DNA of 64,000 nucleotides from assembly GCA_030248295.1 (NCBI GenBank), contig JASANH010000209.1, positions 1,116,001-1,180,000 of the forward strand, read 5' to 3'. Position 1 is the stretch's first letter. Each line of letters starts with the position of its first letter. Origin of the DNA: Mesodorylaimus sp. YZB2_4. Taxonomy: Eukaryota > Nematoda > Enoplea > Dorylaimida > Dorylaimidae. Shown in pieces: positions 1 through 64,000 of this stretch. Position numbers and translations under genes: made by a program. A model generated the notes under the pieces. The model had not been told where the DNA came from. It saw only the letters and a list, made by a program, of their open reading frames with translations, and did not search any database.

Positions 1-3000
1 GAAGAAATCAGGAATTTCAAAGATGATGATGGCGATGGTTTTGTTGATGAGGATCTGAGATACACAATTCCAGTGCTATCCTTAGACCAAAACCAGCTCA
101 CCCAAATTTTTATTTGCAACACGAGCGCTGACTTGATTCCTGAGGAATGCAAGGCACCAGATTTCGGAAACTGGACCTCATCTGTAGATCCAACTTGTCA
201 GCCAGCCAATGTCACACACACTGATCATGTTGTATTTAGTGTTAACTGTTCAGCAGAGTTCCATCGACTTTGGCATTTGGTGGATGCTTGTGGGAATGTT
301 GCAAATGAGAGTTCCCAGACTATCACAGTAGGCAGGGGTGCAGGAATGTCCAAGTATTGTTGCAACAAGACGACCGATTCCCAGCCGCCTGATGGAGTCG
401 ATAACGACTGCGATGGCTTAAAGGACGAGGAGAAACGAAATTTTCTCGATGATGATGGTGACCAACTCATTGATGAGGATTTGAAATGGCAGATTCCTAC
501 ACTTACAATCAGTGATCCAACGCAACTTTCTCAGACACACATCTGCAATACATCAGGTAGCCTCATGCCAGAAGCTTGTAGAGCACCAGAAATGGCTAAT
601 TGGACATGGTTTGCTGACCCTGCATGCCTCCCTCCAAACATCTCTTTCAAAGATGAGGTTGTGTTTATTGCCAATTGCTCTGCCAAGTTCAACCGTGTGT
701 GGACCCTGGTCGATCAATGTGGAAATGTGGCAAACCAGAGCATTCAGACAATAACACTGGGTAGAGCAGCTGGAATGTCGAAGTACTGCTGTAACAAAAC
801 AGATGACATCAAGCCTCCAGATGGGATCGATAACGACTGCGATGGCGTGAAAGATGAGGAGATTCGGAATTTTCTCGATGATGACAAGGACGGGTTAGTA
901 GATGAAGACCTGGCCAATGAAGTCCCAACTTTCGTTTCCGCTGACCCCGCTCATTTGTCGCAGACCTATACTTGCAACACATCATCTGATCTAATACCTG
1001 ACAACTGCAAAGCACCTGAACAACTGAATTGGAATTTCACTGCTGACAACCTATGCCAACCCGTAAATGTGACTTTTGTTGATGTAGTCACCGCAAGAAC
1101 CAACTGTTCAGGCGTCTTCAATCGTGTGTGGACTCTAGTTGATAGCTGTGGGAACCAGGCGAATCCTATTGCTCAAAGTGTAACAGTAACCAGGGCGGAA
1201 GGTATGTCCAGGCTATGTTGTAATAAAACCCAAGACACGAATCCACCTGATCGAATCGACAATGACTGTGACTTACTAAAAGATGAGGAAATAAGAAATT
1301 TCTTAGATGATGACGGAGACGGTCTGATTGATGAAGACCTGGCTAGCTCAGTCCCAGTCATCACTTTCAACTCACCATTCCAACAAACGCAGGATTTCAC
1401 TTGTAATACGGCAGTCGACTTGACACCACAAAACTGCCATGCTCCAATAATGGCCAACTGGAGCTCAGCTGCAGACCCTCAGTGTCAGCCAGTGAATGTC
1501 ACTCATGAAGATCAAGTGGTATTCATCTCGAATTGCACATCTGTCTTCAACAGGGTGTGGAAAATGATAGACAATTGTGGTAATTTGGCCGACACTACAA
1601 CACAGGTTATCAATGTAGCCAGAGCAGAGGGCATGTCCAAGCTATGCTGCAATCAGACGGTGGATATGAATCCACCTGATGGCATTGACAATGACTGCGA
1701 TGGCGCCAAGGACGAAGAGATAAGAAACTTCCTGGACGACGATGGGGATGGACTTGTGGATGAAGATTTGCAGAATTCCATTCCTACATTGAAGCTTAGT
1801 AATCCAGACTTGCTCAGTCAGAATTTCATTTGCAATAGCTCATATGACTTGACACCTACTAATTGCCAGGCACCTGAAATGGCTAACTGGACGACCAATG
1901 TGGACCCCGCATGCGCACCAGCAAATATCACACACAAAGACGAAAGTGTAGTCGCGACCAATTGCACTGCGACATTCAACCGGGTATGGACTTTAGTTGA
2001 CTCATGCGGGAACGTGGCTAATGCCACCATCCAAGCTATAAATGTGGATAGAGTGAAAGGCGCATCTAAATTATGTTGCAATAAGACTGCAGACCTGACT
2101 CCACCGGATGGAGAGGACAATGACTGCGATGGTAGCAAGGATGAGGAACTGCGCAATCTTCTGGACGATGATGGGGATGGACTAGTGGATGAAGATCTGA
2201 TGTGGTCTGTGCCAACGTTAAGTGTCACTGACAAGTCCTTATTGGCGCAAAATTTCATATGCAACACGTCCAGCGAGCTTGTTCCCTCCAATTGTAATGC
2301 ACCTGAAATTCAAGCATGGAACTGGACAGCAGATCCCAAATGCCAGCCAGTCAACGTGTCTCACAGGGACGAAGTTGTCTTCAGTGCAAATTGTACTGCT
2401 GCCTTCAACAGGATCTGGACTATGGTTGACCATTGTGGCAATGTGGCCGACGATGCAGTGCAAGTGATACGCGTTTTCAGAGAAAATGATACTTTCAAAC
2501 TATGCTGTGACAAAACAGAGGACACAAACCCACCTGATGGCTTCGATAATGACTGCGATGGGGTCAAAGAGGAGGAGATTAGGAACTTTCAGGACGATGA
2601 TGGTGATGGCTTAATAGACGAGGATTTACAAAACATAATACCAAATTTGACCATAAAAAGTACTTCTCAGCTTACTCAATTTTACGCCTGCAACACCAGC
2701 CAGGAATTGAAACCTGAAAATTGCAAAGCGCCTGAAAAGGCAGAGTGGGCCACAATGGTCGATCCTGATTGTAATCCTGCTAAGATAAGTTTCCAAGATG
2801 AAGCGGTGTCCATGGCTAACTGTTCAGCTACATTCAATCGCGTGTGGACGCTAGTTGACGCTTGTGGGAACATCGCAAATGAGAGCATACAGACGATCAT
2901 CGTTGAAAGAGCACCGCACATGTCCAAGTATTGCTGTAACAAAAGTATGGATTCGAGCCCTCCAGATGGACTGGACAATGACTGCGATGGAGTGGCAGAT

Positions 3001-5949
3001 GAAGAAGTTAGGAATTTTGTTGATGACGATGATGATGGAGAAATTGACGAAGACTTAAGTCATGCAATTCCCATGCTCGCTTTCAATCATTCACATCTTT
3101 CTCAATCCTTTGTTTGCAACACAAGTGAAAATTTAGACCCCAAAAACTGCCCTGCCCCTGAATTCGGAAATTTGTTCACCATTGTCGATCAAGAATGTCA
3201 ACCAGCCAATGTCACACACACTGATCATGTCATATTCAGTGTCGACTGCACAGCAGAGTTCCAACGTCTCTGGCGGTTGGTAGATTCTTGTGGGAACATT
3301 GCAAATGATACTGTACAGACGATTACAGTCGACAGAGCTGCAGGGATGTCCAAGTACTGCTGCAACAAGACTGACGATTCGAAACCTCCAGATGGCATTG
3401 ATAACGACTGCGATGGCTTGAAAGATGAAGAAATCAGAAATTTCCTTGACGATGATGGTGACGGACTGATCGATGAAGACTTGAAGTGGCAGTCACCTAT
3501 GCTAAGTTTTTCCGATCCAGCGCAGCTTACTCAGACATTCATCTGTAACACGTCAGGTGATCTTGTGCCTGAAAAGTGTAAGGCCCCAGAGATGGCGAAG
3601 ATAACTTGGAATTTTGACCCTTCATGCCAGCCTCCAAATATCTCATTCCAGGATGAGGTAGTGTTTACATCCAATTGCTCAGCCATGTTCAAGAGAATAT
3701 GGTCATTGGTCGATCAGTGCGGCAATGTGGCAAATGAAAGTGTCCAAATCATCAATATTGAGAGAGCTCAAGGCATGTCCAAGTATTGCTGCAATAAAAG
3801 CCAAGATGTGGCACCTCCGGACAATGTAGACAATGACTGTGACGGACTGATGGATGAGGAAATGCGAAACTTTGTTGACGATGATGGGGATGGCCTTGTG
3901 GATGAAGACTTGGGCTATGAAGTGCCAGTTCTCGATTTTAACAATGATTCAAAAGCCGCTTTTGATTTCGTCTGCAATACATCAGATGCAATGACACCAG
4001 AAAATTGCAAAATTCCTGCAGATATGAATTTCACATCGAAAGTGGACTCTCGTTGCCTCCCAGAGAATATCACGTACCAAGATGAAATAATGTTTAGGGA
4101 AAACTGCACAGCCATATTTAACAGAGTTTGGCAAATGAAAGATTCATGTGGAAATGCTGCCAACAAGGTTATCCAAGTCATTAGTGTTAGTGCCGCTGAT
4201 GGATCATCCAGAGTGTGCTGCAACAGAACAGTGGACTCTAGTCCGCCTGATGGTCGGGACAATGACTGCGATGGGTTGAAAGATGAAGAAGTAAGGAACT
4301 TTGCAGATGACGATGGAGATGGGTTGGTAGATGAGGATTTGGCCAACGAGATACCAAAATTCAATGTCACTGATGACACGCAGCTCACCCAATATTTCAC
4401 ATGCAACACCACTAGGGATCTAGTACCAGACAATTGCCGTGCACCCGAAATGTTGAATTGGACATCAACAGCTGACCCGTACTGCCTGCCAGCCACCGTC
4501 ACATATAAGGACCGGGTACTGCTCATGACCAATTGCACAGCGGTGTTCAGCAGAAACTGGCAACTGGTTGATAAGTGCGGAAATACAGACAACGACACTG
4601 TACAGGTTATCAATGTGACGAGGACTTCTGGTATGTCCAGGTTCTGCTGCAATATTACAGAGGACTCTCAGCCACCCGATAATGCGGACAACGACTGCGA
4701 CGGGCTCATTGACGAAGAAGTAAGGAATTTCCTCGATGATGATGGTGACGGGCTGATTGACGAGGACTTGGGTAGGTCCATTCCCACAATGAAGTTCAAC
4801 GCTTCCATGCAGCTGACGGAAGTGTTTGCTTGTAATGCAACTGGCGAGCTGACACCAGCTGAATGCAATGCGCCACCCATGGACGATTGGACAGCTGATG
4901 TGGATCCTGACTGCACACCTGTCAATGTGAGCTACATAGACAGCATTGCGGCCGTTGCAAACTGTTCTGCTGTTTTCAATCGAACATGGCAGTTGATGGA
5001 TTCGTGTGGTAACATGGCAGACCCCATGGTGCAAATTATCGAGGTGAAAAGAGTACCTGGATCGTCCAAACTTTGCTGCAACGTGACTGAAGATCTTGAT
5101 CCACCCGATAGTTTGGACAATGACTGCGACGGATTGACAGATGAAGAAGCGCGTAACTTTCTGGATGACGATGGTGACGGGCTCGTGGATGAAGACCTAG
5201 GCGCCGAAATACCATTTCTAACTATAAGTGATCCAGAATATTACATAGAGAATTTTACATGCAACACGACTAACGACCTGACCCCGGACAGCTGCTCCGC
5301 TCCTGTGCTTGGTAACTGGAGCACCAGGGCGGACCCGCGATGCCAACCAGTCAATGTTACATTCAGTGATGCGCTTATTAGCAATGATAACTGCACAGCC
5401 ACAATCCGCCGTCTTTGGCGTCTGGCTGACGCATGTGGGAATGTGGCCAACGATAGTGTGCAGGTGATAAACGTTATCAGATCGTGGAATGCCAAGAAGG
5501 AATGCTGCAATAAAACGTTGGACTCGGATCCTCCCGATGGCCGGGACAACGACTGTGATGGACGGACTGATGAAGAGGTGCGAAATTATGAAGACGACGA
5601 TGGGGATGGACTGGTCGATGAGGATTTGCGCTATTCGATTCCACTCATTCGATTCAACGGGTCTGTCAATTCTACCGAGACCTACATCTGCAACAGCACA
5701 GAGGACTTGACACTGGAGGAGTGTCAGGTGCCCGACACTGCACAGTGGTTCGTGGACCCAAGGTGCGAGCCAGCCAACGCAACTTATGACGAGCAGTTGG
5801 AATTGTCGACCCCTTGCATAGCCATATACTCCAAGAGATGGCGTGTTATCGATTCGTGTGGGAATGTAGTGAATAATACAAAGCAGTTGATAACCATAGT
5901 CAGGAAGGTGGATCCAAAGATCTGGCCTTCTCCATGTTCTAATGCTTCG
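1..5949 (+). repeat. Coding array of ~14 HYR-like / metal-binding modules
   Basis: One continuous exon encodes 13 complete modules of 142-143 aa (426-429 bp) plus a final shortened one (5629-5949). Acidic linkers end at about 57, 483, 912, 1341, 1770, 2199, 2628, 3057, 3483, 3912, 4341, 4770, 5199 and 5628. Each module has a beta-sandwich-like half with CNTS, a C-x-AP motif, an F-x-R-x-W-x-x-x-D-x-CGN signature and a V/I-rich strand, then CCNKT. That signature resembles HYR-type immunoglobulin-like domains. The linker has DG-x-DNDCDG-x-x-DEE, resembling the MopE-type metal-binding motif, followed by RNF-x-DDDGDGL-x-DEDL, which looks like Ca2+-binding DxDxDG loops. There are about eight cysteines and several N-glycosylation sequons per module. 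Metal binding is inference from motif similarity. Linkers 1-3 and 7 deviate at loop positions. Confidence 0.85.
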
Positions 5950-8900
5950 GTAAGTAGTTCGTTCATATGTACACTGTGTGAAGGGACATGAGCTGAATTA
6001 TTCCTCTGCTTTTAGCAAACGGATCTTCTGGCGCTGGCTTCTCGGCTCAGCGAAGCCCTGCCATACCTGGTTCAAGCGTACAAGGGCGACTTGGCGGCAG
6101 TGGCTGGCTATACACTGGAGGAGATGATATTTGGATGCTCGTGGGATGGGCGCCCCTGTAATTTGAGGTAAGAGCCTATTCCAAAAACTTGTGGCCTGAG
6201 ATGCATGGATGGCCTGAGCGAGGTCGCGCGGGCTTGAACTTGTTCCAGGCTCAATCACTGAATGGAAGTTGATTATGCTAGCATATATCCTAGCTTCTCT
6301 TGCATACCTGACACTGGGTGCTAAGCCGAGCCGCATTGACAAGGGACGCGATGAGCGAGACAAAGAAGCCTCGCTTGTCGAACTGGCTTTTGATCTACAT
6401 GTGGAAGCGCCTCATCGAGTGACATCGGCTGGCAGTTCTGAAAGCGAGTGGCGAAAAATCCACTGCATGGGACTCAAAAAGATAAAAGCCGATGGGCTGA
6501 GGGGTCCATCTGTCTTTGGACTGGAGAGTACAGTGTAGACTGTCGGACATCACGCTGCATGATCATTGCTAAATGCATTCCTTGCACCTCGACTGATGAG
6601 TTTTTGTCCCCACCCTCCACCGCATACAAGGCTTGGTTACACTCGTCCAGAGCCTCCACAAAGGCTCTATCAGCAACTCAACTAAGCCAGGAGCAGGCAG
6701 CTGGATTGCCATGTCAGGGTGAGGCGATCTCAGCCATAGACAATTCTGGTGTGGTGCGAAACCTCCATCAGCCACTCCATCCACCAGTGGTCCCAAACGT
6801 ACTGTATTGCCTTTAGCAGTGACCACGAAACCCTGAAATTTGACGCAGCGCCCTTTCAATTTGGGGCGCAGCACACATTCGAATATCACACTCTTTCTAC
6901 ATCTAGTACTGCACCTACTACATACTCATTCTTCCTTGCAGCACTGACATCTCGAAGTTCGTCGATCCTAACTTCGGGAATTGTTTCACTTTCAACCTGG
7001 ACCAGCGCCATATTGCTACCAGAGGTGGTCATTCACAAGGTTTACAAGTCATTTTTAAAGCACGGTCCGATGATTACCTACCTTTTACTGCTTCGGCTGG
7101 TTTCAAAATCTTAATCCTTGACCAAAAGGAGCCTCGCATAGTGGATACTCTGGCCCTAGGAATATCTGCTGGCTCAAGTTACTCCTTCGCCATCAGACAG
7201 GTAAGCCCCGCTTATGTGGATGGAAAGGGTGCGAGCCAGGAATTCTTTTCAGACCATCCAAACCAAACTGGGCCCGCCATACGGATATTGCATTGATGGA
7301 AAGTCAAAAACGGCTAACTTTTACAAGGAAGGCTATTCCATGGAGGTGATTGATTTGAAATGAAGAACATGCCAGAGCTAACCAGTCTTTATTTAGGCTT
7401 GTATGAAAAGCTGCTACCAACAGGCCGTTATCGACCAGTGTAAGTGCGGAGACCCGCACACTCCCATGCCCCCGGGGTACGTCTATTGCAATGTGACACA
7501 AAGTGAGTCAGCCAGTCGTGTAAACTCAAAACATCGCGCATTATTCTCTGCATTTTCAGAACTATGCGTTGACCGAGTGGCAGCGATGAGTGCCAACATG
7601 TCCTATAGTAGTTGCGGATGCCATCCACCCTGCGAGTAAGAACCCTTTTTCCATGACAGGCAAGAGTTCTGCAGTGTTCTTTCAGGTCCACTGTGTATAC
7701 ATTTTCTCAAACGAAATCCGACTGGCCGACACCTGCTGGAGCTGTAAGTAAAACCATGGCTGCTGTGTGATCATGCAGTACTCTATGAATAATGTAGCTT
7801 TGCCTGTTCCCTCATTCCCCCGCCCTGGTAGAGACTGTGTACAAATTACAGGTGGGATAGGACATAAACCGCTGATAAATGAGTTGCGGATGGTTGAGGC
7901 TGTTGATACTGAAATGTGTGTACCGTGGCACTGTGTGCATGATAGCTGATAATAAAGGACATGGAGACGATTGCTGGTGTCTCCAAGAAACTACAGTGCA
8001 GGCAAGTTCCAGTGCCAATCCATAAGGGCCTAATTATAGGCAGTCGCTCCCCTGATCGTGAGGCGCGTGTCTGGAGTTGCCGCTCCTGGGCCATTTTTCT
8101 TGAAATTTTTAGCGATAACCGTAGTTGATGTCAGCGAAATTTCCGTAGAGAAAAAAGTGCTCTATCAAGCAGATACGATTTCGAGGTATAATTTTTCGTA
8201 TTCGGTTTTTATCAGAGATTTTTCACAAATTTTTGCGGTTCACGTAGGAAAAAATTGTTTTAAACTTAATTTAAGCACTAAAAGCAAAACACAGACAGCC
8301 AGTAGATAGAGCACATTTTTTCCACAGGATTGTTGATCACATTAACATTCATTACCGCTAAAAATTTCGAGAAAAATTGGCCGAAAGGGGCGAAGGCGTG
8401 AAAACATTTCGACAGGCGTGTGTGGACGTGATTATAATTTGGCCCTAAACCCCTCCCTACATATGTCTCCTAGATCGACCCCGTCAAAACCTTTGAGCAA
8501 GTGAGCAAGTAAGTACAGTAACGCGTACCAGAGCAGTTTCAAGGCCACAGCAGTTCTTGCACTGCCCGACCACAAACACGAACGATACTGTGTGATTAGC
8601 TGACTTCTTTTCAGGCTGCTCTTTGCTCGTGGATGATGAGCCAGGACCCTGAAACCTGTGCGATCGCTATAAAGTAAGTGAACTGCATCCCTGTCCTTAT
8701 GGATAATGTAGCCCACGGCTGGCGGACCATGCCTGGCAGACGTGAACCTCTCAGGTTGACGTTTCAGCGGCAGGTATAGTCGCGAGTAGACACCGGATCA
8801 GGTCGGATTCAACCCGACGGCTCGGGTCAACCCGACCCGAAATTTCGGGTCGGGGTGACCCGAATTCGGTATAAGTAGTTGGAGTTCCTCGCGATAAAAA

Positions 8901-10268
8901 CCATTCACAAATGCTCAGAACGTGGTGGCGTTGGTGTAAAGGTGACTGTGAGAAAATATTAGATGGAGACATCTCACGCGCGCGAATCTCCATCTTTTGT
9001 TATTCCATATCCTTAGTAAATACCATAACGTTCCTTCATATTTCCCACAATAGTTGTCAAATAATTTTTTAAAAACCTTAGATCTAAAAGCGACTATGGT
9101 CTGTCCACTGGAGACAAGATTCAACCAATCCGAATAATAGGCGTGAATATTAGAGACAGCTCTGTCATAACGTCCGGAGTCTAAGACAGCTTATCCTTGG
9201 TCAAACAAAGAAATACCTAAATATATATGAGCCCCAGGCTGGAGTTGCATCAAGTCTTCACAAAAGTTATTGCTCACAAAATCATATTGTGTTGGACAAT
9301 AGCTCCCGTCAGAACCTCCACTACTGATGGAGGGATGTGAGGGCGCCGATCACTTTTGAACACAGCAAGCAACATGGATGGTGGTCAAGGGGGCTATTAT
9401 TGGTACATATTTGGTGTTTGGGCACAGACTATATTGCTCTTCCAGCCAGGTATACCCAGGAAGTTATGTCATATTCAGAAATCAAATGTGATTGTAGATA
9501 CCCCTACGACCTGCTAAAAGTTATCAATTCCTTCTATGTTAGAGTATGGCTAGTCCCACTCATCCATCAGAGTTGAATGAGCACTTCCACATGTGGACCC
9601 TTCCCTTTGCAGAAATTACTCAGAAAAATTGGTCATTCTCACAGCTCACAATTTGTGTGACATTCTCGGAAGTTACGCAGAATGAGAACTGGAATAATAG
9701 ACTTTGTGCATGCATTCATAAAGCATATACTGCAAATCCTGGAGTCGAGCAACTATGAAAAGGTTTCTGTAGTTGCTAATAGTACTAACTTGGAAAATTT
9801 CTGTATTTTTGACCCGTTTGACCCGATCTTTCAAAGAAGTGACCCGACCCGACCCGACCCGACCCGACCCGACCCGAGAGTACCTGACCCGATCGGGGTC
9901 TAGTCGCGAGACTTGCATCGCTCCGGAGACCCAAGACCCAAGAGCCCATCTACTGACTCAGAGGCAAAGCTAGTTATTCCACCCGTGTTCTTTTGTTTTT
10001 CAGGCAAGGGTATGGTCGTGTGGACGTGTTCTATGAAGAAATAAAGTCAGAACTATTGGCCGAATATCCGCAATATACAGTAATACCTTGACTTACCTTA
10101 TTAGGCTTACTGGAACTCGCTTCTTCTACTCTTTAGTGGATGCAACTACTCGGCGACTTGTCAGCCCAAGCTGGTTTATGGTTATCTCTAAGTGTCGTAT
10201 CGATTATTGAAATCATATTCCTGCCATTCGCACTGATTCACGATAAGAGAAGCAGACGCGCTGGATGA
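1..10268 (+). CDS. DEG/ENaC-family cation channel with giant modular ectodomain (5' partial)
   Basis: Trimeric amiloride-type sodium channel family, plasma membrane. Exons read: 1-5949, 6016-6167, 6942-7200, 7397-7502, 7560-7635, 7686-7743, 10004-10079, 10137-10268 (stop TGA 10266-10268). All visible borders are GT..AG. Exon 1 carries the module array described separately. Family hallmarks follow in order: a FGCSWDGRPCN palm motif (6130-6162), NCFTFN (about 6972-6989), a cysteine-rich block with CKCGDP and CGCHPPC, VDVFYEEI (about 10020-10043), then the pre-TM2/TM2 segment LLGDLSAQAGLWLSLS and a hydrophobic helix with a short basic tail. In this family the first membrane helix precedes the ectodomain, so TM1 and the cytosolic N-terminus should lie upstream of the window. 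Exon 7743 ends in phase 0 but 10004 needs two carried bases, so one small exon in the 2.26-kb intron is unassigned. Channel identity is sure; the fusion to the array rests on a perfect GTAAGT donor at 5950 with frame kept. Confidence 0.85.
8735..8880. repeat. GACCC-rich interspersed element fragment
   Basis: Lies in the long DEG/ENaC intron. It contains a GTTGACGTTTCAGC block followed by GGTATAGTCGCGAG and then an imperfect run of CCCGACCC/GGGTCGGG units. The same blocks recur at about 9903-9925, 22255-22300 and 26010-26065. No coding capacity is visible. Confidence 0.6.
9440..9930 (+). repeat. ~450-bp interspersed element ending in GACCC array
   Basis: Non-coding element in the last long DEG/ENaC intron. 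It ends in a run of seven or so GACCC pentamers at 9840-9876. A diverged copy lies in the opposite orientation at 21740-22170, sharing the blocks AAAGTTACGCAGAAT-like, GCATTCATAAAG-like, TCCTGGAGTCGAGCA-like and GACCCGTTTGACCCGATCTTT. Copies in both orientations argue for a mobile repeat; the class is unknown. Confidence 0.65.
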
Positions 10269-11494
10269 GGCAGCATGGCATGAAGCATGTGCTCATGAAT
10301 GCAACAGTCCCGGGCCAGATGACTGGCAATATTGTTGTACTGTACTGTAGGATGTGTGCCGTTTATACGTGGTGTATGGGCATGAAGCCTGTTTCTAGAG
10401 GAGTTTGGCCTGTACTGTAAGGGCTTGGGCCCGACACAAAATTAGAAGCCAATATCGCCGCACACGAGCAGTCACAACGAGACACTGGCACACCAACAGG
10501 AAGCAGACGGGCCACACCCCGACCTAGCCAGTTGGAGACAAAGAAGGGCGGGGCGCATATCATGCCGCACCAGTGGGGTCAACCCCGTCAACCCCATTCT
10601 ATTCTCACGATCAGTAGAATGGATTCCCATGGACGAGGTGGGTAAAGTATAGTTTCATATATGGCACCTGCGCATCAATGATATCATATCACTGTAGCGG
10701 TTACGAATGCATGGAGCTGATCTGGGCTTTCCATAATGGATTCCACGTGGAAGCTGGTGTGGATCAGGGTCTGTACGTTTTTCACATCGAAAAATGAGCC
10801 ACGGGGAAGTTGTTTAGGCGACAAAAAGGATAATTGAGGGATCACAGCTGATTTATCAGCATATCAGTGAACCCTGTCTTCTACCGGTAGCGGAGGCCAT
10901 AAAAAGTAGTTTGTAATAGCTTTGCATGTAGTCACCCTCCTTTATCAAAAAGGCCCATTATCCCGCACAATTCAAATTTTTGAGTTGTTTTCTGGTTTGT
11001 TGTGGCATATTCTACCTTAAAGGTATGCTATCATGAAACTGTGGGGCTCATATCATCCTGAACAGTAAAACCTCCATGCACTGTCAGCTCACCATGTAAC
11101 CCCCCGTTTCCATGTCCACATTTCATACTCCCTAAATTTTTTTCACGCAACCGATCATCGTAGGAGCACTCCTTATTTTCGTTGATAATTTCCATTCCCA
11201 TACGGCAATTCAGGGAAAATAGTCAACCTGAGTCTTGACTGCAGTTCGAGATCAAGGGCCTTTTAAAAAGGTATCTAATGGTATGTGTTCGAGTTCGCCT
11301 AGCAACCTCAGTGATTTCTGGTCAAGAAATGCCATTCGTCTTCTATCACCCCTCAATTTCTGGCCGTAGCTTCCTTTGGAAGAGATTATTTTCAGGAAAG
11401 ATTCATCACAAAGCCATAATCTCCCAGGCCCAAAAGACGTCAGGTGGAGGTTGACCGAAGTTGAATAGCCAACACAGTTCGGTGGTGAGCAGTC
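10269..11494. other. Spacer between DEG/ENaC and K2P genes
   Basis: No coding exon recognised. A solitary TIR-like motif GGGTAAAGTATAGTTTCA (10642-10659) matches the right end of MITE family 2. The K2P promoter should lie here, but I see no diagnostic core element. Confidence 0.5.
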
Positions 11495-13665
11495 ATGTGT
11501 TCTAATTTTTGTACAAAATTTTTACGCAATCGTTGTGTGCATATTTCTTTGAAACTAATCTTTTCCAATATTGGGTTATGTTTTCTGGTGGCCTTGTACG
11601 CACTCATTGGAGCGCTGATATTTCAAGCTATAGAAGGTAAAATCGAACGGTTGAGAAAGACTGCCATTCTGAATGCGGCCACTGAAGTATATTATCGCGG
11701 TGAAAACATGAAAAGGCAACTAACTGTGTTCGCGCGCGATTGTCAGCAAGTGGCGGTCAATGGCAGTGCATTGAGTGGCACGTGCGAGGAACACAATGCC
11801 ATCGATATCATATCGAGTCTGCTGGAGGAATACAAAATGTTCATTTTGAACAAAAAGAATGCGACTGATGGAGTTTACAAGGGCCAGGAGATGGATGACG
11901 ACACCAGCACACTGAGTGATTGGAGTTTGTCAAGTGCAGTCTTGTTCACGGCATCCATTTTGGGCACGATTGGTAAGATTGTGCGGTGAGGTCTTTGGTA
12001 GAGTCCTAAGGGATGAGTTAGTAGGCCATACAGGGCATTAACTGTAGGATTAGCAGGACAGAAATCTGTGGGTTTGGGCCAAGCTTATGATAGGTCACAG
12101 GGAAGATGCTACGCAGTCAAGAGGGTGCCTTGACCAGCTAGGTCGCGGCCTAGCGGGCCAAGGCGTCTGCCTCTCACGCCGGATGCGCACTTACAGGGGA
12201 GGGTTCGACTCCCGCCTCGGTAAAAAGTGATTGTCTATCTATGCGTTCCTTAGCCCTCGAGTGCGCTGTGCAGTGTTTGGCTATGGATGAAGTATGACAT
12301 GACTTGACTTGAGTACCAGGTTTCGAACCCATATACTGTACAACTGTGGGGATTAACCGAGCTCTAATCGTAAGTACTGGCGATTCCTAGGGGGACTGCA
12401 AGGTGCAGGTAGCACTTTCTGGTCTGAGCGCTAAGGTGCAGCAACAGGATGCGCTGCCCTTAAGATCTGCGGTTACAGTAAGCTTCGCAGGTGATCTTCT
12501 AGTTGTGCAGATCTAAATCCAGAGTTGATCGATTGCAGGTTATGGTAACGTGTCTCCTAAAACAGAAAATGGTCAGCTGGCGGTGATCATGTATGCTGTG
12601 TTCGCCATCCCCCTGATGTCCATGTTCCTGTTCAATGTTGGCAATGCTCTCGGCAACGGTTTAAAATGGCTTTACCACAAAGTGGCATGCCGCACTTTAA
12701 ATCGATTGCGTCAACGCAATCAACCAGAATCGCAGTGGGCCAAAAGGGTGGCACCTAGTCCGCAAGAACTCGAGGCTGGTCAACAACAGCCGCCTGGTGA
12801 GACGAAAATGGACGACAGTGATGCGAACAAGCAGAAGGACGATGCTGAGAAGGAGGAGTACATGCCCGTCTTCTTGGTCATGTTGGTGGGCCTGCTGTAC
12901 ATCGTGATCGGCATGTTACTCTTCCATGCTACTGAGGAATGGACAATCACCGAATCGCTCTATTTCACTTTCGTGTCGCTGGCCACGATTGGGTTTGGAG
13001 ATTATGTAAGTGCACAGTGTAACCAGTCCTGGCGGGTGTAGGGGGGAGGTTAGACGACAACTTCGACTGGAACAGGCAAGTCCTACGGCTGAAACATCAA
13101 CCCCAGGGGCTGACGTCTTCCAGTCAGGGGAGAGTATCCAGTACAGTCTCCCACTCGCTATGGCCTGCCAGGCATGAGGGTTACAACCGATATATGGTCT
13201 TTTGGTGGGTCTGGGAATGACATGGTGTGAAATCATGGCTTGGCAGCGCCTGCCCGCAGCTACCTGTCTACCTGACATTCTGATGTACATGCCCTCAATG
13301 GTGTCTCCTGAGTCAGGGATAGAGCATGGGAAGGCAAAATCACGCGGGTGGTTCACAGAAGACGCATGGTCAGAACAGATCAGGCTATGTGAAACATCAA
13401 CCCACCTGATCGTGCCAAACTGTGCACACAGTCAACGAGTGAAAGACTGGGGTCTCAGTAGCTTGCACTGTCATTTCAGGTTCCCAGCGCCGCTGGTTCA
13501 ACCACGTGGGATCAGATGCGTTTGGTAATCACAACGGCCTACTTGTTCGTTGGTCTGGCCATATTCGCCATGTGCATTTCGTTGCTGGTAGGAGCACTGA
13601 AAGAATACAAGCAAAGATTGCGTATATTGATGTCTGTAGTTGCCACTAAAGTCAGGAAGATTTAA
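11495..13665 (+). CDS. Two-pore-domain potassium channel (K2P/KCNK type)
   Basis: Background (leak) K+ channel subunit of the plasma membrane. Three exons: 11495-11972, 12539-13005, 13480-13665 (TAA); 376 aa; phases agree at both introns. The ATG at 11495 is the first in frame and is followed about 25 codons later by TM1 (GLCFLVALYALIGALIFQAIEG). A long extracellular cap loop follows, with a cysteine and N-glycosylation sequons. Pore 1 filter is TIGYGN, with the glycine codon split by intron 1. Next come TM2 (LAVIMYAVFAIPLMSMFLFNVGN), a charged cytosolic loop of about 80 aa rich in K, E, D and Q, TM3, pore 2 with TIGFGD, and TM4. The C-terminus is short and basic. This is the canonical 4TM/2P layout. 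The subfamily was not resolved. Intron 1 holds a tRNA-type SINE and intron 2 a copy of the palindromic repeat. Confidence 0.93.
12137..12305 (+). mobile_element. tRNA-derived SINE
   Basis: Head with an A-box-like GGCCTAGCGGGCCAAGGC and B box GGTTCGACTCC (12203-12213), then a family-specific body containing TAGCCCTCGAGTGCGCTGTG and TTTGGCTATGGA. The same head and body recur at 18061, 26085 and 48935 and in reverse at 30035 and 57150. It sits in K2P intron 1. Confidence 0.75.
13070..13195 (-). repeat. Palindromic interspersed repeat (copy in K2P intron 2)
   Basis: Contains GAAACATCAACC, GACGTCTTCCAGTCAGGGG and CCTGCCAGGC blocks. These are the reverse complement, with divergence, of 22185-22290. 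A further degenerate copy is at about 14375-14460. Internal GGGAGAG/CTCTCCC complementarity suggests a hairpin-forming MITE-like element. Confidence 0.5.
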
Positions 13666-15105
13666 AACGGGCGTGTGAGTAAAATATTCATTGCAGTTTT
13701 GGTGTTGCCAACGGAATGTGCTGCCTTGCGTGGTCCATAAGGCATTCAATGCAGCTTATTGGATGTTCAATGCAACTCTTTGGAGTGTCCTCATCCTTTG
13801 CAATTGCATATACGTAGGGTAGATATGTAGAAAATACCCATAGAACTCAACTTGAATAACCCAAATGGCCTTCACGACGCCTAAAGCATGTACATATGCA
13901 TCAGAATGCCAAGTCAGAGAGAACCCTCGAAGCATTTACATTGTGAGTCGCAACTACCAGAGCCGTCCAGAAACGTCCAGGCTTCCCGGTGGGTCGGGTG
14001 GGAGAGAAATGGAAGGAAGTGGATGGATAAGTGGACGTCCACTCTTGAGACCTTGTGAGAGGTGCTCTACGCCCTCTCACCATTTGCAAATCACCAATGT
14101 GCACATACTGTATGTGACGAACGGGGACATAGACGTGGCTGACTGACTGACTCATCACTCAAGGAAAACCCTGGTATCTTTAGAGAAACATTTTAAAAAC
14201 AAGGAGAAGTTAAGATAAAGATTGTAATTATCTGTGACTGAGGTCTTGTGTTTCAACGACTTGGTAGCGGATAGCGCCAGAGCAATGGCCCTTCCTTGTA
14301 GCCAGCGCACCCTGGCGGCGGGAGGAGAGAGACCGAAGTCTCTGCGACAGGTTAGTCTCGCGAATATACATGCCCTGGAAACATCAGCCCGAAAGGTTGA
14401 CGTCTCGAAGCCAAGGGAGGTATCGAATCTCCCGACCGCTAGGTATGCTGGCTACACTACATCCTTACCCTTGTAGGATCCCGGCTCCTTCTAATGGTTC
14501 TGCTGCTTAGGCTTATGCTTATGCTCGACTGACTCCGTAGTTGGGTGTAGGGTAGTTTGCTGAAGCACTGCGGGCTAAGAATCTATATAGATCTGTATGA
14601 TCGCTCCATACAGACTTTGAAGACACGATTCGTGCTTGGGTAGTGCCAGAGTTCCATAGGTAGGTGCCTCAGTGCCAGCATAGAACAGCTGCTGTGGCGT
14701 GCACCAGATACATGGACTATTCGTCTTCCTCTGTGGTCAGCCCCTGAGGGGTTTCCTACTATGCGAGGGATTGACGCTGGTTAGCATCCCTCTCGAGTCT
14801 CGACGACCCGCTGTTCAGCCGACACCTTCGATCCTGCGTGAGTCCCTTGGGCTTCAGGAAGCAACCTGCATCGACATCTGGGATGTGATTGGTTCGAGCC
14901 TCACACCAGAGCACGGACAGATCAGTGCCCTGACGGGTGCACAGAAGACTACCACGTTTAATCACTATATTATGAGTATGACCATGAAATAACGCAGACA
15001 GGCTACGAGTGTACCCGTGAATGTCCATCTATCGATTCCTCACTGGCGTCCTATTGCACACGTTGCCTAGCATGTCTCACGTCAGCCAATGAACGTGTCG
15101 TGTAG
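13666..15105. other. Convergent intergenic gap between K2P (+) and lectin/PAN gene (-)
   Basis: No convincing exon on either strand. About 14375-14460 is a degenerate copy of the palindromic repeat family. The gap lies between two 3' ends, so only 3' UTR and terminator signals are expected. Confidence 0.5.
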
Positions 15106-16929
15106 TCAGGGGATGTACTCGTAGTACTGGCATTCCTGGCCAGCCTGGGTCACATTGGCCAGATCAGCAACCACCCACGGGTATAGCTCGCACGAGGTGC
15201 CACCGAAGAAATTGTAACTTCGACACCAGGCTCGTTCCCGGCACACCTCGGCACACTTGATAGCCTCGTTCTCGTTGATCGCCTCGACGGCCACCTCGTT
15301 CATACATATGCCCGGAATGAAGCGAAATTCTTCGATGCCACTGCTGTCTGAAAGGTCAAGGTCAGAGTTGGTGCGAGGCGAGGTCAAAGGTCGAATAGCA
15401 AACCTAGTGCTTGGCAGAGGGGCAGTAACTGAGCGGCGCAATCGTAATCGCCGAAAAGCATGTAGTCGGACCAAAGGTGCAGGCAGTCGTTGTTTTGCGA
15501 ATACTCGTCATCGCTGTTCTCACGAGTGCGAAGCCACGTATTGCTGGCTGGCAGCAGGGGGTTGGGCACGGCGGCTTGATCGTACCAGAAAGTGGTGTCC
15601 AGGGGAAGGAAGGTGGACAGTTCAATCGGGCTTGGATTGCGACGTAGAGCCATCCAAACGTAGCCACTCTCGTTCGTGCCACCTGGACCGAGGCGGGTCT
15701 ACAAATGGGGAGGGTGCTGGCTTGAACTACATTTCCAACCCATCAGTTCTTGTCGCTAATCGTGCTGTAGTTTATGAACACTCCATATGGCCAGCCCACT
15801 TCTTTTCGGGCTCAGGACAGATTTTCCTGCCAGGGTGACTGCTCTGCTCTCCGCCTCCCCCCCCCCCCCCCCTAGGGTGACTACCCAAGGCCCTGCTGAA
15901 CTCTCCGCTTCCCCCGTAGGTTGACTGCTCTTCTGCTATCAGTGCAGTCATTTGCTGGCTTGCCACGTAAGTCATCCAGTTCTCACTGTTGGATGGTTTG
16001 CAGAATATTATCAGTCCGTATTCAGTGAAGGCTAGACTTCTTCAGTGTAGCACCTACATGGCTAATCGAAAAACACCCACAGCCCGCGAAGCTTGCCTTG
16101 CACGGCTAACAGAAAAACACCCGCAACCTGGGAAGATTGCGTGATCATTTTTCTGCTGTTTGGCGCCCGACTAGGTTCTCCCATGCTGGGGGGGGGGGCA
16201 AGTCTGTCGGCCAAGGTCATATATCTTACCGTCAAGTATGATGCCAGCACGGCCAACTCAGCACTGGTCAGTATTTGGGCCAGTTCACCTCCATAAGCCC
16301 CGCAAGCCTGCCATGAGTCTTGCCACGAATAACGCTGATCGATGACGAAGTAACATCGCCCTCCGTTGATGATGCCGGACAAGGGGGGCCCGGCGCAGGT
16401 GTCTCGGAACACTGTTTGAAGATCGATGGTGGAGGCGGCCGGGGCGAGGGGACTTGGCGATAGGGTCGGGCGAGATGTACTGGGACTGGGTGCTCGAGTC
16501 GAAGCAGACGGTGCTGGTGCACCAGCGCCAGATGACCTTGGTTGCGGGGCATCTTGTGGTGGCAGAGTGATCACCGTCTGCTCTGGTTTAGGAGCACAAG
16601 CTAGAACGAAATGGCGTTGACTGGCAATCCGAGACATTTCAGTGGCCAAATTTACCAGATATGATCGAAACATGTATGCCAATGCCGATTATTGTCAATG
16701 CCTGGGACCTCATCGTGACACCAGCAAAAGTATGTTCAGCACGGCTGAGATTCAGTGCCAAGTTCAGAAAGAGTGCCTGTCGGACACTTGGTAACGGTAT
16801 CCCTAAACAGACAGTTGCAGGTTGCTGGGTGCTTGGAAAAAAGCTAATAAAAGTAGAGCCATACGGGTTAATTGTAAAATTCAGAGCTAGGAGGGCGACT
16901 GAACAGAGCAAAAGTCGAAAGGAGAACAT
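15106..16929 (-). CDS. Secreted C-type lectin-like + PAN/apple domain protein
   Basis: Exons on the minus strand: 16929-16722, 16600-16230, 15698-15404, 15347-15106; 371 aa; all phases agree. It starts with a signal-peptide-like leader (MFSFRLLLCSVALLALNF). A Pro/Ser/Thr/Ala-rich stalk of about 50 residues then precedes a C-type lectin-like domain (CYFVIDQRYSWQDSWQACGAYGGELAQI through LHLWSDYMLFGD and CAAQLLPLC). The last exon encodes a PAN/apple-type cysteine module (ICMNEVAVEAINENEAIKCA, CRERAWCRSYNF, SCELYP). No canonical EPN/QPD-WND sugar-binding triplet is evident, so carbohydrate binding is not assured. No membrane helix follows, so secretion is likely. The exon 1 donor (G|GTGTCA) is weak and is the least certain border. 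The domain order is known in invertebrate secreted lectins. Confidence 0.75.
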
Positions 16930-17589
16930 TTGAGTCGAGTTGGGGTGGATTGATCGAAAATGATCTTTGTCGATGATGTGCTGTAAGGTCAGGAGTTTAT
17001 TATGCTGGCATCCATGGTGATAATTGGTGCCAATTTGCATAGGCCAATTAGAAAGGGTCCAATCGATCGGGTCGGAATTGATGAATTCTCTTAGCGCCTG
17101 TTTCTAGGGCAGTCTGACCTCTATTCACTTCATGGCCAGACGTGACCAGCCAAGTTGGTGCTGACTGTTTTGAGGAGCTCGCTCGCCTATGCTTTGACAG
17201 TGGAAGTTCATGTGATGCTTGCTTCTACAGCAGCCTGGAAGAAAAACTCTTAGCAGTCTAAGTGGGTCAGTCACCTTGATGAGAGCGGGCTCCTTGACTA
17301 TCTAACTTTCCTTGACTAACTCGCTTGCTAACCAAAAGTTAGCAAACTACGTCAAATTAGTCTCGTTGGTGGATGGGCTGCAGATTCCTCTGCTGTCGTG
17401 TTTGCGTAAGATTATTTCATTTGCGCAGTCCAGGCAGTGCAATGCTGCACCAGGAGGAAAAAGCAACAGTTTTACCCCTAGCACTGTGTTCCTGACCCTC
17501 GAGTGCGCATACCTGCTGCGTGATTGAGAACACGAACATGAGCTGCAGTGAATGATGTCATTAGTTCAGGTGCAGTAAAGAACAATCGC
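16930..17589. other. Gap upstream of lectin/PAN gene, downstream of SK gene
   Basis: Both flanking genes run on the minus strand, so this holds the SK 3' flank and the promoter region of the lectin/PAN gene. I see no exon or repeat I can support. Confidence 0.5.
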
Positions 17590-20500
17590 CTAACCAAGGT
17601 CAGTAAATCGCCTCCTTCTTTTCTTCATTTCTTGCACATCGTGATGCAAATGCTCTAAGCTGGACAGCACTCGATCCTGGGCTTTTTGCATGCTGGCCAG
17701 TGTCCTTTGCATTTCATTCTGTGAATCGATAGCATCCACCAGCGAGTCACTTTTCTCCGCTGATCTCCTAGTTTCCCATATGACACGTCGGAATCTGAAA
17801 AAGTTTGTTAAAATGACAAATCCACTCCTGAAACTCAATTTTACGCTACATTATGGAGACACTAGCGAATCTTCAGCTGTGAAAAACTTCCTATCCCTGC
17901 ACGCTTTAGAGACACGGCTAACGAAAACACGCAGACTAAGCCTAAGCCTAAGCCTTGGATGGATAGAAAGTGATAAAGCATGCAAAAACAAAGAAACGGA
18001 CAAGTTTCAGGTAGGAAACCCATCCTGCTATTTAGTGTCGAGTACTGCAATCGGGGAACAGATCGGGGTTGTAGCCTAGTGGTTAGGCGTCTGTATCTCA
18101 CGCTAGGTGCGCACTTACAAGGGAGGGTTCGACTCCCGCCTCGGTACAAAATTATTGTCGAATTATGTGATCCGTAGCCCTCGAGTGCGCTGTACAGTGC
18201 TTGGCTATGGAAAAAATACAAAATGAAATTCCACTGTCATCCAAAGTCTCTCTGTCCATGGCACATACCAATGGTGGAACAGTGTATAAAGAGAGCCCCA
18301 GCTTGGCAACGATGCCTACCTGGAAATACGTGAGATAAACTGTCTTTTATGCCAAGCGAACTTTGCGCGACCTTGGCGATGGCTGGTCGGAGAGTGTTTG
18401 TACTTTTTCATAAACCAGGCGTGTTGAATGATGGATGCTGCTAAATTATTGCGCTATAAATCAAGAGCAGAGTTGAAGACCAAGTCACTTTGGGGCAGTG
18501 GCGGTGCACCTCTTTGGCCAGGTTATTGTCAGTTAAGAACTGATTGACGTGTTTCTCTGGCCGACTCAACTGCAAGTATCGACCTGCAACGGCCACCACT
18601 GCCGACAGGGTCATGGCGCCCTGAAATGGGTTGTGGCAGACTAGGGGAGATGGGCAGATGAGCCTTACCACCAGGCCAGTGATGATTGCCATGGCTCGGC
18701 CGCAGTATGTGGTGGCTATCACATCCCCGTAGCCGATAGACAGGAATGTGATCACCACGAACCAAATGGCCGTCAGAAAATCAGATGTGGTGTGGGTGTT
18801 GAGCCTGAAGAAGGTAGTGCAATCTCAGTCTGATTAGCTAGCACCTCTAAGAACACGCAGCATCTGTTATTCGAAAGCCAGAATGACAGTAAGCACCCAT
18901 CTGAAACCATATTTTACTCATCGCTTCAAAAGTCGGGTATTTCCCTATCAGAACAGTTTGAAAACCAAGGTGACACTGAACCTGAATTCAGGACGTGACA
19001 ACGATAGAGTGCCACATTCCTGACTGGTTGTGTAAAATACAGTTTCAGATTGACCAGGTCTCCTTCGGGTAAGTCCTCGCCTTTCGCAGATCATCCATAG
19101 CCAAGCCATGACTAGACAGAAGCAGACAGTAAAGTAGATCAGCAATCGGAAGGGATGCTCATACAAGCACGTTTTGATGACGAATGGGAAATCGACTGGG
19201 ATGTGAATCAGTGCTGCGATACTTCGAGTGGCCGTGTCCTGGTAATAGCGACTGTGGTAAGTGCAGAAACGAGCGAGTAGATAGAAACGGAGGAACATAG
19301 GCACGGTCAAGAGAATGTTCAAGGGGGCGTGGGTGCCTTTGCTGATCGAGAAATCACTACCAGCATCGATCCACAGAATATCAATGTTTTCTGAAAATAT
19401 GAACAATTCATGCTGTTTGATGCAGTCAGTGGGTGGGCGTACGTGGAAGGGGACAGATGGCGCATATGGTCATTTCGATGATGAATTGACCAATGCGACC
19501 TCGCGTGGCCGCGAATCGCCAGTCCTTCGTGCCACTGTTTAGAACGATCATCTGTAAAGGTAGCTGGCAGTCAGTCCACTCTTTCCTGTAACAGGTCGAT
19601 GTGCTCATGTCAGAGGATCGTGAGACTTCCTGGTGGTGGAGACTCACGATCAGGGGGGACGTGGTGCCACCTGTAGTGGTCTCGCTTACCTTGACTTCGA
19701 TCAAATGATATGCCACGATCAATGCCAGCAGGATAAAGGTGGTTGCGACAACTAGCGATAAGAGGATGGTGGAGATAAAATGGTTCTAAAACAGACAAAA
19801 GATAACAGATTGCTGACTGTAGTTGTTGCTTCATGCTGTGTTGGAAATGACCTCAAGTCAAGGTCAGAAGTCTGTCAAAACCCTGATTAACCGACCCTTT
19901 GTCAAAGTCAGGGTTGGGTTAGAGCGTTTCTTGAAGGGTCTGGTCAAGTCATAGATGAAAAACCCCCAGTCTTTCGAACACTTCTTCATAGTCATGACAG
20001 AATATAAGAGACACGCCCATGTCTGCATGAGTGCATCAGCGAGTGATTGCAAGGTACCAAATGTATATCCCACAAAACTAAAATATCTTGTTCTATCAAT
20101 GTTCTTCTGTTAGCCGTGCATTCCTCCTGATTAGTGGCCGATAAAAGTCCACATCAAGATGCAATCAGGGAGTAAGAAACACAGTTTGAATGTCACCTTT
20201 ACTGCTCAAGTCCGTGCAGTAACGAGTAAAATCCCAAGTGAAGGCCACGGCTAACAGAAAAACACTACTTTGTCGAAACAGAAGCAGTTTTTTTAGCTCC
20301 TCCTCCCCCCCCCACATGTAAGATTCATATCAGTGGCTAGGACAGAACTGTAAGGGGAAATGATACCCAGGGCCTCTAGATCAAAGCCATATGGCCTTGT
20401 TGATGGACTTGCTGGTCCTCGCGATAGGTACAATGCTAGATGGGTCTCACCTTGTCGATGGCACCTCCACTGATCAGTTCAGTATTGACAATGGTCAGCA

Positions 20501-20867
20501 CGATACCGACCATTGCGAAGAGCAGTGCTAAATCAGAGACGAGAATTTTAGCTCTAAATTGTTGTCGCCTTATTTGGTGTGGTGATTTGTGCGTCTCCGA
20601 CTTTGTGCCAGTCGGAGTCACTGGTGTGGACGAGGGGGCGTGCTGTGCTTGACCATTGGTCATTCCATCAGAATTGTGACTTTTAGCATGACTCTTTTCT
20701 TGATTGGCGGATTCGGGCCCATGGCTCGTGGTGTGTACGAGGTCGTTGCTGACTCGGTACAGCCTGGGACTGGTTTCCGAACTGGAGGGAGGATTGGATC
20801 CGAGACGATGAGGTGATGGGACAGGGTCCACAGCCAGGACTCGGGGCGATGCGTTTGTGCTGAGCAT
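17590..20867 (-). CDS. KCNN-like: Small-conductance Ca2+-activated K+ channel (SK/KCNN family)
   Basis: Voltage-independent K+ channel opened by Ca2+ through constitutively bound calmodulin. Eight exons: 20867-20451, 19785-19690, 19551-19443, 19390-19081, 18804-18669, 18620-18510, 18453-18320, 17794-17590; 505 aa; all phases consistent. S1 is ALLFAMVGIVLTIVNTEL, S2 TTFILLALIVAYHLIEVK, then SGTKDWRFA. S3-S4 carry LLTVPMFLRFYLLAR and HSRYYQDTATRSI, followed by S5 ending MICER. The pore is TFLSIGYGD with TYCGRAMA, and S6 runs into LQLSRPEKHVNQFL. The calmodulin-binding region is exon 7 (NNLAASIIQHAWFMKKYK) plus a C-terminal coiled coil in exon 8. Start ATG 20867 follows an acceptor-like T-tract/CAG, so 5' UTR or alternative coding exons may lie upstream. 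The exon 4 donor appears to be GC (see finding). Confidence 0.93.
18061..18225 (+). mobile_element. tRNA-derived SINE
   Basis: Best-preserved head in the window: A box TAGCCTAGTGGTTAGGC and B box GGTTCGACTCC with the right spacing, then a TCGAGTGCGCTGTACAG-type body and an A-rich end. It is antisense to the SK gene, in its last intron. Confidence 0.8.
18901..19048. mobile_element. MITE-like element, family 2
   Basis: Terminal inverted repeats CTGAAACCATATTTTACT (18901-18918) and TGTAAAATACAGTTTCAG (19031-19048) bound a 148-bp non-coding unit inside the SK intron between exons 4 and 5. Confidence 0.65.
20102..20265. mobile_element. MITE-like element, family 1
   Basis: TIRs TTCTGTTAGCCGTGCA (20105-20120) and GCCACGGCTAACAGAAAAAC (about 20244-20263) bound a non-coding unit in SK intron 1. 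Confidence 0.65.
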
Positions 20868-21739
20868 GGTTTTGGATTTCTGAAAAAAAAAGCCGCTAGG
20901 AAAGATCTGCAGTGACTTATGACCTCCCACGCCCCCTTCCCCCCCCCCCACCTCCACCCCCCTTATCTCCCCTCCACCCTTCCACCTCGGCCCCTCGGTG
21001 TACGCACACTGAGAGGGACGAACTGGAAGGAACTTGCCGGCTTCATCTGCGAGGACACACGTTTTCATCTATGGTCTCAAGGGCAAGCCTAAGGAGCCAA
21101 TAATCCAGTAACCATGTCCTAGTCTCACCCAGAAATTATTTAGGACACGACTCCTCTGAACTTTGCCTAATTCATCTCGGCTCAAATGATTTTTTTAGGA
21201 TGGTCACATGGCAGCATGGGCACTTGGAGATATTGTCCCGATGCTCTTGAAAAGACTAGTTCTTGCAGCAGAGTCGATCGAGAAAGGCACAGATTAATGA
21301 TTGATGGGCGTGACTAATTGGGTGCGCTGATTCCGATTCGGGGCAGGCAATGACGACGATCCTATGGGCAATTTATGCATGACTGACCCAGCTTCTGGGA
21401 AGATGATTGATTCTACACTTGGTCTGTGCGAAGCGGTGACAGGGGATAGGTCGTCCAGCTACAGTATAAGAGATGGCTTAGGTGGGGGTCGAACCCGATA
21501 CCTCTCAGGATCGTGCCTTGGTATCTGGGGGACAATCTGTATCTAGAGCGTTGCCAGGTGGAGAGATCTTGCTGCCATGCAGGGGAGGAATACCGACCTT
21601 TGGCGAGTGTATGAGATGTGTGCAAAAAGAAGTCACTTTCTGCCGAACGCGCCTCTTGGCGACGCATGTACTGACTTACTGCAGCGTAATGTACAGCACG
21701 CATTCAGTGGAGGGCATCCCGCGGAGCTACCAGGCACTA

Positions 21740-22170
21740 CAGTAGACCCCGGATTGGGTCGGGTATATTCGGGTCGGGTCACTTTTTTTAAAGATCGGGT
21801 CAAATGGGTCTAAAATAAAGCAATTTTGCAAGTTACTACTATTAGCAGCTACAGAAACCTTTTTATAGCTGTTCAACTCCAGGATTTGCGGAATTTGCCT
21901 CATGCATGAATGTATAGAGCCTTGCATTACAGCGTTTTAATTCTGCGTAACTTTGAAGACTGTCAGACAAATTGCAAGATGTGAGAATGACCGAATTTTC
22001 TGAGTAATTTCTGCATAAGAAAAGGTCCATATCTCAGAGCTCCTATTAACAGTCTTGGCAGCTCTGATAAACGGCTGGGACTAGCCATAGTCTGAGAAGG
22101 ACTTGATAGTCTTCGATAACAGGTCCTTGGATTATCTACAATCACATTTGATTTCTGAATGTGACAAGTC
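21740..22170 (-). repeat. Reversed copy of the ~450-bp GACCC element
   Basis: Begins with GGGTCGGGTATATTCGGGTC (21758-21777). It then runs through sequence that is the reverse complement of 9440-9905 with divergence and indels: AGATCGGGTCAAATGGGTC, CTGTTCAACTCCAGGATTTG, GCATGAATGTAT and CTGCGTAAC blocks. Confidence 0.65.
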
Positions 22171-22179
22171 TTGGGACCT

Positions 22180-22330
22180 GGTGTAACCCCCCGCCTGGCA
22201 GGCCATGGCGAGTGGGAGAGAGTAATCAATACTCTCCCCTGGCTGGGAGACGTCAACCCCTCGGGTTGATGTTTCAGCCGTAGGTATAGTCGCAAGACTT
22301 GCCTGCTCCAGTCGGAGGTTTTGTCCCACC
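22180..22330 (+). repeat. Palindromic interspersed repeat
   Basis: Contains CCGCCTGGCAGGCCATGGC, GTGGGAGAG...CTCTCCC, GACGTCAACCCCTCGGGTTG and ATGTTTCAGCCGTAGGTATA. The reversed copy is at 13070-13195, with partial copies at 8735 and 14375. It directly adjoins the reversed GACCC element, so the two may be parts of one longer mobile unit. Confidence 0.55.
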
Positions 22331-23208
22331 GACTTCGGTCGGCCGCCTCCCTCCTACGCCTGCCAGGCTTGGTTACACTGGCTGGAAACGCCTGCTATTC
22401 AATCTGAGCTTAAACCACAAAGAAATTGCACTAATAATGATCCCCGCGACCACCATTCACGTCACCATTGCGAGACAGTTCGCTGTGTTCAAAAGTCTTG
22501 ACACCCTACATTCCTCCATCAGCAGCAAAGTTCTGACTGGAGCTATACGACTCCAGCACAATGTGACTTCGTAAGCAGTACCTTTTGTGCAGACTAGATG
22601 CACACTCTTGGGTGGCTTAATATCTATTCAGGTATTTCTATATTTAGCCAGTATAGCCTGTCTCTGATTCTAAAAATTATGCAAGTAGTCTATATTATTT
22701 GAATTGATTAAACTGAGGGTTTCAGCCACTGCTGGAAATTTTGAGAAAAACGGCGATAAGGCGTTTCATTTGTTGAAGGGAAGTCATGGACGCTGTGCTT
22801 TGTATAGCTTGCTGCGCGGGCGAATCTCGCTTTTATTGTAGAATGTATGGTAATGTCGGCCCAAACTGACATGGCACCATATGAAAATGGGGACATAAAA
22901 CATGTGAACAAGACTCAGAGACTAGCATGTTTATATCGAATAGGAAGTTGCTGTTGTGCTGTAGCGTGCTTATTACTCTGAATGAGAAATACTGTAAGCA
23001 TTAGTAACAATAGGAAAATGTCCGAGGAGAATGTTTACTAACACCCTGCCAATCTCGCGGTGAAAAATTCTAACGACACAAAAAATTTCATTTACAGTAC
23101 ATTGGTCTTTAGTTTAATATTTTATTTATAGCTTTAGCGCATGTTACAAACACATCGTTGAAACTACACGATAACGGCAAGGAGCCATCCAGTTGGCTGC
23201 TAAGTTAC

Positions 23209-24269
23209 ATGTTTGTAGGAGCGGTGTTTTGTGTGCCTGACTTGTGCGCTGCGACAGGAAGGCCAAGTACGTGTGATGAAAGTTTAATCACTTGTGTGCA
23301 AACTGAGTTCATTGATGAAAAATATTTGTCATGAGGCTCGAAATGATTGGCGAGGTAAGATAACCATTAACCAAAAGAGGATCTCCAAAGATGGTCGCTT
23401 TGAGAGTTTTTATGGTCGTCTGCTTTATGAGCCTTCCTCACAGATATGTCATCAGCAATCCAACATGGGTAATATACCTGAAGAATTTTTAGTATTATGA
23501 CTATCCAAAAGGTTTCTTTGCAGGGGATTATACGTGCATCAATAAAACTGCAATCAGTCAGATCTGCGCAAATACTTTTGGTGGCGTTGCCGATGGGAGC
23601 AGTTGCTTCTTCAGCCCCTTTAATGCAACAGTGGAGACAAACTGGAAAAATGCTTGGGCCTATTGTGAGGCACAAGGAGCCACTTTGGCTCAAATCAATA
23701 CCCAGAGCGAGTTCGACCTCATCCAGGTAACAGCAGAATGGCTATGTGCCTGCTTCTTGCTGCAGCATTTTGGAATGAGGACTCTTTGTAGAACTGCCTC
23801 AAATCGGCGTCTTTGATAGGCGGTCGTCGTTACAACCGTACGCGTCAAATTGGCAACTGCGCTATCACACCATAAACAACTGGTACTATGGTGCAACAAC
23901 CACGAGTCTGTTGTTACCGGCTGCAAAAACGTTCCTGCGAGGCGATTATTGCATCGACACGGACCAAGGCTCCGAAGACTGTCTATCCGTGCCCCCGACG
24001 AAAGGCAAACTTCTCGTCGAGGATTGCACCAACTCTCTCGTGCCACTATGCCAGTTCAAAGGTAAAGAAAGACGCAGAACATGCCTTCTTTAAGGACCTC
24101 TTAAATGTAGATAGGAAATTATTTACTGTTCATACATACAGTTGGTATATTCTTCCAATGCACTACCATCATTTCCTTCGTAGGGCAAGCTCAAGCTTAC
24201 TCAAGGCATATCCTCGGGGTCGGCGAGACACCAGTCGAGATTGTACCAGGAGATATTCATGAAGACTGA
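23209..24269 (+). CDS. C-type lectin-like protein with reading-phase break (possibly degenerate)
   Basis: Putative exons 23209-23266, 23524-23726, 23792-24061, 24184-24269 (TGA). The exon 1 leader is only moderately hydrophobic. Exon 2 gives a lectin N-half (SSCFFSPFN, NWKNAWAYCEAQGATLAQIN). Exon 3, in the frame that reads through, gives a C-half (WYYGATTTSLLLPAAKTFLR, EDCLSV, LVEDCTNSLVPLCQF). It is clearly paralogous to the lectin at 15106-16929, where the matching parts read TFWYDQ, LLPASNTWLR and LLPLCQ. Exon 2 ends in phase 0, but exon 3 needs one carried base from its only nearby acceptor (TTTGTAG at 23785-23791). That means a 1-nt frameshift, an unseen micro-exon or non-canonical splicing. 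Exon 4 ends in an acidic tail instead of a PAN domain. Confidence 0.55.
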
Positions 24270-26850
24270 GCATGGGAATGTTGAAAGAGGGTATATTGCA
24301 GAATCTTCAACTACCGCTGCAAGGACTCGATAAGCTAATGTGAGCTTTACCCCATGTCCATGAGTGATAGCGAGTATCTAAAAATGAGCAAAACCAGCAG
24401 TAATTCAGAATGCATAGCGTACGACTATGTTCGATGAGTGCAGGTGACAGAAAGTACGCGACTGATATAGCCATCTACTGGCAGGCAAGTTTTCTTGTAA
24501 CCGGGCGAATGAAGAAGAGACGACACTGTGCCCATTTAGTGAGTTGAGGGCTTCACTGGCTTTTGATAATCTCCCTGCAGTGTTTGAGTGCCACAATAAA
24601 TAATGTATATTTGGCCATCTTGACACTGCTTATGTAAATCGGAGCCTTGCCAGTTTTATCCTCATGCACTCAATTCCCGCAAGATTGACATGCATAATGT
24701 TCCGCAGTGGAGACTTGCGAGAGCAGCTGAATGACCTCCGTTGGAATTCATACTTTATACCACCATCCAGGATCGATCGATTGAAACACTCCATGCAGGC
24801 TTTTGTCGTAGGAGGAGGAGACATCAACGCACTGGGTCTGCCTTCTTTTGAAGGGGCCCTTAATTGAGGCAGCCATACACTGCTCGGTTATAAAGTTTGG
24901 CGTGGCCAGTCAAGCAAAGGCATCCAAATACATCGCCTTTTCCGCAGGCCAAACATACCTCTAAGAAGCAGTACAACCTCCCTTCAAAATGAAGCCATTT
25001 ACACATCTCCTACGTTGTTTAGAAAGCTCTCGAACTCTTTGGTGCGGTTGCGTCTAGTGAGCGCGTCTGATTTTTCATCTAACTGATCGAAAAATCCTAT
25101 GCGTGAAATTCGAATTTTGTGAGCACAGGCTTGGAGACCGGCACAACACCTACGCTAACACATAAGCAACTCGCCACCTGTACAGGCGTGCTTATCGCTT
25201 TCCATGTTTCTTTTCGTCGTGTGTGGCTTGGCCAATCCAGACAGATCTTTTTCGGATAGGCAAGAGGAAAATGTAGGTAGCATCCGCAGGTACACGGGAG
25301 TACAGGAGGTACAGGAGGTTCCGGGCAATATGGCAATGGAATATCTTCATAATGGTCCAGATAGGGCTTACAGAATTACAGAAGCCTAGACTGGGCCTTT
25401 TATGTACAGTAGTTAAGGTGGACTAATTTTAGTCTGCTTCCTTTTGAAGGAGGATGCTTTATGCTGTTTTCCGTGTCCATCACATCTCACATAAATAGCC
25501 TCGCATTTATTGCATTTTAGTGCGGATACTGTGATCCAGACTTTCTGATTCAGTCTTTAGGTCATCACATCCTCAGCAGAGAGGTCTGCGTTAACAAGTG
25601 ATCAGTTGTTTTAATACTCCAGTGCCAATCACACTCTTCGCATCCGAGTCAAGAATAGTGTATCTGAGAGCAGCATGATAAGTCTGTTGAGCATTGATGA
25701 AAAAGTAAACTACTTTTCGCCATGACGAAAATACAGGTTTTTGTCGGCGTTGAATCTTGCTGAAGACTATCAGACAAAATTTAGTCGCTTTTAGACTATA
25801 CCAAGGTATTTTTCAAATAATTAGACCACTATAGTCGGAAATATGGAGCAATGCTGTTTTGGAAGGTGTACTGGGGATAACAAAACATGAAAATTCGGGT
25901 GCGCATAATAAAATGCTTCCTTCATTTTTCACACAGTCACCTTTACAGAAAAGTTATCACATGTTCTGAGGATTTTATGAATGGTTTTTATGGCGAGGAG
26001 CTGCTATAAGGAATTCAGGTCAACCCGACCCGAACCCGTCGAAATCAACCCGACCTGATCCGGTGTCCACTATGCACCAGAGCCAGGTTTGCGGCAGCCG
26101 TAGGCGTCTGCCTGTCACGCTGGGTGCGCATTTACAGGACAGGGTTCGACTCCCGCCTGTATAAAAATGATTGTCAGTCCTAGCCCTCGAGTGCGCTGTA
26201 TGGCATATGACATGAGCCTGAGCTGTTGTTGACCTACCGCCCTGCAACGCGACAAGGGGCCAGACCCGAAAAGACTACATTGTGCATCTGAAACAATACA
26301 GAACATACAGTAGCTGCTCAAGCATCGTTCGCTAGCAGGTAGAGCTCTCTGCTGGCTAGACCAATGACAGAAGGCAGTTTCACCGAGATCGCGGAGAGCT
26401 TGCGCATGGTTAGGTTGTGAACAGTACGGAACCATAGTTGCGCGTTTGCCTTTTCTCAGAGATTTAAGTACTTATGCGCTTGTCAGCCCTGTACGCACCA
26501 GTTTTGTGAAGTACAGCCAAACAGGTCATAAATGGATTGCGATATTGCATTGCAACCAGGCTGTAATTTGAGGCCAATCACTAGAGCATACTGCAGGTGA
26601 ATAGGCCACGGCATGATGGATATGTAATGCATACATATCCATGGTGCTGCTGCAACCGTAGCAAGCTTGGGAGGGACTGTGACCGGGTCAGTAAATCCAC
26701 TTGCAGCAACGCAAATGTCATGCTGTAGAGATATTGACCAAGCTGGACTGGCTGTCGCTTTGCATTTGATACTAACCTGTTGTGCAGTGCCGTGCCTTTT
26801 GGTTGTTCTCTTATCATCAGTTGAGAGTCGGGCTGGTACACTGGCTGGCA
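24270..26850. other. Gap between lectin gene and RTE fragment
   Basis: No exon recognised on either strand. A short GACCC/GGGTC remnant (about 26010-26065) and a SINE (26085-26220) are present near the right end. The rest looks like ordinary intergenic sequence. Confidence 0.5.
26085..26220 (+). mobile_element. tRNA-derived SINE (5'-damaged)
   Basis: TAGGCGTCTGCCTGTCACGC, the B box GGTTCGACTCC and the TAGCCCTCGAGTGCGCTGTA body match the other copies. The A-box start is eroded. Confidence 0.65.
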
Positions 26851-26855
26851 CAAAA

Positions 26856-27555
26856 GCAGCGTGACGGCGCCTATCTCTGGGAAAACAAAGGAGATGTGAC
26901 CGAATTCTCCAACTACTCTCCTATTCGCCCTCTACGTCGTGCGATGAAAATATTCGAGAGAATTATCGATACCCGACTGCGGGAAATCGTCGCAGTTACG
27001 CCAAACCAATGTGACTTTGTTGAAGGGAGCGGAACAACCGACGCTCGTATCTTCCTGGAGAAGGACTGTCCATATCTCGATCTCGAAAAGCCGTTCGACC
27101 GAGCTCCCCACGACCTCATCTGGCACTTCCTCCATCATCATGGAGTCCCCGAGGCCTGCGTCGAATGGACCAAAGCTGTCTGCAAAGACGTCACCAGTGC
27201 AGTCAGATGCGCAATCGACCTGTCACCGCCCTTCGTCATCAGCGCTGAAGTCGATCAAGGATGGCATTGTCACCTGTCCTTTTTCATCCTCTGTATGGAT
27301 GCCATCACAGCCGACCTCCAATGGCCCCACCCATGCTCCATGCCCACCAGTGAGACCAGAGCAGCAACCCAGAGGGATTCTCAGCTACGGAAGGATAGGT
27401 TATACGAATATGGCCAACGGCGTAACATCACGAAGACAGAGTAGCTGGAAGGTGGCCCCAAATCGATGGCACACAGCATCGACAATGAAGAACTGAAGGA
27501 ATGAGGAATTCCAATCGCTGGGTTCAATCATTAGCCACGATGCTGGGAGAAATGC
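26856..27555 (+). mobile_element. Dead RTE-like non-LTR retrotransposon fragment (reverse transcriptase)
   Basis: An open frame includes MKIFERIIDTRLREIV, TPNQCDFVEGSGTTDA, LDLEKPFDRAPHDLIW, HHGVPEACVEWTK and FILCMDAITADLQ. These match conserved fingers/palm segments of RTE-type reverse transcriptases. Where the YADD catalytic box should follow, the sequence jumps to TSETRAATQ. A later frame recovers FQSLGSIISHDAG near 27510-27548, typical of the segment downstream. The N-terminal endonuclease and most of the RT are absent, so the copy is inactive. There is no LTR. Confidence 0.8.
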
Positions 27556-28385
27556 TTTATTAGAATGAATACTGGCTATGCAGGGGGGGGGGGTCCGCTG
27601 AATGGGACGTCCATTTTTAGGGGGGTCAAGGCGAAATGGACGGAAAGTGGAGAAGGGGAGGGGGAAGTCAAAAAAACGCGTTTTTTTGGTGGACGTCCTT
27701 TATGGATGGCCCCTGACGTTTTCCGATTATACTAGGTTTCTTTCGTGTTTTGCGTGATTTGTTCTGATACTGATCGCTTTATTTGTGAATCTGACAGTGA
27801 TGGCTGGTCAGACGTACAGCATATTTATGCATACATGACTTATGACTTTACTTTCAATGAAGCAGTTACACTGCACTCAGGCATTGAAAGACATGGAAAA
27901 GAGCAGAAGATTAAAAACTACAAAACTACCAGAATAAGTATTGGTCAAGGAAGAGACAAACCAGTCAAAAAACCAATCGAAAATTTATGGAATCGTGTTT
28001 TTGATTGACGATAAAAAGATCCCAAGGTTGCTCTCGGCTATGCCCACTGGTAACTTGTTCCATAAGGTGATTGCAGAAAAATCAAACGACTGCGTGTAAG
28101 CGACTGTATGATGAGCAGGGACCACAAGATGGTAAGGCTGGACTGATCTCTGGCTGTGACGACGACTAGAATCGACTTGTTCCTCGACTTAGAGAAAATC
28201 ATCAAAAGATCAGCTTGTAAATCTGAAACCAAGTTTACCAATCTTGGTAAATAAGAGATACAGTTGTTTTGTATGACTTACATCATCGTTTGTTATCTTA
28301 ATTTTGAGGATAGAGACGTGGCGTTTCGCATTATTGCTTCAGAAAATCGTGTCAACGACACCGCAGCAAGTACCCCCCTGTTCTG

Positions 28386-28479
28386 CGCACGTTTTGAATT
28401 TAGCGCCTAAAGTGATTTGCAGGCGCATTTGGGGCACGTTTTGAATTTGGCGCCCAAAGTGATTTGCAGGCGCATTTGT
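28386..28479. repeat. 47-bp tandem duplication
   Basis: Two near-identical copies in direct tandem, each beginning GCACGTTTTGAATTT and ending GTGATTTGCAGGCGCATTTG. They differ at two positions or so. Confidence 0.85.
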
Positions 28480-29683
28480 CTGCTAGCGGTGGGAAGCTGC
28501 GGCTAGTGTACTGTATCCGCTCATTACTCACCACGCTGCAGTCCCCAGTCGAGTGTGTGTTTATGAAGCGAAGAGAAGCGATTGTTGATTTGCAAGTCAA
28601 CATCGTTGAAGAAGAGATTATTCAACGAAATTGTCTTTCATCTGGTGTGCAGATTTGATCGATCTGCTAACGACTACGGAGACCAGGTACGCCTCTGAGC
28701 AGTACTAATTTTTATGAAATAAAAATCGGGAAAATTTGAGTTGCGGTTTTTGTGAGTTTGATATTTTTATCCAGCTGTTCTAGGTGGTCGTTTCGTAAGC
28801 TTTTATCTAACGAAGACTCTCGTAGTCTCGGCGTAGACTGTGCTCTTTCATAAAGACGTCCGCCAAAATGACCATCATTTCTCTTGTCTGAAGCATCGTT
28901 TGAAGTCGAATACCTTAGATTCCTTGTCAAATAGCTAGGCTGTGGCTACTTGAAATTGAAATTTGTCGACCAGGTGCTTTGTCAAGTCATTTTGATGATT
29001 TGCGATTTGTTTAGTTTGGTGAATTTATTTCTGTATACCGGAAGAAAAATGAGGGCCCGCGCGTTTGGCTTCTCTTATTTCCAGACTTTATGAGCAGCGC
29101 AGACAAAACAAACCTTTTTCTAGCCTAGCCGACTGATGGCTACAACGAACCTAGCGTAGCAAGGTATGCGGTTTGGGGGCGGGGATGGGCTTTACGGCTA
29201 CTGCTCTGCTCGAGGAGGCCGCGTGCTAGCATTGAGTGGGGCGAAGGACGAGTAAGAACAGAGTAAAGTGTTTTGGAAATGGACGACCGCTTGTGGGCTT
29301 TGACCCGTACCTAGCCGCGCCTTGGTTCCGGGCGGCTTCGGCTTGTCACCTCGCGCCATAAGGTCTATTTATCATCGGTCAATGGGTGTCTTGTGTTTCG
29401 TTTCCGGTCGAGTTCATGACGAGCCAGTCCCGTGTGGACTTTGACAATATTCAGAGAATTGGACATTATTGACAAGTTAAGCTGTCGAATAGAAAATCTT
29501 TTTTTCGATGCATGTGGTCCTTGAATTGGTTAGTTGATGAGGTTAATGAATTTTTCTTTTTTCCACCGAGACTGGCGTCTGGTTTTTGTCAAAGTCCCAA
29601 TGCGCCAATACCTGACGATTCGGGCCGGCGTCTGTCTGGCCATGACTGTTGGGGTGGGGGTTGATTTTGAGTACCTCTTTCGT

Positions 29684-29789
29684 CTGAAACTATATTATAC
29701 ATAGTCTATGTAAGAATGCGGCCTGATGATCTGCTCGTGAGCTACAGACGGAAAAGAGCTTGTTTTGGGTGGGTAAACTATGGGTTCAG
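29684..29789. mobile_element. MITE-like element, family 2
   Basis: TIRs CTGAAACTATATTATAC (29684) and GGGTAAACTATGGGTTCAG (29771-29789) enclose about 106 bp of non-coding sequence. Confidence 0.55.
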
Positions 29790-29837
29790 ACAGGCTGTAT
29801 TTTTGGCATAAGTCGTCAATGTCATTCATTTCATCAA

Positions 29838-29967
29838 GGGGGACCTCAGTTTGGCACTGGAGGTCTTTCCCAGCATACAGTTCCAGTTTCTGACACTATC
29901 CTGAAGGAGACCTCAGCTTGGCACTGCAGGTCAGTCCCGGGATAGATTTCCAGTTTCTGGCAGTCTT
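29838..29967. repeat. ~65-bp tandem duplication
   Basis: Two diverged direct copies containing GACCTCAG-T/C-TTGGCACTG, AGGTC and TTCCAGTTTCTG. Confidence 0.75.
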
Positions 29968-30034
29968 GGACCTGACTCAGTTCGTGACCAGAGTCTTGGA
30001 TTCTCGTCAGCTCAATTGTCAGATTTTCATGCTT

Positions 30035-30155
30035 TATTCATAGCCAAGCACGCAACAGCAAGGAGCACATCATTGACTTTTTTTATCAAGGCAGGAGTCG
30101 AACCCTTCCGTCGAAGTGAGAGGCAGGCGCCTTAACCGCTTGGCCATGACCCGGG
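30035..30155 (-). mobile_element. tRNA-derived SINE (reverse orientation)
   Basis: Reversed B box GGAGTCGAACCC (30093-30104) and reversed A box GCCTTAACCGCTTGGCCATG, with the TAGCCAAGCAC body end at about 30041. The spacing is like that of the plus-strand copies. Confidence 0.7.
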
Positions 30156-31524
30156 TAATAAACTGACCAAATTTGCACAAAATGACAAAATGGCTGCTTT
30201 AGTCAGCTGGAAGATGATATTGTTTGTGTGTCAGAATGGCCCCTCTGGCGAGGAATCTATGAATACTCTTTATTCCAAGTCATTTTAACTTGTTTAATGC
30301 GTAAATAATACGCGACCTGTTTTTTTCCCACGATGCGACGCACTGTGTTTTTTGTTTCGCGAGAAATAATTTCGTGCGAGCACGCGGCGAAAAAGAAAGA
30401 GAATTGTATTTTGTGGGTGACATGTTTGAGGGTAGTCAGGGACTGGCTTGGATGAAGATCTCGTGCGAGCATCATAAATTATGTGGTTTTTTGTTTTGGT
30501 TGTTTGGACGGATGGAGGAAGGTGGTGGTAGGACGAGTGTAATTGGTCAATCTTAACTTGTCTCGTCGTCGTTGGTTACTTTTTGGAGAGGGGGATTCGA
30601 TTTGAGGCGGCCAGTATGGTGTCCTAAACCAGCACGCCGACGGTGTCAACGTTCTTTCTATTCGGTGTTTATGGTATGCGAAGAAAGGAGGGGAGAAAGT
30701 GAAACAGGCGAGCCAAGAACAGGTTTCTAACTTATTCATGATCAATTGTGAAGGCGAAAATTATGATGCTATTGTTGTGAAAAAGGGGGGACTCGAATCA
30801 TCGTAGAGTGAGTCGAGGTAGGAAGACGATATTGGACAAAGAATAGGGCGCACCTATTTTCGGATTTTACCTTATCTGGTAAGATGGGGTGCGTGCACTT
30901 TTGAGTAGCTCATTTCGAGACGATATGAAAGGGAGATAGGATTTGTGTTTGTATGGATAAGGTTAAGGGGACATGAAATTTGAAAGTAATGGATTTGTGG
31001 CATCCTGGAATCAGGATCAGGATTTGGAAATCAGTTTGTTTGGATAAGATGCCGCAAATCCATGGTCTGGAATTTGGATGCCGCAAAGCTGTAGATGTTA
31101 GAGGCTGCCTCTGCTGCACTATTGTGCATAGCATAGAGAAAATGTACAGTAGGTGGGTTTCAAAATGAGAAATTTTGGGCCATTAAGTACGTGTTCGGGG
31201 AGAGGAGAAAGAGTTTTCGCGAAACCAGAAGGAAGCGAGACGGCGGAAAGTGGCCTTGGTGATGTGGAATTTGACGAGTATGTGCCTTTTTAAGTTAGAT
31301 TTGAAAAGTGTTTGTTCAATTGGACTCTGCTCATGGGGGGGGATCAGCAGAGTGGTCGGTTTTGTGGTTTTCTTGAGACTTCGTTTTCGATGAGCGGGGC
31401 TTTCGGAATGTGATTTTGTAGGTTTAGTGTAAGGTGTGGGACTGAAATTACATTGAAAATATATTTTTGCGATGGAATTTTTGATGATTATCAGGTTGTC
31501 GTCCATGAAGTCGAGAATTTTTTA

Positions 31525-31718
31525 AGTTAGCCGTGAATAGCTGTGCGGCGCACGTTTTTTTTATAGACTTGACCAGGATACTGTTTTGCCACAGCGTTGC
31601 TCGCTGGAGGGAAGCTAAAAATAGACAGGGGCTGAAATAAATTAATGAGCAGTAGTTCGTTTTTATTTGGAAATGGAATTCGAAGAATGCGAGCTTAAAA
31701 TGCACGGCTAACGGAATA
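31525..31718. mobile_element. MITE-like element, family 1
   Basis: Left TIR AGTTAGCCGTGAATAG and right TIR TGCACGGCTAACGGAATAAA, about 194 bp end to end. It carries no open frame of interest. Confidence 0.55.
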
Positions 31719-33589
31719 AAAGGTTTTTGCAAGAACGATTGGAATGTGGGTTTAAGGTTTTTCTGATTTTCAGATTTCGAAAGATGTACTCAAAGTTTTC
31801 TGAGCAAGTAATGAAGGAGGGATGCGGTGATGATGGGATTGGGTTTAGGTATCGATTAGTGGGAGGAGGCGATAAATAATTGATTATTAGGAGTTTTGTT
31901 GAGGGAATATGATTTTGAAAGAGGAAAAATGAGGAGAGGCTTCATTTGTTCAATTGTGTACTTCGACACGCGATGGAGAAAAGGTTTTTATGCGTGTTGA
32001 AACATTCATGCAATCGTAGTGGCTGCAAAGGGGAAAAATGAAGGAATCTAATGGAAAAAGGGGAGGTTGGATCATATGGTTGTACTAGGGGGGGGGGGGG
32101 GGAGACGGTGTTGGGTGGCGCCAAGATGTCGGGTCATGGCGATTGCGAGGGGTGCATGCCTATCGTAGTTTCTCACGAGGGCTGGGGTCGTGTCCGAGTG
32201 GAGCGGTGTATGCTTTATTCATAGTGTGTGTATTTGACCGAATTTAGATGGGCGGCCGAGAAGTGGCCTTTGGATGAGGGGCTGGTTGTTTTTTCCCAGA
32301 CTAACGATTCGAGCGAATAAGTGGCGTGGCGATTGGTGCGGCCAATGCACCAGTCTAAGCGGCGTTTGTGTTTTTCGTTTGTTGGGAGGCCAATGATTAG
32401 AATAGTATCAGTTTTAAAGTTGTGGAGAAAATGTATGTTTAATTTGATGGTCTGGTTGATAAGTTTTGGGTGGTGGGGGGGGACGAATAGTGTTGGTGCA
32501 TGCGTAATAGTTTGGGTCAACACGAATGGGGGCCAGTGTGATGTTGGTTACACGTCGAGTCTATTAGGCAGGGAGGGAGTAGAAAGCAAACCGAAAATAG
32601 GCAGGGGGACTGGTTGGTTATTGTTAGCCTAAATCCGAAAATGGTAGGGGATGGTGGCTGGAGGGGGGTCTGTTGGGGGTGCGTGTGTTTTGTACGAGAA
32701 TAGGCGGGATGAGTGAGCCAGCGACACGATGTTGTGTGATCTATTGTGTTATAAATATAAGCCGAGTCGTGCCGAGGCGATTGTGGTTGGTTGGGGGGGG
32801 ATGTGTTATTAACCAATTTGAGGATGATGTAGTTAGGGATGGGAGGTGGGTGGAAGGAATTGAATGGTGGGGAATTTTTCTTGTGTGAGGATTTGAGAAA
32901 GCGATAGTTTTTGTGCGAAGTTTTCGAATAGTTTGGAGTTTAATATTGATTGTGGGAAGATTGAGTATAATCGATCATAATTATTTTAATAGGCGAAACG
33001 TGTGTTTGGTTGATGAATGGGCTAACAAAGTTTGCAGTCTTATTTTTGTTGGTTTCAATTTGCCGAATGATGAAGCGTTCGTTCGGGATCCCAATCCTGA
33101 TATAAAATGATCGGGATTGAATGTTGTGGAGATGTTTCAGAAAGTGAGTAGGAAGGGAATGTTTCTGAGGGGAAAGCTGGAGAAAATTTGGGGTAATTGA
33201 ACTGATGGAGAGGGAGGACGAAATTCGTTTGCTGATTAGTGACTGATTCTTCGCCTGTTTTGCCTGATTTTGAATGCAATGATGAATACTGCACTAAAAA
33301 TTATCCAAGGAAATGAAGTCATTCTTTTGGGTCTATATTTGCTGGCTACTCAGGGCGGACTGTAGGTTATTTACAGTGAATAAAAAATGGAAAGCCCCTT
33401 TTTTAAAAAAATGCCGATCCTGGTCAGGATTGAGCGAACCGATCCTGAACGAACGCTATTGTGGGGAGATTTAATATGATCGATTATAATTAATTTAATA
33501 TGGGAAACTTGTGTTTTGTTGGCTACTGCTTTTTCAGGATTAGGATTTTTGAAGTGTTTTTTATTTGCTTTAGATAGCCTACAAGCCAC

Positions 33590-34110
33590 CCTAAGTAGCC
33601 AGCAAATATAGAGCTGAAAACTCCATCTCCTTGGATAATTTTAAGTGCTGTATTTATCATTGCATTCAAGGTCATGCGAGCAGAAAAGCGAAGAATCAGT
33701 CAGAAATCAGCAAACAAATCCCTTCTTTCCTCTATGTCAGTTCAAATTACCCCCAAAATTTCTCCAGCTTCCCCTCCTGAAACATTCCATTTCGCCCCCT
33801 CCCCTTTTTCAGTTCAGAAACATCTCCACAGCATTCAATCCTAATCATTTTTATTGGGATCGGGGTTCTGATCTGGACCTGGACCTGATAAAAAATGATT
33901 AGGATTGAATGTTGTGGAGATGTTTCTGAACTGAAAAAGGAGAGGGGGCGGAATGGAATGTTTCAGGAGGGGAAGCTGGTGAAATTTTTATTTGATTTGA
34001 TAATTAGTGACTGATACTTTGCTTATTTGCTTGCCTTATTGTGAATACAGTGATGGATACTGCACTAAAAGTTATCCAAAGCAGTAGAGTCTTCAGCTCT
34101 TCGTTTGCCG
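33590..34110. repeat. Large foldback (inverted) repeat
   Basis: A core arm at about 33757-33852 is the near-perfect reverse complement of 33891-33990. For example, CACAGCATTCAATCCTAATC pairs with GATTAGGATTGAATGTTGTG. The loop is about 40 bp. Weaker pairing extends outward: GGATAATTTTAAGTGC at 33635 against the GCACTAAAAGTTATCC block at 34064. Related half-units lie at about 33090-33350 and 34110-34320. Confidence 0.8.
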
Positions 34111-36074
34111 ACTACTCAGGATGGCTTGTGAGGTTATCCTTGCATATCAGGCAAGCAAAAGAGCGTGGAATCAGTCACCAATTAGCAAACGAATCCCTTC
34201 TTTTCTCTATGTCAGTTCAATTATTCGCCAAAGTACCTCCATCTTCTCTTTCTGTAACATCTCCGCAACGTTCAATCCTGATCATTTTTTATCGGGATCG
34301 GGCTCGTCCCCAAATGAACGCTAGAGTGATGGACAAGGTTTAGTAGTCCTTTCATGGCTGTGCTGTGCCGTATGTGGGGGGGGGGGGAATTTGTGTCTGT
34401 TTTGGGCAGGAGGGCATGGAATTGGAGTGGTTTCGAGAAGATTGGGGTGATGTGATCGATAAATGTGGGGGAGGCGTGGTGCTTGGCTCGACATGCTATC
34501 ATGGGAATTGAGGGAAGCTGATGGTGTGGAATTGAGTTAAGTTGGGGATGGAGTATATGGAATTGTTATGCATGTAATTTGGATCGAGTTTGTGCATGTT
34601 TTAAATTTGCGTGTTGGAAAAATGTATGGCGATGATGAAATTGGTGTAGAAGTTGTATGCGGATTGAGGATAGGAATTTGTGGCCTGGTTTTGGGGGGGA
34701 AGGATTGTGTAATGGCGTGGTGTTTGGAGGGAATGGGCAGATGTTTGTGGAATGAAGGAGTTGAGAAATGGTGTTTTTGTGTGAGAAAATGGGAGGAGGA
34801 CGGTCATCGAATTCGAGTCAGTGTGGTCATTAGTGGACGTCTTAGTTTGTGTGCGCGGGTCGAGCCACCCGCTGCACTTTTATCGATCGGGGTGGCTGGG
34901 TGGCGAGCTGTCGGGGGGTCGTTTTCCTATTTTGGTCGCGACTGGGGGAAGGAAGCCATTTGGTTTTGTTGTCGGAGACGTCGTGTAGGATTTAGTTTAG
35001 TCGAGTGTAGATGGTGAGGCGGATTTGGTTTTATTTGAGATGGAAAATGGGGGAAATTTTGCGACAGGATTTGAGAGCTAGACAAGTGTGGGATCGAGTT
35101 AGTAAGTGGATGAGTTGTTTTTGTGGTTGTGGATTGTACCATCTGGCACTGACTTTATTTGGTTGAGTGTAATTAGGTTTGCAAAACATTTTTGGAAGGT
35201 CTTGTCCGAGATGAAGCTGGTGTCGTGTGTGGTTTGGATGAGATCAGAGGTAGGCACAGATATCCAAAGATTGTACCATGTGGCGCTGACTTATTTGGTT
35301 TTGGTGTATCAGTGGGTGGGCGCAGATTTCTTGTGGACTGGCTGCAGTTGTGAGGGTGAAACTAGCTTAGAGCATGGTATTGTGTTGGAAAGTGGTGTGC
35401 TGAGTTAGAGTGGTAGGGGGTGGTGGGAAAACATTTTGGGATATTTGGAAGCTATTGAAGAAGGTGTCTATGGGTGGGCACAGAAATGTTGGGGACTGGC
35501 TGCAGTGAGTTGTGAGAGTGAAACTAGCTCTGGGCCTTGTGTTGTGTCGAAAAGTGGTCGGAGGTTGAGTCAGTGAGTCGTCTTACCTGTATTGAGTGGG
35601 GGGGGGGGGCGAGTTGAGTGAGTGACTCGTCATAGTGTTTGTCGACGAGACGTCGTCGTGTCGGCTGCCGTTAACGCATTGGAGGCGGGCGGGCGTCGAA
35701 GCGGCGACGGCATTTGTGTTATTGGCAGCCGAGGTCGGTGTTGGCTCGACTCGACTAGTGTATACGAAAATGCATTTTTCGGGTTTTCTCAAATTGATGA
35801 TGTAAAATGGAAAGTAGGAGAGTTGAAGGGGTCGATTTGTGGAGGGTCACTCATTCGAGTGTAGAATATTGGAAAGTGGTTTCGTGGTGGGGGGGGGGGG
35901 GGGTAGCTATTAACGTCAGGGGGGCTAGTTAAATGAAATGGTTAAATTTTGTTGTTGTTATTGACCGAGTTGATGATTTTTATGTAGGAGGAACGAGAGG
36001 TTGGTGATGGTATCATTATTTGAGGCGTGGTGGTTGCCTTAGAATTTGTTGGATTCGAGTCGTGGTGGTTTGAA

Positions 36075-39000
36075 ATGAAGTGGACGTGGATTTACTTATG
36101 CTTGCGCTATTGTATGGTGACCATTGTGGCAACGCATTCCAGCGTGTCCAAGGTCTTTCAAAATCCCGATGCTCAGTCCTTGCTCCCGTTTCAACATATG
36201 GTAAGTGAGTGGGACTGAACAATCAGCTGGGCCATCGATTGACTGCGAGGAAGCTCCTGATTAGATGGTCTGGTACATCATCGATTAGGATCGTTCCTAA
36301 TCGATCGATCATCAATTAGGATAGCCAGATCCTGATCATCGAGTGGGGATAATGAAGTAGGATCGCCAGATCTCTGGATCCTGATCGCCAAATCCTGATC
36401 ATCGATTAGGATATCCTAATCGATGATTAGAATATCCTAATCGATCGATAATGAAGCAGGATCGCCAGATCCTTATCGATGATCGAACCTAATCATCGAG
36501 TAGAATCGCCAGATCCTAATGAATCAATCATCGATTGGAATCTGATCCTAATCGAATTGATCGATCATTTTCTAGCGATCCTGATCGATCGATCGTACCA
36601 GACCCCCTGTATCATGTGAGAGCACAGAAGAGCTGTGTATTTTCAGGTGGTGGAGAGGCAGTTGTACACTGGTCGGGTGTACGTGGGTGGTGTGAATCGT
36701 CTGTACCAATTGAGTCCCGATTTGGACTTACAAGCTCGCGTGGAGACTGGCCCGTTCGAAGATTCGCCCGATTGCCCAGCCTCGCGAGCGTCGCCGTGCG
36801 AGGCCAAGAAACAGTTGACACCGAATTACAACAAGGCGTTGACCGTGTACGCCAAGCAGTCCAAGTTGATGGCTTGCGGGTCGTTGTATCAAGGCTCGTG
36901 TCGATTGCATAAATTGTACAATATATCGGACGCGGATCCGCCGGTGGCCGAGGCGGTAGTGGCCAATGACCAGTACTCGTCGTCCATCGTTTTCGTGGCA
37001 CCGGGGCCGCCTTTGTTGCAGGAATCGTTGTACGTGGCCAGTACTTATCCTGGCCAGGGCAAATTCAATGACGAATTACCGGCTGTGGCCACCAGAAGTT
37101 TAGATGGCAATAGTTTCTTGAAAGTGGCCCATCGTACGATAAATAGCGAGACTCAGATGTTTGTGGAGAATACGTTGAGGAGGCAATATCGTATTGAATA
37201 CGTTTATGGATTTTGGTCGGGCAATTATTCGTATTTTGTGACGAGACAACCGCGACAAGCATTTTCGTCGAGTTATCATTCGAAATTGGCTCGATTATGT
37301 CAGGCTGATCAGAATTATTATTCGTATACGGAAGTGCCGTTGGAATGCGTGGATGAGAATGGGCACGAATATAATTTGATACAAGCCGCTTATGTGGGCA
37401 AACCGGGATTCGATTTGGCGCGAGATTTGAATGTGAGCGTGGAGGAGGACGTGTTGTTTGGTGTGTTCGCCAAGGCGTCGGAGGGGGGCGTCGATCGATC
37501 GCCGTCCACGCCGACCAGGCAATCGGCGTTGTGCGTGTATTCGATTCGACAAATCGAGGACAAGTTTATGGACAATATTCGATTATGCGCTAATGGATCC
37601 ATGATGAGGGGATTGAGTTTTTTCAAACAAGAAAAACCATGCGCCAAGACGGCCTATGTAAGGAGATGGGGGTCAGTGAGTCCAGTCCAGGGACAGCCGT
37701 GTGTTATGTGGGGGAGGAGCAGGGGTCTGTGGGGTAAGTGAATCCAGGGGAGGGGAGGGTTGCTGGGGTCAGTGAGTAGGGACAGCCATGTGTTATGTGG
37801 GGGAGGGGCAGGGGTCTGGGGGAAGGAACAGGGGAGGGGAGGGTTGCTGGGGTCAGTGAGTAGGGACAGCCATGTGTTATGTGGGGAGTGGAGGCAGAGT
37901 CTTTTAAGGGAGGTCTGGTGGGACCAGCCGGGGGACTTGGTGGGGTCCACGGGCCCAATAAGCTGTGCGTTCTGCGGAGGAGCGGAGGCACTCTTTGGGG
38001 GGAGGTCTGGTGGGACCAGCCGGGGGACTCGGTGGGGTCCACTGGCCCAATCAGCTGTGCGTTCTGCGGAGGAGGGGAGGCACTCTTTGGGGGGAGGTCT
38101 GGTGGGACCAGCCGGGGGACTCGGTGGGGTCCACGGGCCCAATAAGCTGTGCGTTCTGCGGAGGAGCGGAGGCACTTATTGGGGGGACGGGGTCAGTGAG
38201 TCCAGGGACAGCCATGTGTTCTGAGGGGAGTGGAGGGGATGGGGTAGTCGAACCAGTGGGTGTGATAGAGCGTAGAAAGTGAGGTGGAGTAGTGAAGGAC
38301 CAGGGGGTGAGGTAAGTGATTCCAGGGGAGTGGGGGCAGTGTCTTCGAGGGGGAGTGGGGGAGTGGTGGGGTCAGTTAGCCTAGGGACAGCTATGTGTTC
38401 TGAGGGGAGTGGAGACACACTTGGGCGGAGCTCTGGTGTGGGGGATCGGTGGGGTCACTGAGTCCAGCGAAGTGGAGGACTGGTTGGGTCAGCGAGTCTA
38501 GGGATAGCCATGTGTTTTTAGGGAGGGTGAAGGCAGGCTCTTTTGGGGGTGGGTCAAACCAGGGTGTGTGATAGGGTGGAGATATCAGCAAGGGATTAGG
38601 AACAGGCGGGGTGTTTTGGGAGGCCAGCTCGGACTGGGTTTCATGCAGAGATGGGAGTTCGACGTGATAATGGGACAAGAAAAGGACGAATGGTGAGGGG
38701 CTCTCTCTGACGGGGTGTACATCTTAGTCAAAACAGGGTGAATCCTTTCTGGTCTGTGGTGTTTTCAGTAAAAAGAAACAGAAATTGTTGTGAGCCACCT
38801 CCTGGCCTCCTTGTGTCAACTAGATTCGTACCCTCGACCCTGGTGTCGACTGAGGGGCCTAGACACTAAAAAGCCTAGCCTCGAGTGGGACTCGAACCTG
38901 TTGGTGGGGGTTCGACTCCCAGCCGGGGATAATGTTTTGCTTTTTGATGTTGTATATTGAATATTGCTCATATATATTTAAGGCATCTGATTATTTGGCG

Positions 39001-42000
39001 TGCGGTTACGAAGTGAATTATCCATTGGGTGGTAACATGCCGATTCGTCGTCGGGCGGCTTATACGAGCAACTCGATTCGATTGACGGCGGTGGCGGCCA
39101 CGACGACGCATATGTACACGGTGGTGTTTATGGGCACGGACGAGGGCACTTTGAAGAAGGTAAGCCTGTGCTATTGTTGGGGGGGGGGGGGGGCGGAAGT
39201 GCATAAAACGTGCTTGAACGAGTGTCCAATCAAACATGCATAATTGTCGGGTAAACGTTTGCTCGGCCCGCACTTTGTTGTTGTCAGGCTGCGAAGCGCG
39301 AGTTGGATTGGAAGAGGCTAATATTTTATGACACCATAAAGATAGGGGCGCCTTGTTCAAATACATTCTTGCCATACTTTTCGTGTCTGGTATGGTGTTT
39401 GGAATGTGAGACGAGGGGGGGGGTTTGGAATGTCACCCGTTGGGGTGATGTTTCAGGTGGACTAGGTCGAAAGATTGCTGGTGGTGAGGCAGTAGACTTT
39501 GGGGGGTGGGTTGCAGAACTGCTGACGACACCACGTGGCACTTGTGGTTTGGAAATCAGAGATGAGTCGGGGGTAGAGGAGTGATATGGTTGGAGTGTCA
39601 CCCGTCGGTGTGATGTTTCAGGTGGACTAGGTCGAAAGATTGCTGGTGGTGAGGCAGTAGGACTTTGGGGTGTGGGTTGCAGGATTTGCTGACGACACCA
39701 CGTGGCACTTGTGGATTGCAAAACAGAGATGGTCGGGGGTACAGTAAGGAGTATCAACCGTGGGTGTGATGTTTCAGGTGGACTAGGTCGAAAGATTGCT
39801 GGTGGTGAGGCAGTAGACTTTGGGGTGTGGGTTGCAGATTTGCTGACGACACCACGTGGCACTTGTGGTTTGGAAATCAGAGATGGTAGGGGGGTAAGGT
39901 TGGAGTGTCACCCGTCGGTGTGATGTTTCAGGTGGACTAGGTGTGTGGGACGAATCCAATCGTAACTAAGGCAATAGAATTTGTGGGTGTGGGTTGCAGA
40001 ACTGCTGACTACAGCACGTGGTACAAGTGGTTTGGAAATGAGATGGTAGGGGTAGATGGGCACGGTTGCCTTAGTTGCCAGCCGCAGATGGTGGACGGCA
40101 GGGGAGGGTGTGGAAGAAATAGTTTGTGGTGGGGAAGGGTGGCCATGCGGGTGAATGAAATGTGTGGACGTGGGGGGCGATATGATCGGATGGGGTAGGC
40201 GAGGTCGTTGTGTTGACGAGGTGCGGTCGATTTAACGGGCGAAGGGAGGTATTCGAAGGTCGTTGTGTGAAAATATGCTGGACTGGAATGAATGATTTGT
40301 ATTGATAGTGTACTTGTCGACACGCATGTCAATGTGGTTTTTATGAGCGAGCCGAAAATGAATGATGCCGAGGGCGTTGAGTGGGTTTTTTGTTGAGTTA
40401 GAGCAATGGGATTGGTATGCAAACTTTTTTGAATGAATGTATTTGAAATGTGATTATATTTGTAGGCTGTGGTTGAGAAGGCGGAGGAGGCGTTCGAATA
40501 TGATACGATATCAGTGGATTCGGGCAGGCCCATATTGGCTGATTTGCAATTCGATATGTCGGGCGAATATATTTATGTTCTGACTGCCGCTTCGGTAAGT
40601 GTGTTCGGGGGGGGGGGGGGAGTAAATGGGGCACAAATCCTCGGGTGTACGCAACGAATCGCTGTCGGAAATGACCGAGTTCCCACGTTACCTGCTGGTA
40701 CAAAATGAGTTTCAGGAATGAGCGACCTTTGCAAATGCATGTAGGTCGTGGGAAAGGGGGATCCGAGTGGCCTGCTTGCTTTGCAAGATGATATAACGGG
40801 TGAGAGGGTGGGTGGGGGTAGATGTGAAGGCAATATTATTGTTTGAGTTGGGTAAAAGTTAGGTCAAGACAGAAACAACAGCCGAAACCTAGCCCCTGGC
40901 CAAGGGTGATCTGAAATTTTTTGGGCGCCTGAAAGGGGGGTCAGGATTTCTCCAAGGGGTCACTAATTTTTGGGTCGTCTATGGGGGCGTCAGACCCTTT
41001 TTTCAAAATTTTAACATTTCAAAATTGACAATTTTTCTAGCTTAGAGGGTGGATCACCGGGGCTACACGCCAGTTTCGGATGCTGGACTCGGTGATTGAG
41101 TTGGCGAGATGGGGAGTAAAAGTAGTTGTGGGAAAAAGTTAGGTTTGGGCAGGAATTTTCCGCAACTCAGATCGAAGAGTTTGGGGGAGTTGCGTGGCTC
41201 AGGTGGCAAGGCATCGGCCTACCAATCGGGGGGTCCCGGGTTCGAATCCCAGCCGCTTGATTTTTTTGTGGGTTAGAAACTGATGGGTGCACAGTAGTCT
41301 CCGCTGGAAACCCAACAGTTCACTAGTCCAGCACTCCCTAACAAATACCCTGATAGGGGTTTGGGCAAATGCGATAGTAGGTGCCTGTAGTGGGGTTCGA
41401 ATCCCGCTGGTGTGTAAAAGAGTGATCACAGGGATGGTGGAAAAACAGAGTTTCACAACTACTTTTGGAATAGTTAGTCGGTTGAACTATGTAGGGTCTT
41501 ATGTCATGGGTAAGGACCCCATATTTGGGGGTGCGGGTGTCTTGTGCTAAGCATGGTTAGGGATAAGAGTGCTGGCCGGGAGGGGGGCGGCCCAGGGCCC
41601 GTTGGGGGGTGATAAGTGTTCACGAATAGGCAATTTAGGAATGTAAATCCTTTTAATCAAGGGAGTATTTGAAGAAATGTTTGCTTTAATTGGGCTTTTT
41701 GATAGTCTAGGAATCGAGGAGAAGGAGATTTATGCAGGATGAGCGAGGGAATGGGGGATTGATTTGTGCCTATGAGTGGGGAGGGGTGCATTTGAAATGT
41801 GTGGTTTTCACGTAGAATAAGGATGATGAGCGATGGGAGAGGGCGCAGCTGCCGTCGGGTTTAGAATAGTAAAAAGGATTGAGTAGCAGCTGCGATTTTC
41901 ACTTTAGTAAATAGGATTTGTTAGGAAAATTGGGATGCTCGATAAGAAATTCACTGCTCGTTTTGACGTAAACAAAATAGGGGAAATATGGATTTGTGGG

Positions 42001-45000
42001 TCGGTTAATCAAAGCCTATTTGAGAATGTTTATTTGTGCAAAACGGGCCGTATTATATGTGTTATAGGAAAGGAGGGGCTATTTGCTTGCGTGAGATTGT
42101 ATCTCATGAGAATGTTTTGAATGCTGAATAAATTAGTTGATTTTTGTATTGTTTCAGATATCGAAAGTGAAAGTGCAAGAATGCGAGCAGAAATATCAGA
42201 AATGTAGTCAATGTTTGGGCGCCAAGGATCCATATTGCGGATGGTGTTCGGCGGAGAATAAGTGAGTGTGAAATGGTTATGTGAAATAAATATGGGATTG
42301 GGTAAAATATGGTTTGGTGTTTCAGATGTAGTATTCAAGGATCGTGTAATAAGCAACATTGGCTGCCGTATAAGGATGCTCAATGTACGACTATCACGAG
42401 AGTGACGCCGGACAAATTGCAAGTGACCGCGTCGGGATTCGTAAGTTTTTGTTGGGTTTTTTGTGAAAAAATGGGGTATCTGAAACTTGATTTTACCATA
42501 AGGCTTGGGTAAAAATGAGTTTGAGATAAGCGTGGATTATAAAGGTTTGAAATGAAAAAAATGAGAGTGTGTCTGTATTGCTTGTTTATTCCACTTTGAA
42601 TTCATGCAGCTGCATGGGATGTGATGGTAAAATATGGTTGCAGGCGAGAGTTTCTGAAATTAGGCAAAATTAGGGGAAGTTGCGTGAATCGAGTTTGGTT
42701 TTGCAGAACATGCTGATTTTAGATGGGGTATCTTAAAGTTGATTTTATCGTTAGGCGATGTGTGGTTAAAAATGAGTTTAGGATAAGTGTTGGATTAGGA
42801 ATTTTTTAAGTGAAAAAACCTGGTATGGGTTTGTTATGCTTGGAAACTGAGGGCCTGCCGTAGCTTAAGAGACGTGCTATCAGAATCTAACTTTTACCAT
42901 CCCTGTTGTAACCTGCGAGTTCCCTGCTTCTACTTCAATGGCACGCAATTGCGTAGGATGTGTAAAATATGGTTGCAGGTGGGAAGTTCCTATTTTGCCG
43001 ACTGCTGTTGGAAGATTTTGATGGTGGATTTCCTTGTTCGTTATCTTACATCCTAAGTTTAGGCGTATGCTTGTGGTGTGTAAAATATGGTTTCAGATAG
43101 CAGCTTATGAATAGGAAGGTGGTGTTGGTGTGTCCTCGCCAATGTCAGTGCTAAGAGCAGGCGAGAAGATACAGCGTGTGAAGTGGGGCTCCCTTTTTGC
43201 AGGTCATTTTGGACATACAGAATCTGCAGAACATACCTCAAACTGGCCAGTTATCGTGCGTGTTTATATTGAATGGACGGAAGTCGGTGACGGGCGCGTC
43301 GAGGCTGAATGAGAATTCGATTCGATGCTCGGCGCTGGAAACGTATTTGAGGCATATACCAGCTGGGCAACGTAAGACAATGGTCTGGTGGGGCCAGGAT
43401 CAGGGGGAAACTGAGGTGTGTGTTGTTTGTAGATGCCACAGTAGCGTCGTTATCGGTGCAAGTCGATAGTGGACCGGAATTGGCCTCGACGAATTTCACT
43501 TTCTACGATTGCTCTACGTATAAATCGTGCCAGAATTGCGTCTCGAGCGACTTCCCGTGCGATTGGTGCGCCGAGACGGTGTCGTGCACTTCGAATGCGG
43601 AGGACACGTGTAGGAATCAACGAATTATCAACGGGCTGACTCGACCCGGTCCGTCGATCAGGAAGGGCCCGTCGTTTTGTCCTCATATCGTGCCAGTCGA
43701 TAGCAATGCAGTTGTTTATGTGCCATCGGGAACGAGCAAGGCATTGGCGGTCAAAGTCATGAATTTGCTGGTAAGTGGTGGACCTCGGGGTGTCTGAACG
43801 GTCAATTGGTGACCACTAATCAGGGCAGGAGTCGGAGATGGACATTTAGTCAGTGATCTCCTAAATGACCAACTTTGACCACTGGTCAGTGGTGCATTAT
43901 GTAGCAGTGACGCAGTAGTGACCACTGTCTGCGGTCAGTGACGCAGTAGTGACCACTGTCTGCGGTCAGTGACGCAGTAGTGACCACTGTCTGCGGTCAG
44001 TGACGCAGTAGTGACCACTGTCTGCGGTCAGTGACGCAGTAGTGACCACTGTCTGCGGTCAGTGACGCAGTAGTGACCACTGTCTGCGGTCAGTGACGCA
44101 GTAGTGACCACTGTCTGCGGTCAGTGACGCAGTAGTGACCACTGTCTGCGGTCAGTGACGCAGTAGTGACCACTGTCTGCGGTCAGTGACGCAGTAGTGA
44201 CCACTGTCTGCGGTCAGTGACGCAGTAGTGACCACTGTGGTCAGTCAGTATATGACCACACAGGGCCCTGCCCATTTCGCTGTCACAATGATTGCTCATT
44301 TAGCAGAAAATGTACACTCTGATCCTTGTGTTCAGGATTTCCAAACCACGTTCACTTGCCAATTTGAAATCGGGCCGAGTGTGCACAAAAGGTCGGGCAA
44401 ACGGGTGGAGGATAGAATCGAATGCGACGCAATGGATTTCACTTATTTCGATTTAACGCCAAACGAAACTGCCAAATTCTCTGTGGCCTGGGATGAAGGC
44501 AAGACGTTGGATAATGTGGAGAATATCAAAGGTAGGTGGGGCGTACAGTATATTTGTCGGTGATGATGACTGAGTGGCATGTGTTTTCAGTGGTTATGTA
44601 CAAGTGCGAGAAACTTGCTTCGAATTGTGGCCTATGCCTGTATTTGGATCAACAATTTGCGTGCGGATGGTGCGCTGGCACGCAGTCGTGTACGACGGAG
44701 ACGAGGTGCAAGGCTGGTCCGTGGATGGACAAATCGGAGACGTGCCCGGGGCCGAAGATTTTGAATGTAAGAGTGGGAAAGGAATGAGGAAATGGCGAGG
44801 ATGTAATGCGTATTTTGTAGTTTTATCCTCAATCGGGGCCGTTGGATGGCGGAACAAATGTGACGATCGAAGGCATTAATTTGGGGCGATATTTTCGAGA
44901 TATCGAGAATGCAGTACGTATCAATAACGTGCCTTGTATTCCCATCGAACGCGAATATCAGCCGTCGACGAAGATCGTGTGCACGACGGGACCAGCTAAT

Positions 45001-48000
45001 CATAGGAAAGTGCAGTCAGGACCGATCGTGGTCAAATTGAAGGACGCTATCGATTATTACGCGTTGTCGGAACCTGGATTCGATTATGTGGTATGTGGCA
45101 CTCACATGACTTTTCCTGGGAAAACTCACTCTTTGTCGAATGCTAGCGGGGTGACACCTAACAAGTGCATTGTGTATGCCTTCTAGGATCCGTCGATCGC
45201 GAGTTTTTCACCGATCGAAGGGCCTCAATCGGGCGGCACGATTATTACGATTCTGGGCGACAATTTGAATGCTGGCTCGAGTGTGCAGGCCACAGTGGCC
45301 GGGGTTCCGTGCGAAGTGACGCGGTAAGATGAGTGTGTTCGATAGGAGAATGGGTGATTTGGAATTGTATTTATAGGAGAGAGAAAGATCGAGCTTATTG
45401 TCGCGCCGGCGCAAGTTCGGCCATCAAAACTGGTGGTTTAGTATTGTCGTTCGATTCGGCGACTCGGATGTACGTGGATAAACAATATTCGTATACGCAA
45501 GATCCGATCGTGACCATGGTGAAACCGAAACAGAGCACGGTGTCGGGCGGAATTCATGTGCGAGTCGATGGCGAACGATTTCATTTGATTCAAAATGCTC
45601 GTATGTTCTTTGTACACAATGGACAAGAATATTCGTCGACGTGCGATGTGGTGAATGATGGGCAGACCGAGTTGGCCACTGATATTCGACGATCGCCCAC
45701 GACTGTGACCACGTTTCTCAAATGCCGAACCCCGCGAGTGCCCGTTTCGCCGACCGATCGAATGTATCCGCTGAGAAGTCGACCATTACTCGTCGATTAT
45801 GGATTCGCTTTGGATGGAGTAATTGTGAGCGGAGCTGGAATGAGGAATGCGACGAGTTTGGCGATGAGTGGAAATTTGTTCTATAACGAGAATAAATTTA
45901 ATGTTTATCCGGATCCGACGTTAAGCCAATTTGGAAAACCAGGCGATGCGAAACCGATAAAATTCTTTAGAGGCGATTTCTTATCGATTGATGGAGAAAA
46001 TTTAGATTTGGCGGCGGATAAAGAGGATGTAGAGGTGAGGAATAAGGTTTTTGTGGCTTCGGGCTAGGGAGGAATCTAGTTTAGAGAGATTCCACCCGCA
46101 GCTGACGATGTTTCCACTTAGTCCTAATCACAGAGTTCCCAAAAAAGCCTGAATTTCTGGATTTTCTCCCTAAAATCTTATTTGCATTTTGGGCGTCATC
46201 CATGCGACCAGCGCCGTTTCAATCCAAATTTTTCACAATTACCAGAAGCAGTCGTGAAGGCAATTTTTGAATTCGGTCAGGGGCCCTAAAATAGCCTTTC
46301 TTTTATTCTGTGCCACAAAACAGCCTTTTTCAACATAGGGTTCCCACGGCTTTTTCAAAAAGCTACAGTATGTTGAAAAAACGCTGTTTTGTGGCTCTTA
46401 ATAAAAGAAAGGCTTTTTTACGGCTCCTAATAAGCTTAGATTCAAAAATAGGCTTGGGCGCAGAATAATCAAACAAAAAGGTGCAGAAGGAGAACAATTT
46501 AAAATTTCCGTCGATTGCAGTAGAGATACGTTTATCGCGTCTATTTTTCGCTGACTCTCGTGAGCGAGTGACCAGAAATTTTAATTTTCACAAATCTAAG
46601 TTCGCCTAGCGCTCAATTTCCAAAAAAACGCACGTTTTTCCTATCAAAACATCGTTTTCTAGTTTGGCGTCGCACAGGGCGCACACGAAACGGCGTCAGC
46701 AGTGTTCCTTTGTTATAAGCAGTTGAAGCGGGAAATTCAAACATGTGTGTTCCGATGATGGAATGATGTGTTTTAGGTGTATATCGGCGATAAAGCGTGC
46801 GTTGTGTGGAGTTTGAAAGGGAACGAGTTGATTTGTAAGCCGCCGACGGAGCAACCGATTCGAGCAACGTCGTCGAATCAGCAATCAAGTGTATCATCGA
46901 GCGGATTTTCGGGCGATGGTCTACCAGAAGTGACGGTTCGGGTTGGTGGTGCGAATTACACGTTGGGTTATCTAAGTTACGACGATCCGAGTGGATCGGG
47001 TGCTGGCGCGTTGCCGCTCGAAACGATCGGGGCTGTGGCGGGCGCTGTGGGAGTGTTGGTGTTGGCCATATTGATATTGTTGATAGCGTATAGACGGAAG
47101 GCGACCAGGCAGCGAAGGCAAATGAATTCGTTGAAAGAACATATCGACGCAATCGAATTGAAAGTGGCCAGCGAATGTAAGGAGGCCTTTGCCGAATTGC
47201 AGACGGACATGACCGAAATGACGGCGGCGATCGATAATTGTCTGGTGGTCATACCGTTCTTGTCGTACCGGGACTACGCAGTGCAAGTGCTGTTCCCCAA
47301 TAACATGGTCAATAATCCAATCGATAAGCAGTTGGATGTAAGTGGGGCGGGGAGAGGGGCGGGCAGGGGAGTGAGTGAGTGAGTGTTCCAGGTGGACCCT
47401 CATCGACGACCGTTGATCGAGAAAGGACTGAGGACGTTCCATACGCTGTTGATGAACAAACCGTTTTTGTTGATGTTTATTCGAACAATGGAGGCCAACA
47501 AGTATTTTCTGAGCAAGGACAAAGTGCATGTGGGCAGTTTGCTGATGGTTATATTACAAGATCAAATGGAATATTGTACGGACATATTGAAAGCGTTGTT
47601 GAGCGAACTGATTGGTCGGACGGTGGAGAGGAGATATCAACCGAAAGTATTGTTCCGACGATCGGAATGCGTGGCGGAAAGAATGTTGGCTACGTGGTTC
47701 ACGTTTTTGATGCATCGATATTTGATGGTGAGTAGATGATGAGATTGGGTTACAAAAGTGTTGTAGTGGGTGGGAATCGAACCTGGGACTACAAGGTGTA
47801 ATATGAATTGGAAGTGTTGTTGAAGGGTTGGTGATGCAGTGGAGCAGAAACAGATGGATGATCGGGTGATGGGTGAAGATATTGGGGAATCAAAAAGTGT
47901 TGGAGTGGGTGGGAATCGAACCTGGGACTACAAGGTGTAATATGAATTGGAAGTGTTGTTGAAGGGTTGGTGATGCAGTGGAGCAGAAACAGATGGATGA

Positions 48001-51000
48001 TCGGGTGATGGGTGAAGATATTGGGGAATCAAAAAGTGTTGGAGTGGGTGGGAATCGAACCTGGGACTGCAAGGTATCATATGGATGGAAGTGCTGTTGA
48101 GAGATTTATGATGTGGGAAATAGAAACAGATGGATGATCCAGTGATGGGTGAAGATATGGAGAATCAAAAAGTGTTGGAGTGGGTGGGAGTCGAACCTGG
48201 GACCACCGGGTGAGAGGTGGTCTGGACAAGATAGGGGGCTTGGAATGTGTGTGTTTGGGGGGATAGGAAAGCTATGTCGGTGCTGACATGGTTGTATTTG
48301 ATGTGTGGAATGGTGGTAAGGTGAGGTTTCGTTTTAGGAATGCGCAGGTCAGCCACTATTCATGCTTTATTGGGCGATAAAGCAACAAGTTGAGAAAGGA
48401 CCTCAGGACGCGTTACTTCACGAAGCTCGTTATTCGTTGTCGGAGGAGAAATTGATTCGTCAAAGCGTGGAATTCCACGCGTTGACAGTGTTTGTGAGCG
48501 GGCCGGATATGAATACGGCCGAGACGGCTGTTCGAGTGTTGGACTGCGATACGATAACGCAGGTCAAGGAGAAATGCTTGGATGCCATTTATCGAACCAT
48601 GCCCTACTCGAGGAGACCATCGGCCAGTGATCTGGAATTGGGTAAGTGTCACGGGAATTCCAAGGGTTTTGGGTGAAAAAATTTGCGATGGTCAAATTTT
48701 TGAGACTGCAAGTAGTAGATTAGGCGTCGATAAGTTAGCCGTAGTTGTAGTTAGAGAGAGGGTGATACATGAAATGGGTCTTTTTTGATTGTGCAGAATG
48801 GAGGACGGGTGTTTCGGGACGATTACTTTTGCAAGACCTCGACGTGACGACGAAAGCGGAGCCGGGTGGATGGAAGAAGTTGAATACGTTGGCTCATTAT
48901 AAAGTAAGTTGAAAAATGGTGAATAAAGGAAGGAGATTGGGTTATGTGATGGGAATGCCTGGTGTGCGCTCGCAGGGGAGGGTTCGACTCCCGCCTGGGT
49001 CAAAGCTGTGTTGCGTAGCCCTCGAGTGCTGGGGCAAGGATAAAGTGCGAAATGGCATGGCGTGTTTCAGGTACCCAACAATTCTTCGTTGGCCTTGGTG
49101 CCCAAACATTCGTCATTATATAATTTGTCGTTATCGTCGGAGAAATCGAGCGTATTGTCGTTGAAGAATAGTCCAACTCTAAGTCGTACATTGTCGCCCT
49201 TATCGATTGCTAATCATCATCAAAAGGATCCGGAATCGGGATACAAAGTTTATCATTTGGTGAAAACGAGCGATGATCAACAAATGAATCATAGCAACGG
49301 GGAACGTGGATCGGGAAAAATGGTGTCGGAAATTTATTTGACACGATTATTGACGACTAAAGTGAGCGGATTGGCTGTCATCCGTGGCTATAATATTTCT
49401 GATAAATCGATTTATCGTAAATGGATCGATTAATCGCCAATAAATCGATCTATCACAAATTAATAAATCGATTCATCACAAATCAATAAATCGATTTATC
49501 ACAAATCAATAAATCGATTTATCGCAAATCAATAAATCGATTCATCACAAATCAAGAAATCGATTCATCACAAATCAATAAGTCGATTTATCACAAATCA
49601 ATAAATCGATTCATCACAAATCAATAAATCGATTTATCACAAATCAATAAATCGATTCATCACAAACCGATGAATCGATTCATCACGATTTTTGTCTGAG
49701 GCTACAAAATTTTCACACAAAATCGGCGGAAAGAAGCGAAACGATTTTGTGAATGAAAAATTGGGAGATAAAAGAAAAGCAAGGCTTTGTTTTTTTTTAA
49801 AAATCATGTATTCATGAATAATTTTTCAGGGGACTTTGCAAAAATTTGTAGAAGATTTATTCGAGGCCATATTCTCAACGGCTCATCGAGGAACGACGTT
49901 GCCGATTTGTATCAAATACATGTTTGATTTTATGGACGATCAAGCCGTGCTGTACGGAATTACTGACCCTGATGTGGTGCATACGTGGAAAAGTAACAGG
50001 TGAGAGGGTTTGCAGTCATAGTCGACTCGGCAGGATGCGAATCAGAAGCGCCTGCAAAATGTGAATTTTGGAGCCAAAGTCAGGGAAAACTGAGTTTCGA
50101 TTTTCGAATTACCCGCCTTTTTTGGGTACCTGAGTACCCAATTGTGGGAAAACTGAGGGTTTCGGATTTTGAACTATCTCTCCTGAGAGTATCTTCTGTT
50201 GATCTTGCTAGAAGTTAGTGAATCGGTTGAAATTGGTTTAGGAATCGTGAGATAAAGTGAAAATGGGTTTCTTTTTGCTTTTTGTATGATTTCTGTGATT
50301 GCGAAATGGTCCCCGGTGTCGATTTGGAATAAAGTGTACTTTTTTTTCAGTCTTCCGTTACGCTTTTGGGTGAATCTGATCAAGAATCCTCATTTCGTAT
50401 TCGATATCGCTCGACCAACCAAAATCGAAGGTTGTCTGTCGGTTGTGGCTCAAACGTTGATGGACTCGTGTTCGACACAAGATCCGCAATTGACCAAAGA
50501 TTCGCCGTCGTCGAAATTATTATTCGCGCGAGATATACACACCTATCGAGAGTGGGTGGACAGGTGAGGAGGGGGGGGGGGGAGAGGGGAGACGGTGGGT
50601 GATCGTGGATTGATTGCAGATATTATCGGGATATTCAACAAGTGGCACCCATATCGGACCAAGATATGAATGCGTTCTTGGCCGAGGAATCGAGACAGCA
50701 TCAAGGCGAGTTCAACGTGGACCCGGCCTTGTACGAACTGTATCAATATTTGGACAAGTACAAGGATCAAATAAGTGCGGCCTTGGAAGAGGACGAGACT
50801 TGTAGACGGACGAAATTATCGGCCAAATTCGAGCAGATGGTGCAGACAATGCAAGCGGCCGAGAATGGTGGTGTGTTGATGACGGGCACATTACCGACCT
50901 ATGCCACGGGGGCCGGTGCTGGTGCGGCCAATATGAACACGTCGACTATGAATCAGAGTCAGCGCCATCACGCCGTCGTGCCCCCGCCACCATATCATCA

Positions 51001-51034
51001 TCATCAGATTTATAATCAGTCGTCGCTGCGGTGA
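36075..51034 (+). CDS. PLXN-like: Plexin (semaphorin receptor), complete
   Basis: Single-pass semaphorin receptor with a cytosolic Rap/R-Ras-type GAP. 21 exons: 36075-36200, 36647-37657, 38983-39159, 40466-40594, 42158-42261, 42326-42440, 43203-43371, 43433-43770, 44336-44531, 44591-44766, 44821-45090, 45187-45323, 45377-46034, 46777-47337, 47392-47727, 48338-48641, 48797-48903, 49071-49361, 49830-49999, 50351-50563, 50620-51034. Every phase agrees, giving 2000 aa. Order: signal peptide; Sema domain (about 40-480; [19 protein letters not shown]); three PSI modules ([45 protein letters not shown]); IPT/TIG repeats; TM at about 1284-1306 ([20 protein letters not shown]). The GAP domain is split by a Rho-binding region ([18 protein letters not shown]). 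Both GAP arginine motifs ([12 protein letters not shown] and [13 protein letters not shown]) are intact, so the GAP should be active. The C-tail is His/Pro rich. A or B class was not settled. Confidence 0.96.
37911..38185. repeat. 92-bp minisatellite, 3 copies, in plexin intron 2
   Basis: Units begin AGGTCTGGTGGGACCAGCCG at 37911, 38003 and 38095 and are nearly identical. Flanking sequence (37735-37910 and 38190-38600) contains further degenerate copies of a GGGTCAGTGAGT...ACAGCCATGTGTT unit. Confidence 0.85.
39415..39945. repeat. ~155-165-bp tandem repeat, ~3.5 copies, in plexin intron 3
   Basis: GTGATGTTTCAGGTGGACTA recurs at about 39445, 39609, 39765 and 39919, with ACGACACCACGTGGCACTTG in each unit. 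Each unit contains a TTTCAG, so decoy acceptors are abundant. Confidence 0.85.
41188..41265 (+). repeat. tRNA-like sequence (probable SINE head or tRNA pseudogene)
   Basis: An A-box-like GTGGCTCAGGTGGCAAGGC and a B box GGGTTCGAATCCC followed by a T-run (41261-41267) give Pol III-like signals. The middle stem does not pair as a normal anticodon arm, so I do not call a functional tRNA. It lies in plexin intron 4. Confidence 0.45.
42888..42978. mobile_element. Partial MITE-like element, family 2, in plexin intron 6
   Basis: CTTTTACCATCCC near 42890 and TGTAAAATATGGTTGCAG at 42961-42978 resemble the family 2 ends. Further isolated right-end motifs lie at about 42626-42643 and 43079-43097 in the same intron. 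Confidence 0.4.
43905..44244. repeat. 31-bp minisatellite, ~11 copies, in plexin intron 8
   Basis: Near-perfect head-to-tail units of CAGTGACGCAGTAGTGACC followed by ACTGTCTGCGGT. Each unit contains short self-complementary GGTCA/TGACC parts. High copy identity indicates recent expansion or collapse/expansion in assembly. Confidence 0.95.
47761..48200. repeat. ~139-bp tandem repeat with tRNA-like B boxes, in plexin intron 15
   Basis: GGGTGGGAATCGAACCTGGG occurs at about 47769, 47909, 48048 and, diverged, 48184. It is the reverse complement of a tRNA B box, so a minus-strand tRNA/SINE end has been tandemly amplified. The last unit continues into GACCACCGGGTGAGAGGTGG, like a tRNA body. Confidence 0.85.
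48935..49060 (+). mobile_element. tRNA-derived SINE, 5'-truncated, abutting a plexin acceptor
   Basis: B box GGTTCGACTCC (48980-48990) and TAGCCCTCGAGTGC body. Its end reaches within about 10 bp of the exon 18 acceptor at 49071. Confidence 0.7.
49402..49690. repeat. 23-bp tandem repeat, ~12 copies, in plexin intron 18
   Basis: Units of AAATCGATTTATCACAAATC-AAT with a T/C alternation (TTTATC/TTCATC). The AAATCGATTT core is palindromic and contains ATCGAT. Confidence 0.95.
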
Positions 51035-51602
51035 GTCGTTGGCGGAGCTAGGTGCTAGGCGAGTGTAAATGGGACACAGGCAGGGTGTGGGTGTACATAG
51101 TTGTATTGGGTGCGGTGCCATGTTGGTGCTGATGGCTTTGGGGACTTGAATTGATTTTGTGTAATTTAGAGGAAAATATGATCTTTTTTTAGAGCTATGT
51201 GGTGATTTTAGTAATTTTGAAAGTATTTGTGGATTGTATATTTTAAATGTTAGCTTCCTTAAATTTGAGTAGGACGAGTGCAGTGCGCACTATGCAAATA
51301 TGCTTGGACGTTTCTTCCCTGATGCTGACCGAGATAATGACCGAATGCAATGTAAATGTGGCGAATTGGATGGCCGGTTTTGTTTATGGCATTAGAATGT
51401 GGGCTTTGATTCTTTTGGAAAAATTCCAGCAGTTTCGATGTTTGATGTATTTTGTGGATCATGTAATTTGAAGCTTAGGTTTTTGTTGCTTTTACGAAAT
51501 TGTCCTTTGTTATGCGGGTTTTTTATTTCGTTGTGTGGCTTGGATGGAATGTGTAAGTTATGAATAAGATGGATGTGTGGTCTGCGGGTTGAAGCATACT
51601 TT

Positions 51603-51708
51603 CTGGAACTATATTTTACCCATCTCGTGCAAGAATGCATATCGGTGTTTTATGCGGATTGGGAAGACACCTACTGTGCTTGCATAGTTGGGTAAAATAT
51701 GGTTTCAG
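51603..51708. mobile_element. MITE-like element, family 2
   Basis: TIRs CTGGAACTATATTTTACCCA (51603-51622) and GGGTAAAATATGGTTTCAG (51690-51708). This is the clearest pair of the family, 106 bp. Confidence 0.7.
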
Positions 51709-51810
51709 ATGGGTGGGCATGGGCGTCTTGAAAGCGGGTGCTGGTCGGTGCGTGAGGGGTTCAGTCTACGTATGTAGATGAAAAGCGTTAGAGCCTGGAG
51801 GGCTGATAAT

Positions 51811-51940
51811 GACATGTTTTACCCACATCGTGCAAGAATGTCTAAGTGCGGGGCGCACTGACGATGAGTGGCTACCCGAAACAATGAAATGTTGATCGGG
51901 AAGACACCATTTGCTTGGGTTGTGTAAAAGTTGGTTTCAG
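51811..51940. mobile_element. MITE-like element, family 2 (diverged)
   Basis: GACATGTTTTACCCACATCG and TGTGTAAAAGTTGGTTTCAG bound the unit. The internal CGTGCAAGAATG and GGGAAGACACC blocks are shared with the 51603-51708 copy. Confidence 0.65.
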
Positions 51941-51954
51941 ACGAGAGGTACTGA

Positions 51955-52068
51955 TCAGAAGAGAGAATTGCGGTATGCTGATTTTCGGCTGTTGATCCTT
52001 TTCATGACCACGATCACAACGTCGACGATCACGATGATCACCCCGACCAGCGTCCAAGTTCGTCTCTG
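51955..52068 (-). CDS. Tentative C-terminal exon of a single-pass membrane protein
   Basis: A minus-strand frame of 37 codons reads a strongly hydrophobic helix (LVGVIIVIVDVVIVV) followed by a basic stop-transfer segment (MKRINSRKSAYRNSLF) and TGA. That is a typical type I membrane tail. The 5' border is unproven: an AG lies just upstream, but its pyrimidine tract is poor and an in-frame stop lies a few codons further. I found no partner exons. It could be chance. Confidence 0.25.
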   Translation of the reverse strand, partial: QRRTWTLVGVIIVIVDVVIVVMKRINSRKSAYRNSLF

Positions 52069-53143
52069 GCCATTTGATTCGCGTTACCCTCATCTGTCGT
52101 TACGCGTTGTTTTTAAATTTGTTCGCCATGCTCGAATTAGCGGAACGATGGATTCCTCTCGCACATTACTAATATAAAAAAGCAGCCTGTGTTCCAGTGT
52201 GCTGATGGTCATAGACCGTCAATGCCACCTGGCGGGCCAAAGGAATTCCTGATCGCTTAAAGAAATACGAAACTCCTGGATTTTATGGAATTTGATCAGT
52301 TCTAAAAAATTTCATCAGCATATCTGGAACACCATGAACCATGTTTATCGATTGATCCATAGAGAATAATGAAGTGAAACAGTAGCTATGCTGTGGGATC
52401 ACACTGGCTATGCGCATTCAGCGTCAGCACCTTTTTTGACAAAGTCTTGATTTTTCTCCCAGTGTTTATTGCATGTTTTCTTGAGGGAATGTGAAAAATC
52501 GCGAGCATGCCGATTGCAGCTGTTGTGACACAGCATGGAAAGAATGGGAAGCGCATATTTAAGGCCTTACCACCTGAGCACCTGTGATGAGGTTCACTTA
52601 CGTATGAAACCTTGGCTCCTGTGGATGGCACGATAGAGAAGAAAGCGATGGAACGTGGTGGTCGTTAGTCGGTTTACTGAAACGACCAGACTCGGCAAAC
52701 GCGACAATGACCCTGAGCCTGAGCGCTGGCAGCGTGCAACTACGCGCGCCACAGCAGACGCAACTGCTTACATCAAAAGTGCGCGTCACTCTAATGACCT
52801 GGCTACATATCTGGGCAGCAAAGCGCGGGAAATTCAAATCATGAGAACTGGTTTTTGTGCGTGCAAGAATTGACTGCTGCGCTTTTTTATTTGGCTGTAC
52901 TGGATGGTCGGGTCAGTCCCGAGTCCATTCTCCGGCTTCATCCCAAGGTGGGGCGTTTACAAAGTCGGGGTCCCGATGGCCGATAGTGCAATGAGGCTGA
53001 CATTCATTGTGCAATAAACACTTCCAGGGTTTGAATTTTTGGAACAGCTGACATTAGTGCGAGGTTATCGAGCTAGGAAGAGTGAGGTCTAGACAAGCAT
53101 CGTCTGGAGTTAGTGCTTGGTGGGAACCGAACTGGCTGACAAA

Positions 53144-56100
53144 ATGAAACTCTCGAGTGTGTTTTTATTGCTATTATTTGTGATTTCAGTAAGATTACAC
53201 ACTGGGACATCAGGTTTGTTACTGGACTGTGGTCTGTCAGCGAGCTTAGGTTGAGTGGTTTCAGATGTCCCCGTTTGGCCGACCAATGTACGAGTTGAAT
53301 GTGCGAATTGGACGGCCACTGTGTGGTTCAGGTACGAGGAGGCCGATGAGGGCAATCTGTCCTTACCCTACCAATTTCGGATCCAATATAATGATGAGCC
53401 TGAGGAGCCGTCGGCCTGGCACGACTACCCTCGTTCGGTCAAGGTGCTGAATAAGAGTGAGGGATACCAGATCGTCAACATGCACCCGTTCGCTACGTTC
53501 AAATTCAGGGTGGTGGCGAGAAATCAGGTGCGTGAGTTGAATGTGGACAGTCTGAAACTATATTTTACACCTATGGTAATAACATGTGGTAATAATAGGG
53601 CAGCGTAAATACATGCTCAGTCAAGATGGGTAAAAGGTAGTTTCAGGGTGGGGTTCGCGAAGGTGGATGATGCATGTCGTGAACAAACCAGCTGGTTTGT
53701 TGAAACAAGCCTATGCACTTCTCTGCTAAGAATGGCTGAACTGATCCTCTTGTGTTTGCTTATCTCTTCTTCTTATCATACCCTGAAGTTTAGACGACAA
53801 GAGAATTCCGCTTTATCTGACTGGAAGTGACACATTACTGCACTATAGTGGCAGATAAATCGTGTTATTATCCAGTTAGCCGTGCCAAGGATTGAGTTTT
53901 CTTGGATAGAAGCTAACGAATAGCAAGAAGACTGGATAGCGAGTTTGTGCCCGGATAGAGTGCCAAGTGTTGGGTGAGGCCAGAGAATCAGACAAAATGC
54001 ACGGCTAACAGAAAAACACAGATTTGGCGCAAGGCTTGCCAGAGACACGCTGACTGAATAGTAAGCTGGGTGTGTGGGTCAGAGGACGTAAGTGCTGAAT
54101 AGTGAGGCATGTGGTCCATGCAACATTGGTGGCTGTGGTGTTTGTAGACTACTTGCCTGCGCATGGTGGTGGGGTTCGACTAAAGTGTAGGTCTAACAAT
54201 GGAACACGAGGCAGGCCAGAGACCGTTCTTGTCGGCGGCAGAACGCGGTCTGAATCGGTCAATAGAAAACAGGTTGGGCCTAAGCAAAAAACTGACCGGT
54301 CAGATTATCAATATCACTACTGTGTGAGATGTGTGACTGTGGTCTGTCACAGGATGTAAGTGCTGAATAGTAAGGTATACGTTCGTGATGTACATGTTAA
54401 ACATGGTGTGAGATGTGTGGCGTACTGGAACGCACCACGGACAAAGAATGTCCTGTTTTGCGGTACTGTACCACCTGTTATGATATTGCCACTGTCGCAG
54501 TATACAGCACTGCAGTGTACATACTGCGCTGTGATCTCCCTGTGACCTGCAGAGATGCTCACTGCTACAGTTTACTCGCACTGCACTGTGCACGGCCACC
54601 CACATATCGACGCTCTGATCCACAAGGCTCAAAGCGCACGCACATGGTGATGGTGAATTACAGTATCCTAGTTTTAGTACGGCGATAGTGCGCCCGGATA
54701 CCCGAGTGATGGCGGGTGCACAACTCCAGCCACCGAACCCCGCACGAATCCAGCCAGTGTCCACACCAGAAGCGAGTCGGAGAACAGTTTGGCTGTGTGC
54801 TGGAAGGTGAGCATGGTTTGCATCCTTGCCGGAATTCAAGCCATGTCTAGAAACCTTCTAGCTAATGCCAGCTGGGGGGGGGGATTATTTGAGGGAACTA
54901 CGGAAGAAGTAATTACAAGTTGTCACATGTTCAGTATGCAAATGCTTCAAAACACTAATCAGCCTGGACACCCTTGCAGTGCAGAATTCACTCGAGAGCA
55001 TATGCCCCTGTCCGTTGGATGGGCTATACTGTAAGACACACTGCAGGTGCCCAAACTAACCTGCGGAGACTTTTGGTAGGGGGCTGTCTAAACGGAAAGG
55101 GTCCTTAGAGAGGAGAACTAACGAGTATTTACGAAGTAGTGTTTGACTGTGTTCCAGCCAATGGACAAAGGCGATTGGTGCGGGCCAGGATTTCACTACG
55201 TGGTCGAGTATGACCTGGCAGACGATTCCGTGGAGGATGTGAATACTGTCACGGCACACAGTTCAGCGCACTGTGTAACCATCAGTGACCAGCCCACCTA
55301 TCACCCCTACGACATTCGAGTCTGGGCAGCCAATAACGTCGGGCGATCGTCGCAGAGACCAGCAGCTGTGAGAGGGTACTCGGGAGAAGGAAGTGAGTTG
55401 GGGAACAAGGGAGTTTGTGCCTTCACAATAGACGCGGGGAGACGATCAGGGCGTCCTGATCGTGAGTGAACAGTGAGTACACTTGCAGCCAGTGCAGTGT
55501 CTGCTACCCAGATGTGCGTAGGGCATGCCAGCACCACACCACAATACAACAGCCCTCAGCCTGCCCGAGTTCAGACGTTATTAGCTCATCAATGCTGAAT
55601 GGTGGTAAGTTGAAATTTGAATTTCCCTCCAAAACTGCATAGCCTGAGCATCACAATTCAAATTTTACCCCTGCACTGTCCATGTAAGGTCAGGACCGCA
55701 GGCAGCATGGTGGGTCATGCTAGCGTAGGCATTTCATTTCAGAACCGATAGCCTCCCCCACCGGCTTTGGACTGGCCCATAACAATACCCTGCGTGGGAA
55801 TGTGGCAACGTTCGTGTGGAGTCCAGTGCACATGTCCAGCGTGCAGGGGCAGTTGAAAGGGTACAAGGTGGGCTGGACATCACCCAGGCCACAAAAAGTA
55901 CAAGACTAGCAACAATCTGTTTTTAGATCAAACATTGGACACACGATGATGAAGATAAGAAAGAAGAAGTTTTTGGCCCACGTGCAACGATGGGGACCAT
56001 AGATACTTTGATAGCTAACAGAACTAATTATGCAACAATCTCGATTGAGAATTCGAGCGGGCAGGAAGGACCGAGTTCGGACGTTATTAGCTTCTCAATG

Positions 56101-58336
56101 CTGAATGGTGGTAAGCTGAAATTTGAGTTCCCGCAAAGAATTCCTAGCCTGAGCATCAAAATTCAAATTTCGCGCTCCAAACGTGATAGGAGCAGCGGAA
56201 AATTAAAATACCAACACAAATTTTTAGAAAGCAAGGACTGACTTTGAACGTTATTAGCTTCTCGATGATATATGGTGGTACGGTTGAAATTTCAAATTTC
56301 CCGCCAAAAATGTAGTGCCTGAGCATAAAAATTCGAATTTCGCGCTTTAAACGTGGTAGAAGCAGCAGAAAATGAAATTAGTGACAGAAGTTTTTAAGTT
56401 TGGTCTGTTTGCTTAGTTAATTTTAAATTTCCCGCCAAAGCTTAATGTAGTTCCTGACTGCAAAAATGTTTAAATTTCGCATTTTTAAATGAAGAACTTT
56501 TGGAAGAGTGATTTCACTGTATCTCCAAAACTTTTTTGCAGTTCCATCGAAGGTTACCTGTTTGCGAGGCCAAGCGAGTGGAGTGATTGTGGTCACTTGG
56601 AAGATGCCATTCAGCTTCAACGATGTGCCAGTCGGGTATGAACTGCAGTGGTGCAAATGTAAGGGAAAGGACACGTTTCAAGGTGAGTGGTCTGCCGTGC
56701 TGGCCCACAAGGATTACAGGCGACAATGCAAGATTGTGAGGAGGTGCTCTTATTCTGTTAGCCGTGCATTTTTTTGCATGCAAGTGGGGGGGGGGGGATG
56801 AGATACCTCGGCGCAACAAGTGCATTTTATCAGCACCGAGCACCAGGATGTGGAATGAAAACATACTATTTTTTTCCCTCGCTGAGAAAATCGCACTTCC
56901 TTAGCGCGGCTAACAGAAGAACATTGGCTGCATGAACCAGAGTTGCCAGTGCCACAGTGAGGGTCGAGGCGTCCACTCGCAGTTTCGACGTGCGATATGT
57001 TGAACTGGCGAGTCTTGGCAGCCCAATGTAGGACGTACCCTAGATCAAGGTGGGGATGGCTATTGATGAAGAATGCACTGCATCGCATATCATAGCTTCC
57101 CTGGTGTTTATTCTTGGTGCACGATGACCAAACGAGACCTGTTTTTGCCACATCACCAAGCACCACTCAACGCACTCGAGGGCGAAGGAACGAATTGACT
57201 GACAATCACTTTTTACCCTGGCGGGACTCGAACCCTCACCTGTTAGTGTGAGAAGCCGACGCCTACCGCTGAGCCACGATCTGGGCACCACATTATGCGA
57301 CCACTTTTCATTGCCTTTATTGGTAATGCCGAGGGGGTTCGAAACCTGGGTTTGGTAGTCTGTAGAATGACCAGCCCTAACGTGAAGGTCAATACGACCA
57401 GATGCAAATTGTTTATCCAGGCGATCAGCTTACTGCGTTTGCTTTGTTTGTGACAATGGCATGTGTGAACAGACTTGTTTACCTTCTTTGCAGAAATGAA
57501 AGGCGAGAAGAAGAACTCGTTGCCCAGCTGCATGGCTAATCCAGTCCCAATGCTCGCCTTGAATGTGACTGAATACACCATATTGGACGTCACGCCCAAC
57601 ACAGCCTATGCCATCAGAGTTGCCGCCATTAGCGCATCGGGACGCGGGGAATGGTCGGTGGTCAAAGTGAAAATGGGGCCGGGGGAGCAGCTGGAAGGTC
57701 AAGAAGCGGGCACATTCTAGGGCACACTATCATCATGCATTTTCCAGGCACCGCAGTAATTATACCAGAATTACGGGGCATTATTGCACAAAAATATCAA
57801 GCAAACATTACTTGGACCATGGGAAATGAGGCTTTGGACAAAGGCAGCCTGGATCCAATGCCCAATTTGAAAGCATTCATAAAGTACAAAAAAAGGGGTA
57901 ATGGCTTTTTACCTTGTCGATGAGTATTTATTCTGTTAGCCGTGCATGAAATTTTAGCGCCTCTATTCTGGAACTTCGGCAAATACATAAAAAATTTTAC
58001 TATTACTTCACTAGTATCATTCGGCTGGATGACTGACACCCGAAAGTGCGAGTGTTCGATTGTTTGGATTGTGACTAGTGTAATTGTAACATGCACGGCT
58101 AACAGAAAGTCACATGTCCGCAGGGTATAGCAAACGGAAGTGAGTGCATGAGTTGTACATTACAGATGACGACGTCTGGCGAACTGTGCCGATTACCGAG
58201 AGAAATCGCTGGATAGTCATCACTGGCCTTTGCCCCTCAACACTCTACAATGCTCATATTGTGCATTTGATCGAATCAGAGCCAGGTTTGTGGTCCAGAT
58301 CCGAATTCGCTGCCAGTTTTGGCACAGCAGAACCAA
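53144..58336 (+). CDS. L1/neuroglian-type FN3 receptor ectodomain without Ig domains (3' end not found)
   Basis: Cell-surface adhesion/guidance receptor type. Exons 53144-53213, 53265-53527, 54678-54806, 55158-55392, 55743-55867, 55927-56110, 56542-56682, 57494-57697, 57748-57897, 58166-58336; all phases agree; at least 557 aa. Exon 1 is a textbook signal peptide (MKLSSVFLLLLFVISVRL). Five FN3 domains follow, the first in one exon and the others in two exons each. Domain 1 has the L1-family pattern PYQFRIQYN...FATFKFRVVARNQ, then GCTTP. Domain 2 ends in the family marker GYSGE. In L1/neuroglian proteins six Ig domains precede five FN3 domains; here the leader joins FN3-1 directly. The last donor (58337) shows that the gene continues. 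A membrane helix and cytosolic tail were not found up to 64000. Confidence 0.82.
53552..53646. mobile_element. MITE-like element, family 2
   Basis: CTGAAACTATATTTTACACC and GGGTAAAAGGTAGTTTCAG ends, 95 bp. It starts only 24 bp after the exon 2 donor of the FN3 receptor. Confidence 0.65.
53870..54019. mobile_element. MITE-like element, family 1
   Basis: TATCCAGTTAGCCGTGCC at the left, GCACGGCTAACAGAAAAACA at the right (54000-54019), 150 bp, in intron 2 of the FN3 receptor. Confidence 0.65.
55561..56400. repeat. Three copies of an exon-end/intron-start segment in the FN3 receptor gene
   Basis: ACGTTATTAGCT-C-TCAATGCTGAATGGTGGTAAG recurs at about 55572, 56080 (the true end of exon 6 and its donor) and 56249 (diverged). 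Each copy is followed by GAAATTTGAATTTCCCxCC and CCTGAGCAT. The duplicated part spans coding sequence, splice donor and intron. Confidence 0.75.
56752..56923. mobile_element. MITE-like element, family 1
   Basis: ATTCTGTTAGCCGTGCATTT (left) and GCGCGGCTAACAGAAGAAC (right) in intron 7 of the FN3 receptor. Confidence 0.7.
57150..57290 (-). mobile_element. tRNA-derived SINE (reverse orientation)
   Basis: Reversed B box GGGACTCGAACCC (57223-57235), reversed A-box region GCCTACCGCTGAGCCACGAT and the reversed body CGCACTCGAGGGC, in the same intron as the 56752 MITE. Confidence 0.75.
57930..58111. mobile_element. MITE-like element, family 1
   Basis: ATTCTGTTAGCCGTGCATGA (left) and CATGCACGGCTAACAGAAAG (right). 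It fills most of the 268-bp intron 9 of the FN3 receptor. Confidence 0.75.
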
Positions 58337-59053
58337 GTAAGTGCGATTTCGATTTTCCAGTTTGCACAAACTGATAACATAATTTGCATTTTAGAGGAGG
58401 AAGGATGCATCGAAGAGGGACTGCGAGTGATGTGAATTCTGTGATATTTCCACTTGCAAAAATGCATTGATTTTTGGCAGTTATCGAATTTTTGTGCATT
58501 TATAAAAAATGCAGCAACAGCTTAAAAAAAATACTCATCCACTCGTTTCCAAAATAATGGCAAATTTATTAGACTTCACAAAATCAACAGTTTGAATTTC
58601 CCGCCAAAAGTTGAATCTGGGACGCATTTGAACCGTTTATGACAAAGTGAGCCGAGTGCGCATCGGAATTCGGGTCTTTGTTGCACAAGTTTGGAGAACA
58701 ATAAACTTTGTTATTGGCGTAAAAGTGTTTTGTTGGGGCATCAGTAAGCGGGGCAGCAAATTGCATTTGTTTCGTATCCCGATTATCGGCAGCGAATAAA
58801 TCAGTGGTATTTCAATCAATTTTCATCAAAATTTTCAAAACAAAGAGAAAAAAGTGAGTAAATTTTTTTTATAATTTTTGAATTTAGTGTAAGATTTTTG
58901 AATTGTGTGCTGTGGGTTCCTACTTGGATGGGAAGTAGATTATTGTGTTTGCTTTTTGGCGATTTCGCTGTGCTGTGCAAGGAAAATGCCGAAGTACGCA
59001 CGTCGAGTCGCATTTGATTGGAGTTTATGTGAGGTCAGTCTTTGCGGCTTTAC

Positions 59054-59123
59054 CTAACCGGATGTACTGGTCGTAGTACTCGTATTTGGCGTGAACGGGG
59101 GCCGAGTCGGGGCTGATTGTCAT
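59054..59123 (-). CDS. Tentative first coding exon of a minus-strand gene
   Basis: ATG at 59123 opens 23 codons with protein-like composition (MTISPDSAPVHAKYEYYDQY then IRL). It ends at a canonical donor G|GTAAAG (59053). I could not find a following exon or identify the family. Treat as a candidate only. Confidence 0.25.
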
Positions 59124-60299
59124 TGATTTAGTTGCTAGGCGCGGTCGTATATGGAATGCATTGTATGATTTATGGAGGACGTAAGCGCTAATGCAATGTA
59201 GGCAAAGAATTGGCCGTGTTTTTAGTTGGGTGAAGTAGAGGCTGTGGTTTCTTTGAATTTCTTCTTGTTGGCTAGCGCCCATTTTGACGTTGCACAATTG
59301 ATTTTCCATTTGTTTCATTGGCTTTCTCTCGTTGGCCTTCGTCTTCTCCTTATTCGACCAACAACCCGCGAGCTCATCCTCTTTTCGCTAGGCCGTGTCT
59401 CGGTTTCGAGATAGTTGCAGTCATGCTCGGCATAACAAGACGACTGAAGGGAGGCGTGCGAAGGAAAGTGGCTAAACCGAGTCGACATCTGACTACTAAG
59501 CTCTCTAAAAGGGCCTAAAGATTTTTTGTTGGGGCGGCGAGTACCGGTGATGAAATCGGGCTTTGCCAACATTCATTTCCTCTAGTTTTTTCTACGGGAA
59601 GATATAGTGTGTTTTGGTTAGGAAAGTGCGATGGGGTGGTGTCTTATCGGTATTAGTCACGGTCATGAATGGAGACGCGATGGTCTTCGATACGGGTACT
59701 GCTTAGAATATGAAAGCATGGGGGCTTTGATATTGCTCTCACGTTAGTTTGCTCAGCCGTCTGTCTAAGGAATGCATGAAAGAGTGGCGGGCTCGTTTTT
59801 TTCTATCCTTTCGTGTTTGCGTGCGGCTTTCTTGACAAGATAATGTAAGTAGCAGTGACTAAACTCTGACCATCGTCCGTATCTGGCCGTATATGGTCCG
59901 AGGAAAAAACAGGTTTATGTCAGGCATGCTTATGTGCGCTTGAGCCAAGAGTGACTAAGAATTTATGACTTGAGGGGGGTGTCGTATACAAAATGCTGTC
60001 GTTTCCGTTCACAATTCGTCCTTGTAGTGTTGGTTGGCATGAGGAGCTGGTGACCTTGGTTCGTGTACATACACTCGCTATGGTGTCTATGCAATGAGGC
60101 GAGTTTGCTTCGGGCGCGTGTCCGACTATGTAGACGGGCAAAAGCGATGAAGAAAATGCGTTTGTGTATACGGTTACGAATAGAAAGGGGTCCGTAACCG
60201 CGCTACTACCCTGTCCTGTCGTGGCCGTAGATGGGCAGAGGGCAGTCGGGGGGATGGTTTGTACGAAATTGTGTGAAAACGGGCCATTGATGGATGCGA

Positions 60300-61560
60300 T
60301 TAGGAGTAACTGTAGATGGCGGGTGAGTCAACGCGACAGCATAGTTTTGGATTTTTGTTTTGTTACTAGCAAGAGAGAGAGGGATGGATTTTTGGTTTTG
60401 TCAGTGCCAAGAGAAAGGAAGGAATGAATTTTTTGTTTGTAAAGAGGGGAAGGATGTTTCCGCAGAAAATGTTGAAGAGAGCAATAAATTTTCGATTAAA
60501 AAATTTGGTCGTTGTCCAGTTAATGAATTCTGAACGCTACTTTTCAAACTCAGGAGAATTCTCCTGGTAAATTTTTTGAAGTGAAGAATCTGACTTTTTT
60601 GGGGAAGATTAAGTGATGAGATGGGAAGTAACTGTAGTCGGAAAGGTGATGATGAAGTCTGAACACTTCTTTTCAAACTCAGGAGAATGCTCCTGGTACC
60701 TTTTTGAAGTGAAGAAACTGACTTTTTTGAGGAAGATTAACTAATGGGATGGGAAGTGGGCGGGATGACCTGTAGAAAACGAGGTGATGGGAGGGCGGGA
60801 TGGCTGGGTGACTCATCGCGACAGATAGTTTTGGATTTTTGGGTTTTACTAGCAGGAGAGAGAGGAATGGAATTTTGGTTTTGTCATTGCCAAGAGAAAG
60901 GAATGAATTTTTTGTTTGTAAAGAGGGGAAGGATGTTTCCGCAGAAGATGTTGAAGAAAGCGATGAGTTTCCGGTTGAAAAATTTGGTAATTATTCAAAT
61001 TAATCTGAACGCTTTTTTTGCAAACTCAGGAGAATTCTCCTTGTAAATTTTTCGAAGTGAAGAGTCTGACTTCTTTTGGGGAAGATTAACTGATGGGGTT
61101 GGAAGTAACTGTAGTCGGCAAGGTGATGATGAACTCTGAACAGTACTTTTTAAACTCAGGAGAATTCTGCTGAGTTTGAGAATTATGAGAACCTTTTAAG
61201 TTTAGAATCCAATCCAGCTGGTTTTTCTTTGAAAAAGATAAACTGATGGGTTTGGGAGTACTTGTTGAAAACGAGGTGATGGGCGGCTTGCATGGCTTGG
61301 TGACTCATCGCGACAGCACATCAAAGTTCTAGAGTTTTGGTTTTGTCACTGCCAGTCGCCAGAAGAGAGAAGTTTTTGGTTTGTAAAGAGAGAGAAACGA
61401 AGTATCCGGAAAATTTTTCGAAGAAGAGTAGAATGAAAAATTTGGATAGTTGTCAAAATGATGCAGCAGTTTTCGAACTCAGGAGAATTCTCCTGAGATG
61501 AAAAATTCTGGTAACTTTTTTCAAGCTAAAAATCTGGCCTTTTTTGTGAAAGATAAACTG
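60300..61560. repeat. ~480-490-bp tandem repeat, ~2.6 copies
   Basis: The blocks GATAGTTTTGGATTTTTG, GCCAAGAGAAAGGAA, TTTGTTTGTAAAGAGGGGAA and the palindromic CAGGAGAATTCTCCTG recur in order at about 60340-60560, 60825-61045 and, more diverged, 61310-61500. No coding capacity is evident. Confidence 0.8.
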
Positions 61561-62424
61561 ATGGTGTCTTCAACGTTTAGCAACATAGAATGTTTCATAG
61601 ATGGTATCTATCTGGTTTAGTAGAACGGTGGGGGGTTGGCGGGCATAGACGCAACAAAAGCGGGTGGGGATTGAAAATTGGAGCCGGTCTCGTCCATTTA
61701 TTAGCTATTGCATTTTATCGAAGCGTGAAAACGGGGCAATGCAGGACGATGACTATTAAGGGAATAGGTGTGCATTATGAATGGGGAGGTGTCATGGCGA
61801 CGGCATTCGGGTGATGAGCACTAGTCATCGTCAACGAATTTCGGGTGGGCGAGTTGATGAGGCAGTGCAGTGGTGATGGTTAGGCGAGGGTCTACACTGA
61901 GGCGAGGAAGAGTTTGATAAAAGAGTTGGGGGTTTGTGTAGAATGTGAAGAGTATATTGGTGTTGCGCTTTTGCTACTTTAACATAAGATCAATAGGTAT
62001 CTCGAGTTAAACCCGTTTCGAACCGGTCTTGCATCCTGGTGGCGTTTGGATGTACTCAATGAAGCGTCACTCTTGTCTCATTCTTCTTCGTTGTCGAGCA
62101 TAGTGATGTAGAAAAACGAACGTGACTAATAAGTTAGGGTTGGGTTTTTTTGTGTAAAGCTGGGAATTGAAAATTTTGCGCGGTGGCTTTGGGTTTTTAA
62201 AGTATTTATGAGCGAGTAATTTTTTTGGTGGAAAATGGTATAAAATTTTGAGATGGGGGTGTTTTGTGGATTGTGGAAAATAATTGGGAGGAGGGTTCTG
62301 TTTTTGAATATGTAAATGAGTTTGAGAAATGAAACCTTTTTGAGAATCAGGAAAAGTCGACGGGTTTTAAAATTGATTTGATTGAAATTGATTGAGAGTT
62401 GCACTCTTGCGAACTTATTCCATT

Positions 62425-62710
62425 TAAAAATTTGTATTTCGCGCCTTTTCGGTAGAATGCCTGAGAATTGTCTGCGAATGAGCGGCAGAGTTCAAATTTT
62501 AGAATCTTTTTTTAACTAGTTTCTCAGTCGTTTTAGTTTGTTTGTCAAAATCAGGAAGATCTGGTGGTTTTTTTAAAATTGATTTCATATAGCTTCTGCA
62601 TGCATGGCTAAAAAGTAGGTTTTATTTTCAAAAATTTGTATTTCGCGCCTTTTTGAGAATTGTCTGCGAATGAGCGCCAGCGTTCAAATTTTAGAATCTT
62701 TTTCCAGTTA
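62425..62710. repeat. Direct repeat pair (~85 bp, ~210 bp apart)
   Basis: AAAATTTGTATTTCGCGCCTTTT...GAGAATTGTCTGCGAATGAGCG...GTTCAAATTTTAGAATC appears at about 62427 and 62631. It is loosely related to the TTTCGCGC blocks near 56165 and 56338. Confidence 0.7.
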
Positions 62711-64000
62711 GTTTTTCTTCTCCGGCTTTTGAATTTGTTGGTTTCAAAAACTGTCTTTGGTGTTTTGCAATGTTTTAAAAGTAATGTCCAGAAAAATGGA
62801 TGATTTTCTGAAATAATTTAATTATTGATTCGTTTGCGGTGGAATTTGGATGACGACATTTCAGTTATTGGCCTGGTTTATCTTTTTGGATGAGAAATAT
62901 TATTTTTATTGGACGAATATCTTGCGAATTTTAATAATTTCAAGAAAATTTGAAGATGTTGTGTTTTTGTGGTGATATTGGTGTGTTTAAAACGGAATAT
63001 GGGTTGAGAATGGGAGAAATAATAGAAATCTGATGAGTAATGTGGGAACTAGTTTATTGTGGTCGAGTATTGGGCAAGGTACATGGACTGGACATTGAGT
63101 AGAAATGGGCCAATTGGAAACTAGTTCCTAGAAAATAGGAGAGTGAGAGAGAGTTTTGGGGCTTTTTCTAATTTAGACGGGAGGACAAGCAGCGGGTGTG
63201 ACGCGTTTTTCGTCTGGATTTTTCGACAAATCCTCGTCTCGTTTTTAAAGTAAATTTGGAAAAAAATTTATTGACGAAGAAAAAGGTTTTAAAGGAGGCA
63301 TTTTGTTTGGATTTGACGCATTCGTCCTTGGGACCGCCTGTTGTCTGTGAAATTTTAGATTTAAGAAATTGAACGAAAATGGTTATTTTGTTGTGGGTTT
63401 GGGCGGTATATTGGCCGGATGAGGAGGACCCCCCTGGCTGGCCACGCGGCTGGGTGAGGGGGGTGCATTCATTGGCTATCTGTGGTGGAGGTTAGTTTTC
63501 ATGGGATCTGGGGGGTGGATCGGGTTTCGTGGGCCTGGCCTGTCTGAGCTGGAGACTGGGTGATGGGGCCTTGCGTTGAGGGTCCAGCGCGTCTGAGTGG
63601 GAAATTTTGAGGTAGCAGGGGTGACTGAGCAAAATTTGCCAGTTTTTGACCAGCGTGGGGTATCTAACTGACGTGTTTTATGCAGTAGGGCTATTGAAGG
63701 GTGGGAAACCTGAAAAGGTCAGGAAGATCAGGAAAAATAGGGATTTTTGGTTTAAAATCGGGAAGATCAGAGAAAATTGGGAATTTTTGGGCCGAAATCA
63801 TAGAAAACTGTAAAGTTGCATTTTCAAGTTTCAAATTGTGAGAAATTGAAAAAAATTTAATTAATTTAAGCGCCAAGGTAATGAGTAACTTGCTTTTTTT
63901 GCTTCCTGCAGCTTCTCTCCAACTGGCTTTTCGTATGTTGGCGAGGCGGGTTTTTGGTCATTGGCTTTGTGGCTTATTAATGAAAAGGGCAATGAGAGTG

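Follow-up and report, generated by a model that had tools for sequence, protein, structure and literature searches.

Analysis of a 64,000-nucleotide stretch of Mesodorylaimus sp. YZB2_4 DNA (the window; contig JASANH010000209.1, positions 1,116,001 to 1,180,000), extended into the DNA that precedes it on its contig (C11), revealed one gene that, judged from its sequence, almost certainly encodes a DEG/ENaC channel subunit with a large array-bearing insert between TM1 and the palm. The gene model, which was computed from genomic DNA, spans C11:1107642–1126268 on the + strand and comprises 15 GT-AG exons with agreeing phases, encoding 4,807 amino acids with a single terminal stop. The initial annotation had proposed such an array within a channel ectodomain, with 14 modules in an exon at 1–5949 joined in frame to DEG/ENaC exons. 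The join and the channel identity were borne out, as was the placement of the array, given that TM1 lies upstream in phase, clear TM segments occur only at the two ends and paralogues repeat the plan. The 14 modules were recovered as 13 linker anchors (DNDCD) plus the tail of another module cut at the window edge. The frame of the array exon is indeed open, running from window base 1 to a stop at 5989–5991, but the exon had been taken as too small: it is the 3′ half of an 11,960-bp exon (exon 6, C11:1109990–1121949, ending at window base 5949) that starts 6,010 bp upstream of the window, and the whole array has 27 modules. The TM1 coding part lies approximately 8.1–8.4 kb upstream of the window. 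When exons 7–15 (6016–10268; Table 1) are joined to exon 6, the first stop is at 10268.

Table 1. Predicted features of the channel gene within the window (window coordinates).
Feature	Position	Strand	Evidence
Exon 6, 3′ half: array modules 14 (tail) to 27	1..5949	+	open frame, full exon, module anchors, signal of purifying selection
Intron, 66 nt, phase 0, from array exon to first post-insert exon	5950..6015	+	donor GTAAGTAG, acceptor CTCTGCTTTTAG; phase as in C79 and C90
Exon 7: re-entry to channel ectodomain, ASC profile from ~position 144	6016..6167	+	gene model, ASC profile
Exon 8: palm, NCFTFN motif	6942..7200	+	gene model, ASC profile, match to solved structures
Exon 9: palm/thumb	7253..7345	+	gene model, ASC profile
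Exon 10: thumb cysteine block CMKSCYQQAVIDQCKCGDP	7397..7502	+	gene model, ASC profile
Exon 11: cysteine block, continuation	7560..7635	+	gene model, ASC profile
Exon 12: ...SDWPTPAGA	7686..7743	+	gene model, ASC profile
Exon 13	8615..8673	+	gene model
Exon 14: pre-TM2 strand VDVFYEEIKSELLAEYPQYT	10004..10079	+	gene model, ASC profile
Exon 15: TM2 (SLS replaces G-x-S belt), short cytoplasmic tail, stop	10137..10268	+	gene model, ASC profile, hydropathy

The protein is ordered as TM1 and first palm strand, IgGFc_binding, 27 modules and the rest of ASC. Both ends match the Pfam ASC profile (PF00858; cut-off 23.6 bits), with TM1 and the first palm strand covering profile positions 4–90 (E 1.7e-15, 57.5 bits) and the C-terminal spliced part covering 144–455 (E 2.2e-56, 192.2 bits). 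ENaC gamma, alpha and beta and ASIC1 are the best among 27 solved relatives of the latter part, and NCFTFN and the thumb cysteines are present in its cysteine-rich ectodomain (exons 8–12). The insert of approximately 4,365 amino acids stands at the finger position and features 146 N-glycosylation sequons, 54 Asp-rich loops, of two kinds with 27 each, and a net charge of about −444. Its IgGFc_binding domain (PF17517) is complete (2–297 of 297, E 4.9e-48, 164.3 bits, cut-off 25.6); this domain lies outside the window. Hydropathy analysis (window 19, cut-off 1.6) gave only two clear TM-like segments in the 4,807 residues, aa 33–56 (TM1) and aa 4774–4800, while a stretch of module 13 (aa 2368) that touches the cut-off within rounding (1.60) was taken as the core of the repeated domain. 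Searches of published papers gave no protein of such architecture.

Each module consists of an acidic two-loop linker and a cysteine-containing HYR-like domain, approximately 143 amino acids in total with a spacing of 141–145 amino acids, and mean identity across the array is 60% (pairwise 38–87%). Comparison of the 22 modules of equal length gave pN 0.244 versus pS 0.776, with pN below pS in all 231 pairs, and the median dN/dS of 30 unsaturated module pairs was 0.12; by these measures, the modules are under purifying selection. The earlier naming of the modules is borne out only in part. The best Pfam match is HYR_4C (PF23237), which reaches 40.5 bits (cut-off 27) over the whole 1,983-aa window stretch; no copy passes alone, a two-module stretch scores 20.3 bits, and the profile is absent from the matches of 12 modules scanned singly. 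Cu-binding_MopE (PF11617) matches 11 stretches of the window array at 24.3 bits, under its cut-off of 27, and plain HYR is not supported as a module name, PF02494 being absent from the Pfam matches of this array up to E = 1. A search of the genome with PF23237 gave no match, as was also the case for the control genomes, which makes this negative uninformative, and the module profile found no solved structure in the PDB up to E = 1. Bacterial relatives were found at no fewer than 20 loci, where 16 of 20 listed matches extend no further than query residue 52, within the linker or slightly beyond it, and four reach residues 60–106; no whole-module relative is among the matches listed, in a search biased to the linker by patterns that both lie within it.

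The plan of the window gene recurs elsewhere in the genome. In 12 of 20 cases, an IgGFc locus separates the TM1/palm-strand exons of a DEG/ENaC gene from its palm exons. The scoring asked, on one strand, for TM1/beta1 upstream of the locus and for the palm downstream of it, with the palm preceding any next TM1/beta1 match. This count used 46 of 118 channel rows and 29 of 80 N-terminal rows, namely those on the contigs concerned, other exons of the window gene being excluded. A first count on fewer rows had given 13 of 20; the locus lost in this one is C233:64–65 kb. The other eight loci do not score in this way, and seven of the 20 have no channel match within range. About a dozen genes of this genome share the plan. 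Paralogues on C79 and C233 combine IgGFc with one module and a T/S-rich stretch, and in C79 a mucin-like stretch replaces the array. A hydrophobic run before the S/T-rich stretch in the C79 frame could be read as a TM segment, but a GTAAGCAG donor and a TTTTTAG acceptor of matching phase enclose it (63 nt), and it was taken as a short intron. The genome also gave many innexin and Cys-loop receptor matches, which speak against a sponge, ctenophore or placozoan origin, and COX1 copies with in-frame TGA.

We consider it fairly probable that the product of the gene is a DEG/ENaC subunit carrying its own tether or sensor of mucus/matrix type. In the gene model, a short cytoplasmic N-terminus is followed by TM1, the first palm strand, the giant insert in place of the finger, the remaining palm and thumb parts, TM2 and, last, a short tail. 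The whole insert would be extracellular, heavily N-glycosylated and strongly acidic, and its 54 Asp-rich loops may bind Ca2+ as putative sites. It could couple the channel finger to mucus or matrix, taking the role that separate proteins or glycans have been suggested to play as tethers of MEC-4 and ENaC. Gating might be mechanical or Ca2+-dependent, and, more speculatively, array stiffness could depend on Ca2+. The insert leaves and enters the same finger and would form a loop unless cleaved; a loop passes force less simply than a strand, which counts against the tether reading. Two dibasic motifs lie between beta1 and IgGFc, and cleavage there would leave a free strand in place of the loop. 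A broader and more tentative proposal, to which we give somewhat less than even weight, is a family, specific to this lineage, of about a dozen DEG/ENaC channels that each carry a covalent mucus/matrix strand of their own in the finger and would read surface-coat force or Ca2+ state directly. The window gene would be its extreme member, its 27 modules having expanded from the one module present in the relatives read. The strands of the proposed family would be made up of IgGFc, HYR-like modules and a mucin-like or tandem-module spacer.

The pore motifs of the window gene are altered. Ahead of TM1, NA stands in place of the His-Gly motif (STLNALRH), HG being kept at several further channel loci in this genome, and the GAS belt of TM2 is changed to SLS, with GCC in the C90 paralogue. 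One account implicates HG and GAS in gating and selectivity (PMC10148893), and the subunit may accordingly not conduct alone. These changes would fit a non-conducting surface receptor or regulatory subunit derived from a DEG/ENaC channel, in which the array would attach to mucus, matrix or particles while the core provides an anchor or heterotrimer partner. Also in keeping with this is the retention of G-x-S in 10 of the 11 TM2 segments matched by pattern among 30 other channel loci (L001–L030), although the pattern itself demands small residues at the belt. The palm, cysteine block and TM2 nevertheless still give the ASC match at E 2.2e-56, and the aligned belt of gamma-ENaC reads SCS, which indicates that the family does not strictly require the first belt glycine and that a changed belt alone does not end function. 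Family membership is defined by the ASC profile; HG is highly conserved but not defining. A non-conducting receptor or subunit is weighed as a rather unlikely explanation.

Less likely still would be a chemical rather than mechanical sensor, in which gating changes when the acidic loops bind Ca2+ or metals, or when IgGFc binds a ligand. The 54 Asp-rich loops and a MopE-like motif in nine of 12 singly scanned modules (E up to 0.1) are consistent with this, and proton- and peptide-gated channels exist in the family, as described in PMC10507113. However, the MopE scores stay under the Pfam cut-off, and the C79 and C233 paralogues, with one module and a T/S-rich stretch, indicate that an abundance of metal sites is not a family-wide feature.

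A misjoin or separate gene is very unlikely. The initial annotation had named, as the result that would overturn it, an array exon ending in its own stop at 5989–5991. The corresponding rival reading is a secreted IgGFc–HYR protein beside a separate channel. An in-frame stop does occur 13 codons beyond the donor, and IgGFc loci without a nearby channel match exist (see above), but such a channel would be without TM1, since the IgGFc exons are preceded by TM1 and beta1 and the array is followed by the palm. The C79 and C90 paralogues share the phase-0 junction and the following phase-2 intron with the window gene; across the three paralogues, read-through past the donor meets a stop after 13 (window gene), 9 and 2 codons, while in every one of them splicing leads, in an identical phase, to a homologous palm exon. 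An ending at 5989–5991 is thus unlikely, and two adjacent genes were rejected on the shared junctions and the upstream TM1 as a highly improbable reading. An assembly artefact, with a real join but a wrong module number from collapsed or expanded repeats, has similarly little chance of being correct: tandem repeats are prone to assembly error and there is a single assembly, so that repeat collapse is possible for the module count, but at 38–87% identity no two modules are recent copies, which makes false duplication unlikely.

How force is passed to DEG/ENaC channels is a matter of debate, and the tethers put forward are separate molecules or glycans, which are difficult to exchange. The window gene instead encodes a candidate tether as part of the channel, at the finger; about a dozen natural versions occur in the genome, at least two of them with different spacer types, and versions with an altered insert and an intact pore would test the tether model directly. 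The gene also shows how far the DEG/ENaC finger can extend and connects these channels with mucus-type domains. FCGBP is a secreted mucus protein, and proteins of its type share the complete PF17517 domain, which in the window protein lies inside a channel. TM1, the palm strand, NCFTFN, the thumb cysteines and TM2 are common to ENaC, ASIC and the window protein, which differs in having approximately 4,365 amino acids at the finger, NA for HG and SLS for GAS. The C. elegans channels EGAS-1 to -4 (named in PMC10424705) likewise add extracellular domains to a DEG/ENaC core, although these are EGF domains; in the screen described there, 19 subunits or isoforms, EGAS included, gave no significant current. 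For ENaC, N-glycans have been proposed to link the channel to the matrix for shear force (PMC7958617), but these sit on a normal ectodomain, whereas the window protein has 146 sequons on a giant insert. Extracellular matrix tethering has also been suggested for the degenerins MEC-4 and MEC-10 (PMC10148893), where partners such as MEC-5 are separate proteins; in the window protein, by contrast, the candidate tether lies within the subunit.

Analysis of the contig that carries the window (C11:1116001-1180000), with 40 kb of upstream DNA added, revealed that window base 1 already lies inside an open frame, which extends upstream to C11:1109941 and runs for 4,016 codons in total to a stop at 5989-5991. 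Upstream on C11, an exon that encodes a start, a run of basic residues and a transmembrane segment is followed by the exon LKFPAVSFCNMNPYK and then by parts of an IgGFc_binding domain (IgGFc). With exon limits judged by eye, using reading phase, splice signals and what is typical of the family, the window gene comprises 15 exons that encode 4,807 aa, with a single stop at the end. All 14 introns are GT-AG and the phases agree throughout; ten introns measure 50-75 nt and the rest 650, 774, 871 and 1,330 nt. The initial annotation had described a 5949-bp exon of 14 modules between TM1 and the palm of one channel gene. The upstream TM1 exon and the 15 phase-matched exons bear out that position, and the open frame and array stand, but the exon is considerably longer (see table) and holds 27 modules.

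Pfam matches in the N-terminal 640 aa cover positions 4-90 of the DEG/ENaC profile ASC at aa 19-103 (E 1.7e-15) and positions 2-297 of IgGFc_binding at aa 282-586 (E 4.9e-48), and the C-terminal 340 aa match ASC 144-455 (E 2.2e-56). The insert therefore sits between ASC positions 90 and 144, which in ASIC/ENaC structure corresponds to the outer, variable finger. A phmmer search with the C-terminal part found 27 solved chains, led by ENaC gamma, alpha and beta and ASIC1. Hydropathy across all 4,807 residues exceeds 1.6 at aa 33-56 and 4774-4800; a stretch of module 13 (aa 2368) equals this cut-off within rounding (1.60) and was taken as domain core.

The giant exons of the window gene and its paralogues C79 and C90 (the C90 reading covers only the two ends) all end in phase 0, the next exon is 152, 167 and 170 nt long, respectively, and the second intron past the giant exon is in phase 2 just ahead of the NCFTFN region. 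Unspliced read-through would reach a stop after 13, 9 and 2 codons. The junction phases common to the three genes argue against the possibility, raised initially, that the array exon ends in its own stop.

Translation in this frame gives a regular array of an acidic linker (DNDCDG..DEE.RNFLDDDGDGLIDEDL) plus a cysteine-containing domain; the whole array has 27 linker anchors spaced 141-145 aa and a mean pairwise module identity of 60% (range 38-87%). Equal length allowed 22 of the 27 modules to be compared codon by codon, giving pN 0.244 and pS 0.776, with pN<pS in 231/231 pairs; median dN/dS is 0.12 among 30 unsaturated module pairs, and module differences at codon positions 1, 2 and 3 number 9,405, 7,408 and 19,018. 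Exon 6 is therefore constrained coding sequence. The suggested kinship with HYR and MopE holds only at a distance: by Pfam profile comparison the module bears a remote likeness to HYR_4C and MopE. The module profile matched no solved structure, and likeness to the bacterial relatives listed lies mainly in the linker, where the search patterns themselves were placed.

The whole assembly (G000; 145.1 Mb, 1,067 contigs) contains at least 114 ASC exon matches, channel-end matches at exon level (118 in one search, 80 in another) and 42 IgGFc matches, which group into 20 loci. An IgGFc locus was scored as a channel if, on its own strand, a match to TM1/beta1 (the first palm strand) lay within 6 kb upstream and a palm match within 15 kb downstream, the palm match coming ahead of any other downstream TM1/beta1 match. 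Twelve of the 20 passed, window gene counted; chance per locus, from the density of all rows, is ~0.006 for the palm and ~0.002 for TM1/beta1. Seven loci had no channel match in these ranges and are possible secreted relatives; two of them (C14, C151) have a module-like match. At C233:64-65 kb, IgGFc has an upstream beta1 match and a module match, and a palm is reached only across the beta1 of the next gene; this is possibly a broken or diverged family member. Another channel on C233, with TM1 near 49.6 kb and its palm near 41.2 kb, gave no IgGFc match.

Features of the window and IgGFc loci of the genome
Feature	Location	Strand	Detail
Exon 6, window gene			11,960 bp; contains array
SK-type calcium-activated potassium channel-like piece	window 20436-21068	-	below Pfam cut-off
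Reverse transcriptase piece	window 26776-27444	+	PF00078, E 1.4e-7
Sema domain and weak TIG match	window 36620-37741 and 45333-46067	+	Sema E 2.5e-7; TIG below cut-off
IgGFc loci passing channel test	C1 (two), C11, C79, C90, C114, C387, C233 (five)
IgGFc loci without channel match in range	C14:758893, C151:21849, C175:78102, C18:674325, C257:63083, C41:352021, C49:373621

Many more split-exon DEG/ENaC matches occur on C290, C51, C61, C14, C41, C188 and C281, so the DEG/ENaC set is large; some beta1 matches lie within ~1,800-aa frames (C56, C86), a hint of other giant ectodomains. Innexins and Cys-loop receptors gave 121 and 169 exon matches; together with the Sema domain and the weak SK-channel-like piece of the window, they point to an animal source that has a nervous system and is probably a protostome. 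COX1-like stretches with in-frame TGA lie on long contigs (C73:253316-254668 and others), as expected for mitochondrial DNA copies. Within the window, the reverse transcriptase piece is likely a retroelement, and Sema and TIG, in order on one strand, are perhaps a plexin gene.

The C79 paralogue, read in part, runs from IgGFc through one linker and module to a stretch of 1,821 aa in which Ser (18%) and Thr (17%) abound, extending to the frame end, and then the palm; a hydrophobic run before this stretch, flanked by phase-matched splice signals, is probably a short intron. In locus L064 on C233, a single complete module is followed by sequence that resembles it in part and then by a Thr-rich stretch (139/313 T). 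Because other module-matching loci genome-wide hold one or two pieces apiece, we infer that one ancestral module likely multiplied to 27 in the window gene.

That the product is a tether or a surface-coat sensor is the most likely reading, at even odds or slightly better. The ~4,365-aa insert has 225 cysteines, 146 N-glycosylation sequons and a net charge of ~-444, and beta1 is separated from IgGFc by a segment with two furin-like dibasic motifs (aa 128-131 and 180-183), a third match being in the cytoplasmic tail; cutting at the first two would free one end of the insert, making a strand of the loop. A receptor or silent subunit ranks second, at roughly one chance in four. The pre-TM1 His-Gly motif is NA here (STLNALRH) and the TM2 G-x-S belt is SLS (GCC in C90); of 30 other channel loci, 11 fitted a TM2 pattern that demands small residues at the belt, G-x-S being kept in 10 of these 11, and HG is retained at several loci. 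Gamma-ENaC has SCS aligned where the window gene has SLS, so the subunit may conduct. A metal or ligand sensor, which would fit two kinds of Asp-rich loop in 27 copies each, ranks third and is improbable.

For the tether or surface-coat sensor, the channel protein would carry its own strand of mucus-type parts in place of a separate tether. A search of open-access literature gave nothing on ENaC with 'HYR domain'; by title, none of the papers listed on IgGFc and ENaC concerned channel architecture, and none of those listed on ENaC, sponges, degenerins or tethers described such an architecture, in line with the initial annotation, although predicted UniProt/InterPro entries may exist. In reviewed degenerin/ENaC models, the tether is made of matrix proteins (PMC10148893) or N-glycans (PMC7958617), whereas here the candidate tether lies within the subunit. 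The nearest named fusion found is the EGAS channels, which join EGF to ASC (PMC10424705).
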